Of a stretch of 64,000 nucleotides of DNA, positions 1-64,000 are shown in pieces. Numbering within the stretch: position 1 is the stretch's first letter; every line of letters begins with the position of its first letter. This stretch comes from an uncultured Trueperaceae bacterium. Lineage in GTDB: Bacteria > Deinococcota > Deinococci > Deinococcales > Trueperaceae. The translations under genes were made by a program, and so were the position numbers. Under the pieces are notes generated by a model, which saw only the letters and a list, made by a program, of their open reading frames with translations, did not search any database and was not told the origin of the DNA. The stretch lies in the NCBI GenBank assembly GCA_937873495.1, contig CALMXZ010000016.1, positions 1 through 64,000 on the forward strand, read 5' to 3'.

Positions 1-2
1 AT

Positions 3-734
3 TGGCGACCGCTGATGCGTCGCGCGGCAGCGCATACCCGGTGGTTCAACGACTTGGCGTGCTATCTCCTGGCCCCCTGGCCCAACCGGATCGCGGGCGG
101 CAGATTCGCGTGGCGCGGACGGGAGGTCCGTCTGCCCCCGGACTGGCCTGACGGCACGGCGATCCACGGCCTGGTCAAGGACAAGCCGTGGCAGATCCTC
201 GAAAGGACGCCGGTCTCGGCGGTGCTGGGACTGGCGCACGCCGGAGGGATTGGCTTCGTCTGGCCGTGGGCTTACGAATGCCGGGTGAGGTATGAGGTGC
301 TCGACGACGGGCTGACGATCGGCCTCCGCGTGCGCAACGCGGGCGTTGAACCCATGCCCGCGGGGGTCGGGTTTCATCCGTTCTTCGTACGCGGCTTCCA
401 GTCCGATCGGGATGAAGTCGCTCTGCGTTACGCGCCGCGAGGGCGCTATCCGGCCCGCGGCATGATCCCGACCGGACCGGCGCTTGCGGATGAACTGGTC
501 TCGAGCATGCAGCGGGGGCCGCTCCGGTTGAAGGGGCGATTCCTGGACGATGTGTTTTCAGGATCGACCGATGCGGCCCAAATTCTCTGGCCTCAGAGCG
601 GGGTGCACGCGACTTTCGCCTGCACCGCCAACCTTGGGCATGGCGTGGTGTACACCGGCGAGGAGGGCGGCCCGCCTCGCGACTTGGTTGAGGTCGTTCC
701 TATAGGGGTCGGTCAACGCGACCCGGCGCTATCG
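3..734 (+). CDS. Aldose 1-epimerase (galactose mutarotase) family protein, partial
   Basis: This is a fragment of a mutarotase-fold protein that would interconvert sugar anomers. The window opens inside the gene: the frame is open to base 3 and the usual N-terminal 40 or so residues are missing. The visible part has the family's early LAPWPNRIAGG segment, an HGL motif and GFHPFF, which carries a catalytic-type His. After a VVYTGEEGG segment near base 660 the expected C-terminal EP...H..PD region cannot be found in any of the three forward frames. The frame instead stays open to 2195, antisense to the neighbouring lipoprotein gene, and that extension has no mutarotase character. I therefore end the gene at the lipoprotein stop. 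It may be truncated or frameshifted. The family call is fairly firm; the true end is uncertain. Confidence 0.6.
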
Positions 735-2588
735 TCAGGGGACCGGTTGGCCCTCGAACGTGAGCGTCACGAACGTGTACTCGAGGCCGTAGTAGAGCTC
801 GAGGTCGAACACCCAGGTCGCCGCGTCGGTGGCGTCGCCGCGGGAGACGGTGCCTTGGGACGTGTTTACCTCGAAGGCGGTGTCCTCAGCGCCGATCGGC
901 TGGGCGGGCGTAGCGCTCACGAAGTTGAGCTCGAACGTGAAGGCGCTGGCGAAGTCCGCGGGGAGCCACTCGGTATCCGGGACCCCGCTGACACGGATGC
1001 GATCGCCGGGTACGACGACCGTGCTCGCGTTCGTGAACGAGAAGGTCGTCTGCGGTGCGGTGCCCTCTTCTGCGTTCCCGTCGAAGACCTGCAGGTCGAG
1101 GGCCAGGTCGATGCTGAACGGGAGGTCGGCGGTCTGGCCGAGCTCGTCGGTGACGGTGACGGTACCCGTGTACAAGCCGGGGTAGCCGGTGCTGCCGGAG
1201 ATCACGCCCGTGTCAGAGTCCAGGGTCACGGCGTAGGTCGTGGCGGGGTTGACACCATCGTCTACGACGAAGTCGGCAGGGAACCCGCCGGCGGTGAGCT
1301 CGTAGGTGAGGGCGCCGTAACCGGCGGAGGTCGGGGCCGGGGCGGCGAGGTCCAGCACGTTGTCGATCCTGGCCGGGCCGACGGTAGTCGCGTACCCGCC
1401 GCCGAACGTGAGGGCCGGCGCGACGGCGACGTCGACCGTGGCGAACTGGCCGGCGTCGAAGGCGCTGGTCGCCGTGATGGTGGCCGTGCCTGCCGCGACA
1501 CCCGTGACGACGCCGTTGTCGTCGACGGTGGCGATCGTCTCGTCGGAAGAGGACCAGTCCACGGTCTCGGGAGCGCCGCCGACCGCGACGACGGTGGCCG
1601 TCAACGCGGTGGTGCCACCGATGACGACGGCCGGGTCGGTCTGGTCGATGCTCACGCTCGTGACGGCCGGATCGGGCTCGACCGTGACGGTCACGCTGTC
1701 AGACTTGGTGCCGTCGAACGTGCTGGTAGCCGTGATGATGGCGGTGCCGGCGTCGACGCCGGTCACGACGCCGTCGTCAGCGACGGTGGCGACGGACTCG
1801 TCGGAGGAGGACCATTCGACGGTCTCGTCGGCCCCGCCGGCCGCGACGACGGTGGCCGTCAACGCGGCGGTCTCACCGATGGAGAGCGTGGGGTCGCCCT
1901 GGTCGATGCTCACGCTCACGACGGCGGGCTCGACCGCGACGGTGACCGTCACGCTGCCCGACTTCGTGGCGTCGAAGGTGCTGGTAGCGGTGATGGTCGC
2001 CGTGCCCGCTCCGACGCCGGTCACGACGCCGTCGTCAGCGACGGTGGCGACGCCTTCGGCGTCACTCGACCAGGTGACCGTGTCGGGTGCGTCGTTCACG
2101 ACGACGACATCGGCGGTCAGGGCCACGGTCTCGCCGACCAAGATGGCCTGGTCACCGTTCGTGATGGCGACGCTCGTTACGGACGGCTCGTCTGACGTGG
2201 CCTCGGCCGTCGTGAACGACCAGGAGCTGCTGGTGCCGAGGCGCGCGCCCTGGCTGCTCTCGACGTTGGCTCCCACCGTCGCGGTGTAGCTCGTGAAGCC
2301 GGCGAGGGGCTCATCGGGCGTGAAGGTCGCCTTGCGGCTCGTCGGATCGTAGGTGACAGTGCCGGGGACGGCGGTACCGCCCTGGGCGAGGGTGAAGTTG
2401 GCGTCGAGACTGGAGGTCTTGACCGCGAGGTTGAACGTCGCGGAGACCGTGGCGTCCACCGGAACGTTGGCGGCGCCGGCGGCCGGGGAGCGCATGCTGA
2501 TCGCGAGCTTCGGGGGCGCCGGGGTCTGGGTGCACGCCGCCAGGACCAGCGCGACCAGTAATGGGATGATCGAGAGCCTCTTGAGCAT
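735..2588 (-). CDS. Secreted lipoprotein with Big_5, BIG2-like and putative-Ig domains
   Basis: A 617-residue cell-surface lipoprotein of unknown specific role. The signal peptide ends in a lipobox (LAAC, Cys19). Residues of about 30-130 resemble an SbsA-type Ig domain (Big_5). Three repeats of about 85 residues follow (VTSVSIDQ..., WSSSDES.ATV, GVVTGV.AGTATITATS), which is the BIG2/invasin-like pattern. A He_PIG-like module with DSDTGVISG comes next, then a C-terminal beta-rich segment. The start is supported by an AGGAGG site directly upstream. It is transcribed away from the exopolysaccharide cassette, across an intergenic region holding a strong hairpin. Nothing catalytic is visible, so it is probably an adhesive or structural envelope protein. 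Confidence 0.85.
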   Translation of the reverse strand: MLKRLSIIPLLVALVLAACTQTPAPPKLAISMRSPAAGAANVPVDATVSATFNLAVKTSSLDANFTLAQGGTAVPGTVTYDPTSRKATFTPDEPLAGFTSYTATVGANVESSQGARLGTSSSWSFTTAEATSDEPSVTSVAITNGDQAILVGETVALTADVVVVNDAPDTVTWSSDAEGVATVADDGVVTGVGAGTATITATSTFDATKSGSVTVTVAVEPAVVSVSIDQGDPTLSIGETAALTATVVAAGGADETVEWSSSDESVATVADDGVVTGVDAGTAIITATSTFDGTKSDSVTVTVEPDPAVTSVSIDQTDPAVVIGGTTALTATVVAVGGAPETVDWSSSDETIATVDDNGVVTGVAAGTATITATSAFDAGQFATVDVAVAPALTFGGGYATTVGPARIDNVLDLAAPAPTSAGYGALTYELTAGGFPADFVVDDGVNPATTYAVTLDSDTGVISGSTGYPGLYTGTVTVTDELGQTADLPFSIDLALDLQVFDGNAEEGTAPQTTFSFTNASTVVVPGDRIRVSGVPDTEWLPADFASAFTFELNFVSATPAQPIGAEDTAFEVNTSQGTVSRGDATDAATWVFDLELYYGLEYTFVTLTFEGQPVP

Positions 2589-2721
2589 CTTTCCTCCTGT
2601 GGTGATCCTCTTGCCGATCTAACGATGCCGGCCTGCTGCGCCGGCGCCAAAGACGTCGTAGCCATCTTAGCGGCGCGACCATGGCAGGATTATGAACTTT
2701 CCCTTAGCAACGGCATCCCCG

Positions 2722-2746
2722 CGCCCCGCCACCCGTGGGCGGGGCG
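2722..2746. repeat. GC-rich inverted repeat in the divergent intergenic region
   Basis: Arms CGCCCCGCC and GGCGGGGCG flank a short loop between the two divergent genes. No T-tract follows on either strand. It could be a protein-binding palindrome or an RNA hairpin in the leader of the minus-strand gene. Confidence 0.5.
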
Positions 2747-2797
2747 TAAGACTCGACACCGTGTGAGTGATGAATACATGAGATGAAGATGAGTGTC

Positions 2798-2803
2798 TAT
2801 AAT
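2798..2803 (+). promoter_or_regulatory. Putative -10 box for the first exopolysaccharide cassette
   Basis: A perfect TATAAT hexamer lies in locally AT-rich sequence about 360 bases upstream of the first lipoprotein start. No good -35 box is visible at 16-18 bases. If it is used, the transcript has a 5' leader of about 350 bases containing both conserved leader segments described below. The second cassette has a TATACT in the equivalent place. Confidence 0.5.
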
Positions 2804-2889
2804 CTTCTTCACCACGCGGCCCTTAGGGGTGCGCGCGCGTGACGGATCCGCGTTCCCACCGGTCGTGCCGGGATGGGCGCGGTAGGCAG

Positions 2890-3016
2890 GCTGGCTATCT
2901 GAAGGGGGAAAGGAGACCGTTACCCGTTAGCGCGCGGGACCAAGCGAAGTGGTTCCTGACGAGCACGGGGAGCGTCGCGGATTCAGAAGGCCGTAAGACA
3001 CAGCTGATTAGTCTTC
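2890..3016 (+). other. Conserved 5' leader segment A, copy 1
   Basis: This stretch shares blocks with 12178-12300 upstream of the second cassette: ATCTGAAGGGGGAaAGGAG near the left end, then TTCAG followed by GCCGTAAGAC. CTGAA (2899-2903) can pair with TTCAG (2982-2986), closing a loop of about 79 bases. The interior sequence is not conserved, as expected of an RNA held by structure. It contains no credible coding sequence. A short ORF here, and another starting in the next segment, are not conserved in the second copy. Confidence 0.45.
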
Positions 3017-3028
3017 CATGAGAAATCT

Positions 3029-3150
3029 ATGGCCACGCCCGGGCTCACCGGGTGTGGTCGACTCCGATACCCGTGGCAACGAAGCGTGCGCCGTACTTGG
3101 GCGCTTGGGGCACGCAGAGCCAGTAGCGCAACCGACCGGGCACCGAAAGG
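3029..3150 (+). ncRNA. Pseudoknot-forming leader RNA element, copy 1 (candidate riboswitch)
   Basis: The leader immediately before the first lipoprotein carries a stem GCGTGCGCC (3084-3092) / GGGGCACGC (3107-3115) closing the loop GTACTTGGGCGCTT. The loop bases GCGCT (3101-3105) can pair with AGCGC (3125-3129), forming a pseudoknot just before the AAAGG ribosome-binding site (3146-3150). Two further copies (12320-12430; 21747-21830 on the minus strand) keep this layout. Copy 3 changes the stem to ACCCG/CGGGT and the pseudoknot pair from T-A to C-G, which are compensatory changes. A preceding hairpin (GGCCAC...GTGGTC, 3030-3058) is also present. The position suggests control of translation start. 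No known class was matched. Confidence 0.6.
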
Positions 3151-3160
3151 ACCCGCCTCG

Positions 3161-3988
3161 ATGCAGTCACTCGTGCCTCAACTCACCACCCGCAAGCTGA
3201 TCCGCCGTGCGGGCCTAGCGACCGCCGCGCTGGCGCTCCTGCTGGCCGGTTGCAAGCCGCCGCAGCAGGTCGACCAGACCAAGGTCGACAAGGTCGGCCT
3301 CGTGCTCCTCAGCGCGGACTCCGGCTCCGGCAAGGCGAGCGGGCAGGCAACCTTCGTCGCGCTGACGGCCGCGCGAGCGGAGGAACTCATGCGTAGCCCC
3401 TTCGGGTCCGAGATCGGCACGTGCACCGTCTCCACCAACCAAGCGCCGGCGACGGGCAGCGTGACGACGACGCCCGGTGGCGCGAGCCTGCTCGCCGGCG
3501 ACATCACGCTCCGCGTCGGCGACAACGTCTACGGGCTCCTGGAACGCGGCGAGGACGGCCGCTACACGCTCCGCGCGACTGACCCGCTCCCCGCCACCGG
3601 CCTCTCCCTGAAGCTCGCCGGCACCGGCGCGTTCCCCGCCTTCGCGGGCGTGGCCGTGAACGTCGGGCAGGCACCGGCGCCAGCCGACGCCTTCGACACG
3701 AGCGCCGTCACCGTCGGCACGGAGTTCGCCTGGAACCCGGGAACGGTGGGCGCCGCCCTCCTGCTCGTCGGCGCGAGCGACGACGGCTCGGTGGCGTACT
3801 CGTGCCTGGCCGACGACGCCGCTGGCACGTTCCGGTTCCCGGAAACCACACGTGACGAACTGACAAGCGCCGGTTACGACAGCGGCAACCTCGCGACCCT
3901 GGCCCGGATAAGCGCGACCCAAGCGCGCTCGGGCTCCGCGCTGCTGCTCGTCAACACCGTTCGGCTCACCGACCTAGGAGCGAAGTAG
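3161..3988 (+). CDS. Lipoprotein of unknown family, partner of deacetylase 1
   Basis: A 275-residue predicted lipoprotein with a signal peptide ending in LAGC (Cys31). I do not recognise the family. It is clearly paralogous to the product of 12446-13288: both share VGL.LL, TFVALTAARAEELM.SPFG, an 'IGTC.VST' segment, LLER.EDGRYT, a GTGAFPAF segment and a C-terminal ATL.R.S.TQARSG.ALLLVN. The body appears beta-rich and has no catalytic motif. I chose this ATG because the signal peptide begins there and AAAGGA lies about 10 bases upstream; longer versions of the frame run through the structured leader. Its stop is 3 bases from the giant deacetylase start, and the pairing is repeated downstream, so the two products probably act together on the cell surface. 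Confidence 0.85.
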   Translation: MQSLVPQLTTRKLIRRAGLATAALALLLAGCKPPQQVDQTKVDKVGLVLLSADSGSGKASGQATFVALTAARAEELMRSPFGSEIGTCTVSTNQAPATGSVTTTPGGASLLAGDITLRVGDNVYGLLERGEDGRYTLRATDPLPATGLSLKLAGTGAFPAFAGVAVNVGQAPAPADAFDTSAVTVGTEFAWNPGTVGAALLLVGASDDGSVAYSCLADDAAGTFRFPETTRDELTSAGYDSGNLATLARISATQARSGSALLLVNTVRLTDLGAK

Positions 3989-3991
3989 AGC

Positions 3992-6900
3992 ATGCACCGA
4001 CCCCAGCCGAAGACGCCTAGAGCCCCGCTCCGCCCCGCGCTGCGCCTGCTGTTCCTGATCGCGGCGTTGGTGACCGTGTTGGTGGCGTGTAACACGACCC
4101 CGAGCCAGCGCACCAACACCCGACCCGACCCGACGCCCACCGAGGCGCCCGCTTACAACCCGAACGTGCCGCGCCAAGGCCCCGGCAAGTCCTTGCCGCT
4201 GCACCTCGGCTTCATCCCCAAGGGCACCGGCGAGGCGCCGACCTTGCGCGCCCAGGCCCAGGGCGACGTCATCGTGCAGATGCAGGCGCTGGTCATCTCG
4301 GCGCGCGCGGACGCCGAGGACGAGCCGTCCGTTGGGGCGTGGCTGGCCCTGCTCGAACAGGCGGGCATGCCGTACGAGCGCATCGTGGCCACCGATCCGC
4401 AGTGGAACGCGCAGACCCTGGCTGACTTCCTGGTTACCCCGGACGGCGTCGGGCGGTTCCAGGCCGTGCTCCTGAGCACGAACAACCTCGTCTACGACGC
4501 CGGGCCGGGCGTTCCGCCCGCGAACCGCTACCCTTCGGCGTTCACGGACGATCAGTGGAAGGTCCTGTTCGACTACGAGCGCGCGTACGGTGTGCGCCAG
4601 GCGGCCCTGTACGGGGCGGCATGGAGCGGCGCCACGCCAAGCGAGGACGACTACGGCATCATCGATCCGAGCGGCGGCCAGGGGCTGAACAACGTGGTGA
4701 TCTCGCCGACGGCCGCCGGCCTCGGGATCTTCACGGACGTCGACGCGAGCAGCAGCATCACCCTGCGCGACACGTGGGGCTACCCGAGCACCGGCAACCA
4801 GGACTTCTCGACCCCACTCCTCGTCGACGGCAGCGGCCACATCCTGGCCGCCCAGATCAACACCAACGGCCGCGAGCGCATTACGCTCTTCTTCGACAAC
4901 GCCGCCTGGGGCGGCATCCCCGTCGTGTACACGCAGCAGCTCGGCGCCGCGCTCTTGCGCTGGGCTACGCGCGGCGTGCACATCGGCGAGCGGCGCAACA
5001 GCTTCCAGGCCGACGTCGACGACTGGTTCCTAGAGGCCGGGCACTGGGACGTCACCACGCATAGCATCGACGACCGCGAAGGCCACGGCATCCGCCTCAC
5101 CGCCAAGGACGTGCTGAGCTTGCGCGACCAGCAGGCGGGCCTACAGGCCATCGCCGGCGGCATCGCGTCCGACTTCAGGTGGTCCATGGCGTTCAACGGC
5201 ATGGGGACCACCGAGCCCGGCGAAGGCTCCGTCCCTGCGAACTGCGTCGAGAGCACGTCAGCGACGCTCACCTACATCACCAAATGCTTGGCGAACGACT
5301 TCTGGTGGGTCAGCCACACGTGGGACCACGAGTACATGGACTACATCCTGCCCGCCGTAGGAGGCGCCAGGAACCTGAACGTCGCCGGGGTCACGGACCG
5401 GCTCACCTGGAACGACGACCTCGCCGCCGCCTACGGCTTCGGCGCCACCTACTCCCGCAACAGCGTCGTCACCGGCGACATCTCCGGCCTCGGCTGGTAC
5501 GACCCCCTCGGTCCCGACCACGACCCCGTGCAGAAGGTGGACCACGGCCTCGACTGGGCCAGCCCGTACTTCATCCAGGGGACCTATAACACCGGCCACA
5601 CCTACGTCGCCTCCAACATGTCCACCCCCAGCCACGAGCCCGACTGCTGGGCGTGCGGCACCTACCTGACGCTCGACAACAACCACTACCTGCCCTTGAG
5701 CGGCTTCGAGGTATTCCTCGTCCCGCGCTGGCCGACGAACGTGTTCGCCACCGTCACCAGGCCCGCCGAGGTCGTCGACGCGTACAACATGGTCTACGGC
5801 TTGCACGGCTCGGACCCCAACCACTTCGATCACGACCTGACCTACCCCGAGATCCTCGACGTCGACACGAGCATCGCCCTGAGCCACCTGCTCTCCGGCT
5901 CCCCGTACCCGCACTACTTCCACACCCCGAACGCCGTCGAGTACGAGACGGGCAAGTCGCTGCTCACCGACTGGGCGACCGTCCTCTTCACCAAGTACGC
6001 GAGTCTCGTCAACGAGCCGCTCCTCTCGCACAAGAACGACGACTCGGCCGCCTACGTGCAGGCCCGCACGGACTTCGACGCCGCCGGCGTGACCGGCACG
6101 TGGAACCGCACCACCGGCAAGATCACCATCCGCTCCGCCAACGGCGGCCCGGCGTTCCTCACCGGTGCTTCCCTCGGAGCCGGTGCGCACGACAGCGTCT
6201 ACAACGGCCGCACCATCTCGGAGCGCGAACTCGGGGCCGGCCAGAGCGTCGTCATCGATGTGACGACGGCGGCGCCGGGCGCTCCGACCATCCAGTCGTT
6301 CTCCGCTACGCCCGCCACCATCCTCGACGGCGGCACGGCGCAGCTCACTTGGACCGTGTTCGGGCCGCACTCAGACATCACCGCCAGGGTCAAGGGCGGC
6401 GCGGCCGTCGGCTCGAACCTGAACGCGAGCGCGAGCCTCCCGGTCAGCCCCACCACGACCACCACCTACGAGCTGGTCGTCACCCCCTTGCAGGGCAGCG
6501 CCGTCACGCGCGAGGCGACCGTCGAGGTGACGCCCGTGCAGCCGGCCGTCACCTCGTTCACCGCCGACCCCAACCCCGTGGCTTACGGCGGCACGACCCA
6601 GCTCGCCTGGACCGTCACGGGGAGCGCGACCGACGTCGCCATCCGCCCGCAAGGCGGAGCCAACCTCGCCAGCGGCCTCGCCCGCAGCGGCACCTTGACC
6701 ACGCCGGCTCTCACGTCCGGCACCACGTACGAGTTGGTGGCCACGTGGGCGGGCGGCGCTCCGGTCGTCAGCGCCCTCACGGTCGATGTCACGGCGCCGG
6801 ACGCGCCGATCGTCACCAGCTTCGCCGCCGACCCGGCCGCCATCCCCGCCAACGGAACCAGCCAGCTCACGTGGGCGGTCGACGGTGGTCCCACCACCGA

Positions 6901-9900
6901 CGTCTCGATCCGGATCCAGGGTCAGGACGGCACCGCGGTCGGGAGCCTGGACCGCGCCGGCACCTGGACCACCCCGATCCTGAACGCGACCACCACCTAC
7001 GAACTCGTCGCGACCGGACCGGGCGGCACGGCCACTCGCAGCGCCACGGTCACCGTGGTAGGCGCGCCGAGCGCCACCTTCACCGCCACCGCGACCGAGA
7101 TAGCGGCCGGCGGCTCCTCGACACTCGAATGGATCGTGACCGGCACCACCAGCTCCGTCCTCATCCGCGAGAAGGCCGGCCCGACCCTGTACCAGAACCT
7201 CCAGCCGGCGGGCTCGCAGTCCGTCTCCCCCGCCGCCACGACCACGTACGAGCTCGTCATGGGATGGCTGGGCGGAGAGGTCGTGCAGGAAGCCATCGTC
7301 ACCGTGCGCACGGCTCCGGCGGTCTCGCTGACGACCGCCACTCCCGCCATCGTCTTCGGCGGATCGACCACCCTCGAGTGGTCGGTGAGCGGCGTCAGCA
7401 CCGGCGTCACGCTCTACCGCGACGGCGAGCTCGTCGACACGCTCTCCGGCACCGGCGGGCAGTACGTCGTGCAGCCGAGCGCGACCGGCACCTACGAGCT
7501 GCGCGCGGCGTGGTTAGCAGGCACGGTCACCGCCACCCAGCGGGTCGTCGTAACGCCTACCGTCGCGCTGAGCGCGACCCCGACGAGCGTCGTAGAGGGT
7601 TCCTCCTCCACGCTCGCCTGGGAGATCGGCGGCGGCTTCACCGGCGCCACGCTCCGCGAGCAAGGCTCATCAGGAGCCCCTGTCGCCGCGACGGGCAGTC
7701 AGTCCGTCTCCCCCATCACCGAGACCACCTACGAGCTCGTGGTCGCGTACGCCGGCGCCACCGGTCCGGCCGAGACGAGCGCGACCGCGACCGTAGCGGT
7801 CACGCCGGCACCCGTCGCACCGATCATCGAGAGCTTCACCGCGACCCCGACGGCACTCCTCAACGGCCAGAGCACCCAGCTCCAGTGGAACGTCACGGGC
7901 ACGACCACCGGCATCAGCCTGACGGCCAACGGCGCCACCATCGGGACCGACCTCGGGTCGAGCGGACCGAGGACCGAGAGCCCCACCACGACGACCACGT
8001 ACGTGCTGAGCGCAGCCTGGGAGGGCGGCGACCCCATCACCGCCACGGTCGCGGTCACCGTCACCCAGCCGCAAACCCCGACGGGTACCCTCACCGCCAC
8101 CCCAGCCACCATCATCGTGGGCAGCTCGAGCACGCTGAACTGGAGCGTCGCCGGCGACTTCACCAACGTCACCGTGCGCGCCCAGGGCGGCGCGACCCTG
8201 AGTTCCGGGCCGAGCGCGACCGGCGAGACGATCGTCACTCCGACGGTCACCACGACCTACGAACTCGTCGCCACGCAGATAAGCGGCGCCACCCTCACCG
8301 TGAGCACCGCGACGGTGACGGTGAACGAACCGACGGCTCCGACCGCCACCCTCACCGCCACCCCCGCCACCATCACCGCGGGCGGGTCGACAACCCTCAG
8401 CTGGAACGTGGAGGGCACCTACGCCTCCATCCGGCTCGGCATCGTTGGCGGAGCCGACATCGGCGGAGACCGCGACCCGTCCGGCACGCTCGTCGTCAGC
8501 CCGAACGCGACGACGACCTACGAGCTGCGCGTCGCATGGGCCAACGGCACGGTCACCACGCCGCGGCAGGTCGTCGTCACCCCGACCGCCACCCTCACCG
8601 CCACGCCCGAGACCATCACGAGCGGTGAGAGCTCCACCCTCGCCTGGACCGTCGTCGGCGGCTTCACCAGCGCCACGCTCCGCGCCCAAGGGACCGCGGG
8701 AACCGCCGTGAACGCCACCGGCAACCAGGTCGTCTCCCCCACCGCCACGACCGTCTTTGAGCTCGTCGTCGCCTACGTCGGCGGCAGCGACGTCGTCGCC
8801 TCGCAGACCCTGACCGTCAACCCGCCGCCCGTCGCCCCGACCATCGCAAGCTTCACGGCCGGCGCCAACCCGATCACCGTCGGGCAGACCACCCAACTCG
8901 CCTGGGAGATCGGAGCGGGGCCGACCACCAGCGTGGCCATCCGTATCCAGGGCCAGGCCGAACCCGTGGCGGACGCTCTGGCGCGCACCGGCACCTGGAC
9001 GACCCCGGCCCTGGCCGCGACCACGACCTACGAGCTCGTGGCCACCGGCCCGGGCGGCACCGCCACCGCCCCCCTCACCGTCACTGTCAACCCGCTACCC
9101 GTCGCGCCCGTCATCGCCGGCTTCACTGCCGACCCGACCGCGATCATCGCCAGCCAGAGCTCCCAGCTCACCTGGAGCGTGACGGGCACCTACACGGCCA
9201 TCGGCCTACGCGTCGGCGGCACCGTGATCAGGGACGACCTCGGCGCGAGCGGCGTCCTGACCGTTACCCCGGCCACGACCACGACCTACGAGCTGTTCGT
9301 CACCTGGTCGGGCGGCCCGGCGGTCGTGAGCCAAGCCACGATCACCGTCACCACCCCGACGGCCCCGACCGGCACCCTCACCGCCGACCCGACCACCATC
9401 ACGGTGGGCAGCTCGAGCACCCTGAGCTGGAACGTGGCGGGCGACTTCACGACCGTGACCGTCCGCGCTGCCAACGGCGACGTCGAACGGACGAACGCCG
9501 GCGCGAGCGGCACCGCCGTGGTGACGCCGGGCGCCACCACCACTTACGAGCTCGTCGCGCAGCCGCTCATCGGCTCGCCGAGCGTCGTCGCCACCACGAC
9601 CGTCACCGTCAACCCGCTGCCCGTCGCGCCGTCAGCCGAACTCTCGGCCGACAGCACGAACATCACGGCAGGTGGCTCCACCATCCTGCGCTGGGCGGTA
9701 GGGGGCGACTTCACGACCGTTCGCCTGCGGGCGAACGGCTCCGACATCGGCGGCGACCGCGCCGCCACGGGCGAACTGATCGTCAGCCCGGCCACCACGA
9801 CCACCTACCAACTCGTGGTCGCGTGGGACGGCGGTCCCGACGTCGTGCGCGAAGTGACCGTCACGGTCAACCCGCCGGAGGCACCGCTGGCCCAGCTCAC

Positions 9901-11926
9901 GGCGACCGAACCGACCATCACGTTCGGGGGGTCGACGAACCTCACCTGGTCCGTCACCGGCACGCACGCCGGCATCAGCCTCAGCACGAGCACCGGCACC
10001 GTCCTGGAGGCCGACCTCGGCGCCTCCGGCTCGCTCGCCGTCACCCCTGGCGCGACCACCACTTACGTCTTGGAAGTCGCCTGGGCGGGCGGCACGGTCA
10101 CCCGGACCGCGCAGGTCGTGGTGACCCCGACCGTGAGCTTCAGCGCCACCCCCACCAGCATCGTGAGCGGCGAGAGCTCGACCCTCTCCTGGAGCGTCGG
10201 TGGCGGCTTCACCGGCGCCACGCTCCGCCAGCAAGGCACGGGCGGCGCACCGGTCGGCGCGACGGGCAGCGAGGTCGTAGCGCCAACCGCCACGACCACC
10301 TACGAACTCGTGGTCTCGTACGCGGGCGGCACCGACATCGTCGCCACGCGCACCATCACGGTCGCCGCGGCGCCGGTCGCGCCGCAGATCACGGACTTCA
10401 CGGCCACCCCGGCGGCCATCACCGCAGGCGGCAGCTCCCTCCTAGGCTGGAACGTCACCGGCTCGGCCACGAACATCAGCCTGCGCGTCGGCGGCACTGC
10501 CGTCGAGAGCGGCCTGGCGGCGAGCGGCACCCTGCCCGTCGCCCCGACCGTGACGACGACGTACGAGCTCTACGTGACGTGGTCGGGCGGCGCGGCCGTC
10601 ACGCGCACCGTCCAGGTGACCGTCACCACCCCGACGGCCCCTAGCGGCACCCTCATCGCGACCCCGGCCACCATCCTCGTGGGCGGCACCAGCACCCTGG
10701 CCTGGAGCGTGACGGGCGACTTCACCAACGCCACCGTCCGTACCGCGAGCGGCCAGGTCATCTCCTCCGGCGCCGCGGCGTCAGGAAGCACGGTGGTCAG
10801 CCCGACCACGACCACCACCTACCAACTCCTCGCCACGCCCATCGGCGGCTCGTCCACCGTCATCGCCACCGCGACGGTGACGGTCGAACCGGTGCCGGTC
10901 GCCCCGACGGCCAGCCTCGGCGCCAACCCGACGACGATCACGGCCGGCGGCTCGTCCACCTTGAGTTGGGCCGTGAGCGGGACGTACACTACCATCCGCC
11001 TCAGGGCCGCCGGCGGCGCCAACATCGGCGGCAACCGCCCGAGCACCGGTCAGGCGGTCGTGAGCCCGACCACGACCACCACCTACGAGCTCGTCGTCAC
11101 GTGGTCCGGCGGCGAGGTGATTCGGTCGGCCAGCGTCACCGTCAACCCGGCCGCCCCCCAGGTGTCGTTCTCGGCCACCCCGCAGGCGATCGTGGCCGGC
11201 GGCGCCTCCACCGTCGCGTGGAACGTGGTCGGCGGGTACGACTCCGTGACCTTCGGCGTCGAGGGCGGCAGCGCCTCGGGCGTCGGGGCGAGCGGCAGCG
11301 AGCAGGTGTCGCCCACCACGACGACGACCTACGAGCTCCTCGTGACCTGGAGCGGCGGCACCATCCGCCGCCTCGCCACCGTCACGGTCACCCAGGCGCC
11401 CGTCCAGCCCACGGTCACCTTCGCCGCCACCCCGGCCACGATCACGGCCGGGCAGAGCGCGTCCCTGACCTGGGACGTCTCCGGCACCGCGACCGCCATC
11501 TCGATCCGGGCGCTCGGCGGCGGCACCGTAGCCACCAACCTCGCCTCCACCGGCAGCCACGGCGTGAGCCCGGAGGCCACGACCACCTACGAGCTCGTGG
11601 CCGTATGGGCCGATGGCGAGGTGACGGCGCAGGCCACCGTCACCGTCGAACCGGCCGGCGAACCAGAGCCGGAGCCCGACGGGCCGACGTTGACGCTGCG
11701 CCTCTCGGGCGAAGGCTTCGGGCTCGTCGTCCTCAGCCCCGGCGGTGAGGCGTGCATCGACGAGTGCGAGCTCACCTACCCCGAGGGCACCACCGTGACC
11801 ATCTCCCCCGTCGCGCTCCTCGGCTCCACGTTCGACGGCTTCAGCGGCGCCTGCGAGGGCGCCTCCTGCACGCTCACCATCGACCGCGACCTCGTGATCG
11901 ACGCGCGGTTCGAGTTCAAGGACTGA
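3992..11926 (+). CDS. Giant Agd3/CE18-like exopolysaccharide deacetylase with 21 Ig-like repeats (lipoprotein)
   Basis: A 2,644-residue surface lipoprotein (lipobox LVAC, Cys33). Residues of about 85-330 resemble the N-terminal carbohydrate-binding part of Agd3-type proteins. The next 350 residues form a deacetylase-like domain with an Asp motif QADVDDWF (D341, D343, D344) and an HxxxH motif HTWDH (H442, H446), the metal-binding arrangement of CE4/CE18 deacetylases. A YPHYFH segment lies further on. From residue 760 to about 2553 there are 21 tandem Ig-like repeats of about 85 residues (...TATPATIT.GGS.TLSW.V.G...TTTYEL...). The last 80 residues form an InlB-like domain with four Cys. In the Pel and galactosaminogalactan systems such enzymes deacetylate N-acetylgalactosamine polymers; that substrate is inferred here from the PelF and GH114 neighbours. 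The Agd3 resemblance is from memory, not from a search. Confidence 0.8.
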   Translation: MHRPQPKTPRAPLRPALRLLFLIAALVTVLVACNTTPSQRTNTRPDPTPTEAPAYNPNVPRQGPGKSLPLHLGFIPKGTGEAPTLRAQAQGDVIVQMQALVISARADAEDEPSVGAWLALLEQAGMPYERIVATDPQWNAQTLADFLVTPDGVGRFQAVLLSTNNLVYDAGPGVPPANRYPSAFTDDQWKVLFDYERAYGVRQAALYGAAWSGATPSEDDYGIIDPSGGQGLNNVVISPTAAGLGIFTDVDASSSITLRDTWGYPSTGNQDFSTPLLVDGSGHILAAQINTNGRERITLFFDNAAWGGIPVVYTQQLGAALLRWATRGVHIGERRNSFQADVDDWFLEAGHWDVTTHSIDDREGHGIRLTAKDVLSLRDQQAGLQAIAGGIASDFRWSMAFNGMGTTEPGEGSVPANCVESTSATLTYITKCLANDFWWVSHTWDHEYMDYILPAVGGARNLNVAGVTDRLTWNDDLAAAYGFGATYSRNSVVTGDISGLGWYDPLGPDHDPVQKVDHGLDWASPYFIQGTYNTGHTYVASNMSTPSHEPDCWACGTYLTLDNNHYLPLSGFEVFLVPRWPTNVFATVTRPAEVVDAYNMVYGLHGSDPNHFDHDLTYPEILDVDTSIALSHLLSGSPYPHYFHTPNAVEYETGKSLLTDWATVLFTKYASLVNEPLLSHKNDDSAAYVQARTDFDAAGVTGTWNRTTGKITIRSANGGPAFLTGASLGAGAHDSVYNGRTISERELGAGQSVVIDVTTAAPGAPTIQSFSATPATILDGGTAQLTWTVFGPHSDITARVKGGAAVGSNLNASASLPVSPTTTTTYELVVTPLQGSAVTREATVEVTPVQPAVTSFTADPNPVAYGGTTQLAWTVTGSATDVAIRPQGGANLASGLARSGTLTTPALTSGTTYELVATWAGGAPVVSALTVDVTAPDAPIVTSFAADPAAIPANGTSQLTWAVDGGPTTDVSIRIQGQDGTAVGSLDRAGTWTTPILNATTTYELVATGPGGTATRSATVTVVGAPSATFTATATEIAAGGSSTLEWIVTGTTSSVLIREKAGPTLYQNLQPAGSQSVSPAATTTYELVMGWLGGEVVQEAIVTVRTAPAVSLTTATPAIVFGGSTTLEWSVSGVSTGVTLYRDGELVDTLSGTGGQYVVQPSATGTYELRAAWLAGTVTATQRVVVTPTVALSATPTSVVEGSSSTLAWEIGGGFTGATLREQGSSGAPVAATGSQSVSPITETTYELVVAYAGATGPAETSATATVAVTPAPVAPIIESFTATPTALLNGQSTQLQWNVTGTTTGISLTANGATIGTDLGSSGPRTESPTTTTTYVLSAAWEGGDPITATVAVTVTQPQTPTGTLTATPATIIVGSSSTLNWSVAGDFTNVTVRAQGGATLSSGPSATGETIVTPTVTTTYELVATQISGATLTVSTATVTVNEPTAPTATLTATPATITAGGSTTLSWNVEGTYASIRLGIVGGADIGGDRDPSGTLVVSPNATTTYELRVAWANGTVTTPRQVVVTPTATLTATPETITSGESSTLAWTVVGGFTSATLRAQGTAGTAVNATGNQVVSPTATTVFELVVAYVGGSDVVASQTLTVNPPPVAPTIASFTAGANPITVGQTTQLAWEIGAGPTTSVAIRIQGQAEPVADALARTGTWTTPALAATTTYELVATGPGGTATAPLTVTVNPLPVAPVIAGFTADPTAIIASQSSQLTWSVTGTYTAIGLRVGGTVIRDDLGASGVLTVTPATTTTYELFVTWSGGPAVVSQATITVTTPTAPTGTLTADPTTITVGSSSTLSWNVAGDFTTVTVRAANGDVERTNAGASGTAVVTPGATTTYELVAQPLIGSPSVVATTTVTVNPLPVAPSAELSADSTNITAGGSTILRWAVGGDFTTVRLRANGSDIGGDRAATGELIVSPATTTTYQLVVAWDGGPDVVREVTVTVNPPEAPLAQLTATEPTITFGGSTNLTWSVTGTHAGISLSTSTGTVLEADLGASGSLAVTPGATTTYVLEVAWAGGTVTRTAQVVVTPTVSFSATPTSIVSGESSTLSWSVGGGFTGATLRQQGTGGAPVGATGSEVVAPTATTTYELVVSYAGGTDIVATRTITVAAAPVAPQITDFTATPAAITAGGSSLLGWNVTGSATNISLRVGGTAVESGLAASGTLPVAPTVTTTYELYVTWSGGAAVTRTVQVTVTTPTAPSGTLIATPATILVGGTSTLAWSVTGDFTNATVRTASGQVISSGAAASGSTVVSPTTTTTYQLLATPIGGSSTVIATATVTVEPVPVAPTASLGANPTTITAGGSSTLSWAVSGTYTTIRLRAAGGANIGGNRPSTGQAVVSPTTTTTYELVVTWSGGEVIRSASVTVNPAAPQVSFSATPQAIVAGGASTVAWNVVGGYDSVTFGVEGGSASGVGASGSEQVSPTTTTTYELLVTWSGGTIRRLATVTVTQAPVQPTVTFAATPATITAGQSASLTWDVSGTATAISIRALGGGTVATNLASTGSHGVSPEATTTYELVAVWADGEVTAQATVTVEPAGEPEPEPDGPTLTLRLSGEGFGLVVLSPGGEACIDECELTYPEGTTVTISPVALLGSTFDGFSGACEGASCTLTIDRDLVIDARFEFKD
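6268..11650 (+). repeat. Array of 21 tandem Ig-like coding repeats (about 255 bp unit)
   Basis: I counted 21 instances of the TTTYEL-type strand motif (variants TTYEL, TTYVL, TTYQL, TVFEL), spaced about 85 codons apart. Each is preceded by a T.TATPATIT-type strand and SW.V.G. Units are diverged in sequence but constant in length. Some alternate in type: the ATGPGGTAT unit recurs as numbers 3 and 11. This suggests several rounds of segmental duplication. Long open frames on both strands across this array are a by-product of the repetitive GC-rich coding and are not genes. Confidence 0.85.
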
Positions 11927-11943
11927 CGGGGTCGGTAGTGGTC

Positions 11944-11979
11944 GCGTCTCGCTGAACCGAGACGCGTCTCGCTGAACCG
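11944..11979 (+). repeat. Two 16-bp direct repeats, 20-bp period
   Basis: GCGTCTCGCTGAACCG occurs at 11944-11959 and again at 11964-11979, just after the giant gene's stop. The spacing (CGAGACGC) lets GAGACGCGTCTC form a palindrome. The function is unknown; it may be a small slippage product. Confidence 0.6.
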
Positions 11980-12013
11980 CGAGGCGCTACCGGCCGAGAC
12001 CGCTACCAGTACG

Positions 12014-12042
12014 AGGCGCCCGCGGCAATCCGCGGGCGCCTT
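12014..12042 (+). terminator. Strong hairpin terminator after the first cassette
   Basis: A perfect 12-bp stem, AGGCGCCCGCGG / CCGCGGGCGCCT, encloses the tetraloop CAAT about 90 bases after the giant deacetylase stop. It is followed only by TTCTCAT, so it lacks a full U-tract. It separates the first cassette from the next promoter (12101). Confidence 0.7.
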
Positions 12043-12100
12043 CTCATGAGGATGGTGAGGAAAGTGACGTCCGTACGACCCCGAGCGTGAAAAAGACCAC

Positions 12101-12106
12101 TATACT
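12101..12106 (+). promoter_or_regulatory. Putative -10 box for the second exopolysaccharide cassette
   Basis: TATACT lies about 345 bases upstream of the second lipoprotein start, matching the position of TATAAT before the first. No convincing -35 box is present. The implied leader carries segment A and the pseudoknot element. Confidence 0.45.
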
Positions 12107-12177
12107 TATGAGAACGCGCCGGTATGCCGGCGCAGTCAGTCCGGCCCGGTCGCTGTTTCCCGGGCCACTCCGGCAAC

Positions 12178-12300
12178 GCGCGATCTGAAGGGGGAGAGGA
12201 GGGTTGGACCTGTAGCAGTAAGCGAGCGTCGGCAGCATTCAACTCGCCGTTACAGGAACGACGCCACCGGTTCAGAGCGCCGTAAGACCGTGGTTACTAA
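12178..12300 (+). other. Conserved 5' leader segment A, copy 2
   Basis: The second copy of the segment at 2890-3016. It has ATCTGAAGGGGGAGAGGAGG, then TTCAG and GCCGTAAGAC about 82 bases later. CTGAA (12185-12189) can pair with TTCAG (12271-12275). An inner pairing CCTGTA/TACAGG is also possible. The shared ends and unlike middle favour a structured RNA over a coding region. Confidence 0.45.
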
Positions 12301-12319
12301 CCTCTCATGTGCAGAACCG

Positions 12320-12430
12320 TCCCCGCCCGGTCGTGTGGGGACGTAGCCAGACACCGCGAGGCGATGAAACGTGCTCCGTAACTTGGGCGCTTGGGGCACG
12401 CCGAGCCAGTAGCGCAACCGGCCGGGAGGG
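12320..12430 (+). ncRNA. Pseudoknot-forming leader RNA element, copy 2 (candidate riboswitch)
   Basis: The stem CGTGCTCC (12370-12377) / GGGGCACG (12393-12400) closes the loop GTAACTTGGGCGCTT. The loop bases GCGCT (12387-12391) pair with AGCGC (12411-12415). The 3' strand GAGCCAGTAGCGCAACCGG is nearly identical to copy 1. A hairpin GTCCCC...GGGGAC precedes it, in the same place as the hairpin of copy 1 but with different base pairs. The ribosome-binding site follows at once. Confidence 0.6.
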
Positions 12431-12445
12431 AAGGGACCCGATCAG

Positions 12446-13288
12446 ATGCAGTCATCTATGCCGCAACCCAGCACCACCCTACTAGGACGAGCGCGCTTAG
12501 CCGCCGTGGTCGGCACTTGCCTCGCTCTCCTCCTAGCGAGCTGCCAGAATCAGCCGCAGCCCCAGCCAGGGACGGTGGACAGGGTCGGCCTGATCCTCCT
12601 CAACCAAGCGGCCGCCACGGGCGCGCCGATCGGCCAAGCGTCGTTCGTCGCCCTGACCGCGGCGCGCGCCGAGGAGCTCATGAGCAGCCCCTTCGGCACG
12701 CAAGTAGGCACGTGCGTCGTCTCCACCGCTACCGCGCCGGCCACCGGCACGGTCGGCACCGGCGCCGGCGGCAGCCGCCTCAACGCCGGCGACATCCTCT
12801 TCAGCACCGGCTCCGGCACCTACGGCCTCCTGGAACGCGAAGACGACGGCCGCTACACCATGCATACGACCGAGCCCCTGCCAACTACGGGCCTCCGACT
12901 GCGGCTCGTCGGCACGGGGGCCTTCCCCGCTTTCACCAACGTGGCGATCAACACGGGCACGGCGCCCGAACTCGCCCCGGGGTTCGACCCGGCGGCGGTG
13001 ACCGTCGATTCAGAGTTCGGCTGGACGCCCGGCTCGGCCGGCAGCGCCGTCCTCCTGGTAGGGACGGGCACCGGCACCGCCGGCGTCGTCGCCTACTCGT
13101 GCCTCGCGCAGGACGACCTCGGCCACTTCGAGTTCCCGGAGACCGCCCGCGCCGACCTGGCCGCGGCCGGCTTCACCACGGGCAGCCTAGACACGCTCGC
13201 GCGGGTCAGCACCACCCAGGCGCGCTCGGGCACGGCCCTCCTCCTCGTCAACTCGCTGAGGACCACCTACCTCGGGGGCGACCGGTGA
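12446..13288 (+). CDS. Lipoprotein of unknown family, partner of deacetylase 2
   Basis: A 280-residue paralogue of the product of 3161-3988, with a signal peptide ending LASC (Cys33). The two share TFVALTAARAEELM.SPFG.Q.GTC-type segments, LLERE.DGRYT, LVGTGAFPAF and a C-terminal TLARVSTTQARSGTALLLVNS. The family is not recognised and no catalytic motif is visible. The start is supported by AAGGGA about 10 bases upstream and by the signal peptide. Its TGA overlaps the GTG start of the second deacetylase (GTGA), which implies translational coupling. Repetition of the small-plus-large pair in both cassettes is the best evidence that it has a job tied to the deacetylase. Confidence 0.85.
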   Translation: MQSSMPQPSTTLLGRARLAAVVGTCLALLLASCQNQPQPQPGTVDRVGLILLNQAAATGAPIGQASFVALTAARAEELMSSPFGTQVGTCVVSTATAPATGTVGTGAGGSRLNAGDILFSTGSGTYGLLEREDDGRYTMHTTEPLPTTGLRLRLVGTGAFPAFTNVAINTGTAPELAPGFDPAAVTVDSEFGWTPGSAGSAVLLVGTGTGTAGVVAYSCLAQDDLGHFEFPETARADLAAAGFTTGSLDTLARVSTTQARSGTALLLVNSLRTTYLGGDR

Positions 13289-16200
13289 GCCGCACCCGCG
13301 AACCCGCGCGCAGCGGAGCGTGGCGCAACGGCGCCTGGCGCCGCGCTTTCCTCTTCGCCGCCCTGCTAACGCTCCTCGCGGCGTGCAGCACGACCGACTC
13401 CACCAAGTCAACCCGTACCCCACCGACCCCCGCCGCCCCAACCACGCTCGACACCTCGAAGTGGCGCCCCTCCGTCATGGTCCCCAAGGGCCCGTTCTAC
13501 TCGGCGCCGCTGCAGCGCGGCACTTTCACGCAGGGCGAGGCCACACCATGGCTCCTCTCGCAGGCCGCCGGCGACGAAGTCGAGATGCGGGCGCTGCTGA
13601 TCAGCGCCACCGAGAACAACACCCAGAACGAGCCGACGGTCGGCGCCTGGAAGGCCCTGCTCGAGCAGAGCGGCATCCCGTACGACCACCTGGTGGCCAC
13701 CACCACCACGCTCACGCAGGAGATGCTCGTCGGAGCAGGCGAGGTCGGCCGCTACCAGGCCATCCTGCTGAGCACGAGCAACCTCGTGTACGACGACGGG
13801 GGCACGTACCCGTCCGCGTTCACCCAAGCCGAATGGAACACCCTCTTCGCCTACGAGCAGGCCTACGGCGTCCGGCAGGTCGCCCTCTACGCCGAGCCGT
13901 TCAGCGTTCCGGAGGGTGACCCGTACGGCCTCGCCTCCCACGACGGCTACACGGGGCTGGACGGGACCGTCCTGACGCCGACAGCCGCCGGTCTCGAGGT
14001 CTTCACCGACCTGAACCTGGATAGCCACATAGAGCTGTACGGCACCGTCGGCTTCCCCAGCCACGGCCCGGCCGCGGGCACCACGCCCCTCCTCATGGCC
14101 GGGTCCGACATCCTCGCCGTTCGCATCCAGAACGGCGGCCGCGACCGCGTCGCGCTCCTCTACAACAACCCCGCGTGGGGGGACCACGCCGCGGGCGAGC
14201 ACGACACCCCCGCCACGTACGTGCAGCAGATCGGCCCGTCGCTCCTGCGCTGGGCCATGGGCGGCATCCACATCGGCGAGAGGCGCGCCAGCTTCCAGGC
14301 CGACGTCGACGACTGGTTCATCACGACGGGCATCTGGGACGTCGACCTCGGCCAGATCGTCGACGAGCCCGGCTTCGCCCTGAGCGCCAACGACGCCGTG
14401 GTCGCGGCGAGCCTGCAAGCGTCCTTGCGCGCTGCGGGCGGCGGCATCGCCCCCGACTTCACCTGGTCCATGGCCTTCAACGGCGAGGGCGCCAACTTCA
14501 GCAGCGTGGTCGACTGCGCCCAACCCGTCGAGGCGCACACCCTCTCGAGCATGACGCGCTGCCTCGCCGGCGACTTCTGGTGGGTCAACCACACGTGGGA
14601 CCACCAGTACATGGACTGGATCCCGGGCGTCGGCGTCAACCTCACCGTCCCCCAGGTCACCAGTCGGCTCACGCAGAACGACGGCCTCGCCACCGAGTTC
14701 GGCTTCGGGGTCAACTACTCGCCCCGCAGCCTCGTGACGGGCGACATCTCGGGCCTCGGCTGGTACGACCCGGATGGCCCCGAGCACGAGCCCGTCCACA
14801 AGGTCGACTTCGGCCTCGACCATGCCAGCCCGTACTTCGTGCAGGCCGCGTTCGACACGGGCCACACGTTCGTCGCCTCCAACATGTCAACCCCCAGCCA
14901 CGAGCCGAACTGCTGGTCGTGCGGCATCTACCTCACGCTCGACGACAACGTCATCGAGCCGATCCCGAACGTCGAGCTCTTCCTCGTGCCGCGCTGGCCG
15001 ACCAACCTGTTCGCCACGGTCACGACGCCCGAGGCCGTCGTGGACGCGTACAACCGGATCTACGGGCCCGGTGGCACCGACCCGATCCCAGGCATCACCG
15101 AGCCGCTCACGTACGAGCAGATCCTCGACATCGACACGGAGATCGCCCTCGGGCACGTGTTGGCCGGCTCTCCCTACCCGCACTACTTCCACGTGCCGAA
15201 CCTCTACAACTACGCCCCCGGCCACTCGACGCTCTACGACTGGACGCTCGAGCTCTTCGAGCGCTACTCCGCCCTCGTCAACGAGCCGATCCTGAGCATG
15301 CGCAACGACGAGTTCGGCGCGTACGTGAAGGCGCGCACCGACTTCCTGAACGCCGGCGTGACCGGCGTGTGGAACCGCGCGACCGGCGAGGTGACCCTGA
15401 GCAGCGCGAACGGCGGCCCCGTCTTCTTCACGGGCGCGAGCATGGGCGGCGGTTCGGACGACCTCACCTACAACGGGCGCGTCATCTCCGAGCGCGAGTT
15501 CGCGCCAGGCGCCAGCCTCACCTTCAACGTCAACCCGCCCGTGGCGCCGACCATCACCGCCTTCGCGGCCGACCCGAGCGCCATCGAGTACGGCCAGACG
15601 ACCACGCTCTCCTGGAACGTGACGGGCGTGACGACCGACATCGCCATCCGCGTGCAGGGCACCGCGACCAACGAGGTCGCCGGCCTCGGCACGAGCGGCA
15701 CCTGGACGACCCCGGCGCTCCTGGCCGACACGACGTACGAGCTCGTGGCCACGTGGGCGGACGGCGACCCAGTCGTTGCAAGCGCCGCCGTCACCGTCGC
15801 TCCGCAACCCGCCCCCGTGATCGGCTCCTTCACCGCGACCCCCGGCACCATCACGGCCGGGCAGACCACCCAACTCGGCTGGACCGTCACCGGCGGCGCC
15901 AGCACGAACGTCGCCGTCCGCGTCCAGGGCGCCGAGACACCGCTGGCCACGGGCCTCGACCGCACGGGCACCCTGACCACGCCCACCCTGACGAGCGACA
16001 CGACTTATGAGCTGGTCGTCGGTTGGACGGGCGGCGCCGACGTCACGCAGACCGTCTCCGTCACGGTCAACCCGGTGCCGCCGGTGGCGCCGGGGGCCAC
16101 CCTGTCGGCCAACCCGCCCGCCATCACCGCCGGCGACGCGTCGAGCCTCGCCTGGGAAGTCACGGGCGACTACACGTCCATCACGCTCCGCGTGCACGAG

Positions 16201-16845
16201 GGCGCCGAGCTCGAGACCGGCCTGCCGCGCGATGGCAACCGCTCCGTCACGCCGAGCACCACCACCACCTACGACCTCGTCGTGGCGTGGGTCGGCGGCG
16301 ACCCGGTCGTGCGCCAGACCACCGTGACGGTGGCCCCGGCCCCCATCCGGCCAACCATCAAGTTCGGCGCCGAACCGGCCGGCATCGTCGCCGGCGAGAC
16401 CGCGCGGCTCTCCTGGACGGTCACGGGCTCCGCCCAGACCATCGCCCTGCGCGTCAAGGACGGCGCAGAGGTCGCCACCGGCCTCAACACCATCGGCGGC
16501 CGCACCATCGCGCCGACGGCCACGACGACGTACGAGCTTGTGGCGACGTGGCCGGGCGGCGACCCGGTGGTGGCCGAGACGACCGTCACGGTCGGCGCGG
16601 GCTACACCCTCTCGCTGCAGCTCGGCGGCGAAGGCTTCGGCCTCGTCGTGAGCAGCCCGCAGGGCATCGTCTGCATCGACGAGTGCACGGCCACCTACCC
16701 GGCGGGCACCACCGTCACGCTGGCACCGGTAGCGCTCCTCGGCTCCACCTTCGAGGGGTTCACGGGCGCCTGCGAGGGCGACACCTGCACCCTCACCATC
16801 GACCGCGACCTAGAGATAGGCGCCCGCTTCAGGTTCGAGGACTGA
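13285..16845 (+). CDS. Agd3/CE18-like exopolysaccharide deacetylase with 4 Ig-like repeats (lipoprotein)
   Basis: An 1,186-residue paralogue of the giant protein at 3992-11926. The GTG start at 13285 overlaps the preceding stop and begins a signal peptide with lipobox LAAC (Cys34); a longer upstream frame runs antisense-like through the other lipoprotein and is rejected. The deacetylase-like domain keeps QADVDDWF (D340, D342, D343) and HTWDH (H436, H440), as well as LGWYDP, SNMSTPSHEP and SPYPHYFH. Only four Ig-like repeats follow (about residues 750-1105), then the same four-Cys InlB-like C-terminal domain. PelF begins 9 bases after its stop, so this copy is directly in the polysaccharide operon. 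The predicted role is deacetylation of an exported GalNAc-type polymer at the surface. Confidence 0.8.
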   Translation: MSRTREPARSGAWRNGAWRRAFLFAALLTLLAACSTTDSTKSTRTPPTPAAPTTLDTSKWRPSVMVPKGPFYSAPLQRGTFTQGEATPWLLSQAAGDEVEMRALLISATENNTQNEPTVGAWKALLEQSGIPYDHLVATTTTLTQEMLVGAGEVGRYQAILLSTSNLVYDDGGTYPSAFTQAEWNTLFAYEQAYGVRQVALYAEPFSVPEGDPYGLASHDGYTGLDGTVLTPTAAGLEVFTDLNLDSHIELYGTVGFPSHGPAAGTTPLLMAGSDILAVRIQNGGRDRVALLYNNPAWGDHAAGEHDTPATYVQQIGPSLLRWAMGGIHIGERRASFQADVDDWFITTGIWDVDLGQIVDEPGFALSANDAVVAASLQASLRAAGGGIAPDFTWSMAFNGEGANFSSVVDCAQPVEAHTLSSMTRCLAGDFWWVNHTWDHQYMDWIPGVGVNLTVPQVTSRLTQNDGLATEFGFGVNYSPRSLVTGDISGLGWYDPDGPEHEPVHKVDFGLDHASPYFVQAAFDTGHTFVASNMSTPSHEPNCWSCGIYLTLDDNVIEPIPNVELFLVPRWPTNLFATVTTPEAVVDAYNRIYGPGGTDPIPGITEPLTYEQILDIDTEIALGHVLAGSPYPHYFHVPNLYNYAPGHSTLYDWTLELFERYSALVNEPILSMRNDEFGAYVKARTDFLNAGVTGVWNRATGEVTLSSANGGPVFFTGASMGGGSDDLTYNGRVISEREFAPGASLTFNVNPPVAPTITAFAADPSAIEYGQTTTLSWNVTGVTTDIAIRVQGTATNEVAGLGTSGTWTTPALLADTTYELVATWADGDPVVASAAVTVAPQPAPVIGSFTATPGTITAGQTTQLGWTVTGGASTNVAVRVQGAETPLATGLDRTGTLTTPTLTSDTTYELVVGWTGGADVTQTVSVTVNPVPPVAPGATLSANPPAITAGDASSLAWEVTGDYTSITLRVHEGAELETGLPRDGNRSVTPSTTTTYDLVVAWVGGDPVVRQTTVTVAPAPIRPTIKFGAEPAGIVAGETARLSWTVTGSAQTIALRVKDGAEVATGLNTIGGRTIAPTATTTYELVATWPGGDPVVAETTVTVGAGYTLSLQLGGEGFGLVVSSPQGIVCIDECTATYPAGTTVTLAPVALLGSTFEGFTGACEGDTCTLTIDRDLEIGARFRFED

Positions 16846-16854
16846 TAGCTGACC

Positions 16855-18264
16855 ATGCGGCTCTTGCTCACAACGGAAGGCACCTACCCATCCATCATGG
16901 GCGGTGTCAGTACCTGGTGCGACCAGCTGGTCCGTGGCATGACAGACCACGATTACCACCTGCTGGAAGTGACGGGTCCGTTGCCGACCAAGCCCGCTTA
17001 CACCCTGTCCTCCAACGTCGACGGCCTCACCACCGTCCACCTGTGGACGCCGCGCGACGCGAAGTACGTCAGGGGCGGCCAGACTGAACGTGCCTTCAGG
17101 CGCGGCCTCGAGCGCCTCCTCCGGTTCGCGGAGGAGGACGCCGAGGCCTTCGCCAAGGGTCTCTTCGACCTGGCCGTGCTCGGTAGCGAGTTCGACCTCT
17201 GGCCGTTCTTCGACAAGCCTGCCACCTGGGAGGCCGTCCGCTTCGCCATCTGGCGCGCCAACGGCGAGCCCCCGACGATGGCCGAGGTGGCGCTGGCCGT
17301 CAACTGGTTGAAAGGCACCCTGGTGCCCCTCCTGTTCATCCCGGAGGAGGTCGACCAGGCCCACACCACGTCCAACGGCCTGTCGGCCATCCCGGCGTGG
17401 ATCGCCGCCAAGGCGTACGACGTGCCGCTCATGCTCACCGAGCATGGCCTGTACTTGCGGGAGCGGTACCTGAGCCTCGCGGGCGAGGAGAACCCTCCCG
17501 GGGTCAAGATCCTCCGCTCGCGCTTCTACTACACGCTCGCGCGCATGATGTACCGCGAGTCCGATCTCGTGGTCTCCGTGAGCGAGTTCAACCGCACCTG
17601 GCAGATCGAGCTCGGGGCGCCGGCCGAGAAGACGCGCGTCGTGTACAACGGCGTCGCGCCGGAGGCCTTCCCCGAGGCCTCCGAGGCCAGCCAGCAAGAA
17701 CCAACGGTGGCGTGGGTCGGGCGTATCGACCCCATCAAGGACCTTGAGACGCTCGTGCGCTCGTTCACGACCGTCACGAGAACCACCCCTGACGCGCGCC
17801 TCAGGCTCTTCGGGCCGGTCCCGAAGGGCAACGAGGCGTACGGAACCAAGGTCAGGCAGCTGGTCGAGGAGCTGGGCCTCACCAAGTCCATCACGTTCGA
17901 GGGCCCGGTCAAGCCGGTCCACCGCGCGTACCACGCGGCCGACGTCGTGGCGCTCTCGAGCATCTCGGAAGGGTTCCCCTACGTGGCCATCGAGGCCATG
18001 ATGTGCGGCCGCCCCGTCGTGGCCACGCAGGTCGGCGGCGTCGGCGAGGCCGTCGGCGACTTCGGCCGCATGGTCGATCCGCGCGCGCCGGAGGAGTTCG
18101 GCAGTGCGCTGAGCGAGCTGCTCATGGACGTGCCGCTGCGTAGACGCCTCGGCATGGGGGCCCGCGAGCGAGCGCTCAACCTCTTCACGCTGTCTCGCAT
18201 GTACGACGGTTACCGCGGCCTCTACTCGGAGCTCGGTACCCGGAACCACGTGCGCGTGGCCTGA
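16855..18264 (+). CDS. pelF: PelF-like GT4 glycosyltransferase
   Basis: A 469-residue cytosolic glycosyltransferase. The N-terminus MRLLLTTEGTYPSIMGGVS is the PelF/DUF3492 signature (EGTYP..GGVS), and LTEHGLY.RER follows as in PelF. The C-terminal half is a GT4 Rossmann domain with VAWVGRIDPIKD, a GPV segment and the donor-site motif SEGFPYVAIEAMMCGRPVV (E-x7-E). In Pseudomonas and Bacillus, PelF polymerises sugar from a UDP-activated donor, reported as UDP-GalNAc, to build Pel. Here it starts 9 bases after deacetylase 2 and its stop overlaps the next start (TGATGA). No PelA, B, C, D or E homologue is recognised in the window. Confidence 0.85.
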   Translation: MRLLLTTEGTYPSIMGGVSTWCDQLVRGMTDHDYHLLEVTGPLPTKPAYTLSSNVDGLTTVHLWTPRDAKYVRGGQTERAFRRGLERLLRFAEEDAEAFAKGLFDLAVLGSEFDLWPFFDKPATWEAVRFAIWRANGEPPTMAEVALAVNWLKGTLVPLLFIPEEVDQAHTTSNGLSAIPAWIAAKAYDVPLMLTEHGLYLRERYLSLAGEENPPGVKILRSRFYYTLARMMYRESDLVVSVSEFNRTWQIELGAPAEKTRVVYNGVAPEAFPEASEASQQEPTVAWVGRIDPIKDLETLVRSFTTVTRTTPDARLRLFGPVPKGNEAYGTKVRQLVEELGLTKSITFEGPVKPVHRAYHAADVVALSSISEGFPYVAIEAMMCGRPVVATQVGGVGEAVGDFGRMVDPRAPEEFGSALSELLMDVPLRRRLGMGARERALNLFTLSRMYDGYRGLYSELGTRNHVRVA

Positions 18265-19589
18265 TGAGCCAATCCGTCGCCTACACGCCGCCCGAGTACG
18301 TCCCACCGGAGATCCTGACCAACTCCTGGACTTGGGACGAGCGCCGCAGCCAGGACCCTGTCAACCTCCTCGGACGTTCTCTCAACCGCCTCTGCCTCGA
18401 GGCGAGCGACCCGTACGAGATCGTCGCCCATCTCGAGGCCCTAGGCTTCAACAGCCCGACGGCGCTGGCGCGCTTCGGCATGACGAGCCACTTCGAGTTG
18501 GCGCACGAGCTCTTCCAGCGTACGCCGCGCATCCGCGAGCGCCGCGAGCCCAAGAAGAAGTCGACGCGCGATCTCTCCACCCCCATCGCCATGGGTCTCG
18601 CGTTCGTGGTCACCTTCGTGCTCGGGGCGTTCAGTCAGATCGCCATGCTGGCTCCCGCGCTCGTCGTCCTCATCTGGTCGCAAGGGGGCGCCGCGCTACT
18701 GATGAAGGCGCGAGGCGAGCTCCAGGCGGGCGAGCGGCAAGACGTCCTCGCCGCCCTCGTGCAGCTCGGGGCGCTCGCCATCCTGCTTAGCTGGGTGTTC
18801 CTGCGCTTCGGAGTCGCCACTTTCGCGCCCACCCTGACGTGGTTCGCCGTCGGCAGCCTCCTCTGGGGCGAGCGGTACCGGGCCGCCGTCGCCATGCCGC
18901 TCGTGGTGGGGCTGAGCCTGGTCGCCACCGCGCTCCTCCCGATCCCGGACGTCGTTCCTCAGTACGTTGCCATCCTGGCCGCGCTCGCAGCGTGTGCCCC
19001 GCTCGCTTGGCGCAACCCGCGAGGGGCCGTCGGATGGCTGCGCAGCAGCGCGGCCGTCACGCTGCACCCGCTCCTGTACGGCATCGGCCAGGGGCTCCTC
19101 ATCGTCGCGCTGCTGAGGCGCGAGAACGCGAGCGACGAAGTCATCCCCGGAGCCGTACTCCTGCTCCTCATCCTGCTGCTCTCGCAACGACTGCTCATCA
19201 CGCTGAAGGCGCTCCTCACCAAACGGCTGTGGCGCTCGACGAGCGAGCCGGGCTTCCAACGCTTCGCCCAGCTAGCCCTGCTCGTCTACGTCGGCGTTTA
19301 CATGCTGCCGCTCCTCGCTGCCTTCGCGTTCGAGCTGCTCTCCGGCTCCACGAGTTGGCACTTCCACTGGTACGCGTTCGGCCTCTTCGGCCTGAGCCTC
19401 GGCATAGCCGTCGTCGACTTCGCGCTCGGCCTCCCCGCCGGCGCCAGCATCCCGTTCCTCCTCGCCGGCGTGGCCGCCGCCGCCGGCCTGCCGTTCCTCT
19501 GGGTGTGCCTGGCTCTGGCCCTCTCCCTCCTGCTCGTGGCCGAGTTGCGGGTCAGGCAGGTGGGACGCTATGCCATCTACCTCCTATAG
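18264..19589 (+). CDS. Polytopic membrane protein of the Pel-like operon
   Basis: A 441-residue protein with a cytosolic N-terminal part of about 110 residues, including a DPYEIVAHLEALGFNSP helical segment and a basic KKK stretch. About ten to twelve hydrophobic segments follow to the C-terminus. I do not recognise it firmly. Its place directly between a PelF-like synthase and a GH114 protein, with overlaps on both sides, makes a role in polymer export or in anchoring the synthase likely. PelG (a 12-TM protein) or PelE would be the functional counterparts, but I see no specific PelG signature. It could also be a flippase-like protein of its own family. Confidence 0.65.
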   Translation: MSQSVAYTPPEYVPPEILTNSWTWDERRSQDPVNLLGRSLNRLCLEASDPYEIVAHLEALGFNSPTALARFGMTSHFELAHELFQRTPRIRERREPKKKSTRDLSTPIAMGLAFVVTFVLGAFSQIAMLAPALVVLIWSQGGAALLMKARGELQAGERQDVLAALVQLGALAILLSWVFLRFGVATFAPTLTWFAVGSLLWGERYRAAVAMPLVVGLSLVATALLPIPDVVPQYVAILAALAACAPLAWRNPRGAVGWLRSSAAVTLHPLLYGIGQGLLIVALLRRENASDEVIPGAVLLLLILLLSQRLLITLKALLTKRLWRSTSEPGFQRFAQLALLVYVGVYMLPLLAAFAFELLSGSTSWHFHWYAFGLFGLSLGIAVVDFALGLPAGASIPFLLAGVAAAAGLPFLWVCLALALSLLLVAELRVRQVGRYAIYLL

Positions 19590-20304
19590 GGCCCACCCCG
19601 ACCTGCTCGTCTACTACGGCTCCGGCGCGCTCACCACGCTCGGGCGCTACCGGCGCGTCGCACTGCAGTCGGACCACTACACGCCGGCCGACGTGACCCG
19701 CCTGACGGCCGCGGGCACGAGCGCCCTCGCGTACATCTCGCTCGGCGAGGACACCGGCCCCGCCGCGCCGTGGCAGCTAGAGGAGCGCAACCCCGTGTGG
19801 GGCGGGCATTACGTGGCACCAGGCCACCCCGGGTGGTTGGAGCACGTGCGGAACAGGGTCGAGCGCGCCGTGGCGGACGGCTACGACGGCATGCTGCTCG
19901 ACACCCTCGAGACTCCCCCGATCCTGGCGGGCCACGGCGGCGAGCTACTGCGACTCGTGGCCGCCGTCCGCGAGGTCGTCGGCAACGGCTACCTGTTGGC
20001 CAACCGCGGCTACGCGCTGCACCGCCAGCTCGCGCCGCTCGTCGACGGCTTCCTCTTCGAGGCCTTCTCGACCACCTGGGAGGGCGGCTACCGGGCGCTA
20101 CGCGGCACTGAACTCCAGGACAACGCTTCGCGCCTGCGCGCCATACAGGCCACGGGCAAGGAGCTGTACGCGCTGGACTACGCCAACCGCCCCGGACTGG
20201 CCGACTTCGCCGTCCAACGCGGCGCCAACCTTGGGCTGCGCGTACAGGTCACCGACCGGGAAGTCACGGGGCTGCCGCTACAGCCCGTGCCGGCGCACGG
20301 CTAG
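19570..20304 (+). CDS. GH114-like putative endo-alpha-1,4-polygalactosaminidase, no signal peptide
   Basis: A 244-residue TIM-barrel-like protein of the GH114/TM1410 type. Visible motifs are ALAYISLGED (family YIS.GE), DGMLLDTLET (an Asp at the end of a strand, as in the family) and YLLANRGYAL. GH114 enzymes cleave alpha-1,4-linked galactosamine polymers; the glycosidase domain of PelA is the best-known case. There is no N-terminal signal or anchor, so this copy would act in the cytosol unless it is carried out by an unusual route. It overlaps the membrane-protein gene by 20 bases and ends the plus-strand operon. Activity is inferred; I cannot confirm both catalytic acids. Confidence 0.75.
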   Translation: MPSTSYRAHPDLLVYYGSGALTTLGRYRRVALQSDHYTPADVTRLTAAGTSALAYISLGEDTGPAAPWQLEERNPVWGGHYVAPGHPGWLEHVRNRVERAVADGYDGMLLDTLETPPILAGHGGELLRLVAAVREVVGNGYLLANRGYALHRQLAPLVDGFLFEAFSTTWEGGYRALRGTELQDNASRLRAIQATGKELYALDYANRPGLADFAVQRGANLGLRVQVTDREVTGLPLQPVPAHG

Positions 20305-20328
20305 CAAGCAGCTTGCGCCGGCAGGGAG

Positions 20329-21660
20329 CTACCTGCAGGCCACCCTGTAGGCGTCCAGGTCCCAGTTCTTGAGGATGAAGTCCATGTTCTTGCTGTTCGC
20401 CTCGGCGCAGAAGCTGCCCGTTGACAACTCGTACTCGGCGCCGAAGACGGCCTTGTCGGCGCGTACGAACGGCAGGAGCATGTCGCACTCCTTGTAGCTG
20501 AAGCACTCTTCGTTGATGGCGAAGTCGAAGTAGTCGACCAGGTCCTTGACCTGCTCCAGATCGTTCTTGAGGCCGATGGCGAGCCCGCGCTCGTGTGCGG
20601 AGTTCGCCAGCCAGCGGTTGTAGGCGAGCTGGTCGGCGGCCTTGAGGGGGAAGCCCGTGTCGTTGAGGTAACCGTCGACGTTGTCGGGTTCGATCGCATC
20701 GCACCCCTTGGCCACGGCCGAGTCCATGCGGGCGAGCATGATCGGCGACAGCGCGGTGATGTTGCGGATGTCGAGCCAGAGCTCGTTCCAGTCTTCCATC
20801 TTCTTGCCCTTGACTGACTCGGGGAACCGTGAGGCGTCGCCGCGCCCGGGTTCGTAGGTGCCGGCGCTGATGTAGCAGATGACGCGCCTGCCCTGGGCGT
20901 GGAGCTGGGCGATGGTGGAGGCGGAAGTGTTCTCGAGGTCGACGTCGTAGACGTCAGCCTTGACGCTCGTGTCCAGCTTGCCGCTCAGCTGCCACTGCCA
21001 GGACGTGCCCGGCCGCGGCTGCCAGATGCCCTCTCCCGGCACGACCGGGTCGGGCGTCGGAGCGGGCTTGCTGGGCGGCGGCGTGGGCTCCTCGGGGGCC
21101 GGCGGGGTGGGGTCCTCCGGCTGCTCGGGGTCGGTCGGATCCGGGTTCGTCGGATCCGGCTTGGGGTCCGTAGGCTTCGGGTCCGTAGGCTTAGGGTCGG
21201 TGGGCTCTGGGTCGGTCGGCTCGGGTTCCGGCTCGGCCACCTCGAACTCGGCCTGGCCCAAGACGACGGAACCGTCCGTGAGGGCCGTCGACGCGTTCAG
21301 GACCAGCTTGCCCGGGCCGAAGGCCGTCAGGTCGAGCGGACCGCCGTCACGCGTCGGGGTGAACGGCGCCTCGTAGTCGCGGTGCCGCAGGACGACGTCG
21401 CCGCCAGCGTTCCTGAGCTTGAACTCCACGTAGTCCAAGCCCCCGGAACCTTCGGCCACGAAGACGAGGATGCTGCCCGTGACCCGCTGCCCGTCCAGGG
21501 GAAACGCGTCTTCCATCGACGCGCTCTTGCTTGCGAGGATGGTGCCGGCCGAGACTCGCGGCGCCGCACTGGTGGCGCAAGCTGCGAGCATGCTGATGAG
21601 CAGACCTAGGACCGGCAGCGCCTTCATACGCCCGCCACGACGAACCAAACCCGACAACAT
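20329..21660 (-). CDS. Secreted GH114 lipoprotein, endo-alpha-1,4-polygalactosaminidase
   Basis: A 443-residue lipoprotein (lipobox LAAC, Cys28). After the signal comes a beta-sandwich-like module, then a Pro/Thr/Asp-rich linker with repeated DP.PTDPKPTD units. The C-terminal 230 residues form a well-conserved GH114 domain with VDLENTSASTI, GRRVICYISAGTYE, the catalytic-type Asp motif IEPDNVDGY and GLKNDL, and then FGAEYE. It would cut galactosamine-rich polymer outside the cell, limiting or releasing biofilm. It converges on the operon (25-base gap). The start at 21660 follows AAAGGTGGGA; a second ATG at 21627 is possible. Upstream lies the third copy of the pseudoknot RNA, tying it to the deacetylase cassettes by regulation. 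Confidence 0.9.
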   Translation of the reverse strand: MLSGLVRRGGRMKALPVLGLLISMLAACATSAAPRVSAGTILASKSASMEDAFPLDGQRVTGSILVFVAEGSGGLDYVEFKLRNAGGDVVLRHRDYEAPFTPTRDGGPLDLTAFGPGKLVLNASTALTDGSVVLGQAEFEVAEPEPEPTDPEPTDPKPTDPKPTDPKPDPTNPDPTDPEQPEDPTPPAPEEPTPPPSKPAPTPDPVVPGEGIWQPRPGTSWQWQLSGKLDTSVKADVYDVDLENTSASTIAQLHAQGRRVICYISAGTYEPGRGDASRFPESVKGKKMEDWNELWLDIRNITALSPIMLARMDSAVAKGCDAIEPDNVDGYLNDTGFPLKAADQLAYNRWLANSAHERGLAIGLKNDLEQVKDLVDYFDFAINEECFSYKECDMLLPFVRADKAVFGAEYELSTGSFCAEANSKNMDFILKNWDLDAYRVACR

Positions 21661-21746
21661 CGGCTACCAGTCCCACCTTTCGGGCGCAATCTGAAGTTGT
21701 AGTGGCAAACGAACGAGCGCGAAGTAAGGTAGAGAACCTACTCGAA

Positions 21747-21830
21747 CCGGTTGCGCCACTCGCTCCACCCGGCCCAGGCGCCCAGATACGGGACGGGTTT
21801 CATAGCATTTCGAGGGCTTCCCCTCGTGAT
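21747..21830 (-). ncRNA. Pseudoknot-forming leader RNA element, copy 3 (candidate riboswitch)
   Basis: Read on the minus strand, the stem ACCCGTCCC (21798-21790) / GGGCCGGGT (21775-21767) closes the loop GTATCTGGGCGCCT. The loop bases GCGCC (21781-21777) pair with GGCGC (21757-21753). The flanking sequence GAGCGAGTGGCGCAACCGG matches copies 1 and 2. The stem and the pseudoknot both differ from copies 1 and 2 by compensatory changes. The pseudoknot strand GGCGCAA can alternatively pair with TTGCGCC (21689-21683) right beside the ribosome-binding site, a plausible on/off switch. A hairpin CGAGGG...CCCTCG precedes it. Confidence 0.6.
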
Positions 21831-21999
21831 GAAAGTTTCGCTGCGAGCGCCGTGAGAAGCGTGAGTCCTGTTCGGTGTAAGGAAGGTCATACCGACCGGC
21901 CGCGCTAGTGCGCGCAGCGCCGTACCGTAGGCGACCTAACCGTGTCGGTCGCCGCTCGCCTCGGTTTCGCGAACTCGACGACACTTCTAGTATCAACGG

Positions 22000-22041
22000 A
22001 AGGGGAGCGGCGCCGACCATGTGGTCGGCGCCGCTCCCCTT
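22000..22041 (-). terminator. Terminator-like hairpin after the subtilisin gene
   Basis: A near-perfect inverted repeat of about 19 bp (AAGGGGAGCGGCGCCGACC / GGTCGGCGCCGCTCCCCTT) with a 4-base loop lies about 50 bases beyond the subtilisin stop. It probably also insulates the GH114 leader downstream of it. Confidence 0.75.
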
Positions 22042-22089
22042 CGCCATGTCAGTGCCAGGCGCCTGCGCCAGGCGCCGTGAGCCTAGCGT

Positions 22090-24192
22090 TCAGTCCGGGC
22101 TCGTCGGCAGCAGGAGGTACATGGGCACGACGCTCACGTCCGCCTCGGCGGTGGCACCGGCTTCCACGGCCACGTCGTAGGCCCAACCTATGCGATCTAT
22201 GCTCGAGATGCCGTTCTCCGGGTCGCGGAGCTCGAGCCCGATGATCTGGTAGGTGCCCGGCTCGAGGCCGTCGAGCGAATAGGTGAAGCCGCCCGCGCCG
22301 TCGGAGACGGCTTCCGTCTTGTAGTGGGCGAGCCTCTCGAGGGCGGCGAGGTCGCCGTAGAACACCGGAACCGCTCCGGCCTCAGTGTTCGGCACGGCGT
22401 AGACGAATGCGCTCGGCGTCGTGAGGACGTCACCGCGCAGAGCCGCCGCCGCGTCGAGGAGACCGGCGCCGCAACCGTTCAGGCCGTCCAGGCCCAGGGT
22501 GGGCACGCTGCATTCACCGAGGGTGAGGGGCACGGACGCGTTGTGCAGGCGCTGGCGCACCTGGGAGAGCGTGAGGTCCGGCTCCTGGGCGAGCATGAGC
22601 GAGACGATGCCCGCGACGTGCGGGGAGGCCATGCTCGTGCCCTGGTAGAAGCTGTAGCCCTCGCTGTCGATCGTGCTCAGGATGCCGTCTTGTGCGATAC
22701 CGTCGACCGGGTCGTTGGCGTAGAAGTCGCCGCCTGGCGCCATCACGTCGACGAACGGCCCGAAGTTGGAGTACGAGGCGCGCAGCGCGGTGGGGCCGGT
22801 AGCGCCGACCGTGATGACGCTCGGGCAGCTGGCCGGGAAGTAGACGTCGGCCGGCGAGGAGTCGTTGCCGGCCGAGACGACCGTGTAGATGCCCATGTCG
22901 GCCAGGCTCGCGAAGATCCCGTTCAGGCTGTCGGGGCAGTACGTCTCGACGTTGCCGCCGAGGCTCATGTTGATGACGCTGGGGATGTTGTCGTTGACGT
23001 GGCCGCCGTAGCCGGCCCAGTCGTCGCCGCTCACCCAGAACAGCCCCTCGATGATGCCGGAGAAGTTGCCGCTGCCGTTGGCCGCCAGGACCTTGACGGG
23101 CAGCACGTCGACGTTCCAGTTCACACCAGAGACGCCATCGCCGTTGTTGGTGGCGGCGCCGATGGTGCCGGCCACGTGCGTTCCGTGCGGCGAGCCGCCC
23201 ACGAGCGTGTGCGGGTCGGTGAGCGTGCCCTCACCGGGCGCCGCGCCGTTCCAGTTGGCGAAGTTGGCGCCGCCGGCGGCCCACTGCACGTCGTGGTGGT
23301 CGTAGCGGCCCGTGTCCAGCACGGCCACGGTGATGTGGGTCGTGTCGCCCGTCTCGCTGTCCCACGCTTCCGGCAGGTTGAGTTGCGGGTAGGACCACTG
23401 GATCGGGTAGTAAGTGTCGTCCGGCTCGGCGTCGGCCGAGAGGATCCAGTTCGGGAACGCCTCGGCGACGAGCGGCGACGTGCGGAGCCGGTCGACCACG
23501 GCCCTGGTGCCGGCCTCGTCGAGCCCGCTGGTGCGGTACAGCGAGAGGCCGCTGCTCACCGGGTAGGCGCGTTCGCGGACGAACTCGCTGCCGGCGAACG
23601 AGAAGCCGCCGTCGGCCTTGAAGGTGAAGGCGCCGGCCGTCGCCGTGCCGTTGGCGCCGAAGGTCACGTCGCGCGCGCCCGCCTTAAAGGTGACGAACAC
23701 CTGGCCGGCCTCGATGGGAGCCGGCTTGGCGTCGGCGGCGACAGCGGCGGACGCCGCCAGCGCGGCCGGTCCGAGGTCGACGCGGCTGACGGTGCCACCA
23801 ACCGAGCCGGTGGTCACCAACACCTCGGCGGCCGTCACGGTCACCGTGATCGCGTCCGTCGTGGTGGTGTTACCGGCCTTGTCCGTCGCCTTGGCGCTGA
23901 CCGCATACTCGCCGACCTCGGCCGGCAGCCAGTCGAAGGTCCAGTCGCCGTCCGTCGGGACGACCGTGTTGACCGTGGCGCCGTCGACAAGGATGCTCAC
24001 CCCGGCGACTCCACCGGCGTCCGAGGCGGTGCCGGCGAGGGTGACGAGGGTGCCGAGCTCTACGGTCGTGCCACCCGCCGGGGCGTCTAGCGTGACGGCC
24101 GGGGGCGTCGTGTCGGCTGGGGCCGGCTTCGTGCAGGCGGCCAGCACGAGCGCGGCAAAGACGAGCGCGATGGTTGGTTTCAGGAACCTCAT
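22090..24192 (-). CDS. Subtilisin-like (S8) serine protease lipoprotein
   Basis: A 700-residue secreted protease with lipobox LAAC (Cys20). An Ig-like module comes first (PPAVTLDAPAGGTTVELG..., about residues 30-110), then a pro-region. The S8 catalytic domain has the Asp motif AVLDTGRYDHHD (near 292), the His motif PHGTHVAGTIGA (near 340) and the Ser motif GTSMASPHVAG (near 520). The oxyanion region SAGNDSSPADVYFPAS is also present. The last 110 residues form a separate beta-rich domain. AGGAG-type sequence precedes the start. It is a stand-alone gene with its own terminator. A role in processing surface proteins, such as the neighbouring repeat proteins, is possible but is only a guess from location. 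Confidence 0.93.
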   Translation of the reverse strand: MRFLKPTIALVFAALVLAACTKPAPADTTPPAVTLDAPAGGTTVELGTLVTLAGTASDAGGVAGVSILVDGATVNTVVPTDGDWTFDWLPAEVGEYAVSAKATDKAGNTTTTDAITVTVTAAEVLVTTGSVGGTVSRVDLGPAALAASAAVAADAKPAPIEAGQVFVTFKAGARDVTFGANGTATAGAFTFKADGGFSFAGSEFVRERAYPVSSGLSLYRTSGLDEAGTRAVVDRLRTSPLVAEAFPNWILSADAEPDDTYYPIQWSYPQLNLPEAWDSETGDTTHITVAVLDTGRYDHHDVQWAAGGANFANWNGAAPGEGTLTDPHTLVGGSPHGTHVAGTIGAATNNGDGVSGVNWNVDVLPVKVLAANGSGNFSGIIEGLFWVSGDDWAGYGGHVNDNIPSVINMSLGGNVETYCPDSLNGIFASLADMGIYTVVSAGNDSSPADVYFPASCPSVITVGATGPTALRASYSNFGPFVDVMAPGGDFYANDPVDGIAQDGILSTIDSEGYSFYQGTSMASPHVAGIVSLMLAQEPDLTLSQVRQRLHNASVPLTLGECSVPTLGLDGLNGCGAGLLDAAAALRGDVLTTPSAFVYAVPNTEAGAVPVFYGDLAALERLAHYKTEAVSDGAGGFTYSLDGLEPGTYQIIGLELRDPENGISSIDRIGWAYDVAVEAGATAEADVSVVPMYLLLPTSPD

Positions 24193-25153
24193 CTTCTCTC
24201 CTCACTTCTCGCAGCCAGGGGTTACGAGGCATGAACTACGGCCGAGGCGATCGTGCGTCTGGCATGGTGAGATGCCCGCCCTGGCCGGGGCCCGGAAAGC
24301 TGCGGTTCAAGTAATCCTAGCATCGGCGTCGGGCTCAACATGGGTGGGTAAGCTTGCGCCCACCTGACAGCGTTCAGTCTTGCTGCCAGAGCGCAGATAC
24401 GGCATCGGCTCGCTCTGTGACGTTGGGGTCTCGCGCACGTCGCCCGAGCAGGTCGGCTCAGGTGTCTCCACGATGGTCAACGCCGTCAAGTAAGCTGGCT
24501 CACTCCGCCGAAGTTCAGGAGCGATGAGACCGCCTATCGAGACATCGCAAGCTCGAACACCGTTCAAGCGAGCCGGTCTCTGAGCTAGGTGGTGGCGCTT
24601 GGAGCGCTAGCGAAGGCAGGTGGAAGCAGAGCCAGTTACTACATCGTCTCCCAGGAGACCCGAAGGTCCTACGATGCCGCCGTGCTTACGGAAAGCGAGG
24701 AGCGCTAGCCGGGCAAAGCTATGCCGTGACCCGGGTTACGCTGCTAGTCTCTCGATCTGCCGATCCATTTGCCCTGCATTTGCAGGCTACCTTTGCGTCT
24801 GGGACAGCGGTGAGTTCCAAGGGATATCAAGGACACCCCGCCTTCGAAGATCTTGACTACCTTGGCTAGTTCTACGAGTTATGGGGCTATGAGATTGTTA
24901 TATGTCTTGCACTAGAGACTAAAGCCGTCCCCTGGCTAGACACTTACGTCTTCTCATCGATTCGATGTGCTCTCGACTCAGTGAAGATGTCCCTCCAGGC
25001 GGGGATGAAAAACGACGCGTATGTCATAGTCCGCAAGTACCACGACGCTACCGTCAGCATTGCTTATATTGGGCACTACCCCAAGACTCATTTCAGCATC
25101 GAGCAGTTCATAGTCGAGAGCATCGAAGGGTGACATAGCGGCAAGGCAGAACT
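24193..25153. other. About 960 bp with no supported gene; left boundary of the catabolic region
   Basis: No ORF here has a recognisable product or good start context. Three ORFs of 76-86 codons exist but show no motifs. The base composition falls from the very GC-rich envelope genes to a visibly more AT-containing sequence around 24.6-25.0 kb, and this continues into the following operons. No tRNA, insertion sequence or direct-repeat attachment site was seen. The minus-strand subtilisin promoter probably lies in the first 150 bases. Confidence 0.5.
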
Positions 25154-25942
25154 TTACGATCTGACAACCAACCCCATTCGACCTGAGATCTCCAACGCAA
25201 CCGAGCACACCAATTGAGCCCTCTCCTCTATAAGGTCCAGACTCAGGTGGAAGATGGGCGCGGCGACACTGACAGCGGCGATGGTCCGTCCTTGGTGGTC
25301 CTGGATTGGCGCGGCTATGCAGCGGATGCCGATTCCACGCTCTTCGTCATCGATCGCGTAGCCCGAGCGCCTCACTTGCGCGAGGCAATCGAGCAGTTCG
25401 TCGAAGGACGCGATGGTCCGATGCGTCAGCCGGGCAAGGGGACGGTCCTTGTACATGGCTCGGACCTCCTCTTCGGGCAACGAGGCGAGAAGCACCTTCC
25501 CCAAGGCGGTAGCGTGCGCCAGATGGCGCCCACCGACCTCGGTCTGGATGCCCACTTCGCGGCGCCCCTGCTCGATAGCTACATAAACTATCTCAAGCCC
25601 ATCGAGAATAGCGACGCTGACGGTATGCCTCGTCAGGGTCGCTAACCGCTCCATGCCCGCCTTAGCGGCGTCGAGGAGGGACATGGCGCCGAGGAACGCC
25701 TTACCCAACTCGAGCACCCGCACGCCGAGCCGGTAATCGTTGCCTTCCCTGACAATAAAGTCCATCGACTCGAACGTGCGAAGCATACGGGTGAGCTGCG
25801 CCTTGTTAATCCCCAAGGCGTTGTGCAGTTCTTCCAAGCTCGCCGTCGGCTTATCCGTCTTGAAATACAGCAGCACCCGCATGGACTGTTCAAGACTCGA
25901 CATGTGGTACTTCTCGTCAATCGGAATCGGCTGGCTTACCAT
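25154..25942 (-). CDS. IclR-family transcriptional regulator
   Basis: A 262-residue regulator. An N-terminal winged helix (SSLEQSMRVLLYF, then ASLEELHNALGINKAQLTRMLRTFESMDFI) is followed by an IclR effector domain with RHLAHATALGKVLLA, LTHRTI and the GYAIDDEER.IGIRCIAAPI.D signature. I place the start at 25942, 7 bases after the stop of the deacetylase gene; earlier in-frame starts overlap that gene. It follows the PuuE-type deacetylase in the same transcript and faces an importer operon across a pair of divergent promoters, so both are its likely targets. Its ligand is probably the imported compound or a breakdown product. Confidence 0.9.
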   Translation of the reverse strand: MVSQPIPIDEKYHMSSLEQSMRVLLYFKTDKPTASLEELHNALGINKAQLTRMLRTFESMDFIVREGNDYRLGVRVLELGKAFLGAMSLLDAAKAGMERLATLTRHTVSVAILDGLEIVYVAIEQGRREVGIQTEVGGRHLAHATALGKVLLASLPEEEVRAMYKDRPLARLTHRTIASFDELLDCLAQVRRSGYAIDDEERGIGIRCIAAPIQDHQGRTIAAVSVAAPIFHLSLDLIEERAQLVCSVALEISGRMGLVVRS

Positions 25943-25949
25943 GCGTACG

Positions 25950-26837
25950 TCACCCTGGGAACTGCCGTATGAAGTGATTAGCGATGTCAATCCTACGGGT
26001 GAACCAAACACCCGGCTGCGACGAGGCGTACGCGAGGAAGTCCTTAAGCGCCTTGGCACGCCCCGGACGACCGATGATTCGCAAATGGAGTCCTATCGAC
26101 ATCATCTTTGTCACCTTGTGGCTCTCAGCATACAGGTAGTCAAACGTGTCCTTAAGGTAATCGAAGAAACCGGTCTCATAGCCCGGTGAGTGCCAATAGT
26201 GTGTGTCATTCACATCCCCCGTGTACGGGACGACCAGGTGGCGGCGGCCGTTGACAGTAACGAAGTATGGGAGGTCGTCGTTGTATGCGTCGGAGTCATA
26301 CACAAACCCACCCTCCTCAACCAGCAGCTCCCTCGTGTTCACGCTGGGCGAGGTTCTGCAGTACCAACCAAGCGGGCGTTCGCCGACCAGGTCGGTGAAA
26401 GTGCGAATCGCGAGCTGAATACGCTCGCGCTCCTCCTCCCGAGTCATCCTGAAGTGCTCTTCCCAGCGATATCCGTGTGAGCAGATCTCATGGCCAGCCG
26501 CAACAATGGCTTTGGTGGCCGCGGGATTTCGTTCCAAAGCAACGGCACAGGCCCCGAATGTCACCGGCACCCGAAGCGAGTCGAACATCTCCAGCAGGCG
26601 CCATACGCCCACACGTGTACCGTACTCGAACATGGATTCGTTGGCCAAGTGCCTGATGCCTTGGGGGAACGGATCGAGCCCCCACTCAGCCAGGTCTTCC
26701 TGCCTGTCGTCACCGAACACTAGGCTGTATTCGGAACCCTCTTCGAAGTTGACGACGACATTGATTGCCAGCCTTTGACCGTCGGGCCAAGTGAAATCTG
26801 GTACCAAACCGCCATAGCCCACATAGTCTCTTTGCAT
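25950..26837 (-). CDS. PuuE-type polysaccharide-deacetylase-fold amidohydrolase (allantoinase-like)
   Basis: A 295-residue cytosolic NodB-fold protein of the PuuE/allantoinase-like group. It begins with a TWPDGQRLAINVVVNFEEGSE segment in which the classic TFDDG is replaced by NFEEG, as in PuuE. It also has an EICSHGYRWEEH motif, RP.GWYCRTSPS and a C-terminal MSIGLH metal-ligand His region. Relatives hydrolyse cyclic amides such as allantoin, or remove acyl groups from small molecules. The ATG at 26837 follows AAGGGGCGGG. It is the first gene of the short divergent operon with iclR. It probably opens or deacylates the compound brought in by the neighbouring transporter; the substrate is unknown. 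Confidence 0.8.
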   Translation of the reverse strand: MQRDYVGYGGLVPDFTWPDGQRLAINVVVNFEEGSEYSLVFGDDRQEDLAEWGLDPFPQGIRHLANESMFEYGTRVGVWRLLEMFDSLRVPVTFGACAVALERNPAATKAIVAAGHEICSHGYRWEEHFRMTREEERERIQLAIRTFTDLVGERPLGWYCRTSPSVNTRELLVEEGGFVYDSDAYNDDLPYFVTVNGRRHLVVPYTGDVNDTHYWHSPGYETGFFDYLKDTFDYLYAESHKVTKMMSIGLHLRIIGRPGRAKALKDFLAYASSQPGVWFTRRIDIANHFIRQFPG

Positions 26838-26942
26838 TGACCCGCCCCTTCTCCAAGATCTAGTCACCATCTGATACGAGATTTCGGGCCGAGTGGGCAT
26901 CCGATGGCGCGCTGCAAGCACAGAGTCGGCCCGGCATCAGCG

Positions 26943-26971
26943 ACAATACACGTTTCCGAGCACGCGCTCAA
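26943..26971 (-). promoter_or_regulatory. Promoter of the deacetylase-iclR operon
   Basis: On the minus strand, TTGAGC (26971-26966) and TATTGT (26948-26943) are separated by exactly 17 bases. It is back to back with the plus-strand promoter, the two -35 boxes being only 6 bases apart, so one regulator could control both. Confidence 0.6.
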
Positions 26972-26977
26972 TGCCAC

Positions 26978-27006
26978 TTGACACCCACGCTAGAAGCTCG
27001 TAACGT
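26978..27006 (+). promoter_or_regulatory. Promoter of the importer-tldD operon
   Basis: A consensus TTGACA (26978-26983) and TAACGT (27001-27006) are separated by 17 bases. The implied leader is about 130 bases long. The AACGTT palindrome overlapping the -10 box is a possible operator. Confidence 0.65.
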
Positions 27007-27144
27007 TCTATCAAGTTGAAATCCTGTTTCATCCGGCGCTGGTCGATGGGCAGTCGAAGTTCACTAGGCGCTGGTGAGACGTAAGGAGTGTCTTCGGCCG
27101 CAAGCGATTCAACTCAATCAATGGTGACCCCCAAGGAGTGACTG

Positions 27145-28644
27145 ATGCTCAAGTTCGTTCGTATATGGCTGGTACTCGTTGGTCTCGCAGCGAGCCTCGG
27201 CTTCGCCCAGAACCAGCTGGTGGTGGTACAAGGCACCGAACCACAGACGCTCGACCTGCAGTTCATCAACGCTCAGGTAGTTGTCAACATCGTCGATCAC
27301 ATCTCCGAGACACTCATCGACTACGACGAGCACATGACGCTCCTACCTCGACTTGCCACCTCGTGGGAGCAGCTCGAGCCGGACGTTTGGCGATTCCACC
27401 TACGCGAGAACGTCAAGTTTACAAACGGCGAGCCCTTCGACGCCTCACAGGTCGCGTTCAGCCTCGAGCGGGTCATGAACCCGACGAGCGGCTCCATGCG
27501 CCAGGGGCAGACTCGCTATATCGTCAAGATCGAGACCGTCGACGATCACACTATCGACATACACACGAACGGGGCCATACCGCTGTTCGACCAGTACATC
27601 GCCTCCTTCCCCATCGTCCCGCGTGGGTACGTCACCGAGGTGGGGGACGCCGAGTTCGCACTTCGGCCCGTCGGCACTGGTCCGTTCCAGCTCCAAGAGT
27701 GGGTGAAGGACGACCACATCACCCTCGTGCGCAACCCGAACTTCTGGGGTGAAGCACCGGCCCTCGACAGCATCGTCTTCCGCAGCGTTCCCGATACTGC
27801 AGCGCGCGTCGCCACGTTCCTGGCGGGCGAAGCGGACGTGGTCACCGACCTGCCCCCCACCGCCGTACCCCAGATTCAGTCCAGGTCCGGCCTGCAAGTG
27901 CACAGCCTGCCAAGCATGCGCATCATCTTCCTCTTGTTCAACACCGGCATCGAGTCCCCGGTTCAGAACAGGCTCGTACGCCAGGCCTTGAACTACGCGG
28001 TCGATAAGGAGGTGATTGTCGACTTCATCCTCGACGGCTACGGCAAGGTCCTAGATGGACAGGTGGTCAGCCAAGAGTACTGGGGCTACGACCCTGACAC
28101 GGCAGCGTATCCGTACGACCCCGAGAAGGCTCGCGAGTTGCTCGCCGAGGCTGGGTATCCAGACGGCTTCCACCTTAGGATCGTCTCCCCGCGCGGCCGG
28201 TACATGCTTGATGCCGAGATTGCGCAGGCCGTCGCCGGACAGTTGAGGGAAATCGGCATCGACACCGAAGTCAGCACGCTCGAATGGGGCGTCTTCTCAG
28301 ACGAGCAGTACTCCAAGCAGGGTGGACCCGTCTTTCTCCTGGGGTACCTAACCGATCCTGATGCCGCCAGCATGCTGTCGGTGTTCCGCTCCGACCACCC
28401 CAACGCGCAACATGCAGACGCTACACTAGACGGCCTCATCGACCAGGCGATCGCCGAGCAGGACGCCGATCGACGTCGCGAGCTGATTCATGAGGCCATC
28501 GCCTACTTCAAGGAAGACGCGCCGGTTATCTTCCTGCATCAGCAGGCAATCCTAACCGGGGTCAGCGATAGGGTCAGCGGCTTCACCATATTCCCCAACG
28601 GCCGCGTCAATGTAGCTAACGTCAGCATCGTAGACGGCAGGTAG
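27145..28644 (+). CDS. ABC importer substrate-binding protein, peptide/nickel (SBP_5) family
   Basis: A 499-residue periplasmic binding protein with a classic signal peptide cleaved near GFAQ. It has the family features: TEPQTLDLQF, SWEQLEPDVWRFHLRENVKFTNGEPFDA, then RQALNYAVDKE and a YDPEKARELLAEAGYPDG segment. AAGGAG lies just before the ATG. It opens an operon with TldD, TldE and two DppB/DppC-type permeases, so peptides or peptide-derived molecules are the likely cargo. A strong hairpin follows the stop and would favour higher expression of this gene than of those downstream. Confidence 0.92.
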   Translation: MLKFVRIWLVLVGLAASLGFAQNQLVVVQGTEPQTLDLQFINAQVVVNIVDHISETLIDYDEHMTLLPRLATSWEQLEPDVWRFHLRENVKFTNGEPFDASQVAFSLERVMNPTSGSMRQGQTRYIVKIETVDDHTIDIHTNGAIPLFDQYIASFPIVPRGYVTEVGDAEFALRPVGTGPFQLQEWVKDDHITLVRNPNFWGEAPALDSIVFRSVPDTAARVATFLAGEADVVTDLPPTAVPQIQSRSGLQVHSLPSMRIIFLLFNTGIESPVQNRLVRQALNYAVDKEVIVDFILDGYGKVLDGQVVSQEYWGYDPDTAAYPYDPEKARELLAEAGYPDGFHLRIVSPRGRYMLDAEIAQAVAGQLREIGIDTEVSTLEWGVFSDEQYSKQGGPVFLLGYLTDPDAASMLSVFRSDHPNAQHADATLDGLIDQAIAEQDADRRRELIHEAIAYFKEDAPVIFLHQQAILTGVSDRVSGFTIFPNGRVNVANVSIVDGR

Positions 28645-28663
28645 CCGGCCCGACGCGAAGCAC

Positions 28664-28709
28664 CCTGGACCGCGGGTCACATCACGGCCTTAGCCAACCG
28701 CGGTCCAGG
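28664..28709 (+). terminator. Intercistronic hairpin after the first binding-protein gene
   Basis: A perfect 12-bp inverted repeat, CCTGGACCGCGG (28664-28675) and CCGCGGTCCAGG (28698-28709), has a 22-base loop. There is no U-tract, so it is more likely to block 3' decay or attenuate than to terminate fully. Confidence 0.6.
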
Positions 28710-28746
28710 TTCGACTCACACATCACGCGCACTTGGAGGTTAGTTG

Positions 28747-30183
28747 GTGTTCGACTCAGCTCAAGCCGCACTCGACCGCGCCCGGTCGCTCGGCGCGGAG
28801 TACGGCGAGGCGCGGTGGATGGAGACACGGGAACAGATCATCTCCGCCACGAACGGCAAGGTCGATGTGACTGAAAGCCACTCGGCTGGACTCGGCGTCA
28901 GGGTCTTGGTGGAAGGCCACTGGGGATTCGCGTCCCACGATCTCCTGAACCTCGATCCGACAGAAGTCGCAGAGCGAGCAGTACTGCTCGCTCGTGTGGA
29001 GGCGCGCGCCTCCAGGTTAGCGGAACTCTCCCCTCTCTCAACACGGGATGAGACGTATACCACCCACTGCGACGTCGACCCGTTCGACGTCCCGCTACCA
29101 CAGAAGACCGAACTCCTGGAGTCGATCCATAGAACCATGCTCGAGCGGTCGAGCTACGTGGTGGAGACGAGCCAACGCTTCGAATGCAGGCGTGAGCAAA
29201 CGCTCCTCCTAACAAGCGCAGGGACGAGCATCAGACAAACGGTCACGTTGACGGGCTTCAACTTCGGCGTCACGGTCGAGAAGGACGGCAAGCAGGCGGA
29301 TCGCTATTTTCCTTATCACAACGGCCATTACGCGGCTGGCGGTTTCGAGGTCATCGACCGCATGCAACCTATCGCAGCCGCCAGTCGCTGCGTAGATGAA
29401 GCTCTCGACCTGCTCTCGGCAGTACCGCTCCAGGAGGAAACCACCACGGTGATCCTCGACCCGACTATGGTCGGCACGGTTCTGCACGAGACCCTTGGTC
29501 ATCCCATCGAGTTGGACCGAGTGCTGGGAGACGAGAGCGACAATTTCGGCAGCAGCTTCCTGAAACAACGACATATGGGGCGGTTTACGTACGCCTCCCC
29601 CATCGTCAATGTGGTAGCGGACGGGACGCTCCCCGGCGGCGTGGGCTCTTACGGGTTCGACCACGAAGGCGTACCGGCTCAACGCGTCCAAATCGTGAAG
29701 GACGGTGTGTTCCAAGGGTTCCTGAGTTCGCGAGAGTCTGGACACTCCATCGGCGAGCAGAGCAACGGCTCAGCCAGGGCCAGTAGCTGGAACCGCATCC
29801 CAATGGTACGCATCACCAACCTCTTACTGGAGCCGGGCGATTCGTCGCTGGAGCGGATGATCGCCGAGACGCAAAGCGGGATCTACATAGAGACGTGGAA
29901 GGCGACCGACATCGATGACAAGCGGCTGAGCTTCAGCTTCATGGGAGAGCGTGGCTGGAGAATCCGGGATGGCAAGCTCACCGAACTCGTGAAGCATCCT
30001 GTCATCTACGGCGAGACGCCAACGTTCTGGAACACCTGCACCGCAATAGGCAATGCTTCCGAGTCGTTCCTGACGGGCATCCTGGGCTGCGGCAAGGGCC
30101 TGCCGTGGCAGTTCGTCGCCACCGGCCAAGGCGGTCCTCCGGCGCGGTTCGATGGCGTCAGGGTCGGGGGCGGACTCAGATGA
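28747..30183 (+). CDS. tldD: TldD-family metalloprotease
   Basis: A protein of about 478 residues. It carries the TldD zinc motif HETLGHPIELD (HExxxH type), a downstream GSYGFDHEGVPAQ segment, SSRESG and a GGPPARFDGVRVGGG C-terminus typical of the family. TldD pairs with TldE to form a protease that cuts unfolded or modified peptides; known jobs include processing microcin B17 and PqqA-like peptides. GGAGG precedes the start; GTG 28747 is preferred, TTG 28744 is possible. It sits between a peptide-type binding protein and its permeases, which suggests that it degrades the imported peptide. It overlaps tldE by 4 bases. Confidence 0.9.
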   Translation: MFDSAQAALDRARSLGAEYGEARWMETREQIISATNGKVDVTESHSAGLGVRVLVEGHWGFASHDLLNLDPTEVAERAVLLARVEARASRLAELSPLSTRDETYTTHCDVDPFDVPLPQKTELLESIHRTMLERSSYVVETSQRFECRREQTLLLTSAGTSIRQTVTLTGFNFGVTVEKDGKQADRYFPYHNGHYAAGGFEVIDRMQPIAAASRCVDEALDLLSAVPLQEETTTVILDPTMVGTVLHETLGHPIELDRVLGDESDNFGSSFLKQRHMGRFTYASPIVNVVADGTLPGGVGSYGFDHEGVPAQRVQIVKDGVFQGFLSSRESGHSIGEQSNGSARASSWNRIPMVRITNLLLEPGDSSLERMIAETQSGIYIETWKATDIDDKRLSFSFMGERGWRIRDGKLTELVKHPVIYGETPTFWNTCTAIGNASESFLTGILGCGKGLPWQFVATGQGGPPARFDGVRVGGGLR

Positions 30184-31604
30184 ACGGATTAGGTGCAATG
30201 AGAGAGCAGGCGGGCATAGCCAGCGAGGCGGTGGCACGCACGATAGCGATGAGCCCAGCCGATGCGACCTCCGCAACCGTCTTCTGCGAGCAAACGAGCC
30301 TAACCCGTATGGCTGGACTGAGTGTTCATCAGCATGTGTCCGAGGTCACGCGGCGCATCTACGTGAGGACCGTGTGGGAAGGACGCGAAGCCCACACGCA
30401 CGGGGACGATCTCACTGAAGCCGGGATCAAGCGTCTACTCCGGACGAGCGAGGCGGTTGCAGCCAGAGGTCGGAAGGCGACACTGCAAGATGATCTGGAG
30501 ACGTCTCGCGAGAGGAGTTCGACGGCGGCAGGCGCAACAGGAGCGGCGGTGAGTGAACAAGCCGCTGCCGACATCGCTGGCCTCTCCGACCGCGATAGGA
30601 CTCTGATGCTCCTGCAGATGCGGGATGTTTTCCGAAGATCCGGGACGAACGGCGCTGGCAACATCAAGCAGCAGTTGGCGACCTTGGCATACGGTGACAG
30701 CACAGGCACGCGGCGAGTCGCTAACTTCCCTAACCTCAGCGTCATAGCGGTGGCACTCGAACCGGCAGCCAACGCGTCCGGTTACCAGTGTTGGGCAGGC
30801 AGCGATCTTCAGGCTCTCGACATCCAGGCGATGGCCAGGAAAGCGGCAATCCGTTGCCTCCTCGGCAGGCACCCGAAGCCATTCGAGCCCGTCGCGTGGC
30901 CCGTCATCCTGGAGCCCGCTGCCGTCGCCCAGCTCTTGTTCCACCTCAACTTCCGGAGTCTTGGTCTGTTCGGTGCGAGCTCTGCGATCAGGAAACAGAA
31001 CATCGTCTACGACCACATCGGAGAATCGCTGACGTCGAAGATGGTTACGCTGACCGACGATACCTACGCTCCAGGTATGATCCGCGTCCCGTTCGACTAT
31101 GAAGGGCAAGACCGCGTCCACCTACCGATCGTTGAAGCTGGCGTCGCCCGGGGCATCGCGCACGACCTCTCCACGGCACGCGCTCTCGGCGCCACTTCGA
31201 CCGGACACGCGCTACCGAAGGGAGCGGGGACAGGGCCCACTCCGCAACACATTGTCATGGCAGCCGGTGACACACCCGCGGCTGACATCATCGCCACCAC
31301 AGAGCGCGGGATCCTGGTAAGCAGACTGCACGGTTTCGTCTCCCCGCTATCGGGCAAGCAGGGATTCTTGTCCGGTACGACGCGGGATGGCGTTTTCCTT
31401 GTGGAGAACGGCAAGATCACAACACCGATCCGCAATCTAAGGTGGCGCGACCGGATATTCGAAGCGTTCGGCAGAATCGATGCCGTTTCAATGGAACGGG
31501 AAATGCACTTCACGGACGAGCTGCCATTCCCGACGCAGACCTTGGTCCCGACAGTCCGCCTTAGCCGCTTCAATTTCGTCGACACGCAACGTTGGACGGA
31601 GTGA
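30180..31604 (+). CDS. TldE/PmbA-family protein, partner of TldD
   Basis: A 474-residue homologue of TldE/PmbA, the non-catalytic partner of TldD. It shares the fold but lacks the HExxH motif. Family segments are visible in the C-terminal third: TPQHIVMAAGDTP, TERGILVSRLHGFVSPLSGKQG and TTRDGVFLVENGKI, then RNLRWRDRIFEAFG. The start ATG at 30180 overlaps the TldD stop (ATGA), indicating coupled translation. Longer upstream frames run inside tldD and are rejected. With TldD it should form the dimeric or higher-order peptidase of this operon. Confidence 0.88.
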   Translation: MNGLGAMREQAGIASEAVARTIAMSPADATSATVFCEQTSLTRMAGLSVHQHVSEVTRRIYVRTVWEGREAHTHGDDLTEAGIKRLLRTSEAVAARGRKATLQDDLETSRERSSTAAGATGAAVSEQAAADIAGLSDRDRTLMLLQMRDVFRRSGTNGAGNIKQQLATLAYGDSTGTRRVANFPNLSVIAVALEPAANASGYQCWAGSDLQALDIQAMARKAAIRCLLGRHPKPFEPVAWPVILEPAAVAQLLFHLNFRSLGLFGASSAIRKQNIVYDHIGESLTSKMVTLTDDTYAPGMIRVPFDYEGQDRVHLPIVEAGVARGIAHDLSTARALGATSTGHALPKGAGTGPTPQHIVMAAGDTPAADIIATTERGILVSRLHGFVSPLSGKQGFLSGTTRDGVFLVENGKITTPIRNLRWRDRIFEAFGRIDAVSMEREMHFTDELPFPTQTLVPTVRLSRFNFVDTQRWTE

Positions 31605-31666
31605 GCCAGTTGCACACAGACGACCCCAATACCGTCTCGCATGATCGAGACGATTGATCGGCGGTC

Positions 31667-32590
31667 GTGTTGATCGACTTCTTCGCAAGACGCATTGTGC
31701 AGTCCGTGCTCGTCCTGCTCGGGGTGGCGACCGTCGTGTTCGGCCTCATGCACTTGAGCGGGGACCCGGTTCGCCTGCTGGCTCCCATAGACACGACGAG
31801 CGAGGAGCTGGCCACTCTGCGCAAAGCGTACGGTCTGGACCGACCGCTCGTCGTCCAGTACTGGGACTTCCTGACCTCCGCAGCGCGAGGCGACTTCGGC
31901 ACGTCGCTTCGTAGCCGCCAGGACGCTCTACAGCTCGTGTTCGAGCGCCTCCCGGCGACACTGTACCTTTCGCTGGCCTCGCTCGGTATCGCTTTGCTTA
32001 CCGCAATCCCTCTCGGAGTAATCGCGGCCTTGAACCACAACACGTGGCGGGACCGCCTCGTCATGGGCGTTGCGCTGATCGGCCAGAGCATGCCGGTGTT
32101 CTGGTTGGGGATCCTCCTGATCATGGTGTTCGCCGTATGGCTGAATGTGCTGCCGGCAACAGGTACACGAGACGGCTGGCGCAGTTACGTGCTACCTGCG
32201 GTCACGCTTGGCCTCTACTCGATGGCCCGCACAGCAAGGTTTCTGCGAACAGAACTGCTCGACTCGCTCGGGCAGGACTACATTCGAACCGCCAAGGCGA
32301 AAGGCGCACGGCCAGCACGCGTGATTTGGCGCCACGCGCTCAGGAACGCGCTCATCCCTGTAGTCACGCTCATCGGCCTCGACCTCGCGGCTCTGCTCGC
32401 CGGTTCGGTTATCACCGAGACGATTTTCGCGTGGCCTGGGGTCGGTCGGCTCGCGATAAATGCCATCTACAACCGCGACTTCCCCGTGCTGCAAGCGTCA
32501 GTGATGGTCGTATCCACCATCTATGTGGTAGTCAACTTGATCGTCGATCTGCTTTACGGCGTGCTCGACCCCAGGATCGAGGTCACCTGA
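31667..32590 (+). CDS. ABC importer permease, DppB type
   Basis: A 307-residue inner-membrane permease with about six TM segments. It has the DppB-type N-terminus (RRIVQSVLVLLGVATVVFGLMHLSGDP) and the cytoplasmic EAA-type loop DYIRTAKAKGARPARVIWRHALRNALIP. The GTG start has a weak ribosome-binding site, and a TTG lies one codon later. Its stop overlaps the start of the DppC-type gene (TGATG). No ATPase gene accompanies the pair, so the ATP-binding subunits must come from elsewhere in the genome. Confidence 0.93.
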   Translation: MLIDFFARRIVQSVLVLLGVATVVFGLMHLSGDPVRLLAPIDTTSEELATLRKAYGLDRPLVVQYWDFLTSAARGDFGTSLRSRQDALQLVFERLPATLYLSLASLGIALLTAIPLGVIAALNHNTWRDRLVMGVALIGQSMPVFWLGILLIMVFAVWLNVLPATGTRDGWRSYVLPAVTLGLYSMARTARFLRTELLDSLGQDYIRTAKAKGARPARVIWRHALRNALIPVVTLIGLDLAALLAGSVITETIFAWPGVGRLAINAIYNRDFPVLQASVMVVSTIYVVVNLIVDLLYGVLDPRIEVT

Positions 32591-33420
32591 TGAGGGCGCT
32601 CCGTGGGGCCGACTGGTTAGTCAGGGCGTTCATCGTCGTGATCTTGGTCTTCGTCGTGTGCGCGGTGTTCGCGCCCCTCATTGCACCGTACCAGCCGGAC
32701 GCCCAGAACATCCGAATGCGGCTGTTGCCGCCTCTGAGCGCGGGTCACTGGCTTGGCACCGACCAACTAGGGCGAGACATTCTGTCCCGGATCGTCTTCG
32801 GGGCCCGCGTTTCCATGAAGATAGGGGCGTTGGCCGTCGCGCTGGCGTCGTTCGTGGGAGTCACGCTTGGTCTTTTGGCCGGCTACTTCGGCAAGCGAGC
32901 GGATGACATCATCTCATGGCTCGTCAACGTTCAGCTCTCGGTACCGTTCATCCTCCTCGCCATCTCCGTTGTCGCCGTACTTGGGCCGAGCGAGACGAAC
33001 CTAGTGATCGTTCTCGCGCTCGGGAGCTGGGCCAGTTATGCGAGAGTCATCAGGTCAAAGACGCTGAGCCTACGGAACCGGGAGCACATCGAGGCTGCGC
33101 GGGCACTTGGCTCGCGTACGGGCCGAATCCTGGTCCTGCACCTCCTGCCCAACATGCTGTCCGCCATAGTGGTGCTCTCCAGCTTTGAATTCGCCAAGAC
33201 CGTCATCGCCGAGGCCGCGCTCAGCTTCCTTGGCCTGGCCCCGAGTTCGCCGCGCTACTCCTCATGGGGGATCATGCTCGCGGAAGGGAAAGACTACCTC
33301 GCCGCGGGATGGTGGGTGGCTACCGTTCCTGGCCTAACCATCATGCTCCTAGTCCTCGCGACCAACGTCGTGGGGGACTGGTCTCGCGACCGGTTCGATC
33401 CCAGGGGAACCCGCCAATAG
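32590..33420 (+). CDS. ABC importer permease, DppC type
   Basis: A 276-residue permease, the partner of the preceding DppB-type protein. One N-terminal TM segment (FIVVILVFVVCAVFAPLIAPY) is followed by HWLGTDQLGRDILSRIVFGAR, the DppC hallmark, and the EAA loop HIEAARALGSRTGRILVLHLLPN. The ATG at 32590 overlaps the upstream stop. The frame is open much further upstream, but that part lies antiparallel in reading within the DppB gene and is not used. Confidence 0.93.
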   Translation: MRALRGADWLVRAFIVVILVFVVCAVFAPLIAPYQPDAQNIRMRLLPPLSAGHWLGTDQLGRDILSRIVFGARVSMKIGALAVALASFVGVTLGLLAGYFGKRADDIISWLVNVQLSVPFILLAISVVAVLGPSETNLVIVLALGSWASYARVIRSKTLSLRNREHIEAARALGSRTGRILVLHLLPNMLSAIVVLSSFEFAKTVIAEAALSFLGLAPSSPRYSSWGIMLAEGKDYLAAGWWVATVPGLTIMLLVLATNVVGDWSRDRFDPRGTRQ

Positions 33421-33433
33421 GAAGGACCATGGA

Positions 33434-34825
33434 ATGGCCACGTTGACAATCGCCTTACCTAGGCTCGAACTTGTCCATCCGAGCTACACGGCCGATCAGC
33501 CCGATTTGCAGACCCTACTGTCGGTCCTGTACGAACCGCTCTTGCGGTGGGAGAACGGCCACGTCGCTCCGGCAGCAATAGCCAGCTGGACCGCGCAAGA
33601 TGAAGGCCGTAGGTGGGAGCTGGTTCTTCGTGACGAGCTCCGGTTCACGGACGGCTCCGCCTGCACGGCGCACGACGTGCGCGCCGCCATCCTGGCGCTT
33701 CGGGACGCGGACGGGCCGTTTGGCATGGGCGGCGTGTACGCGCAGTACCTGCATGAGTTCGAACTCGTCGTCACGTCCCCGACACGGCTTACCCTGGCGT
33801 CAGAGCACTTCGCGGCCGATTACTTCGACCTCTTTCCCGCCATCTACCTGTCCAAGCCGGACCCCAACGGAGGCAAGCCTCTCGGCACCACCGGTTACCG
33901 ACTCGAGGAATACGTACCTAGACAACACCTGATAGTGAGCCGGACGGAACCGAGCCCAGCTTCCGAGGTCACAAGCGTCACCTTCATAGAGGTCGGGTCG
34001 GTCGATGAGCGGTTGAACCTGCTCAAGTCACACCGGTGTGATATCGCGACGGGTCTCGAGGAGCTGCCGAAGCGGCGCCTCACCGACGCAGGGGTGAGCA
34101 CTAGGGAGGTCCCCAACACCCTCTCCGTGACGATGCTACTCAACGGCTTCCGGGGGCCCTTCTCGGACCAAAGGGCCAGAATCGCGCTCAACCACGCTAT
34201 CGACGTTAACGAGCTAATCGACACCGTATGGCCGGACCGGGCCATACCGGCGCATACGGTCGTGAGCCCATATCACTACGGTTTCTCTACTGGCCTCGAG
34301 AGACTCGCGTTCGACCCGGACAGGGCGTTACGGCTCTTCCAGCAAGCCGAGGTGCGTGTGCCCATTCGGTTCAGGGCACCTATGGAGACACCCGACCGCG
34401 CACCCGAGATCGGCCGGAACCTCGTCGATCAGCTGGCGCGCCTTGGGGTGCCAGCCGAACTTGAGCTCGAACCCGACAGACCGAAGTACGCCAGGGAGGT
34501 GAGTGAGAAGAGGATCGCAGACGGCGCCATCTTCGACTCCAGCCCACTCAGCACATTCCGAATCCTCGTCGAGAAGGTGAGAAGCGATCCGCCGGGGCTG
34601 TGGTGGCAGGGTGTCCGCGACATGGAGGCCGACCGCCTCATCGCCGCAGCCCGGGCCAGCCCGACCGGCCCCCAGCGCCTCTCAGCGTATCAATCGTGTC
34701 TCCGGCATCTGTCGGTGGCACCGCCGTGGCTTTACCTGTTCCACCCGATCAAAGTCATGGGCCTGAGACATACGGCCCTTCCTGCGAGCCTCAGCCATGC
34801 AGGCGTGCTGGTACTCGAACCGTGA
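33434..34825 (+). CDS. Signal-less SBP_5-like protein (cytosolic binding-protein homologue)
   Basis: A 463-residue homologue of peptide-type substrate-binding proteins without any signal peptide. The N-terminus MATLTIALPRLELVHPSYTA starts directly in the first beta strand. SBP_5 features are present: LLSVLYEPLLRW, WELVLRDELRFTDGSACTAHDV and ALNHAIDVNELI, then AFDPDRALRLFQQA. ATG 33434 follows the permease stop by 13 bases, with GGAAGGA upstream. A cytosolic protein of this fold may sense or buffer the imported ligand, as the C-terminal domain of SgrR does for sugars. A similar signal-less homologue lies at 45746-47179. A mis-annotated N-terminus is unlikely, as the upstream space is too short for a signal sequence. 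Confidence 0.85.
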   Translation: MATLTIALPRLELVHPSYTADQPDLQTLLSVLYEPLLRWENGHVAPAAIASWTAQDEGRRWELVLRDELRFTDGSACTAHDVRAAILALRDADGPFGMGGVYAQYLHEFELVVTSPTRLTLASEHFAADYFDLFPAIYLSKPDPNGGKPLGTTGYRLEEYVPRQHLIVSRTEPSPASEVTSVTFIEVGSVDERLNLLKSHRCDIATGLEELPKRRLTDAGVSTREVPNTLSVTMLLNGFRGPFSDQRARIALNHAIDVNELIDTVWPDRAIPAHTVVSPYHYGFSTGLERLAFDPDRALRLFQQAEVRVPIRFRAPMETPDRAPEIGRNLVDQLARLGVPAELELEPDRPKYAREVSEKRIADGAIFDSSPLSTFRILVEKVRSDPPGLWWQGVRDMEADRLIAAARASPTGPQRLSAYQSCLRHLSVAPPWLYLFHPIKVMGLRHTALPASLSHAGVLVLEP

Positions 34826-34909
34826 ACACCACCCTCTACTCAGATGTTGCCGGGACCGAACCCGCGCTTCAACCCACAGCTAGCCGCCTCAAGAAAGGAC
34901 CGCGTTTAC

Positions 34910-35599
34910 ATGACGACCACTTCCTCACCAAACCTGGATCCCTCCGACATCCGCGACCGGTTCCTGCAGTTGAGCGCCGCTTTAATCTGCGACGCCTTCG
35001 ACGACCTCGGTGAGCCGGTGCCGGCGCTCCATGAGAGCCTTCGGCCCGTGAACGACGACCAGCCAACGCTCGCTGGCTGGGCATACACCATCGCAGGCCG
35101 TAGCGACGATCGTACGGGACCAGATCGCCTAAAGCTCGAGGTCGTCGACCAAGCCCCACCCGATTCAGTGACTGTCTGGGCAGGAAGCGATGCGCAGGGG
35201 ATCTGCCTGTTCGGAGACCTCATCGCCAGCACGCTCGTCTCCCGGGGCAGCAGGGGCGCCATCGTCTCCGGAGGCGTTCGCGACATCGACGCGATCAGAC
35301 AGCTTAGCTTCCCTGTCTTCGCTCGCTATGTCAGCCCGGTCCAGTCGATCGGGCGCTGGATCGTGACAAAGCATGCCGAACCCATCTATTTGCCGGGCGC
35401 GCTTGGGACCAAGGTCAAAGTAGCCCCAGGCGACTTCGTGTTCGGAGACCGAGACGGCTGTGTTGTTATCCCACGCGCGCTCATCATCTCCGTTCTCGAG
35501 ATAGCCGAGCGAACGTTGGCCACAGAGGCGAAGGCTCGCGAAGACGGCGCTGAGGGCTTGTCTGCCCTCGAGATGCTCGAGCGCTACGGGCACGTCTGA
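34910..35599 (+). CDS. RraA-like family protein (HMG/CHA aldolase fold)
   Basis: A 229-residue protein of the RraA/4-hydroxy-4-methyl-2-oxoglutarate aldolase family. Key segments are LICDAFDDLG, LAGWAYTI, then GDLIASTLVSRGSRGAIVSGGVRDIDAIR, the family's G...A...G..G...DG.VRD-type loop, and PGDFVFGDRDGCVVIPR. Members include metal-dependent aldolases and decarboxylases as well as the RNase E inhibitor RraA. In a catabolic operon an aldolase or oxaloacetate-decarboxylase-like role is more likely. The ATG at 34910 follows AAAGGA. Gene spacing suggests it belongs to the same transcript as the importer. Confidence 0.85.
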   Translation: MTTTSSPNLDPSDIRDRFLQLSAALICDAFDDLGEPVPALHESLRPVNDDQPTLAGWAYTIAGRSDDRTGPDRLKLEVVDQAPPDSVTVWAGSDAQGICLFGDLIASTLVSRGSRGAIVSGGVRDIDAIRQLSFPVFARYVSPVQSIGRWIVTKHAEPIYLPGALGTKVKVAPGDFVFGDRDGCVVIPRALIISVLEIAERTLATEAKAREDGAEGLSALEMLERYGHV

Positions 35600-35650
35600 G
35601 ATTCGCGCCCACATCGGGCTCAGCGAGAGAGTCGCTCGCAGGCCGCAATC

Positions 35651-36568
35651 ATGATCCTTGGCGTAATCGCCATGACCGTCGCTGGTGGGTTAGTGACGTT
35701 GACCTCTCAGTACAACGCTGCTATCGGCAGGCGCCTCGGGGTACTGAAGACAACGCTCATCTTCATGACGACCGGGGCCATCGCATCGCTAGCTATCGCG
35801 CTGCTGACGAACGAGGGCGTGGCCGGCTGGGCGTCTTGGGACATCAAGACGTATCACCTCGTGCCCGGAGTCTTGAACATTGCCTCGGTATCAGCCGTCC
35901 TAATGCTGGTGGCGAGACAGGGAGCGATGCTGACGACGGCAGGCATGTTTACCGGTCAGGTGGTGACTGGTCTCATCCTCGACTCGACTGGTGCGCTGGG
36001 CGTGCCCCTCATACACGTAACCTGGCTGCGGATCGTCTCAGCTATCCTGCTCATCGCAGGAGTGATCATCGTGGTTGTCCCCGGGACGCTCAAGCGTAGT
36101 CCGCTGAGTAATCGAGCGCCCATACAGGCAACGTGGTTTCTGCCTGGCGCGATGGCGCTTGGGGCCGTCAATGGCCTCATGCAGGCGGTCAACGCTGACC
36201 TGGGTCTGCGAATCGGCGTCATGTACGCCGTGTTCATGTTCCTAGCTCCCGGCGCTGTGATCGTCGCGGTCTTCACGCTGCTGGGCACAAACCGCCGAAC
36301 GACCGGCGCTGGTAAGACGCTCGGCTTCAGAGTTCGGCATCTCTTGCCCGGACTCATGAACGTTGTCGTCCTGAGCCTCTCGATCTTGCTGTTGCCGACC
36401 ACTGGTCTACAGGTGCTCGTGGCAACAAAGTTCACCGCCAACCTGTTCACCGCTGCGATGGTCGACCTGTTCGGAGCCTTCGGCATGCCGCGCTACGCGC
36501 TGAGCGCACGTCGCGTAACTGGCCTATGCTGCCTGGTACCGGGCGTCATCCTATCGGTCTTCCGATGA
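35651..36568 (+). CDS. DMT-superfamily (DUF606/YdcZ-like) permease
   Basis: A 305-residue integral membrane protein with about ten hydrophobic segments in two similar halves (each beginning with a TLTSQYNAAIGRRLG- or NGLMQAVNADLGLRIG-like segment), the layout of duplicated DUF606 transporters. It lies after the RraA-like gene. It could export a by-product or act as a second uptake route; the substrate is unknown. The stop TGA directly adjoins the SDR remnant described next. Confidence 0.8.
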   Translation: MILGVIAMTVAGGLVTLTSQYNAAIGRRLGVLKTTLIFMTTGAIASLAIALLTNEGVAGWASWDIKTYHLVPGVLNIASVSAVLMLVARQGAMLTTAGMFTGQVVTGLILDSTGALGVPLIHVTWLRIVSAILLIAGVIIVVVPGTLKRSPLSNRAPIQATWFLPGAMALGAVNGLMQAVNADLGLRIGVMYAVFMFLAPGAVIVAVFTLLGTNRRTTGAGKTLGFRVRHLLPGLMNVVVLSLSILLLPTTGLQVLVATKFTANLFTAAMVDLFGAFGMPRYALSARRVTGLCCLVPGVILSVFR

Positions 36569-36700
36569 GAAGCCCTCCGGGCGACGGCCAAGGTTGCTAC
36601 CTTCGTGGCTAGCGGCGCGGCGGGCCACATGACAGTCACGACAGCGTTCGTCGATGGAGGCTCCGTACCTAGAGCCCATGAGGGGGCACACCATGAGTGA
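36569..36700 (+). pseudogene. C-terminal remnant of a short-chain dehydrogenase/reductase
   Basis: Immediately after the permease stop, 43 codons read EALRATAKVATFVASGAA and on to VTTAFVDGGSVP. This matches the conserved SDR ending (A..V.FLASD.AS..TG..L.VDGG). There is no start codon and no Rossmann N-terminus upstream, where the permease gene lies instead. It is therefore a relic left by a deletion or insertion. Its stop overlaps the start of the next gene. Confidence 0.65.
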
Positions 36701-37715
36701 CCAAGACGCGCGAGCAACGCCAGCGACAGCGAACGCCGACGAATTCCTTGACCAGTCACGTTTGCCGCGTTCGCGCCCCAACTCGACTTGCCATAGGGTC
36801 GCCCTGAGTGAGACCTTGGATGGGACAGCCATCGCAGTACCAGCAGGTTTGATACACGGCACCAATGAGGGGCCGCGCATCTGGATTCAGGCAGGCCTCC
36901 ATGGTGATGAGGTCTGCGGCGTCGCTGCGGCGCATAGAATCCTTGCGTCTGGGCTTCCGAGACTCCTCAGAGGAACTGTAGTAGTCGTACCCGTCGTCAA
37001 CGTCCTAGCGTTCTCAACCCGCTCCCGTACCTCCCCGCTGGACGGCCAAGATGGCAACAGGGTCTGGGGAGTACGGGCTTTGCAGCCCACCGAACAACAC
37101 TCTCACACGATCGGATACCTTTCGGCCTACTGGGACCTCGTCAGGTCGTTCGAACCGACCGCTATCATCGACCTCCACGATGGCGGCCCTTCGTTCGAAG
37201 TAGCTCCCCACGCCCTCTACGTTACGGGTACAGAAGAGTCTGCACTCCGTGCTCGAGAATTGGCGCGGACCAGCCGCATGCCTTACTCCCTAGCAGTAGG
37301 AATGGAGGGTGGCACCACGTTCGACCATGGAGCGCGTCTCGCAAGCATTCCATCTGTCACTCTAGAGGCGGGTGGCTCGACACCTCCGACCGGGACGACT
37401 GTGACCAGGCTGTACCGCGCCGTGAGAAGCGTGCTTGCAGCATGCGGCACTATGCGAGCAAAGGCGTCCGAAGCGGCGTCGGTACCAATCGCGTTCGATC
37501 GGACATCCTGGGCACGCGCCTCAAGGGCCGGCTTGTTGACTCTTCTGGTCCGTTTGGGCAACGAGGTGCATGAGGGACAGCTCGTCGCTCACGTTGTCGA
37601 CATATTCGGGAATATCGTGGAGGAAGTGCCAGCACCTATGGCTGGGACCGTCTTCGCTGTGCGGCGAAGCCCGGTGGTAGACGTTGGCGATCAGGTCGTC
37701 AAGGTAGCTAGTTGA
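36693..37715 (+). CDS. Succinylglutamate desuccinylase/aspartoacylase (AstE/AspA) family hydrolase
   Basis: A 340-residue M14-like zinc hydrolase. The metal site is visible as QAGLHGDEVCG (H..E) and the later IIDLHDGG. RVWGVR and the C-terminal lipoyl-like segment AHVVDIFGNIVEEVPAPMAG are typical of the AstE-like group in which a biotinyl-like tail follows the catalytic domain. Family members remove acyl groups from amino acids. ATG 36693 with GAGGGGG upstream is preferred; an earlier ATG at 36654 lies inside the SDR remnant. It is the last gene of the plus-strand catabolic operon. Confidence 0.82.
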   Translation: MSDQDARATPATANADEFLDQSRLPRSRPNSTCHRVALSETLDGTAIAVPAGLIHGTNEGPRIWIQAGLHGDEVCGVAAAHRILASGLPRLLRGTVVVVPVVNVLAFSTRSRTSPLDGQDGNRVWGVRALQPTEQHSHTIGYLSAYWDLVRSFEPTAIIDLHDGGPSFEVAPHALYVTGTEESALRARELARTSRMPYSLAVGMEGGTTFDHGARLASIPSVTLEAGGSTPPTGTTVTRLYRAVRSVLAACGTMRAKASEAASVPIAFDRTSWARASRAGLLTLLVRLGNEVHEGQLVAHVVDIFGNIVEEVPAPMAGTVFAVRRSPVVDVGDQVVKVAS

Positions 37716-37781
37716 GCCCTCAGGCCGTTTGGCATTGGCGGTTACTGGTCAGAAGGGTGCGATTGTTTGTATCTAGGGTAG

Positions 37782-37813
37782 GTCGGAAAGGGTCTCTCTT
37801 GTCGATTTCCGAC
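37782..37813. terminator. Inverted repeat between convergent operons
   Basis: GTCGGAAA (37782-37789) and TTTCCGAC (37806-37813) form an 8-bp stem with a 16-base loop between two convergent genes. It is a plausible but weak two-way terminator. The rest of 37716-37915 shows nothing else. Confidence 0.4.
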
Positions 37814-37915
37814 TCACCTTCCTGGACTATCGCCCAGCATGATTCAGGGTGGGGTCGAACCACGAGAGCACCCGCACTACTATCGATGGGGGCTAGCGCA
37901 TAACCTCAAGGCGGC

Positions 37916-38860
37916 CTAGCCCTGAGTTGACGAGATCACCGATTTCGGGAACATCGCATGAATGCCCTTCCGTCCATTGACAACCTGCGTGACACGAAGA
38001 TCCACTACCAAGCTGCAAAGCATGTAGGCTTCCAAAGCCGTGAGACCGTGCGTATGAGTCAGCCAGCTGATCATGTCTCGCGTGGCTATCTTGACGGCTT
38101 CATCGAGGCTCTCATGGAAGCCCATGGAGATCATGTGCGTGGGTAGCTCCGCCATCGGGCGCTCGATCGGAAAGCCCTTGACGATATCGAAGCGAAGAGT
38201 TCCTGATAGGGATGTTTCTACGGCCGTGAGGTCAACTTCCCCATCCCCTTGCGCCGTGTGACCGTCTCCCACCGAGAACAGGCCGCCTTCGTTGAACACA
38301 GGCAGATACAAGGTCGCGCCAGCAGTTAGCGCCGTTAGGTCGAGATTGCCGCCAAACGGTCCAGGCGCGCGCGAACTGATACGCCCGGCCGTCGGCGGGG
38401 CTACTCCCATGATTCCGAAGAAGGTCCTCATGGGCACATCGATGTGTTGAGCGAACTTGACGACCCGGCGCTCCAAGTCTAACTGCATCAACCTGATGTG
38501 GCCGTTCGGAAACTCGCCGTGCAACAGACCGAGACCCGCTGCACCCTCACGTATCTCGTGGAAACCCACGGGCAGTAGCGGCTCTATAGACTCGATGTGC
38601 ACCGATAGAACGTCTCCAGGACGCACCCCCTCAACGTAGATGGGCCCTGTCAACAGATGAGGTCCGGGACCTACATCGGAGACTTCGTCAAGAACCCTAC
38701 GCAGCCCGGCAGTCAAGAGCTCGGGATAGTCTGTCCCGCGCGGATAGGAGAAGGTCTCGACCTCAACAAGCGCGCCTGCAGGAACGCGGATAACCGGCGC
38801 CAGGTCTCGGTTGAAGTAGCCCCAGTGAACAGTGTCTGGTGTCGCCTCAAGCCTGAACAT
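37916..38860 (-). CDS. Acetamidase/formamidase family protein
   Basis: A 314-residue FmdA/AmdA-family hydrolase that would release ammonia from formamide- or acetamide-like compounds. Typical features are HWGYFNRDLAPVIRVPAGALVEVET near the start, then GPIYVEGVRPGDVL and GVAPP, with PGPFGGNLD and LYLPVF..GGLFSVGDGHTAQGDGE (the family's metal- and substrate-binding core) after them. The C-terminal DLRVTQVVNG is also characteristic. It is the last gene of the long minus-strand catabolic block, about 130 bases after the M20 gene. It fits a final step that frees nitrogen from an amide. Confidence 0.93.
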   Translation of the reverse strand: MFRLEATPDTVHWGYFNRDLAPVIRVPAGALVEVETFSYPRGTDYPELLTAGLRRVLDEVSDVGPGPHLLTGPIYVEGVRPGDVLSVHIESIEPLLPVGFHEIREGAAGLGLLHGEFPNGHIRLMQLDLERRVVKFAQHIDVPMRTFFGIMGVAPPTAGRISSRAPGPFGGNLDLTALTAGATLYLPVFNEGGLFSVGDGHTAQGDGEVDLTAVETSLSGTLRFDIVKGFPIERPMAELPTHMISMGFHESLDEAVKIATRDMISWLTHTHGLTALEAYMLCSLVVDLRVTQVVNGRKGIHAMFPKSVISSTQG

Positions 38861-38991
38861 GATTACCTACCCAGGTCCTTGAAGTGCCCAGGGCCACCAA
38901 AGGCCGACAGGCGATGCTCCTCATCTCCACAATTCGGTCCCATCTTCAACAACAGAGCCTCCTCCTCCAGCGCGACAAGTCTCCTGTGCAC

Positions 38992-40377
38992 CTATCCGAC
39001 ACCCAATGCGGTGCCGACAGTGTCGAATACTGCCGCGCTGGCCAGGATGCTCTTTCTGAAGTTCTCGAGGGAAAGGTTCTCGTTAGGAGCATGGTTGCTC
39101 TGATCTGGCTGAGCATATGATGCCGAAATCACTGGTATTCCGAGCGCTTGCCAGTTGGCGTGGTGCGGGCTGAACGCCGCAAACCGGTTGACTACTACCG
39201 GCGGAACACCCCACGCCCTTCCGACGGCGTTAGCAATGGGCACCACCAATGGATGGTCAGGAGGAGTTTGCGCAGGTTCCACCCCGAATACCATGTGAAC
39301 GTCCTCAGGCTCGATCGAGAACGCGCTCAGATGGTCTCTGAGCAACTGCATCGTGCGCGCGACACTCTGGCCCGGAACGATCCCTATGTCGAGTTGGACC
39401 ATGCAACTGTCGGGCACGACTGTCTGATGGATGCTCAAGTCCCCGGCTTGGATACCCGCAATGTTAATCACAGGCTCCATCAAGAGCCGTGCATTGAACT
39501 CTTGCGCCGGTTCATCCGGCAAGGGAGGCACGGGCTCGAACTCGCGCGTAAGCTCAGACCTAACCGGCGGTAGACGCGTCAGCAACTCCATCTCATACGA
39601 GGTGGTCGGGAGGACGTCCTCGTAGAATCCGCGGACGAGTACCCTACCTCTCGGATCACGCAACGAGGCCATGATCTCCAACGCGCGCCACACCGCGTTA
39701 GGCAATACGCCGGCATACTGGGAGTGTGCTCGCCTCCTAAGCGTACGGACCATCACCTCGACAAAGACGACGCCCCTAGAGCCCAAGAGAACCTTTGGTT
39801 GACCACTCTCGTGAGCTGATCCATCCGCAGCATAGACAAGATCTGCCAGCATGCTCTGTTCGTCTTGGGACCGTAGCTCCGCAAGAGATGGCGAACCGAT
39901 CTCCTCGGCCCCATCGAACACGAATTTAAGGTTCACCGGCAGACCAACACCAGATTCTTGGAATGCCTCGACCGCTAAGAGGTGCGCGATGAACTGACCT
40001 TTGTTGTCACCACTTCCGCGTCCGTATACTCTCCCATTTCGGATCGTTGGGCTGAACGGGTCGCTCTGCCAGTCGATCTGGGGTCCGGGATCGACCACGT
40101 CGAAGTGCCCATAGACCAACAGCGTTGGCTTGCCGGCATCATCACCCAGACTGCCGAGGACAAGAGGGTGCAGCTCTGATCCTGCGATACGGGCGTCTTT
40201 GGCCCCGAGAGCACGTAGTCTGTCAACGAGCGCTCTGGCGCATTCCGTCAGACTTGGATTGGCTCGATCTGGATACGCCACTGTTGGGATCACCAGCAAC
40301 GACATGAGTGAGGAGACCGCATACTCCTCTTTCTGGTCTACCCAAGCCTGGATGGCCTCCCACTCAGCTTGCTTCAC
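38992..40377 (-). CDS. M20-family metallopeptidase/deacylase
   Basis: A 461-residue zinc hydrolase of the M20 dipeptidase/ArgE/DapE group. Metal-site motifs are LLVYGHFDVVDPGP (His, Asp), GRGSGDNKGQ (bridging Asp) and DGAEEIGS (Glu-Glu catalytic and metal), and near the end FSPHHANW (His). The dimerisation domain lies between. GTG 40377 with AAGGGAT upstream is chosen; it overlaps the GntR gene by 14 bases. Relatives cut dipeptides, N-acyl or N-carbamoyl amino acids. Confidence 0.9.
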   Translation of the reverse strand: MKQAEWEAIQAWVDQKEEYAVSSLMSLLVIPTVAYPDRANPSLTECARALVDRLRALGAKDARIAGSELHPLVLGSLGDDAGKPTLLVYGHFDVVDPGPQIDWQSDPFSPTIRNGRVYGRGSGDNKGQFIAHLLAVEAFQESGVGLPVNLKFVFDGAEEIGSPSLAELRSQDEQSMLADLVYAADGSAHESGQPKVLLGSRGVVFVEVMVRTLRRRAHSQYAGVLPNAVWRALEIMASLRDPRGRVLVRGFYEDVLPTTSYEMELLTRLPPVRSELTREFEPVPPLPDEPAQEFNARLLMEPVINIAGIQAGDLSIHQTVVPDSCMVQLDIGIVPGQSVARTMQLLRDHLSAFSIEPEDVHMVFGVEPAQTPPDHPLVVPIANAVGRAWGVPPVVVNRFAAFSPHHANWQALGIPVISASYAQPDQSNHAPNENLSLENFRKSILASAAVFDTVGTALGVG

Positions 40378-41098
40378 TGACGATCCCTTGATTCCCTGTT
40401 GACACCTCATTCGCGTTCGAAGCATCTGGCTGACGTAATGCTTCCCGCCAACTAATCAGAGCGACTCTCGTTGCCGACAGGTGATCTCGAAGTACGGCAG
40501 TCGCACCACCGACGTCAGAGCGCTGCAGGTGTTCTACGATCATGATGCACTCTTCGATGTCCGACTGCGCCCGGGCAGGCACGGTGCGACCATCCACCCA
40601 GAAGCGCCGCAATTGAGCCGCCAGCCGGTCCCAAGCCTGGAGCATGCGACCATTTCCGGTGAACGACACGAGTTCTCTATGGAACGCAAGGTCCGCCTCT
40701 GCCGCCGCGTCTACCTCGTTGGGCAACCTCGGATCGCGCACGGTGTTCAGTGCCTCGTACCACGCGAGGAGGTTGCCCTTGGTATACCGCTTCTCGCCCA
40801 ATGTCAGAGCGTGTAGTTCGATTGCTTCTCGAAACTCGAAGATTCTAAGCAGGTCAGATAACTCCAAACCGGTTACAAAGGTTCCCGAACTCCCAACCGT
40901 CTCCACCAAGCCTTCGTGCTCGAGGATCTGTAGTGCCTCGCGTACCGGCGTCCGGCTGACCCCGAACCGCTCGGCAAGGGCCTCAGCGACAAGGTGTTCC
41001 CCGGGTAGGAGCTCGTTCTGAAGAATGGCCCGCGAGAGTCGCTTATAGACCCTACTGGTCACCGTCTGCGTCTTTCGCACCTTAGTTAAGGACCCCAT
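40364..41098 (-). CDS. GntR-family (FCD) transcriptional regulator
   Basis: A 244-residue regulator. The N-terminal winged helix (VTSRVYKRLSRAIL, then LAERFGVSRTPVREALQILEHEGLVE) is of the FadR/GntR type. The C-terminal all-helical FCD domain has FREAIELHALTL, EADLAFHRELV and a late MIVEHLQ..D..GA...LRDHL segment. ATG 41098 has GAGGGAG upstream; the longer frame upstream has no support. A 15-bp palindrome about 95 bases upstream (41191-41205) is a candidate autoregulatory operator. It heads a short operon with the M20 gene. Confidence 0.9.
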   Translation of the reverse strand: MGSLTKVRKTQTVTSRVYKRLSRAILQNELLPGEHLVAEALAERFGVSRTPVREALQILEHEGLVETVGSSGTFVTGLELSDLLRIFEFREAIELHALTLGEKRYTKGNLLAWYEALNTVRDPRLPNEVDAAAEADLAFHRELVSFTGNGRMLQAWDRLAAQLRRFWVDGRTVPARAQSDIEECIMIVEHLQRSDVGGATAVLRDHLSATRVALISWREALRQPDASNANEVSTGNQGIVSEAS

Positions 41099-41190
41099 AC
41101 GCTCCCTCAAAGAGCCCGGGCCATTCCATATGGAGCCGGGATGTATCAAGTTATGGCCTTCACTATATCGCATGACTTGGGTAAGGGGTC

Positions 41191-41205
41191 TGTACACGGT
41201 ATACA
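41191..41205 (-). promoter_or_regulatory. Candidate GntR/FCD operator
   Basis: TGTATACCGTGTACA is a near-perfect palindrome (TGTATAC-C-GTGTACA, one mismatch) of the TnGTnnnACnA style bound by FCD regulators. A TATAGT -10-like box lies at 41167-41162, placing the palindrome just upstream of, or at, the -35 region of the gntR gene. The rest of 41099-41411 shows no gene. Confidence 0.5.
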
Positions 41206-41411
41206 CTCGCGGGTTCGCAGTTGGGCCGATAAGACACCTGTTTCCGATCGCGCAGGAAGTCGTTACATCACCTACACATCTGGCTGGCCTGAAGGAAGGA
41301 TCCTGTCTCCGCGTGAGAGCAAGGGCCCTGAGGTGATCGGTCGCAGAACGTCTTGTGGCGCTTGCGGCCGCCCGATTAGGCATATCCTCACATGGATGTC
41401 GTCGAGCAACC

Positions 41412-42611
41412 TCATGTCACTGAAACGTGCAATGGGGCATACGATCTTGCATGGAAGCCCGACAGAACCGGCGGAGGGCAGTTAGCGTCTAGGGACATTC
41501 GTGGAAAGGCACGGAAGATGCCGAGGACTGCCTCGTATGCCTCGACCCGGACAAGGTGTCGGCCAGCGCAGTACCGAGGGCCGCGTCCGAATCCGACATG
41601 ATCCTTGGGAGGCGCGCTGTCGAGGTTGATGGTGTGCGGGCACTTGAAATGCGACCCGTCCCTGTTCGCCGCGGCAATAAGGGCGAAAACCTTGTCTCCC
41701 CTAGCTATCGCTTGCTCTCCAAGAACGCAGTCTTCCGCGACAACCCTTATTTGCCAATGGACGACCCCAGTGACCCGAACACTTTCTTCCACGTAGTGCG
41801 CGAGGTACGGCTCTGGGGTCGAGATCACCTTCTCACGCATGGCGGGCTCAACCAAGAGCCCGTGAATCATGTTTCGCAGAAGGCTCGGGATTTCTCCCCC
41901 GAAATAGTGATCCCAGCAGGAGAGGAAAGTATCCTCTTCATTCCAGTCGCTGAAAGTTGCTAGCCCCAATTCCCACATCTTGCTGATGATGTCGTCCCGC
42001 CGGTTGTCACGGCACTGGAGAACAGTCGGCATGAACATTTCTCGAACCCCAGCGAACGCACGGGCTGCTTCTGCAACGACATCAGCGTCGTCACCAAGTG
42101 AGTCCATCCAACGTCGAATCGGCTTGTGAAGCTCACGGACCTTCGCGATCAAGTCCTCGTCGTCGCCGAGTCCAAGGAGCGCACACCCGATGCGCATAGG
42201 AAGCACCTCACAGAAGTTGCCGCCAAGCTCCCATGCATTACGGTCACGCATACGCCGAAGCTCCGAGTTCAGGATCGGCCCCACCGTGTTCACCCGGTGC
42301 AACTCGCAAGTTCTCGGGTCGAGTGGACGGATCATTATGTTGTGCAGCCGCTCTAGATCTCGGCCCGTCACGGTTTCCAGGCGCCTACCCGTACCGCGAA
42401 CAAGGGCCGTACCGGCAGGCCGTTGCCAATCGGTAGTCTTGTAGAGACCTTCGTTCTGAAGCACCTCGCTGACGTGGGCGTGCGACGTGACTAGCCACCC
42501 GGATACGCTGTCATCCCAGACCACGCCGCCTAAACTCGATACTTCTTCGTAGAACTTGGTCGGATCGTGACCCGCAGTGGATTGATAGCCTCTCTCCGCT
42601 TCAAGCCTCAC
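41412..42611 (-). CDS. Cytochrome P450
   Basis: A 399-residue soluble P450. The heme-binding loop HVGFGRGPRYCAGRHLVR contains the axial Cys, and EESVR is the K-helix ExxR. The I-helix segment DHYFGGEIPSLL has Gly-Gly-Glu but lacks the usual Thr after the acid, so oxygen activation may differ from standard P450s. The start is GTG with GGAGGG upstream. No ferredoxin or ferredoxin reductase is encoded nearby. It is flanked by the DapA-like lyase and the GntR regulator, and may hydroxylate or N-dealkylate the substrate of this catabolic block. Confidence 0.92.
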   Translation of the reverse strand: MRLEAERGYQSTAGHDPTKFYEEVSSLGGVVWDDSVSGWLVTSHAHVSEVLQNEGLYKTTDWQRPAGTALVRGTGRRLETVTGRDLERLHNIMIRPLDPRTCELHRVNTVGPILNSELRRMRDRNAWELGGNFCEVLPMRIGCALLGLGDDEDLIAKVRELHKPIRRWMDSLGDDADVVAEAARAFAGVREMFMPTVLQCRDNRRDDIISKMWELGLATFSDWNEEDTFLSCWDHYFGGEIPSLLRNMIHGLLVEPAMREKVISTPEPYLAHYVEESVRVTGVVHWQIRVVAEDCVLGEQAIARGDKVFALIAAANRDGSHFKCPHTINLDSAPPKDHVGFGRGPRYCAGRHLVRVEAYEAVLGIFRAFPRMSLDANCPPPVLSGFHARSYAPLHVSVT

Positions 42612-42761
42612 AGGGAATCCCTCCTTCGAGTCACTAAAGACTCAGGCGTAACGCTCTGGTAAACGACGAGACAGTCGCGAGCAGGTCAAGCGTGGCACCA
42701 GCGGCGCCACAAGACCGGTCCAACGCACCAGCAAGCTGGACCTCAGCACCTGGGTTCCCAC

Positions 42762-43643
42762 CTAGATCGTCAACCCCACTCGCGAGATGATGGCCTCTAG
42801 CTCTGACACCGACTCGGGGTCCAGCTCCGGGCCTGGTGGGCGTACGTAAGAGCTCGCGAAAATGCCACGCTTCTTGTAAACGTGCTTCCGGAACGCTAGG
42901 CCAATCTTGGGTTGAAACTCGTACCGGATGAGTGGCATGTGCCGGTCGAAAACTCTGGCTGCGCCCACAACGTCCCCGGCAGAGAAGAGATCGAAGATCT
43001 CAAGCAGGACTTGAGGGAACGCGAACCCGGTCATAATCCCCTTCGCCCCCCTTTGGAGTTCTTCAAGGAAGTACTCTCCGCCTAGCCCACCGAATACACT
43101 CGTGTTAGGCGCCTTCTCTAAAATCTTCGTGAGCTTAGGCAGAACAGGCGGTTCCTCGAGCTTTATCCCGACGATCCCTTCTGTCTCGTTCACGAGGGTT
43201 GATATCAGCGTTGGAGAAAGCCGTACCGAGAACGCCTCCGGGAAGTCATGCACCATCACCGGGATCCTTGCGCTTCGAGCTATCTCGGCGAAGTAGTTGA
43301 ATATCGCCCTCTCGCCTTCAACGGCTATCGGTGCGACGAACACCGCGTCCGCCCCTAGCTCACGGGCCTCTGTGGCCTGTTCGATTGCGCCTGCAGTCCC
43401 CAGGGCCCGGACCCCTACCATCACGTCTAGGGCATCACCTGCTGAACGGACAACGGTCTCTATCACGGTCCTGCGCTCAAAGCTGGTGAGTTTGTGGGCC
43501 TCTCCCAAGAAGCCCAGAATCGCCACCCCTTGCACCCCTACCTCACGCATATAGGCTATCAACCGTTCCAGGCTTTCTTTGTCAAGCTCGCCATCATGCG
43601 TGAAGGGTGTTGGAAGGATGGGGAAAACACCGCGTAGATTCAT
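42762..43643 (-). CDS. DapA/NanA-family lyase (Schiff-base aldolase), altered active site
   Basis: A 293-residue TIM-barrel protein of the dihydrodipicolinate synthase/N-acetylneuraminate lyase family. It starts with MNLRGVFPILPTPF and has the GFLGEAHKLTSFER segment (family G..GE...L...ER) and the Schiff-base lysine motif IVGIKLEE. The catalytic Tyr normally found in a YN.P motif is replaced: the sequence here is VMVHDFPEAF, with His-Asp in place of Tyr-Asn. That predicts an altered reaction within the family rather than DHDPS activity. It overlaps the allantoinase-like gene by 4 bases (ATGA). Confidence 0.88.
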   Translation of the reverse strand: MNLRGVFPILPTPFTHDGELDKESLERLIAYMREVGVQGVAILGFLGEAHKLTSFERRTVIETVVRSAGDALDVMVGVRALGTAGAIEQATEARELGADAVFVAPIAVEGERAIFNYFAEIARSARIPVMVHDFPEAFSVRLSPTLISTLVNETEGIVGIKLEEPPVLPKLTKILEKAPNTSVFGGLGGEYFLEELQRGAKGIMTGFAFPQVLLEIFDLFSAGDVVGAARVFDRHMPLIRYEFQPKIGLAFRKHVYKKRGIFASSYVRPPGPELDPESVSELEAIISRVGLTI

Positions 43644-45043
43644 CGACTCTCCTCCACATCTGCCTTTCTCTCAGGCCCAGCGCTCGGTCTTACGAACCGT
43701 CCATGGCCCGGATCGCCCACGAGCTGTCCTTCATGGAAGACTCGTTTCCCACGGACGTAAGTTGACTTCACCTTCCCGGTAACCTGCATGCCTTCGAACG
43801 GGCTCCAGCCGACTTTCGTTTGCATATGTGCAGCAGAGACGCTCCACTCTTCTGCCGGATCGAAGATCACGATGTCCGCGTCGAGTCCTACCTGAATCCC
43901 GCCCTTATGCGCCAGCCCGAACGTTCGCGCCGGGCCACTTGCGAGAGCACGGACGAATGTCTTCATGCTGATCAGACCCTTGGACACACCCTCGCTATAG
44001 AGCAGCGGGCCGAGCGTCTCAACGCCAGGTAACCCGGCGTGGGCCGTGAAGATGTCTCCTGTGTCTTTCCGATTGAGCGGATATGGCGAATGGTCCGACG
44101 TCACAAAGTCAATCTCGCCGGCTTCTAGCATGGGCCAGAGCGACGCACAATCCTCGCTCGTTCGAAGCGGAGGGTTACATTTGGCCCGGCCCCCAAGACT
44201 TCTAAGTGCCTCTTGATTCAGCAAAAGGTAGTGGATGCAGGTCTCACCGGTCGCGTTCACCCCAAGGTCGCGGTTCCAGTTGATCAAGTGAAAGGTTCGC
44301 GGGATGGTTCCATGCACCATGTGCAGGCGGGCGCCCGTCCAATACGCGAACTCCAGCAAACGTCCCGCAGCTTCGGCCTCAGCAACCGGCGGCCTACTCA
44401 GTGCATGGGTCAGCGGGTCCGTCCCGCCGCTCGCGCCGAAACGCCGTTGCCAACCGTCCACTATTTCCTGGTTCTCTTGATGAGCAGCGACCGGAAGACC
44501 CGTCCTCGCGATCTCTTGGAAGGCTTCAACTAGGCGATCGTCCGTCAAGCGTGGGAACCGCCGCGGATCCACCTCTAGCGTCGAGACTTTGAAGCCGGCC
44601 GCCCCCGCATGCGCGAGCTCCCGGATGGAAGCAAGGTCGCCTCGCGGGGCTATCGTCGCATAGAGTGCGACATCCACGAGAGCCTCATTAGCCACATCAC
44701 TTGCCTTTTGCATCAAGTCAGCGGCAGTAAGTACCGGCCGGTCAGGAGCGTCAAACGGCATATCTATCACCGTAGTGACCCCGCCCGCGGCCGCTGCGTA
44801 TGTGGTTGCCGTAATGCCTTCATCAACGCTCGACCGCATATGCACGTGAGCGTCAACAAAACCCGGCAATAGGAGTCTGCCCGCTGCATCGTGCGTAGCC
44901 CTGGCACTTGGCTTACCCAAGCTTATGCCCACGATTTTGCCCTCATGAACCGATAACCAAGCGTCTTTCAGGACGTCGCCATTCGCATTCACAATGTTGC
45001 CGAAGATCGCTAGGTCGACCTCTGACGGAGCTTCTCGCATCAT
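43640..45043 (-). CDS. Allantoinase/hydantoinase-like amidohydrolase
   Basis: A 467-residue cyclic-amide hydrolase of the dihydroorotase/allantoinase/hydantoinase group. The binuclear metal site is visible: GFVDAHVHMR (HxH), AGFKVS (the Lys that is carboxylated), AAHQEN (His), MVHGT (His) and VTSDHSPYP (Asp). The N- and C-terminal beta-sandwich segments (DVLKDAWLSVHEGKI; GLDADIVIFDPAEEW) are also normal. It would open a lactam or ureide ring. It is coupled to the DapA-like gene and follows aroM by 13 bases, so ring opening and lyase steps may be consecutive. Confidence 0.9.
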   Translation of the reverse strand: MMREAPSEVDLAIFGNIVNANGDVLKDAWLSVHEGKIVGISLGKPSARATHDAAGRLLLPGFVDAHVHMRSSVDEGITATTYAAAAGGVTTVIDMPFDAPDRPVLTAADLMQKASDVANEALVDVALYATIAPRGDLASIRELAHAGAAGFKVSTLEVDPRRFPRLTDDRLVEAFQEIARTGLPVAAHQENQEIVDGWQRRFGASGGTDPLTHALSRPPVAEAEAAGRLLEFAYWTGARLHMVHGTIPRTFHLINWNRDLGVNATGETCIHYLLLNQEALRSLGGRAKCNPPLRTSEDCASLWPMLEAGEIDFVTSDHSPYPLNRKDTGDIFTAHAGLPGVETLGPLLYSEGVSKGLISMKTFVRALASGPARTFGLAHKGGIQVGLDADIVIFDPAEEWSVSAAHMQTKVGWSPFEGMQVTGKVKSTYVRGKRVFHEGQLVGDPGHGRFVRPSAGPERKADVEESR

Positions 45044-45056
45044 TCACCTACCCGAT

Positions 45057-45749
45057 CTATGTATCAGGACATTCACATGCGAACTGTGCTCTTAAAACGG
45101 CTGCCGCTAGATACCCAAGATCGATCACTGGAACTGTGAGCTTCCGAGCCAAGCGGTCCCGAAACGAGAGAGGATGACCAACGTAATCGATAACTACGGC
45201 ATCTACTTGGGGACCGGGGAGTAGAGCTTCATCTATCCATGGTTCCCCTACGCTCGACGGCGACTGTCGCCCAGACGAAACAACGTTCGCCACGAAACCA
45301 GCGTCCTCCCACTTCTCTCTTGACGGCCCTACCTGATCATCCACGGGAACGATCACGTGCAACGTGTTCATCCCGAGTTCGCGCAGGATGTCTCGCACGA
45401 TCTGGAAAGGCCGCACCAAGGGTCGGCGACTCTTCAATCCCTCGAAGGCGCCGGCGCAAAGCAGGACCGATGCGCTAACCGACTCTCGCTCGCACTCATC
45501 TAACGCCGACTGAAGAAGTGGAAGTAAGTATCCCTCACTGACCTCAACGCTAGTTCCGTCCCGAAGACGCGTCGTCAATGGATATGCGCTCGCTGGCCAT
45601 GCAACATCACCCACGTCATCGACGCCATCCAAAGCACCGCGTACTACTAGGTTAGTATTGGCAGGAAACCGGCCCAACACCTCAAGAAGGTCATCCCTGG
45701 GGGTTTGGCCGATCACCAGCACCCCGATTCTCCTCGAGACTGCGTTCAT
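45057..45749 (-). CDS. AroM family protein
   Basis: A 230-residue protein of the AroM family. The N-terminal IGVLVIGQTPRDDLLEVLG is the family hallmark, and the central CAGAFEGLKSRRPLVRP and the C-terminal DYVGHP..FRD.L fit. The biochemical function of AroM is not established; the fold resembles Asp/Glu/hydantoin racemases. The ATG at 45749 overlaps the upstream gene's stop (ATGA). In a block full of cyclic-amide hydrolases a racemase-like activity on an amino-acid derivative is a reasonable guess. Confidence 0.85.
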   Translation of the reverse strand: MNAVSRRIGVLVIGQTPRDDLLEVLGRFPANTNLVVRGALDGVDDVGDVAWPASAYPLTTRLRDGTSVEVSEGYLLPLLQSALDECERESVSASVLLCAGAFEGLKSRRPLVRPFQIVRDILRELGMNTLHVIVPVDDQVGPSREKWEDAGFVANVVSSGRQSPSSVGEPWIDEALLPGPQVDAVVIDYVGHPLSFRDRLARKLTVPVIDLGYLAAAVLRAQFACECPDT

Positions 45750-47179
45750 ATAGGGCTCACACATCCCTCGAAGCTCGCGCCCCAAAGCGCCTGACTGTCC
45801 CGACGAGCGCCAACCAGAACCGATGGGTTGTACAGAAAGAGCCAGGGGGCATCCTCACTAATGAGTCGGTATGCCCGCCGGTAGTGGTTCCGCCTAACAG
45901 TCGTATGCGGCTCGGCCTCAGCCTCCTCGATAGCTTGGTTAACGTTCGGGTTGTCGTACCCCAGCCACCACGGCCCCTTGACACCAGAGTGGAACTTCTC
46001 GCGTAGGGTCCGATGTGTACTTGCGGGGCTCGAGTCGAAGCAGGCTCCGTCATGGAGCTTTTTCGCACGAACCATCTCCGCGTATGCCGTTCGGTCGGCA
46101 TGAGCTGAGTAAGAGCACTCGATACCGATAGTGGCCAAGGTCTCCGCCATGCGTGCCACCATGGCTACGGCCTCATCCGGGTTATGCGTCGGAACATCCA
46201 ATGTTATCCGCAGGGGAGACTCCGGACTTGCTTCATCGAGCAGCCTGCGCGAGATGTCGGGCTGGAAGCCATATCCCGCCACGCCGCCATCGAACCCGAG
46301 GTGCCTTGAGGTGAGCGGACCGGCAATGGGTATAGCGGCGTCCGGCCCTAGGGTAGTAGTCACGAGACTTGGAACATCTACTCCGTAGTTCAGAGCTTGC
46401 CGAACTCTGGCGTCCAGTAGCGGCCCTTCCATTAGATCAAGCATGAACACCGTGCAAACCGGCGTTCTGACCCACGTAAGAGCCACGTCTTGGTCGGGAG
46501 CGATCCCATCTCGATCATCCGCAGCGAGTGCGACTGCTACGTCTACGCTTCCCTCGGTAAGAGCATCCAAACGCGCCGCGCTGGATGGCAAGGCCAGCCA
46601 TTCGACGGTTGTGACAATAGATGGTGCTCCCCAGTAGTTTGCATTTCTCTCGATGACAACGCGTTCCTCGCACACTTCGCAAAGTCGATACGGACCGGTA
46701 CCGACGAGCCGGACTCCCGCTTCTTCGATGTCATGGCGCTTGAGAATCGGGATCTCGGATACCACGTCGAGAAAGTCCGCGTTCGGCCGCTGCAACTCTA
46801 TGACGAGGCGTCCGGAGGCCACGACCTCGATCCGCGATTCTCGGAGGTAGCTTTGTATGACGCCAGTGGTTCCCAGCTCTCCCGTAATGTCACTATCGCG
46901 AATGCGCCTAAGCGAAACCGCACAGTCTTCAACCGTAAACGGCGTTCCGTCATGGAACCGCACACCTTCTCGAATGGCGAATGCCCAGGTTCTAGCGTCG
47001 GACGAGACGGACCACTTCGCGGCAAGGCACGCCTCGAAACCTCCTTCGCTCAGCCGCCGCACCAGCGGCTCGACCAGGGCACGTAAGATACCTAGCCTCT
47101 CGCGATTGTCACTCGTGACGTGCGGATCACCCACCTCAACGTGAGACTGGGCGATCGTCAGCCTGTGCCGAGACTCCAT
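45746..47179 (-). CDS. Signal-less SBP_5-like protein (second cytosolic homologue)
   Basis: A 477-residue SBP_5-fold protein lacking a signal peptide; it starts MESRHRLTIAQSHVEVGDPH. Recognisable segments are WAFAIREGVRFHDGTPFTVEDCAVSLRRI, VGTGPYRL, RNANYWG and VRQALNYGVD, all standard for the family. The upstream gene ends 3 bases before the ATG, so no signal sequence can be hidden. It lies between two hydrolase genes, away from the permeases. With the protein of 33434-34825 it makes two such proteins in one 31-kb region, and both end in similar APPWLYLF or APWLFLY-type segments. A ligand-sensing or carrier role inside the cell is inferred. Confidence 0.85.
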   Translation of the reverse strand: MESRHRLTIAQSHVEVGDPHVTSDNRERLGILRALVEPLVRRLSEGGFEACLAAKWSVSSDARTWAFAIREGVRFHDGTPFTVEDCAVSLRRIRDSDITGELGTTGVIQSYLRESRIEVVASGRLVIELQRPNADFLDVVSEIPILKRHDIEEAGVRLVGTGPYRLCEVCEERVVIERNANYWGAPSIVTTVEWLALPSSAARLDALTEGSVDVAVALAADDRDGIAPDQDVALTWVRTPVCTVFMLDLMEGPLLDARVRQALNYGVDVPSLVTTTLGPDAAIPIAGPLTSRHLGFDGGVAGYGFQPDISRRLLDEASPESPLRITLDVPTHNPDEAVAMVARMAETLATIGIECSYSAHADRTAYAEMVRAKKLHDGACFDSSPASTHRTLREKFHSGVKGPWWLGYDNPNVNQAIEEAEAEPHTTVRRNHYRRAYRLISEDAPWLFLYNPSVLVGARRDSQALWGASFEGCVSPI

Positions 47180-47182
47180 GGG

Positions 47183-48241
47183 TCAGCCTTCGGCCCGAGG
47201 AGCTTGGCTTTGACTATCCTGAGGGTTGGACTTGTCGTTGGTCTCGGGCAACGAAAGCAACCGCTCGGGGTTCGACTTGATCATCGTCCGAATCTCGTTC
47301 TCAGCCAGACCAAGATCCAACATGCACGCCACGAACTCTCGTAGGCCCTCGACCGGGCTCGGAAGCGTGTAAACACCGAAGTCCGTGGCAAGTATGCACT
47401 GATCGACACCAAGTTCTTGAATCTGCTCAGCCACGAGCTTAACGCCGCCCGATGGGGCATCGTCCATGCCTTCATCGATGGACATGTACTCGCGCTCAAC
47501 GTAATAGTGAGTCTTCGGAATCGGCGTCGTGTGCGTATAAGCAGCGAGGGTATACTCGATGAACGCACCCTTATCGGCCATCGCACGGAGCTCATCGAGC
47601 GTTGCAATCTTCGTTACCGAACTGGCAATGAGCACTTTGCGAATTCCGTATTCGCGACTGAGATCAACTAGGCGCATGGCCTCTGCAACGCTTACATGAC
47701 CTGTGTTGAGGTACGTCTGTGGGTGATCCGCGATAAGGCAAAGGATCTCGTCCAGTTCGGGGCTGGGCTTTGAGTCGATGGGAATTCGAATGCAGCGCTC
47801 GAGTTCCTCCGTCTTGAAACGCGGATACAGCTCGGACAGCGGCACGAACCTACCGTCCACAAGATGTCCCTCGCGTGACGCTTGAAAGTAGGTGGAGTGC
47901 GCACCGAAGCTTACATACTTCGCTCCAGTTCCATACTCCAGCGCAGTCCTTACCGCTCGTGGATTCATGCCCCCGTAGACGGTGTTGAGTATCAGACCAC
48001 CGAATGTCAGGAAGTCAGGCACGACCCGATTGACTATCCACGACGTGCCATTGCTCATCTCGAAGACGTCCATGAACACGATGGCCCGCATACCGGCGTC
48101 CCTTGCCTCCGTGGCCGCCTGCACCGGATCGACCCGCCTAGGACTACTGAAAATGTGCGGACCCGCATGAACGTGGATATCGACAGCGCCATGAAGCAGT
48201 TGCCGAGTCAACTCGAACGAGCGTCCATCAGGCAGTAACAT
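47183..48241 (-). CDS. Amidohydrolase-fold protein (DUF6282-like)
   Basis: A 352-residue putative metal-dependent hydrolase. The N-terminal metal motif LLHGAVDIHVHAGPH (HxH) is followed by EARDAGMRAIVFMD, a mid-protein His region (TYLNTGHVSVAEAMRL) and a late Asp (CILATDFG). This is the pattern of TIM-barrel amidohydrolases grouped as DUF6282. The ATG at 48241 has AAGGAG upstream; an earlier frame start is not supported. It overlaps the upstream amidohydrolase by 14 bases. The substrate is unknown. Confidence 0.75.
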   Translation of the reverse strand: MLLPDGRSFELTRQLLHGAVDIHVHAGPHIFSSPRRVDPVQAATEARDAGMRAIVFMDVFEMSNGTSWIVNRVVPDFLTFGGLILNTVYGGMNPRAVRTALEYGTGAKYVSFGAHSTYFQASREGHLVDGRFVPLSELYPRFKTEELERCIRIPIDSKPSPELDEILCLIADHPQTYLNTGHVSVAEAMRLVDLSREYGIRKVLIASSVTKIATLDELRAMADKGAFIEYTLAAYTHTTPIPKTHYYVEREYMSIDEGMDDAPSGGVKLVAEQIQELGVDQCILATDFGVYTLPSPVEGLREFVACMLDLGLAENEIRTMIKSNPERLLSLPETNDKSNPQDSQSQAPRAEG

Positions 48242-49487
48242 TGGTGGCTCCTTGCCGTGAGTTGGGTGTCGTCGTTCCAGCAACGATTCGGCCCCGCCGG
48301 AAGACAAGGTCGAGTTCGCGAAGGTTAGCTATGTCGTCGAGCGGGTTCTTCCTCAGGACGATCAAGTCGGCTTCCTTACCGACCTCGACCGTGCCGGTGT
48401 CCTCGAGGCAATCAGCGAGTTCGGCGCCATTGCGAGTCGCAGAGACTATCGCCTGCATCTCGGACATGCCCGCATTGACCATCGTTTCTATCTCTGGAAT
48501 CAAACGTTCCGCGAACGGCGTCAAGTCCTCGCCAGCAGCGATCTTCACACCAGCGGCCAGTGCGCGCTGAAAGCTCCTCCTGTGATTCTCCGCCGCGCGC
48601 AATGCCTTATCGATCGCAAAGGCAGACCAGTTCGCACGGATGTATTCCTCGTCTTGCGTCACTGCAAGCGTCGGCACGTAATAAGTGCCGTGCTCAACCA
48701 TCATCGCCACAACTTCGTCGTCCAACAAGTACCCGTGTTCGATACTAGCAACGCCCGCCTCGATCGCTAACCTCGCGCCCATTGGCCCACCAACATGGGC
48801 GCAGACCTTCCGGCCCTTCAGCGCCGCGACCTCGACGATCGCCCTTACTTCGTCCGGCGTCATTTGCGACTCATACATCGTTTCCGTAGACGAGGCGACG
48901 CCACCCGTGATCATGATTTTTATCTGGTCCGCCCCGCGCATCATCTGTTCCCGCGCCGCCCGCCTGCATTCCGCTACTCCGTCTACTTGAACACCCTTCC
49001 CGCTTTGCCAACCATGACCACCTGTAGCGATGATGGGGCGACCGCAGACGACCAACCGCGGCCCCTCGAACATCCCACTGTTAAAAGCCTTCTTCCAAGC
49101 CACATCAACGTAGTCGGCTTCCCCAACGACCCTGACGCTCGTGATGCCATACTGGAGCGCGTCCATTGCGGCACGGCCACACCGAACCGTCCGGTCCGCA
49201 GCAGCCTCATGATGAGGGGTCTTGGAGAAGTCGTTCTGTGGGAAGACCATTCCCAGGTGTGCATGGGAATCCCACAAGCCAGGTAGAAGGTACACGCCGG
49301 TGGCGTCGATTACCGGGGCTGCGGTATCCCGGACCCGACTGGAGCCGCGTTCGTCAACCCGCGCAATTCGCCCACGCTCGACCAACACGCCGCCAACCGC
49401 GTAAGGCTCACGGCCCGTACCATCGATCACGGTCGGGCCCAAGATGTACCACGTCGCATCAGGAGCCAACTGCGTCTGCTCAGACAT
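48228..49487 (-). CDS. Amidohydrolase (imidazolonepropionase/Xaa-Pro dipeptidase-like)
   Basis: A 419-residue cytosolic amidohydrolase. It has LLPGLWDSHAHLGM (HxH metal motif), MITGGVASSTE, ICAHV-type and SIEHGYLL histidine motifs, and a late AAGEDLTPF Asp. The C-terminal EVGKEADLIVLRKNPLDDI is typical of the group, which includes prolidase-like and imidazolonepropionase-like enzymes. It overlaps the M24 gene by 8 bases. It is a likely C-N bond hydrolase working with the neighbouring M24 protein. Confidence 0.88.
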   Translation of the reverse strand: MSEQTQLAPDATWYILGPTVIDGTGREPYAVGGVLVERGRIARVDERGSSRVRDTAAPVIDATGVYLLPGLWDSHAHLGMVFPQNDFSKTPHHEAAADRTVRCGRAAMDALQYGITSVRVVGEADYVDVAWKKAFNSGMFEGPRLVVCGRPIIATGGHGWQSGKGVQVDGVAECRRAAREQMMRGADQIKIMITGGVASSTETMYESQMTPDEVRAIVEVAALKGRKVCAHVGGPMGARLAIEAGVASIEHGYLLDDEVVAMMVEHGTYYVPTLAVTQDEEYIRANWSAFAIDKALRAAENHRRSFQRALAAGVKIAAGEDLTPFAERLIPEIETMVNAGMSEMQAIVSATRNGAELADCLEDTGTVEVGKEADLIVLRKNPLDDIANLRELDLVFRRGRIVAGTTTPNSRQGATNVTA

Positions 49488-50658
49488 GAACGGTCAGGCT
49501 CTCGATGTCCCGGGGGTACGTGGTTATGAACTCGAAGCCTTCCTCCGTCACGAGGACAGTGTCAGAGTGCCGAAAGCCGGCCACACCCGGCAAGAACAGA
49601 CAAGGCTCAACGCACAGAACCATACCCGGCTGCAGAAGTGTGTCATCGCCTTCGTCCAGGAAGGGCCCTTCGTGACCCTCAATGCCAATTCCATGGCCTA
49701 TGTGCGTCCTCGCTAGCTCCATGAGTCGCTCACGCTCGAGGAAAGTGTTGACTGCTCTCTCTACGTCGCCGCAACGCGCTCCGGGCTTGATCGCTGCGAG
49801 AGCAGCGTCCTGTGCCTGTACTTCCAGGTCAAAGTACTTGCGCTGCTGCTGGCTTGGCTCTCCCACGATCATCATTCGCTCCAGCTCGACCAGGTAGCCT
49901 CCGACAACGGGACCGCTTCCGGTAAGGATGACGTCACCGCGCTGCACGCGACGCCCGCCGGCCGACCGGTGATTGTGCGCTGTCTTTGGACCCGACGTGA
50001 ACGAGACCTTGGCGCCTGAGCCTTCCCAGGTCGGTCCCAACAAGTTCGCCATAGAAACCGTCGCCGCCGTGGTAGCACGCATTGAGATCTCGATCTCAGT
50101 CAAGCCGGGCTGTATCGCCTCGTGCAGGCACCCGTGGGCCAAGTCCGCGAGGCGCGCACTCATAGCCAGCAGGCGGAGTTCCTCCGGCGACTTCACCATT
50201 CTCCAGTCATCGATCACGTTCGCGATGTTAGTGAAGGAAGCCTGAGGAACCACATCGGGCAAGGAGGGTCCGCGATACCCCCATCCGCCACCCCAGTTGA
50301 GCGAGTCGACGGCGAGAGGCTTGTCGTCTAGGTGTAAAGAGACGAGCAGGTCCCTGAGGTGAAGCATCGGGTGCTTCTTCCCCGGATACTCTCGATAGAC
50401 CGCCACGTTAGTTATGTGGGGAGTCCGAACCGGAATGTTCTCCTCTTCCAAGAATGGGACCATGATTGCGACGTCGCCGTCGGCCGGCACCACTAGGACC
50501 ACAGGCCGCTCAGTCGGCAGGTGATGAAACCCGCTCAGATAGAAGGTTCTCATCGCCGCGAAAATGCAAGCACCGCTTTGGTTCGTCTCATGCAAGAACT
50601 CTTGCAGGCGATGAATGCGCCTCAGAATCTCAGGGGTTGAAATCGTGAAGGTACTCAA
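49480..50658 (-). CDS. M24-family protein (Xaa-Pro peptidase/creatinase-like) with altered metal ligands
   Basis: A 392-residue pita-bread-fold protein with a creatinase-type N-terminal domain (AAMRTFYLSGFHH) and an M24 catalytic domain. The His (GHGIGIEGHEGP), first Glu (LCVEPCLF) and final Glu region are present. In the strand that normally holds two metal-binding Asp (LVD.G....GY.SD.TR) the sequence is ILTGSGPVVGGYLVELERM, so the first Asp is lost and the second is Glu. That resembles metal-free members such as creatinase more than aminopeptidase P. It is the first gene after the binding-protein hairpin. Confidence 0.85.
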   Translation of the reverse strand: MSTFTISTPEILRRIHRLQEFLHETNQSGACIFAAMRTFYLSGFHHLPTERPVVLVVPADGDVAIMVPFLEEENIPVRTPHITNVAVYREYPGKKHPMLHLRDLLVSLHLDDKPLAVDSLNWGGGWGYRGPSLPDVVPQASFTNIANVIDDWRMVKSPEELRLLAMSARLADLAHGCLHEAIQPGLTEIEISMRATTAATVSMANLLGPTWEGSGAKVSFTSGPKTAHNHRSAGGRRVQRGDVILTGSGPVVGGYLVELERMMIVGEPSQQQRKYFDLEVQAQDAALAAIKPGARCGDVERAVNTFLERERLMELARTHIGHGIGIEGHEGPFLDEGDDTLLQPGMVLCVEPCLFLPGVAGFRHSDTVLVTEEGFEFITTYPRDIESLTVHV

Positions 50659-50686
50659 CAGCCGCGCTCCTATCCTGTGCTTCGTG

Positions 50687-50715
50687 TCGCGGGTGCCGCC
50701 TTACGGCACCCGCGA
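50687..50715 (-). terminator. Intercistronic hairpin after the second binding-protein gene
   Basis: A perfect 12-bp stem, TCGCGGGTGCCG / CGGCACCCGCGA, with a 5-base loop lies 14 bases after the binding-protein stop and before the M24 start. It probably lowers expression of the downstream genes or protects the binding-protein message. Confidence 0.65.
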
Positions 50716-50728
50716 CCGTCTTCATCGG

Positions 50729-52304
50729 TTACTTGTATCTGATGTCGAACAGTTGTGGATGTGCGAAGGGATCAAATTTGAATCCCTCAATACTGCTTAC
50801 CGTAGCGAAAATCGAAACGTTGGCGTACAGGGGCACCGCCACGGCATTGTCCATCAGAATCTGGGAAATCTGATGGTAGATTGCAGCACGCCTACTATCA
50901 TCAGTAGTGCTAAGCCCTTCGTTGAGCAGCGCATCTAGCTCTGGTGTGGCGAAATGCGTGTAGTTGACTGTTCCAAGCCCCGATGAGCTGAAGAATCTAC
51001 TTAGTATCAAACCAGGATCGGGACTATATGTGCCAACCAAAGCAGTATTTATCGAGCTATCTTTGGCGGCGATCCCGTCCATCATCGCGGTTCCGCTCAT
51101 CACGTTCACATCGAAGCGAACGCCGACATCCTTCAGCTGGGCTTGGATAATCTCGGCAGGCGCCTCTGCCACGAATCCCTCAAAAGTCGCGTGGTACAAG
51201 CTGAGAACGCGACCATCCTTGACGCGATAACCGTCCTGGTTGACGACGGTCCAACCGGCCTCCTCCAGTAGGGAACGTGCCTTATCTGGATCGAACGGGT
51301 ATGTGTTATCGAGCGACGTATCGTAGTACCGAACCCCCGGTGTCAGTATTTGAGTAGCCATGGGATACACGCCGCGGAACACCGCTTGGTCGAGCGCACT
51401 ACGATCGATCGCGTAACTGATCGCCTGCCTAACGCGAAGGTCATTCGTAGGAGCTAGTACGGTGTTGAAGAAGAGACTCCGCGCAATCCCTACCTTTGAC
51501 GCACCCAAGACCTCAAACCGCGGATCGGCTTGCATCCTCTGTACCTGAGTGGGTGGAATCTCGTCTACGATCTGGCTTTCACCCGTCTCAAGGGTCGCCA
51601 TGCGAGTAACATCTTCGGTTACGAAGCGAAAGACCACTCTCTCCAGGTAGGCCGGACCTGTATGAAACGAAGCCGGCGCCCACGAGTACTCGTCATTCCT
51701 GGCCAAGACAATCTCGTTGCCCCGAATCTCGCTCACGAACTTGAACGGGCCGCTGCCGACAAGATGATCGGTAAATCGGTCGCCGTAGGCCTCCACGGCT
51801 GTAGGCGAGACCATCCCCATGAACGGGTTAGACAATGAGAATGGGAACAGGACGTTCGGTTCGCTGAAATCTACCTTGAGCGTGTGGGCGTCAATAACCT
51901 CGCTTCCGGAGTACGGACCCATCAGCGGCCCGGCCTGCTTTGACTGTGTCGTCGGATTCGTCATCCTGTTCAAGTTGAACTTCACGGCAGCTGCATCAAA
52001 TGCCGTCCCATCCTGGAATGTGACGTCGTCCCTCAACACCAGTACCCACGACGTGGCGTCTGCGTTCGAGGTCCATGATGTCGCCAGCCACGGCTCGTAC
52101 TCACCCTCTGAGTTCAAGTAGATCAATCGATCGAATATGTTCTGAAAGATGTATGCAGATTGTGTAAACGCACTAACGTGTGGATCAAGGGTATCGTAGT
52201 CTGCATTACGGATTGCTATCGTTAGTTGGCCTCCGCCTTGACCAAAGGCAACTCCGGATAGCAAGATCAACGACGCGACGATTGCGAGGCAATACTGCTT
52301 CATT
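50729..52304 (-). CDS. ABC importer substrate-binding protein, SBP_5 family
   Basis: A 525-residue periplasmic binding protein with a signal peptide (MKQYCLAIVASLILLSGVAFGQ). Family features are DYDTLDPHVSAF, SWTSNADATSWVLVLRDDVTFQDGTAFDA, VRQAISYAIDR and YPFDPDKARSLLEEAGW. ATG 52304 has AAGAGGAG upstream. It lies after the two permease genes in the operon and before the M24 hydrolase, with the usual hairpin after its stop. The N-terminal location outside the membrane and the surrounding peptidase-like enzymes suggest an oligopeptide, dipeptide or amide ligand. Confidence 0.92.
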
Positions 52305-52378
52305 ATGACTCCTCTTCCGTTCAGGATTACTGAGCCTAGATGCAATAAGCTTTTAATGCGACAATCTTCACCTCCAAG

Positions 52379-53302
52379 TCACTCAAATCTCGTTCTAGGG
52401 TCAAGCAAATCTCGAAGACCGTCTCCGACAACGTTCACGGCAATGACTGAGACCGCAATCGCGAGGCCCGGAAAGGTCGACATCCACATAGCGTCCCTCA
52501 GCATGTATCGACCCCGACTGACCATTGCTCCCCACTCTGGCGTCGGCGGCTGGGCACCAAGCCCAATGAAACTCAAAGAAGAGGCCGCAAAAATGGCCGC
52601 ACCGACTTGCATCGTGAACATGACGATCGTTGGCGCCATCACATTTGGAAGAACGTGTCTCAGTAGCACACGCGTTGAGCTGGCACCCATCCCGCGAGCC
52701 GCATCCACGTAGTCGTAAGTCTTGGCCTCTAGGACGGCCCCATAAATGACTCGGGTGAAGGTCGGGCCAGCCGAAACGCCCACGGCGATCATCACGTTCG
52801 TCAATCCCGGTCCGAGCATGGCGATGATTACGAGTGCCAGGAGGATTCCCGGGAACGCCAACAGAAGGTCCATCAGCCTGAGGATGACGAACCCGACTCC
52901 GCCGCCAAAGTAGCCCCCGATGAGCCCAAACAGTAATCCGATTGTCGTGCTAATCAACGCGGTTCCCAACCCTACGCGTAGGGAGACTCGCGCCCCCCAG
53001 ATTACGCGGCTCAGAACGTCCCGACCAAGGTCGTCCGTTCCAAACCAATGCGAGCCGTTCGGCGGTTGCAGTGTTTGAGCAGGGCTGATCTTGATCGGGT
53101 CATAGGGCGCTATGAATGGAGCGAACACCGCGAGCACGACTAGCGCCAACACGACGACGGCGCCCGCAGCAGCCGCACGATTGCGCGTGAACTTTCGCAG
53201 GCCCGTCACCCATGCCGCGTACCAAGAGTCCTCCGACCAGGCCAAGTACTTCGGACTCACCCGATCCTCGGCGAAGCTCGTGTCATTCACGCCCTCACGC
53301 AT
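52379..53302 (-). CDS. ABC importer permease, DppC type
   Basis: A 307-residue permease with an N-terminal cytosolic tail and the DppC pattern: AVFAPFIAPYDPIKISP, HWFGTDDLGRDVLSRVIWGAR and the EAA loop DYVDAARGMGASSTRVLLRHVLPN. The start ATG 53302 overlaps the stop of the DppB-type gene. Like the other two importers in the window, it has no ATPase subunit gene beside it. Confidence 0.93.
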   Translation of the reverse strand: MREGVNDTSFAEDRVSPKYLAWSEDSWYAAWVTGLRKFTRNRAAAAGAVVVLALVVLAVFAPFIAPYDPIKISPAQTLQPPNGSHWFGTDDLGRDVLSRVIWGARVSLRVGLGTALISTTIGLLFGLIGGYFGGGVGFVILRLMDLLLAFPGILLALVIIAMLGPGLTNVMIAVGVSAGPTFTRVIYGAVLEAKTYDYVDAARGMGASSTRVLLRHVLPNVMAPTIVMFTMQVGAAIFAASSLSFIGLGAQPPTPEWGAMVSRGRYMLRDAMWMSTFPGLAIAVSVIAVNVVGDGLRDLLDPRTRFE

Positions 53303-54221
53303 ATTCGATCCTCGGATCCAACTGCGTATAGGCTGCTTCGACCGCAAAATTGGCGATCACATATGCGGATGCAACGAATAGGACGATGCCCTGCACGAGA
53401 GGAAAATCCTTCGCTACTATGGCGTTGACAAGGGTCAACCCAAGCCCGGGCCGTGCGAATACTGTCTCGATAATCACGGTGCCAGCCAAGACCTGACCGA
53501 ACCGAACTCCGATAACCGTGATCACTGGAATGAGGGCATTGCGAAGTACGTGACGTCGCACAAGCCGCGCCCTGGGCAGACCCTTAGACTGGGCCGTCCT
53601 AACGAAGTCCTGGCGCACAACCTCTAGGACTCCGGAGCGCGTAAGCCGAGCAATATCGCCTGCCGCCCAGATGCCCAGGGTTATGGCAGGCAATATCAAT
53701 CCCCTGATGCCCCCTGACCCGAGGACAGGAAGCCAGTTGAGAGTCACGCTGAACAGCTGCATCAGCATGAGGCCAAGCCAAAAACTGGGAATCGATACCC
53801 CCAGCAAGGCCGCCACTACGGCCAGGTTGTCAAGCAGCGTGTTGTGATTCAGAGCTGCCACAAGACCAAGTCCCAGACCCAAGATCACCGCGATCGCCAA
53901 GCCGGCGGCAGTGAGCGCCATCGTGCTGGGGAGTCGATCCAAGATCAACTCCGTAACGGGGCGCCTGATGCGCATAGACGTCCCAAGGTCGCCACGAATA
54001 AGGCCGGAGAGGTAGTTCCAGTATTGAACGGGTACCGAATCATTGAGCCCGAGCTCCTCCCGCAAGCGCTCTATGTCCGACACGGATGCGGCACTGGTCT
54101 CACCCAACATCATGGAAACGGGGTCGCCCGGTACCAATTGCATCATAAGAAATACTATGATTGTCACACCAAGTAGCAGTGGGATTATTGCAAAGCCCCG
54201 ATTTAGCATAAACTGCACCAC
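53295..54221 (-). CDS. ABC importer permease, DppB type
   Basis: A 308-residue permease. It has the N-terminal TM and IIVFLMMQLVPGDPVSMMLGE, the ALNHNTLLDN segment and the EAA loop DFVRTAQSKGLPRARLVRRHVLRNALIP. GTG 54221 with GCGAGG upstream is chosen; ATG 54209 is an alternative. It is the first gene of the long minus-strand catabolic block and is preceded by a consensus promoter at 54333-54361. Confidence 0.92.
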   Translation of the reverse strand: MVQFMLNRGFAIIPLLLGVTIIVFLMMQLVPGDPVSMMLGETSAASVSDIERLREELGLNDSVPVQYWNYLSGLIRGDLGTSMRIRRPVTELILDRLPSTMALTAAGLAIAVILGLGLGLVAALNHNTLLDNLAVVAALLGVSIPSFWLGLMLMQLFSVTLNWLPVLGSGGIRGLILPAITLGIWAAGDIARLTRSGVLEVVRQDFVRTAQSKGLPRARLVRRHVLRNALIPVITVIGVRFGQVLAGTVIIETVFARPGLGLTLVNAIVAKDFPLVQGIVLFVASAYVIANFAVEAAYTQLDPRIEYA

Positions 54222-54805
54222 TTGTGACCTCGCAACCGTGCGTTACTGCCCTTCGGGAGCTGCGGTTCTTCTTTGCCGCCAAAGAAGACGTTCGCTAATG
54301 CGCGTGCTTCAGCCATCCCAACCGGTGGGGTGACTATAGCGGCAGTCTCTCTCAATGTCAAGATAGAGCGTTAGTAATGCCCTTCCACACGTAAAATCAG
54401 CCATTAAATACTGTATGCAACACACACGACGCGTGTTATCGCAGCATTCAGACTCGCTCGCGCTCATTGCGGCGAGACGCTGAATCACCTCCCGGACGAT
54501 TGGCGCACGGGGAGAGGGAGGCCCGGTACGAACGCGGGAGTCGGCCAGCGCATGATGGGCTGGTGGATTCCGAGCGAAGACCGTGCGTCACGAGATAGTC
54601 GCCTCTGAAGAGGCTCGTCTGGCTCGATGCTTGTGCGGATCGGTGATGGCTTCGTGTTCTCAGATTGTGGGCTCTTAGCACTCGGTCGGGCATTTCCTTG
54701 CACTAAGGTGAGTCAAAGATCCCGGAAGAGTGACCGCGGAAACCCTCAGGGCACCTGCCCTATCCACTACCGAGCAGCGAGCGCCTGGCGGATGAGCGTC
54801 ACCAG
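54222..54805 (-). promoter_or_regulatory. Regulatory region with consensus promoter for the importer block
   Basis: On the minus strand, TTGACA (54361-54356) and TATAGT (54338-54333) are 17 bases apart, an excellent promoter for the permease operon. Just upstream are two short palindromes, ATACTGTAT (54407-54415) and ACACG-acg-CGTGT (54424-54436), candidate regulator sites. The remainder to 54805 has no supported gene; small ORFs there show no motifs. Confidence 0.65.
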
Positions 54806-55312
54806 TTGCAAGACTGGCGGGTGGCGCTGACGGTAATCACTTCATGGCTACGCTCGGAACCGCTTGGGGATTTGTGCTTGGGTGTGTGGTGTTCACTGGT
54901 TGAGGGACCCTTCCCCGAAAGCGTAGCCGCCCGTTCCGGAATCGCGCTCACGCACCGAGTCGCCGATACCCTGCATGGACTCGGGGTGGATCATGCGGCC
55001 ACAGCGATGTCCGCCGCCTGGCAGTATCAGCGTTTCGCCTCATATCGTATCGCGACGTTCTTCCTTGCTGAATGGCCGTCCCTCGAAACGCGAGAGCGGT
55101 TGGGCTTCCGTGCCGAGGAACGGGGCGCTAACCTGCGGCTCGTCGTCCCGAACGACGCAGGAGTGTTCGAAGGGCCGGAGATCCACGAAGGCGTGCGCTG
55201 TGTTCACCCAGTGCAGGCCCACCTCGGCCTGAGGGCCCACCCCGAGAGAGCCGCGGAGGCAGCAGACCAACTGCGCATGAAGTTGGTGTCTGCCTGGAGG
55301 GGAGATGGCTAG
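54806..55312 (+). CDS. AbiEi-like type IV antitoxin, probably N-terminally truncated
   Basis: A 168-residue protein matching the C-terminal part of AbiEi-family antitoxins: SGIALTHRVADTLHG, FASYRIATFF, then ERGANLRLVVPNDAGVFEGPE and GVRCVHPVQAHLGLRAHPERAAEAADQLR (family V.PVQL.LDL...GR.EEAA). The start is a TTG without a convincing ribosome-binding site, and the winged-helix N-terminus of full-length relatives (300+ residues) is not found upstream; a TGA stops the frame at 54731. No AbiEii nucleotidyltransferase toxin follows. It is probably a decayed module at the edge of the accessory region. The family assignment is moderate. Confidence 0.55.
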   Translation: MQDWRVALTVITSWLRSEPLGDLCLGVWCSLVEGPFPESVAARSGIALTHRVADTLHGLGVDHAATAMSAAWQYQRFASYRIATFFLAEWPSLETRERLGFRAEERGANLRLVVPNDAGVFEGPEIHEGVRCVHPVQAHLGLRAHPERAAEAADQLRMKLVSAWRGDG

Positions 55313-55384
55313 GAAGCCGCAACTCGCAGCGGAGTTCCTGACCGGGGACCCGACCGATGATGTACAGCCTTCCTGAACGACCTG

Positions 55385-56131
55385 CTAGATCTCCTGTAGC
55401 CCACCCCCGACTGCATCCCGCCCTTGCCTCACCCACCCACCGGCCACCGCCGCAAGCACCGGCGTGTCGAACACCCCGACCACCTTCGCCGCCCGCTCCG
55501 CCCCGAGGGTAGCCATCCACCGCTCGCTCTGCCGCATCACCACACCGCAGGCGATGACCTCCGCGCCGACCGACTCGACCAGCCGCCACGGCGCGTCGAC
55601 GGTGGCGCCGCTACTGACGGCGTCGTCGACTAGAACGACCCGCCTGCCCCGTAGGAGCGGCAGCAGGTTCGGATCGAGGTAGACACGCTTGGCGTCGTCA
55701 GGAGCCGTGATCGACTGCACCTGAGCCGATAGCGCCTGGTCGTACCAGTACTTCCGCGAGTAGCTGAGAGGCAACATCCGCTCGAGGCCCAACTCCCTGG
55801 CGACCACCGGGGCGAGGGACAACCCGAGCGTCGGCATGCCTACGACCACCTCAGGCGAGTAGGGCGCCAGGAGCCGGGCGAGCATCACTCCCAGGGCATC
55901 GACGACCTCGAGAGCAGCCTGGTTGGCGATGAGTGACGCGACGGCCAGCGACGGGTCCGCCCTGAGTTGCCTGATCGGCAACACCAGGAAGCGCCCGTCA
56001 GGTAGTTTCACCGGGTAGCCGTAACGCCACGGACCGTCGCCGGGGCGCACGCCATCCGGCAGCGCTTCCTCGCTGACGAAGCGCTGCCAGTAGCTCGTCG
56101 TCGGCTCGGTGAAGTGCGTCCTCGCGGTCAT
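55385..56131 (-). CDS. Phosphoribosyltransferase-family protein
   Basis: A 248-residue type I phosphoribosyltransferase. The PRPP-binding motif VVLVDDAVSSGAT is clear, and the preceding VVVGMPTLGLSLAPVVARELGLERMLPLSYSRKYWYD fits the hood and pyrophosphate loop region. About 75 N-terminal residues are specific to this group (RYGYPVKLPDGRFLVLPIR). It may salvage a base or act as a regulator. It is the last gene of the minus-strand transporter-GDPD operon, 23 bases after GDPD. The substrate base cannot be told from the sequence. Confidence 0.85.
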   Translation of the reverse strand: MTARTHFTEPTTSYWQRFVSEEALPDGVRPGDGPWRYGYPVKLPDGRFLVLPIRQLRADPSLAVASLIANQAALEVVDALGVMLARLLAPYSPEVVVGMPTLGLSLAPVVARELGLERMLPLSYSRKYWYDQALSAQVQSITAPDDAKRVYLDPNLLPLLRGRRVVLVDDAVSSGATVDAPWRLVESVGAEVIACGVVMRQSERWMATLGAERAAKVVGVFDTPVLAAVAGGWVRQGRDAVGGGLQEI

Positions 56132-56154
56132 CCGGTCGGCATACTACCCGACGG

Positions 56155-56886
56155 CTAGTGCCGACCGGACGAGGCCGCGGCGATCGGCCCGATGTCGTTG
56201 GTCAGGACCGCGTCTATCCCCCACTTCCGAAGCTCACGGGCGTCGGCGACGCTGTCGGCGAAGTAATAGTTCGTCACGAGACCGCGCGCCTTGGCCGCTG
56301 CGACGTCCGCCGGGGTGCAGTTGCCTACGAAGAACTGGACGCGTTCACAGCCAAGCGCTAGCGCCGTGTCGAGCAGCGGCCCTATCGGTTCGGTCCGGTC
56401 GCTGACCAGGCACCGGCCGACCTCGGGCATGAGCGCGCGCGCCGCTTCCAAGGTCCTCGCGTCGCTCGCGACGTAGTGGTCCTGCTCGTCGTTCGCGCCT
56501 ATGCAGGCCTGGACCTCGGCCAGCGCGACGTCGGCTTGTGTGGCTTCCTTCACGTGGATGTTGAACGTGATCCGGTCGCCGAACATGGCGTGTACCTGCC
56601 GGAACGTCGGCAGACCGAGCCCGATCAGCCCCTCGCCGTCCACGTTCCGCACGGTGCAACGTCGGAGCTCGTCGCTGCCGAAACCGCCGATGGGCCCCTC
56701 TAGCTCGGTTACCCGGTCGAGGGTGCCGTCATGCAGCAGGAACACGCCGCCGTCTCGGCTGACCCTCAGGTCGATCTCTACTTCATCCGCGCCGGCGGCG
56801 AGCGCGGCGGCGATGCTTGGCACGGAGTTCTCTGGGAAGCGCGTGCTCCACCCACGGTGTGCGATCAATGCTTGCCGGCGTTCCAT
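56155..56886 (-). CDS. Glycerophosphodiester phosphodiesterase (UgpQ-like)
   Basis: A 243-residue cytosolic GDPD that would split glycerophosphodiesters into glycerol-3-phosphate and an alcohol. Motifs are IAHRGWSTRFPENSVPSI (HRG...PEN), EVEIDLRVSRDGGVFLLHDGTLDRVT (E.D...DG...HD...R.T), FNIHVKEA and the C-terminal VLTNDIGPIAAA. No signal peptide is seen. It follows an importer gene set and lies opposite glpD, which supports a glycerophosphodiester or glycerol-phosphate pathway. Confidence 0.93.
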   Translation of the reverse strand: MERRQALIAHRGWSTRFPENSVPSIAAALAAGADEVEIDLRVSRDGGVFLLHDGTLDRVTELEGPIGGFGSDELRRCTVRNVDGEGLIGLGLPTFRQVHAMFGDRITFNIHVKEATQADVALAEVQACIGANDEQDHYVASDARTLEAARALMPEVGRCLVSDRTEPIGPLLDTALALGCERVQFFVGNCTPADVAAAKARGLVTNYYFADSVADARELRKWGIDAVLTNDIGPIAAASSGRH

Positions 56887-56894
56887 CTATGTGC

Positions 56895-56940
56895 GTGCGG
56901 GTGCCCCTGACCGGCGACGGCTCGGCAGGGGTACCCGCAC
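56895..56940 (-). terminator. Intercistronic hairpin after the third binding-protein gene
   Basis: Arms GTGCGGGTGCCCCTG (56895-56909) and CAGGGGTACCCGCAC (56926-56940) pair with a single mismatch around a 16-base loop. They lie between the binding-protein stop and the GDPD start. Confidence 0.65.
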
Positions 56941-56957
56941 GTTCCTCCTAGTCTGGC

Positions 56958-58499
56958 CTAGTCCTTGAAGCTCAAGTTCCGGGCGCCGAAGTCCATGGTC
57001 TGGGTCGGGTAGATGTTCCAGTTGACCTGGTTGTTCACACCCGTGCAGATGGCGCTGCGCCACAGCGTGGTGCCAGGCGCCTCCGTCAGCCACATGGCGT
57101 GCAGGTCGGTCCACAGCGCCTTGCGAGTGGCCTGGTCGACGGTGCCGGCGAGGGCGTGGCCCGTCGCGTTGAACTGCTCGCTCGGGTCGATCCAGTCGTT
57201 CCTACCCTTCGCTTGCCTGGTGCCGTCCGGTCCGAACAGCAACCACAGTCCGGCGACCGGATCCGGGAAACGCTCCGCGTACGACCAGGGGTGGATCGCC
57301 CGATCGGCGTTCAGCCAGAACGACGTGGTGGTGCGGATCTGCACCTTCACACCCACCTCGGCGAGCATCTCCACGATGGCCTCCGCCGCCTGCAGGTCGT
57401 TCTCGTAGTAGCCGGGCACGAGGTCGTAGTAGAGGGTGCCGCCGGCGTAATCGGACGCCTCGATCAGCTCGCGCGCCCGCTCGGGGTCGTACTCCGTGTA
57501 CGGGACGTCGTCGAGGTACATGTCGCCGAAGTCCTCGAACTGGAAACCGCGGGTGGCGGAGGCGCGACCGGCCCAGAGCGTCTCGATGATGAGGTCGCGG
57601 TCGATCGCGAGGTTGATGCCTTCACGCAGCCGCGGGTCGGCCATGAGCGGGTTGGCGGTGTTGTAGGTGAGCAGGTGGATCAGGTTCTGGGGGTGGCACT
57701 GCACGCTCACGTTGGAGTACGAGGAGAGCGTGTCGATCTGGTCGGAGACCACGGGGCTCATGATGTCGATCTCTTCGTTCACGAGCGCTGTCAGGCGCGC
57801 CGTCGGCTCCGGGATGCCGCGGTACACGATCTTGCCGACGTTCGGCTTCTCGCCCCAGTACCCGTCGAAGACGGTGAGTTCGATGCGGTCCGGTTCATAG
57901 AGCGTGACCATGAACGGCCCGGTCCCGATGGGGTTGCGCTGGAAGTACTCGTCGCCATGCTCTTCGATGTACGCCTGCGGAACGATCCAGTCTCCCCACA
58001 GGTTCGCCAGCCGCAGCTCGAGGACCGGGTCGGGGGCGGCCGTGATCACGCGCACGGTGAGGTCGTCGATGACCTCGACGTGGTCGATGACGCTCAGCAT
58101 GGCCCTGGCGTTGGCGTAGATCGGGTTGCCGCTTAGCACCCGTTCGATGCTGAACTTGACGTCCGCCGCCGTGAACGGGTCGCCGTTCTGGAACAGTACG
58201 CCGGGGCGGAGGTGGAGCTCGAGGGTGGTGTCGCTGAGGCGCTGCCAGTCGGTGGCGAGGGCCGGCTCGATCTCGGATGTGAACGGATCGAGCTTCATCA
58301 GAGCATCGAAGACGTTCGTGTAGAAACGGAGTCCGGTGATGCTGGCGTAGGCCTGTGGGTCGAGCATGGTCGGCATGTCGCCGATCCCCACGCGCAGGAC
58401 GTCCCGGGTCTGGGCGAAGGCGGCACCGGCGGCGAGCATGCCGATGAGCAGGCACGTACGGGCGAGCCGCCTCGGGAACTTGACGAATTCTCTACTCAC
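56958..58499 (-). CDS. ABC importer substrate-binding protein, SBP_5 family
   Basis: A 513-residue periplasmic binding protein. GTG 58499 follows a perfect AGGAGG; the signal peptide (RRLARTCLLIGMLAAGAAFAQ) starts soon after. Family segments include IGDMPTMLDPQAYASI, LELHLRPGVLFQNGDPFTAADV and GTGPFMVTLY, with REGINLAIDRD and YDPERARELIEASD later. Being in one operon with a GDPD and opposite a glycerol-phosphate gene set, it may bind a glycerophosphodiester or head-group compound rather than a peptide; that is inference. Confidence 0.92.
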   Translation of the reverse strand: MSREFVKFPRRLARTCLLIGMLAAGAAFAQTRDVLRVGIGDMPTMLDPQAYASITGLRFYTNVFDALMKLDPFTSEIEPALATDWQRLSDTTLELHLRPGVLFQNGDPFTAADVKFSIERVLSGNPIYANARAMLSVIDHVEVIDDLTVRVITAAPDPVLELRLANLWGDWIVPQAYIEEHGDEYFQRNPIGTGPFMVTLYEPDRIELTVFDGYWGEKPNVGKIVYRGIPEPTARLTALVNEEIDIMSPVVSDQIDTLSSYSNVSVQCHPQNLIHLLTYNTANPLMADPRLREGINLAIDRDLIIETLWAGRASATRGFQFEDFGDMYLDDVPYTEYDPERARELIEASDYAGGTLYYDLVPGYYENDLQAAEAIVEMLAEVGVKVQIRTTTSFWLNADRAIHPWSYAERFPDPVAGLWLLFGPDGTRQAKGRNDWIDPSEQFNATGHALAGTVDQATRKALWTDLHAMWLTEAPGTTLWRSAICTGVNNQVNWNIYPTQTMDFGARNLSFKD

Positions 58500-58572
58500 G
58501 CGTTCCTCCTGAGTTCTCGTTACTGGGTGTGGGGAAGTTCTCCTGACCGAACCGCCGCGGGTCACATGGCGA

Positions 58573-59487
58573 TCACCTCTCGAGCCTTGGATCGAGCCGG
58601 TCGCGTAACCAATCGCCGAACAGTGCGAGCGCGACGGTGATGGCGACCAACACGGCTGCGGGGGCGACGGCTATCCACCAGCTCCCGATGAGGTAGTTCC
58701 GACCGTCGCCGACCATCATCCCCAGCGACATCTGCGGCGGTTGCACGCCCAACCCGAGGAACGACAGCGAGGATTCGAGGAGCATGATCTGGCTGAAGGT
58801 GTAGGTGACGAGCACGATGATCGGCGACGTGACGTTCGGAAGGATGTGGCGTAGCGCGAGGCGCCGTTGCGATCCGCCCAGCGCCTGCACGGCCTCCACG
58901 TAGAGCATCTGTCGGACGCTCAGCACCTGGCCTCGCGTCAGGCGGGCGTACTGGCTCCAACCCGCCAACCCGATCACCGGGATGAGGATGGCGATGCTCG
59001 TGCCGAAGATGCCGATGACGGTGAGGGCGGCCAGCGTGAACGGGATGGCTAGCTGGATGTCGACGAGGAACATGATGAAGCTGTCGACGAAGCCTCCGGC
59101 CGTGCCGGCGAGCAGACCGAGAGCGATGCCGACCAGGGCGCCGATAAGGGTTCCCAGTGCCGCGATGAACAGGGTCATCCTGAGCGACTCGATGAGCCTA
59201 GCCAGGATGTCGCGGCCCAGGTGATCGGTGCCGAGGACGTGCGCGAGGGTCCCGCCGAAGCCGACCGGCGGGACCAACCGCGCCCTGAGGCTCTGCGCCG
59301 TGGGTCGGTAGGGCTCGAGCAGCGGCGCCAGGAGCGCGACGATGAGCGCAACCGCCAGCAGGCCGATCGACAGCCAGATCACCGGCGGGATCTTGAGGCG
59401 TCTGCGGGGGCGGCGCTCGAGGCGCTCGGCCGGCGCGGCCCCCACGGTCGCCGAACCCCGGCGGTCTCGCACGGCGCTACCGGGCAT
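58573..59487 (-). CDS. ABC importer permease, DppC type
   Basis: A 304-residue permease with a basic N-terminal tail (RRPRRRLK), a first TM segment, then HVLGTDHLGRDILARLIESLR and the EAA loop LYVEAVQALGGSQRRLALRHILPN. It overlaps the DppB-type gene by 11 bases and is followed, after about 73 bases, by the binding-protein gene. No ATPase gene is adjacent. Confidence 0.93.
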   Translation of the reverse strand: MPGSAVRDRRGSATVGAAPAERLERRPRRRLKIPPVIWLSIGLLAVALIVALLAPLLEPYRPTAQSLRARLVPPVGFGGTLAHVLGTDHLGRDILARLIESLRMTLFIAALGTLIGALVGIALGLLAGTAGGFVDSFIMFLVDIQLAIPFTLAALTVIGIFGTSIAILIPVIGLAGWSQYARLTRGQVLSVRQMLYVEAVQALGGSQRRLALRHILPNVTSPIIVLVTYTFSQIMLLESSLSFLGLGVQPPQMSLGMMVGDGRNYLIGSWWIAVAPAAVLVAITVALALFGDWLRDRLDPRLER

Positions 59488-60403
59488 ACTGGACCCGCGG
59501 GTCGATCAGTGCGTACGCGGAGTCGACCAGGAAGTTCGTGATTATGACGACCGTGGCAACTAGCAGCACCGCCACCTGGAGTACCGGGTAGTCCTGTACC
59601 AACACGGCGTTGACGATCAGGCGGCCCGCACCGGGCCACGCGAAGACCGTCTCGATGACGACCGAACCGCCGACGAGGCTCCCCGCAACGAGGCCCACCA
59701 GTGTGACCACGGGCAGGAGCGCGTTGCGTAGGCAGTGCTTGAGGATGACGACGCGACGCGCCAGGCCCTTGGCGGTGGCCGTGCGCACGTAGTCCTGGCC
59801 CAAGGTATCGAGCATCGAGCTGCGGGTGATCCGCGCTACCAACGCAGCGTAGCTCGACCCGAGCGCCAAGGTCGGCATCACGGCGTGCGCCCACGTGCCA
59901 TAGCTGGAGCTGGGCAGCCAGTGGAGCCAGAGGCTGAAGACCAGGATCATCGCGATGGCCAAGACGAAGTTCGGCACGGCGTACATCCAGAACGTGATCA
60001 TCATCAGCGCTCGGTCGATCCATCTGTCATGGTTGACGGCGGCGACGATCCCGATGGTGATGCCAAGGGCGAAGCCGAAAGCTATCGCAAGCGCCATCAG
60101 CTGGAGGGTGGGCGGCAGGCGCTCCCCGAGTACGACCAGCACGTCGCGATGCTCGAAGTAGCTGGTGCCGAAGTCACCTCTGACGATCTGGCGCAAGTAC
60201 CTGAGGAACTGCTCGGGGATCGGCTTGTCGATGCCGAGTTCGCTCCGCATGGCGTCCTGCTGCGCGGGCGTGGCAGTGTCTCCTAGGAGCCACTGCGTTG
60301 GATCGCCCGACAGCCGTGTGGCGAGGAAGGCGACGAGCAGGATCGCGAACAGGGTCAACAGGCTGCGGAAGAGCCGCGTCCAGAGGTACGAACCCGCGTT
60401 CAC
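59477..60403 (-). CDS. ABC importer permease, DppB type
   Basis: A 308-residue permease. It has LFRSLLTLFAILLVAFLATRLSGDPTQWLLGD near the start and the EAA loop DYVRTATAKGLARRVVILKHCLRNALLP. It is the first gene of the minus-strand operon of permeases, binding protein, GDPD and phosphoribosyltransferase, and is preceded by a consensus promoter (60542-60570) divergent from the HAD gene. Confidence 0.93.
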   Translation of the reverse strand: MNAGSYLWTRLFRSLLTLFAILLVAFLATRLSGDPTQWLLGDTATPAQQDAMRSELGIDKPIPEQFLRYLRQIVRGDFGTSYFEHRDVLVVLGERLPPTLQLMALAIAFGFALGITIGIVAAVNHDRWIDRALMMITFWMYAVPNFVLAIAMILVFSLWLHWLPSSSYGTWAHAVMPTLALGSSYAALVARITRSSMLDTLGQDYVRTATAKGLARRVVILKHCLRNALLPVVTLVGLVAGSLVGGSVVIETVFAWPGAGRLIVNAVLVQDYPVLQVAVLLVATVVIITNFLVDSAYALIDPRVQYAR

Positions 60404-60541
60404 CTCGCCCCGCCTCCACCGGTCGGACAGTTCTTCACGGCGTGGAGCACCCGGAAGACTCCGAACCCGAGGTCTGGCGACACAACTGTAGGGCGGTCCA
60501 AGTGCTCACTCACCGGCTGGCTGTCCTTACAGCGTGCAGGC

Positions 60542-60570
60542 ATGGTAAGGGAGTCCAGCACATCTGTCAA
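60542..60570 (-). promoter_or_regulatory. Promoter of the transporter-GDPD operon
   Basis: Minus-strand TTGACA (60570-60565) and TACCAT (60547-60542) are separated by 17 bases, about 140 bases upstream of the permease start. Confidence 0.65.
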
Positions 60571-60623
60571 GAACGACAACACAAACGTGCCATCGGAGAA
60601 ACCTCCAATAGTCGGCTGCGGGA

Positions 60624-60653
60624 TTGACCGGTTTCAAACCGTGGGTGTAGACT
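60624..60653 (+). promoter_or_regulatory. Promoter with internal operator palindrome, HAD-SorC operon
   Basis: TTGACC (60624-60629) and TAGACT (60648-60653) are 18 bases apart. The 13-bp perfect palindrome CGGTTTCAAACCG (60629-60641) fills the spacer, where a bound repressor would block RNA polymerase. The GTG start lies only 10 bases after the -10 box, so the message is nearly or fully leaderless. Confidence 0.65.
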
Positions 60654-60663
60654 CGCGCCACTT

Positions 60664-61500
60664 GTGCACAGTCAACGCACATCTGTAAGTGAGGCGGCCG
60701 GGGCATCCATCGCGGAAGCCTTCGCCTTCGACCTGGACGGGACCATCTACCTGGGTGACCAACTCCTGCCCGGAGCCGGTGAGCTGATGCTGTACTTGCG
60801 GTCGAAGCGGCTGCCGCACGTCTTCGCGACCAACAACTCCAGCCGCCCCGTGGGTCACTACGTGGAGAAGCTCGGCGCGATGGGCATCATGGTCAGCCAC
60901 GAGCAGGTCGTGACCTCGAACGAGGTGGCCGCCGCCTACCTTCTGCAGCGCGGGCTGGCGAGCGTCTACATCGTTGGTACTCCCGAAGTGGTGGCGGAGT
61001 ACGGCCGGGCGGGCGTGGCGCACGAAGCCGGAGACCCGCAGGCCGTGCTGCTCACTTACGACACGACCCTGACCTACGAGAAGCTCGCCCAGGCCAACGC
61101 CTTCCTGCTGAGCGGCCTACCGTACTTCGCGACCCACCCCGACCTGGTCTGCCCCGGCCCCGCGGGCCCGCTCCCCGACTGCGGCGCCTTCGCCGCCTTG
61201 CTCGAAGCGTCCTCCGGCCGGCTGCCAGTGAACCTCGGCAAGCCCAGCCGGTCGATGGCCGAAGCGATCAGGAGCCGGCTTCGGTGCCGCGACGACGAAC
61301 GCGTCGCTTTCGTTGGCGACCGGCTTTACACTGACGTTCGCATGGCCAACGAGCACGGCTTCCAGGCCATCCTCACCCTCACCGGGGAGGCGTCGGGGGC
61401 AGATCCATCGATGAGCGAGGCGGTTCCCGACCTCGTGGTGCTCGGCATGGAAGACCTTCTCAGCCGCCTCTTGGCGCGGACGGAAGCTCCTCTCCCATGA
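60664..61500 (+). CDS. HAD-superfamily (NagD-like) phosphatase
   Basis: A 278-residue HAD class IIA phosphatase. Motif I is FDLDGTIYLGD, motif II is ATNNSSRP, the conserved Lys is in NLGKPSRSM and motif III is FVGDRLYTDVRMANEHG. Relatives hydrolyse phosphoglycolate, glycerol phosphate or nucleotide monophosphates. The GTG start has no ribosome-binding site and follows the -10 box by 10 bases, consistent with a leaderless message as often seen in Deinococcota. Its stop overlaps the sorC-like gene (ATGA). Its place beside GlpD suggests a glycerol-phosphate-linked substrate. Confidence 0.9.
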   Translation: MHSQRTSVSEAAGASIAEAFAFDLDGTIYLGDQLLPGAGELMLYLRSKRLPHVFATNNSSRPVGHYVEKLGAMGIMVSHEQVVTSNEVAAAYLLQRGLASVYIVGTPEVVAEYGRAGVAHEAGDPQAVLLTYDTTLTYEKLAQANAFLLSGLPYFATHPDLVCPGPAGPLPDCGAFAALLEASSGRLPVNLGKPSRSMAEAIRSRLRCRDDERVAFVGDRLYTDVRMANEHGFQAILTLTGEASGADPSMSEAVPDLVVLGMEDLLSRLLARTEAPLP

Positions 61501-62462
61501 CCCGTCGTATCCCGGGAGGCGACGAGGCGTTCGACGACGCGCTGCGGGTCGTACGCATGTACTACCTCCTCGGCCTCACCACGACGGAGATCGCCAAGCA
61601 GATCGGCCTCGCGCGCCCGACCGTTTCCCGCCTGCTGAGCTGGGCGCGGGAGAACGGGCTGGTCGAGTTCAGGATCAACGACCATAGGGAGAGGCAGCTG
61701 TCGATCGAGACCAAGCTCGAGGAGCTGTTCCACCTCGCCGATGTCAAGGTCGTGCCTTGCCCGCCCGATCAACGCGTCGAGGACCGCCAGCGCAACGTGG
61801 CGGCCTTCACCGCTCACTACCTGAACGGGCTCGTCAAGGCAGGGAGCACCATCTCGCTAGCCTGGGGGGCAACGATCTCGCTCCTGGCCAGGAGCCTCAT
61901 CCCCAAGCCGCTACCCGGGGTCACCATCGTCCAGATGAACGGCTCAGGCAACAGCGGCCTGGGAACGGAGTTCGCCGCCGAGATCATCTCGACCTTCGCT
62001 CAGAACTACTCCGCGGCCACGCACCTGCTCCCCATCCCGGCGTACTTCGACGACCCTAGCACCAAGGAAGCCATGTTCCGGGAGCGCTCGATCAGGCGCA
62101 TACGGGCTATCGCCGAGACCGCGCAGATCCTCTTGTTCAGCATCGGCGCGCCTGACGCCGACTCGTACGTCTACCGCGCTGGCTACGTCGAGAACCGCGA
62201 GCTCACCGCACTGCGCAGCCAAGGGGTCGTAGGCGACATCGGCGCCGTCTTCTTCCGGGCGGACGGCAGTTACAAGGACATCGAGATGAACCTCCGTTCC
62301 AGCGGCCCGGACCTCGCCACCCTGGCTAGCCATCAGCACGCGATCTGCCTCGTGGCCGGCGAGAAGAAGCTGGATGGCCTGCGGGGAGCGCTGCGCGGCG
62401 GCTTCCTGAACACGTTGATCATCGATCAACCTACCGCCGAGCTGCTTGCGACGAGCGCGTGA
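61497..62462 (+). CDS. SorC/DeoR-type sugar-binding transcriptional regulator
   Basis: A 321-residue regulator. The N-terminal HTH is MYYLLGLTTTEIAKQIGLARPTVSRLLSWARENGLV. The C-terminal sugar-phosphate sensor domain of SorC type has ISLAWGATISLLARSL, IVQMNGSGN and AEIISTFAQNY, with LLFSIGAPDADSYVYRAGY and GVVGDIGAVFF further on. The start overlaps the HAD stop. It is a likely controller of the palindrome in the HAD promoter and perhaps of the divergent transporter operon, with a phosphorylated triose or glycerol phosphate as a plausible ligand. Confidence 0.92.
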   Translation: MTRRIPGGDEAFDDALRVVRMYYLLGLTTTEIAKQIGLARPTVSRLLSWARENGLVEFRINDHRERQLSIETKLEELFHLADVKVVPCPPDQRVEDRQRNVAAFTAHYLNGLVKAGSTISLAWGATISLLARSLIPKPLPGVTIVQMNGSGNSGLGTEFAAEIISTFAQNYSAATHLLPIPAYFDDPSTKEAMFRERSIRRIRAIAETAQILLFSIGAPDADSYVYRAGYVENRELTALRSQGVVGDIGAVFFRADGSYKDIEMNLRSSGPDLATLASHQHAICLVAGEKKLDGLRGALRGGFLNTLIIDQPTAELLATSA

Positions 62463-62469
62463 GGCGAAC

Positions 62470-64000
62470 GTGCCCAATGACACTGCCGACCTGACCCCCA
62501 CCGCCGAGCGCGAAGCGCGCCTGCGGCGCCTGGCCACCGAAGAGTTCGACGTCCTGGTGATCGGCGGCGGCGCGACGGGCACCGGCGCGGCCCTCGACGC
62601 GGCGTCGCGCGGACTCTCAGTGGCGTTGGTCGAACGGGGCGACTTCGCGGTCGGCACCAGCAGCCGTAGCACCAAGCTCCTGCACGGCGGGGTGCGCTAC
62701 CTCGAGCAGGCCGTCAAGCGCCTGGACCGCGGGCAGCTCCATCTCGTGAGGGAGGCACTGCGGGAGCGGTGGTTGCTGCTGAGGAACGCGCCCCACCTGA
62801 CGCGCTCCCTACGGCTCGTTACACCCCTGTACGGCGCCTGGGAGGCCCCTTACTACGTGGCGGGGCTCAAGCTCTACGACCTCCTGGCGGGACGGTCCAA
62901 CCTGGAGCCCAGCCGCTGGGTGAACCGCACGACGGCGTTGCAGCACTTCCCGACGCTCAAGGCCGCCGCGCTACGCGGGGCCGTCGAGTACCACGACGGC
63001 CAGTTCGACGACGCGCGCATGAACGTCGCGCTGGCCATCACGGCCGAGGAGCAGGGCGCGGTCGTGGTGAACTACGTCGAGGCGACCGCCCTGATCAAGA
63101 AGCGCGGGGCCATCTCGGGCATCGTCGCGGTCGATCGCCGACCGGACCCGAGCGGCGCGCCGCGCGCCGGCGCACCGGCCGCCGGCTTCGAGGTCCGCGC
63201 GCGCGTGGTCGTGAACGCGGCGGGCCCGTTCGTCGACGCGGTGCGCGAGCTGGACGACGCCGGGCTCGAGCCGATGCTCGAGGTGAGCTCTGGCGCGCAC
63301 GTGGTGCTGCCCGGCCGGCTATGCCCGCCCGCTACGGGGCTGTTGATCCCGAAGACGGAGGACGGCCGCGTGCTGTTCCTCCTGCCGTGGCTCGGTCATA
63401 CCCTGGTCGGCACCACCGACCACCCGGCGGCCGTCGAGGCGTCCCCGAGGCCGACCGAAGACGACATCTCGTACATACTTCGGCACCTGCGGCTCTACTT
63501 CGACCTTCCCCTCGAGCGGTCCGACATCCTGGCGGCGTGGTCGGGGCTCCGGCCCCTGGTGCGCGCAGGCGACCACGGGCATGCCGGGAGCGACCGGGCC
63601 GAAGCAGATCTTGGCGCGCACGGCCGGAGGGGCAACGACGCCGGCACCGCAGGCATCTCTCGCGATCACACCGTGGTGGTCAGCGAGGCCGGCCTCGTGA
63701 CGGTCACCGGCGGCAAGTGGACCACGTACCGCAGGATGGCCAAGGACGCGATCGACGCGGCGGTGAGGCACGGCGGGCTGGCGCCCAGCCGCCCCTCGGG
63801 TACCGAGCATCTCGTGCTCGCCGGCGGGGAGGACTTCGAAGCGCGCGGCGGCGAGCTGCTGGTGCGAGAGTTCGGGCTCGCGCCGGACCAGGCGGCGCAT
63901 CTGAACTCGGCTTACGGGAGCCGCGCACGGCAGGTAGCGCTACTGGCTCGAGCCGGCTTCGGCGAGCGCCTCGTCGCCGGCTATCCCTACATCGAGGCGG
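62470..64000 (+). CDS. glpD: Glycerol-3-phosphate dehydrogenase, FAD-dependent (partial, runs off the window)
   Basis: At least 510 residues with no stop before the window end. The FAD-binding N-terminus LVIGGGATGTGAALDAASR is followed by VERGDFAVGTSSRSTKLLHGGVRYLEQA, the GlpD signature. FPTLKAAALRGAVEYHDGQFDDARMN, VNAAGPFVD, PKTEDGRVLFLLPWLG..LVGTTD and TVTGGKWTTYRRMA also match. The enzyme oxidises glycerol-3-phosphate to dihydroxyacetone phosphate at the membrane and passes electrons to quinone. GTG 62470 starts 7 bases after the sorC stop, so it is in the same operon. An insertion near 63585-63650 (GSDRAEADLGAHGRR...) looks specific to this lineage. Confidence 0.93.
   Translation, partial: MPNDTADLTPTAEREARLRRLATEEFDVLVIGGGATGTGAALDAASRGLSVALVERGDFAVGTSSRSTKLLHGGVRYLEQAVKRLDRGQLHLVREALRERWLLLRNAPHLTRSLRLVTPLYGAWEAPYYVAGLKLYDLLAGRSNLEPSRWVNRTTALQHFPTLKAAALRGAVEYHDGQFDDARMNVALAITAEEQGAVVVNYVEATALIKKRGAISGIVAVDRRPDPSGAPRAGAPAAGFEVRARVVVNAAGPFVDAVRELDDAGLEPMLEVSSGAHVVLPGRLCPPATGLLIPKTEDGRVLFLLPWLGHTLVGTTDHPAAVEASPRPTEDDISYILRHLRLYFDLPLERSDILAAWSGLRPLVRAGDHGHAGSDRAEADLGAHGRRGNDAGTAGISRDHTVVVSEAGLVTVTGGKWTTYRRMAKDAIDAAVRHGGLAPSRPSGTEHLVLAGGEDFEARGGELLVREFGLAPDQAAHLNSAYGSRARQVALLARAGFGERLVAGYPYIEA

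Follow-up and report, generated by a model that had tools for sequence, protein, structure and literature searches.

Riboswitches of the c-di-GMP-II class (RF01786, GEMM-II) are described in PMC9495176 as characteristic of clostridia and of Deinococcus, and tandem arrangements of these aptamers are known, with 59 doublets and 9 triplets reported (PMC9481103). Transcription termination is one of the two expression platforms reviewed for the class (PMC12564702). The clostridial targets are surface-anchor genes. The c-di-GMP-I class (RF01051, GEMM-I) has the same ligand and a different fold. Synthesis of the Pel polysaccharide is encoded by pelABCDEFG operons and in Gram-positive bacteria by pelDEADAFG. 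P. aeruginosa and B. cereus switch it on in response to c-di-GMP, and the known input is at the protein level, through c-di-GMP bound by PelD (PMC7112168).

We analyzed a stretch of 64,000 nucleotides (the window) on contig 16 of a Trueperaceae assembly of 3.44 Mb in 17 contigs. Three elements in the window are very probably c-di-GMP-II aptamers, each in the 5' leader of a different transcript of a single Pel-like exopolysaccharide cluster, where predicted c-di-GMP binding would change access to the Shine-Dalgarno (SD) sequence.

Identification of three c-di-GMP-II aptamers

When the window was searched with every Rfam covariance model, exactly 3 gathering-level matches were obtained, all of them to the c-di-GMP-II riboswitch and all above its gathering score of 53.5 bits:

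3063..3146, + strand: c-di-GMP-II aptamer copy 1 (RF01786 59.8 bits; model R1 80.7 bits)
12351..12432, + strand: c-di-GMP-II aptamer copy 2, with a weak P1 (RF01786 56.0 bits; model R1 64.5 bits)
21736..21819, - strand: c-di-GMP-II aptamer copy 3 (RF01786 64.1 bits; model R1 85.5 bits)

The alignments were full length in the 3 copies (model positions 1-84 of 84), with E-values in the 64-kb window of 8.9e-11, 1.1e-9, and 5.2e-12, respectively, far above chance. The leader RNA is real and probably has a regulatory role. A new RNA class was ruled out by the RF01786 matches of all 3 copies, and the window elements belong to a known riboswitch class. An earlier sequence-only reading had named a match to a non-regulatory Rfam family as evidence against its proposal; the family matched is a regulatory one. 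Its guess of c-di-GMP as the ligand fits this class. The same reading had seen a likeness to GEMM-I with the rest of the RNA not fitting. The GEMM-I model (RF01051) had no match in the genome or the window, a soft negative as the control genomes gave none either, and the whole RNA fits RF01786, the other c-di-GMP-sensing class, end to end; the GEMM-I reading was rejected. Its start of the RNA at 3029 was misplaced, as the aptamer begins at 3063 and 3031-3059 forms a separate upstream hairpin. Weak RNA-model matches at 63920-64000 (-) and in the stretch L042, with E about 0.09, were regarded as chance matches.

Fold, covariation, and ligand pocket

The stem, loop, and pseudoknot cores lie at 3084-3129 (+), 12370-12415 (+), and 21798-21753 (-), with sequences exactly as first claimed, and the full aptamers extend slightly beyond them. 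The stem noticed at that time is P2 of RF01786, and its pseudoknot is the RF01786 pseudoknot. Copies 1 and 2 have GTGC/GCAC in P2 and GCGCU/AGCGC in the pseudoknot, and copy 3 has CCCG/CGGG and GCGCC/GGCGC in the same places. The P1 helices of copies 1 and 2 are weak. In copy 1, the following helices are part of the RF01786 fold:

3084-3089/3110-3115, + strand: P2
3101-3105/3125-3129, + strand: pseudoknot
3070-3073 (CCCG)/3137-3140 (CGGG), + strand: P1

With a covariance model built from twelve sequences (copy 3 entered twice), we searched 97 stretches and obtained 133 matches; base pairs were then counted in the 129 distinct aptamers of this genome family (Trueperaceae, Deinococcota). P2 was 94.8% paired with both-sided changes at 8 of 8 pairs, in an alignment that was fitted to the P1/P2 structure and favours P1 and P2 pairing. 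The pseudoknot was absent from the model and so not favoured; its pairs 3-5 were formed in 378 of 381 cells (shuffled mean 332, maximum 342; 500 shuffles), with the joint forms GCU/AGC in 97 aptamers, AUC/GAU in 14, and GCC/GGC in 12, 2 of which forms occur in the window copies. Pseudoknot pairs 1 and 2 were invariant across the 129 aptamers. P2, P1, and the pseudoknot covary in the family aptamers, and the compensatory changes from which a real folded, pseudoknotted RNA had been argued are genuine. Copies 1 and 2 are very alike and precede paralogous lipoprotein/Agd3-like pairs, as expected if they had been duplicated with their genes and the similarity were due to chance or repeats without regulatory function; similarity of this kind without regulatory function is extremely improbable given the divergence of copy 3 with compensatory changes, the wide covariation in the family, and the full-length RF01786 scores.

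The pocket nucleotides were defined as the U before GGGC, the A of AGU, and the AA and G of GCAACCG, a choice of ligand-contacting letters that we take to correspond to those of the solved Clostridium c-di-GMP-II aptamer. All five (T36, A60, A68, A69, and G72) are consensus in the 3 window copies, and the same letters were conserved in 121, 127, 120, 126, and 125 of the 129 family aptamers, respectively. Specificity variants may exist in the family genomes, with a linked pocket change in 8 of 129 aptamers, but none of the 3 window copies has the linked change and every pocket position examined is consensus, making it very unlikely that these RNAs sense another ligand.

Genes downstream of the three copies

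The aptamers end 15, 14, and 76 nt before the start codons of genes on the same strand (copies 1, 2, and 3, respectively), and these starts are accompanied by SD-like sequences. The genes of the cluster are as follows:

3161..3988, + strand: lipoprotein gene after copy 1, 275 aa (open reading frame, lipobox LAGC, SD AAGGA 9 nt before ATG; no Pfam family matched)
3992..11926, + strand: Agd3-like deacetylase/CBM87 protein, 2644 aa, second gene of the copy-1 transcript (Pfam Agd3_CE 1.1e-7 and CBM87_Agd3 2.6e-7, both above the cut-off)
12446..13288, + strand: lipoprotein gene after copy 2, 280 aa (58% identity to the copy-1 lipoprotein)
13285..16845, + strand: second Agd3-like protein, overlapping the copy-2 lipoprotein gene (CBM87_Agd3 3e-12, scanned in a longer frame from 12391)
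16855..18264, + strand: PelF-like GT4 glycosyltransferase of the copy-2 operon (NF038011 PelF 185 bits, cut-off 100)
18264..19589, + strand: multi-pass membrane protein overlapping the end of the PelF gene (8 hydrophobic segments; no family match)
19570..20304, + strand: GH114-like protein encoded at the end of the copy-2 operon (PF03537 2e-6, barely above the cut-off)
20329..21660, - strand: GH114 lipoprotein after copy 3 (PF03537 1.1e-85; lipobox LAAC)

Copy 2 heads a five-gene operon with overlapping or almost abutting genes encoding the lipoprotein, Agd3-like, PelF, membrane, and GH114-like proteins. The sole close named relative of the PelF gene was in a Trueperaceae assembly (66% identity). 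The claim that all 3 copies precede genes making or cutting one polymer holds as annotation (PelF, Agd3-like, and GH114).

The cluster has a PelF glycosyltransferase, a deacetylase, a hydrolase, a membrane protein, and a predicted c-di-GMP input in common with Pel operons. Those operons use PelD as a protein input, whereas the input seen here is RNA, with no PelD or PelG model match. The PelD GGDEF model (PF16963) had no match above the cut-off in 41 genomes and matched no control, and the PelD of B. cereus also escapes sequence search (PMC7112168). The PelG model (PF16933) had no match in this genome and matched one control genome; a multi-pass protein follows the PelF gene. The locus is a probable case of c-di-GMP acting through RNA on a cluster of the PelF type, for which PelD is the known, protein-level sensor, and naming the ligand makes regulation of the polymer cluster directly testable. 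Nine GGDEF matches in the genome, one of them about 300 bases past the window end, indicate that c-di-GMP can be made. PilZ receptors had no match in the genome, and five control genomes were matched. The riboswitches are the c-di-GMP receptor seen here, and others are possible, for example MshEN-type ATPases.

The lipoprotein/Agd3-like gene pair is tandemly duplicated (3161-11926 and 12446-16845) with one riboswitch per pair, and in a second genome of the same genus (G019) one pair of two has a riboswitch. The N-terminal 200 aa of the GH114 lipoprotein (20329-21660 (-)) resemble parts of proteins encoded directly after c-di-GMP-II copies in G035, G010, G019, G003, and other genomes, and this region before the GH114 domain is perhaps a common surface module of the regulon. 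Elsewhere in the window, a 726-aa frame at 15-2195 (+) has an aldose epimerase match at 14-216 only, and its remainder looks like the wrong strand of a 617-aa frame at 735-2588 (-).

Distribution in the genome, family, and phylum

We identified seven RF01786 copies in the genome, comprising the 3 in the window, a doublet on contig 11, and a doublet on contig 5. Of 39 family genomes, 34 had RF01786, at most 21 copies in one genome; in the phylum it was found in 77 of 111 genomes, representing 25 of 31 genera. In G019, the cluster is syntenic and inverted, with a riboswitch before the GH114 gene and the first lipoprotein gene, such that two of the three window sites are kept in synteny; the copy 3 site precedes the GH114 orthologue, and copy 2 has no counterpart there, the second lipoprotein gene lacking a riboswitch. 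The first downstream genes in the family encode mostly lipoproteins or exported proteins, and a scan of 71 of them identified GH26 (12), beta-helix (7), subtilase (6), GH114 (2), GH99 (2), and prepilin motif (2) matches. These aptamers share with known c-di-GMP-II riboswitches the 84-position aptamer, P1, P2, pseudoknot, pocket letters, and 5' leader position. The clostridial surface-anchor targets are replaced here by a Pel-like cluster and by GH114, GH26, and beta-helix lipoproteins; further differences from known members are that no group I ribozyme and no terminator were seen here and that a related subset has the start-codon hairpin platform described below. The distribution suggests that c-di-GMP-II riboswitches control a large regulon of exported proteins throughout Deinococcota, on which the literature searched says little.

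Among the 133 family aptamer matches, 25 doublets (gap < 250 nt) were identified, 15 of them GCU/GCU and 10 GCU/AUC by pseudoknot form, and the AUC-type aptamer was second in all 10 of the latter. Many GCU/GCU doublets precede GH26-like lipoproteins.

The linked pocket change combines a U-to-C substitution at model position 36 with an A-to-G substitution at position 68 (L097, L083, L127, L099, L094, L151, L091, and L129). At least 5 of these aptamers sit 8-10 nt before short acidic lipoprotein genes with the SD GATCCGGAGG. The change is a candidate for either a ligand-specificity variant or a compensated pocket pair, and it is assayable for altered ligand specificity.

A start-codon hairpin in leaders of AUC-type aptamers

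Of the 15 leaders that follow an aptamer with an AUC/GAU pseudoknot, 13 (L041, L138, L141, L144, L119, L122, L128, L032, L093, L107, L116, L124, and L132) carry a strand whose commonest form is GGUUGCAUCC. Its first part complements the GAUGCAACC of the same aptamer, in some leaders by way of a G-U pair. Its second part forms a hairpin over G(G/A)AUG, the sequence containing the start codon, and an SD-like sequence lies inside the hairpin. The hairpin covaries, with UCC facing GGA in nine leaders and UUC facing GAA in four, and one carrier (L041) is the contig-5 doublet of this genome. Pairing with GAUGCAACC and the start-codon hairpin are mutually exclusive, so that when the aptamer is folded with its ligand bound, the start codon would be expected to stay in the hairpin; this arrangement predicts a translational OFF switch. 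No description of this platform was found in the limited literature searched, and it gives the subset a clear platform prediction. It is better supported than the alternative pairings of the window copies.

Taken across Trueperaceae, c-di-GMP might govern the Pel-like polymer and hydrolases mainly through c-di-GMP-II riboswitches that replace PelD, many of them with a start-codon-strand platform that unfolds the aptamer or covers the start codon and is undescribed in the literature searched, a speculative proposal that we regard as rather unlikely in this full form.

Predicted control of the window copies

The following leader features were identified near the window aptamers:

3031..3059, + strand: 12-bp hairpin immediately 5' of aptamer 1 (computed fold)
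12318..12343, + strand: 9-bp hairpin immediately 5' of aptamer 2 (sequence and computed fold)
3137..3155, + strand: candidate alternative hairpin CGGG-(SD AAAGGA in loop)-CCCG, competing with copy 1 P1 (sequence)
21682..21689, - strand: strand UUGCGCCC, 21-22 nt 5' of the start codon, complementary to the copy 3 pseudoknot strands (shuffle test)

The leaders of copies 1 and 2 have no terminator-like sites, and the single minus-strand match at copy 3 overlaps the start codon and has a poor T tail; the total was two sites, compared with a mean of 0.6 after shuffling. A search for sigma-70-like promoters near the 3 copies found none. The absence of a usable terminator after any copy, together with an SD that starts 5-6 nt past P1 in copies 1 and 2, indicates that control is probably at the level of translation. 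Termination or antitermination is an established platform for the class (PMC12564702), but it is improbable here, considering the terminator search and the only about 25 nt left from the aptamer core to the start codon in copies 1 and 2.

In the proposed translational mechanism, c-di-GMP from the cell's GGDEF proteins would bind the folded pseudoknot and lock the P1 and pseudoknot strands, altering ribosome access to the SD region. In copies 1 and 2, the SD could alternatively be trapped in a small hairpin that uses the P1 3' strand CGGG with CCCG beyond the SD. Such a hairpin excludes P1, and c-di-GMP would thus be an activator; we slightly favour this ON reading for the two copies. The hairpin itself is weakly supported, with 4 bp in GC-rich DNA, and it has a counterpart in copy 2 and a CCGG/CCGG form in the G019 orthologue. 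Modelled SD access (bound minus free, with 5 or 40 nt upstream) differed by 0.0 or -1.5 kcal/mol in copy 1, 0.0 or -0.3 kcal/mol in copy 2, and -1.6 or +1.2 kcal/mol in copy 3. With 40 nt upstream, the G019 orthologue gave -2.8 kcal/mol, which agrees with activation, as does copy 1 (-1.5); with zero for copy 1 at 5 nt and near zero for copy 2, this support for activation is weak. The differences are small and depend on upstream length, so that folding leaves the ON/OFF direction undecided and was not used as proof.

In copy 3, the strand 21-22 nt 5' of the start codon has two possible partners, the pseudoknot strands and sequence close to the SD. The sequence-only reading had pointed to such an alternative pairing beside the ribosome-binding site, and it is present, with shuffle p-values of about 0.03-0.07 and a counterpart equally far from the start in G019. 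UUGCGCC, 22 nt 5' of the start codon, is a 7-nt complement of the 3' pseudoknot strand (p=0.03, dinucleotide shuffles), GCGCCC is a 6-nt match to the loop complement (p=0.07, dinucleotide shuffles), and the 8-nt GGCGCCCA stands at the same distance from the start in G019 (p=0.05), where the leader has otherwise diverged; each p-value comes from one test, with 67 leaders examined, and is suggestive only. We judge it the likelier outcome that c-di-GMP would be OFF for the GH114 hydrolase at copy 3, because of the analogy with the better-supported start-codon hairpin found elsewhere in the genome and family.

All three window copies could instead be OFF switches, with P1 closing beside or over the SD or a freed strand covering it. 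The SD lies wholly or partly within P1 in several short-leader relatives (L103, L106, L111, and L118), the modelled bound state hides the SD in 28 and exposes it in 11 of 68 leaders (40 nt upstream), and the start-codon hairpin of AUC-type aptamers is OFF by its logic. Against this, the modelling gives zero or the opposite sign in copies 1 and 2, as it does in the G019 orthologue, and c-di-GMP turns Pel synthesis on, not off, in P. aeruginosa and B. cereus (PMC7112168). A uniform OFF response is a credible alternative that we place somewhat below an even chance.

Strong hairpins stand immediately 5' of aptamer 1, aptamer 2, and the G019 orthologue (L137, upstream of 19804 (-)); they are alike in position and not in sequence. 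Further, AGCGCCC or GCGCCC occurs near the start in four family leaders (L152, L146, L016, and L027), where it could pair with the aptamer loop GGGCGCU or with the SD-bearing strand. Several of the genes behind these leaders are GH26-type, alongside others, and this alternative pairing is likely a second platform with the same logic.

Follow-up and report, generated by a model that had tools for sequence, protein, structure and literature searches.

NikA, GsiB, DppA and OppA are substrate-binding proteins (SBPs) of the SBP_bac_5 family (SBP_5, PF00496). SgrR combines an N-terminal winged-helix DNA-binding domain (HTH) with an SBP_5-like effector domain. AmiC, from the Pseudomonas amidase operon, is a cytosolic protein of the Peripla_BP_6 family that is encoded in an amide-catabolic operon and has the ANTAR antiterminator AmiR as its partner. 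Passages of PMC9602780 report that SBP Pfam models also match cytosolic single-domain proteins whose functions differ, citing AmiC-AmiR, and that about 1% of the retrieved proteins are predicted to be cytosolic; stand-alone cytosolic SBPs are thus already known as a kind. A sequence-only reading of the DNA studied here had held that an intracellular role was known for the SgrR effector domain but not, as far as its author knew, for stand-alone proteins, and the AmiC precedent in these passages weakens that point. In the literature that we searched, no paper was recognised as describing a stand-alone cytosolic SBP_5 family.

We analysed a stretch of 64,000 nucleotides from a Trueperaceae genome (the window), in which two signal-less SBP_5 proteins, P0001 and P0002, are encoded. 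The family to which they belong shares with NikA, GsiB, DppA and OppA the Pfam family, the full fold and a Dpp-type operon setting, but it has no signal peptide, forms its own clade and carries family-specific invariant residues, and its protein is not the sole SBP of its operon. It shares with SgrR an SBP_5-like domain in the cytosol; however, the identity to SgrR is 24% at best, and the SgrR model of NCBIfam was the weakest of the 11 matches of P0002 and did not match P0001. A stand-alone SBP fold without a signal peptide is common to AmiC and to P0001 and P0002. In a Pfam search at E up to 1, P0001 and P0002 matched SBP_bac_5 alone, with neither the HTH of SgrR nor the Peripla_BP_6 of AmiC.

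Two signal-less SBP_5 proteins in the window

The two operons contain the following features.

Operon 1
27145-28644, + strand: secreted SBP_5 with a signal-like N-terminus, 62-63% identical to the same-place SBP of L138
28744-30183, + strand: TldD-type metallopeptidase (PmbA_TldD domains 1-3)
30105-31604, + strand: PmbA/TldE-type protein, start possibly near 30180 (PmbA_TldD_3rd, 5.5e-40)
31667-32590, + strand: DppB-type permease
32593-33420, + strand: DppC-type permease, start inferred
33434-34825, + strand: P0001, signal-less SBP_5 protein, 463 aa (PF00496, 1.5e-35; 520 bits against the family profile)
34844-35599, + strand: RraA-like protein, downstream of P0001 (PF03737)

Operon 2
52379-54221, - strand: DppC and DppB permeases
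50729-52345, - strand: secreted SBP_5
49480-50658, - strand: M24 (creatinase/prolidase-like) peptidase (PF00557, PF01321)
48228-49487, - strand: amidohydrolase (PF01979)
47183-48307, - strand: DUF6282 protein, immediately upstream of P0002 (PF19799)
45746-47179, - strand: P0002, signal-less SBP_5 protein, 477 aa (PF00496, 1.3e-49; 642 bits against the family profile)
45057-45785, - strand: AroM-family protein, overlapping the end of P0002 (PF07302)
43640-45043, - strand: hydantoinase/dihydroorotase-like amidohydrolase, named through the profile of related operons (PF01979)
42762-43643, - strand: DHDPS-like aldolase, clustering with L140 12644-13588, a PF00701 match

The sequence-only reading had placed both genes among cytosolic enzymes. 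Enzyme genes do adjoin them, but each lies inside an importer operon that encodes its own secreted SBP. Both open reading frames were intact, as that reading had given them. The frame upstream of P0001 is open for 27 codons with no ATG, GTG or TTG among them, and the DppC stop (33418-33420) lies 13 bases before the ATG at 33434. In P0002, an in-frame stop is found one codon ahead of the ATG, which comes after the stop of the preceding gene. In both proteins, the sequence opens with the first strand of the mature SBP domain. Mis-started genes were ruled out, because neither frame has a start codon upstream and the relatives behave likewise; the claim of full-length folds with no signal peptide and no upstream room for one held for both proteins.

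The SBP_bac_5 match spans most of the domain in P0001 (123.4 bits) and P0002 (169.7 bits; gathering score 32.4). The two proteins, diverged members of one family, are 32% identical (E 3e-65). The AlphaFold models had pLDDT values of 89.1 (P0001) and 91.8 (P0002), and their best Foldseek matches were 5u4o, YliB/GsiB and AapF, with query-normalised TM scores of 0.85-0.87 to 5u4o and 0.86 to 1uqw. A complete SBP_5 fold is predicted for both. The confident models and the retention of the family-invariant residues ruled out degenerate pseudogenes. The NikA, Opp and Dpp models of NCBIfam matched P0001 and P0002 far below every equivalog cut-off, and they also matched all 20 members of the family profile.

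The 3.4 Mb genome of the window has a large SBP_5 repertoire, with 66 PF00496 places, and P0001 and P0002 are the weakest two full-length matches among them. Signal-like N-termini were called by a simple rule of our own (a start plus a hydrophobic core). By this rule, 59 of the 62 distinct SBP_5 frames of the genome had one, and the three without were P0001, P0002 and a stop-broken frame, L173; fragments, duplicates and at least one locus below the 60-bit profile cut-off (L180) account for the difference between 62 frames and 66 places. P0002 contains eight cysteines and P0001 three, while the mature parts of the 59 signal-bearing SBPs have a mean of 0.58 (median 0, maximum 6). The cysteine counts hint independently at a location that agrees with the absence of a signal. 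L173 (G000:C11:307600-310700) is an SBP_5 gene whose frame is interrupted by TGA. Elsewhere in the window, 3992-11926 (+ strand) is a single open frame of 2644 codons with a lipoprotein-like N-terminus.

Spread, export signal and phylogeny of the family

A family profile built from 20 members (A2) gave at least 437 bits for full-length family members and at most 322 bits for other SBP_5 proteins. The hosts were Trueperaceae, Chloroflexota, Bathyarchaeia, Alphaproteobacteria, Rhodothermales and Acidobacteriota/Aminicenantes. A member was present in 11 of the 151 genomes that share a class with a Bathyarchaeota genome (a 12th, matching at 240 bits, was not counted), in 13 of the 346 that share a class with a Caldilineaceae genome (a 14th, matching at 322 bits, was not counted) and in 6 of the 385 that share a class with Bosea. 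The phylum of an Aminicenantes genome had members in 2 of its 347 genomes, and the window's own taxonomic family in 6 of its 39, one of them a partial match at 330 bits (a seventh genome, at 284 bits, was not counted). The named loci number 29, including the non-family L086-L089. Fifteen further records, found later, lie on plasmids of cultured Alphaproteobacteria; the plasmid members scored 378 to 552 bits. We judged the weakly matching Micromonospora loci L086-L089, together with L118, L131 and L101 (240-322 bits, or E 1e-6 to 7e-4), to be ordinary SBP_5 proteins and excluded them from the counts. The branch of P0001 also holds members from Anaerolineae and Alphaproteobacteria, and P0002 represents a second branch.

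Among the 58 members with readable N-termini, 53 had no signal peptide, one was ambiguous and four were lipoproteins. These 58 comprise 47 members (49 distinct frames minus the non-family L118 and L130, whose N-terminus is missing) and 11 plasmid members; the fragments L084 and L085 were also excluded. In the first 47, 42 were signal-less, L102 was ambiguous, and L063, L064 (identical to L103), L069 and L104, all from Aminicenantes or Acidobacteriota, were lipoproteins. All 11 plasmid members were signal-less (11 of the 15 records, with H5, H6, H12 and H13 left out). The stand-alone, signal-less state noted for the two window proteins therefore holds in nearly all of their relatives as well, and homologues are not routinely secreted.

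Trees were built after near-identical rows had been removed. The family formed one clade against an outgroup of other, secreted SBP_5 proteins (support 100/100), and the four lipoprotein members formed one clade (100/100) nested in a mostly signal-less group (93/97). Since the signal state needs two changes on the tree rooted with the secreted SBPs, the family reads, with this root, as having lost its export signal once at its base and regained it once later, a clean case of a fold losing and then regaining export. The secreted partners branch outside the clade of the family, which ruled out duplication of the secreted SBP of the same operon as the origin of P0001 and P0002. When E. coli references were added, the support of the family branch fell to 72/81, because SgrR adjoins on a branch of length 5. 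One branch (95/91) grouped SgrR with the family, but the terminal branch of SgrR itself measured 5 changes per column. The phylogeny proposed in the sequence-only reading set the family apart from secreted SBP_5 proteins, with SgrR only loosely placed.

The exported L064 adjoins a lipoprotein amidohydrolase (L064 8074-9765), and the exported L104 adjoins a lipoprotein M24 peptidase (seen in L148, 1695-3266). No exported hydrolase was found beside the other two of the four exported members, L063 and L069.

Operon neighbourhoods

We surveyed the neighbours of 52 members. A DppC gene of the same orientation lay no more than 9.5 kb away from 30 of them, so that many members sit in Dpp-type importer operons; a separate SBP was present in the same operon at 23, and a VOC gene near 20. 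As background, 301 kb taken mainly from the genome of the window gave 0 VOC genes, and the aligned VOC proteins were 28-59% identical to the first one, archaea included. No VOC gene was found in the window's genome at E 1e-8, in a search without a positive control there; a VOC neighbour is not obligatory for the family. This VOC subfamily was seen near the family at L070, L074, L144, L149 and L185-L195, from Bathyarchaeia to Alphaproteobacteria.

Three layouts were distinguished. Layout A (Sulfitobacter, Labrenzia) consists of GntR, VOC, secreted SBP, DppB, DppC, DppD, DppF, the family protein, amidohydrolase, Asp/Glu racemase, DHDPS and SDR, and a variant in Microvirga and Ensifer has the racemase and a hydantoinase upstream instead. 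In cultured Alphaproteobacteria, where the importer comes with an SBP of its own, the start codon of the family gene overlaps the DppF stop or directly adjoins it. Layout B reads secreted SBP, DppB, DppC, family protein, VOC and a SUMF1/EgtB-like protein at seven alphaproteobacterial loci, and secreted SBP, TldD, PmbA, DppB, DppC and family protein in the window (P0001) and at Anaerolineae L133, L138 and L202; at six more Anaerolineae loci, DppC was the only one kept upstream in the neighbour survey. Layout C, that of P0002 in the window, comprises Dpp permeases, secreted SBP, M24, amidohydrolase, DUF6282, the family protein, AroM, hydantoinase and DHDPS, and was found in parts in Rhodothermales L062 and Truepera L198. 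The SUMF1/EgtB-like (FGE-sulfatase) protein follows VOC in P0001-type alphaproteobacterial operons (L189 6526-8685, L191 8768-10537), and one copy of this type has an AAA/NACHT-like N-terminal part.

In Bathyarchaeia, the family gene follows rpl10 and a LigD-type gene, or an MFS gene; rpl10 and the ribosomal neighbours are what we take these genes to be from their sequences. At the rpl10-type loci, VOC is often found downstream on the opposite strand. No Dpp/Opp permease genes were found near the Bathyarchaeia members in the surveyed loci. In G064, the family gene is the sole PF00496 match and no OppC_N match was found in this MAG, which may be incomplete. OppC_N was also not found in the MAGs G062 and G063, hosts of exported members.

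Constant residues and candidate roles

We compared invariant columns in the family and in secreted SBPs. Random sets of 32 family members had 21.6 invariant columns on average (10.6 polar, 7.4 charged), and 31 secreted SBPs with the same mean identity of 0.38 had 9 (2 polar, 2 charged), so that invariant polar residues in the family are about five times those of equally diverged secreted SBPs; the control brings together paralogues that differ in their ligands, so that its count is lowered, and the excess therefore indicates one function rather than an enzyme. Many of the invariant residues lie in one motif, FDSSPxSTxR..EK..S...G.WW.G. All 30 A2-invariant residues are present in P0001 and in the exported L064, they are mostly absent from nine secreted partner SBPs, and L138 deviates at 4 of the 30 positions. 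The family-specific residues are alike from archaea to Alphaproteobacteria, while the adjoining secreted SBPs belong to different clades without them. The family site thus looks constant while the importers change, because its invariant polar residues far outnumber those of equally diverged secreted SBPs. A passage of PMC3295651 describes a salt bridge between Asp408 of DppA and the ligand amine; D382 of P0002 aligns with D408 of DppA by profile alignment and with N409 by MAFFT, a shift of one residue.

Our leading reading, tentative and at somewhat under even chances, is an intracellular SBP_5 family that lost its signal once, long ago, and acts as the binding partner of a conserved metabolite. 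The protein would still close on a small ligand, putatively a common intracellular metabolite of these breakdown pathways and not the cargo of the neighbouring importer. This metabolite may be held for the adjacent enzymes, namely amidohydrolases, hydantoinase, Asp/Glu racemase or AroM, DHDPS-like aldolase, M24 or TldD/E peptidases and the VOC protein. The protein would be distinct from the SBP of the importer, for which a secreted SBP is usually encoded separately. In Acidobacteriota/Aminicenantes, it would have been exported once more; two of the four cases have an exported hydrolase next to them, which fits a protein staying with its pathway enzymes. Against this reading, the family protein evolves faster than its importer (45-56% identity, against 56-76% for the importer), a VOC neighbour is not obligatory, and the other two exported members show no exported hydrolase beside them. 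The sequence-only reading had proposed a sensor or a carrier for the imported molecule; its premise of full-length, stand-alone, signal-less proteins stood, but both roles came out weakened. The picture of a carrier for the imported molecule is weak, because the protein differs from the SBP of the importer and has a site that does not vary with the importer: the site is constant while the neighbouring SBPs differ, and Bathyarchaeia have no nearby Dpp/Opp permeases.

We prefer a binding partner to an enzyme on the SBP_5 fold, a somewhat less likely reading and the main rival, in which the closed cleft would perform one step of the breakdown pathway. Enzymes on the PBP fold are known (MqnA/MqnD, Thi5). 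At a mean identity of 38%, the number of invariant residues that are charged or polar is high, with many of them in one motif, and these residues would equally fit a catalytic site. The family gene is located among catabolic enzymes in many bacterial loci, and the protein is portable between compartments, as the lipoprotein members indicate, and unbound to one importer type. However, no known enzyme's catalytic motif was recognised, and the profile matches were confined to SBP families and a single phage-library family of unknown function. The family protein also evolves faster than the aldolase of the same operon and slightly faster than its amidohydrolase. The fuller version of this reading, an ancient catalytic SBP_5-fold family that moved indoors, kept one conserved site from Bathyarchaeia to Alphaproteobacteria and was re-exported once with its pathway partners in Acidobacteriota, we rate at about one chance in four. 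The conserved operon in cultured Alphaproteobacteria lays the ligand or the reaction open to direct test.

An AmiC-like intracellular sensor would bind the imported compound or its product and switch a regulator or antiterminator. Such stand-alone cytosolic SBP-fold sensors exist (AmiC, cited in a passage of PMC9602780), several members have a GntR gene nearby, and the window contains both GntR and IclR genes. Nevertheless, no regulator gene was a constant neighbour across the 52 surveyed members, and GntR was not found near the surveyed P0001-type Anaerolineae or Bathyarchaeia loci. GntR-FCD and IclR proteins bear effector domains of their own. The ANTAR partner of AmiC likewise has no counterpart at the family loci: ANTAR proteins gave 0 matches in the window's genome and 5 in 15 genomes or records, none at a family gene. 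Because no regulator is constant and four members are exported, among them L064 with its invariant residues kept, we consider a sensor improbable.

The family gene comes directly after dppC or dppF in many importer-linked loci, as would suit a cytosolic gate that binds DppB/DppC from the inside and modulates uptake. We give this very little weight: the Bathyarchaeia members lie beside ribosomal-protein or MFS genes, G064 shows no OppC_N, and a gate is impossible for the exported clade. A second importer SBP, exported without a classical signal or mis-annotated at its start, has the fold and operon position in its favour but is hardly credible against 53 of 58 signal-less members, several with overlapping or abutting genes, the eight and three cysteines of P0002 and P0001, where the secreted SBPs of this genome have a median of 0, and a separate SBP in the operon at 23 of 52 loci. 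The automatic label "ABC transporter substrate-binding protein" is attached to the family in Sulfitobacter, Labrenzia, Microvirga, Terrarubrum and Alloyangia, and under such a label an intracellular protein whose site is fixed can go unnoticed in operons that also encode a true SBP.
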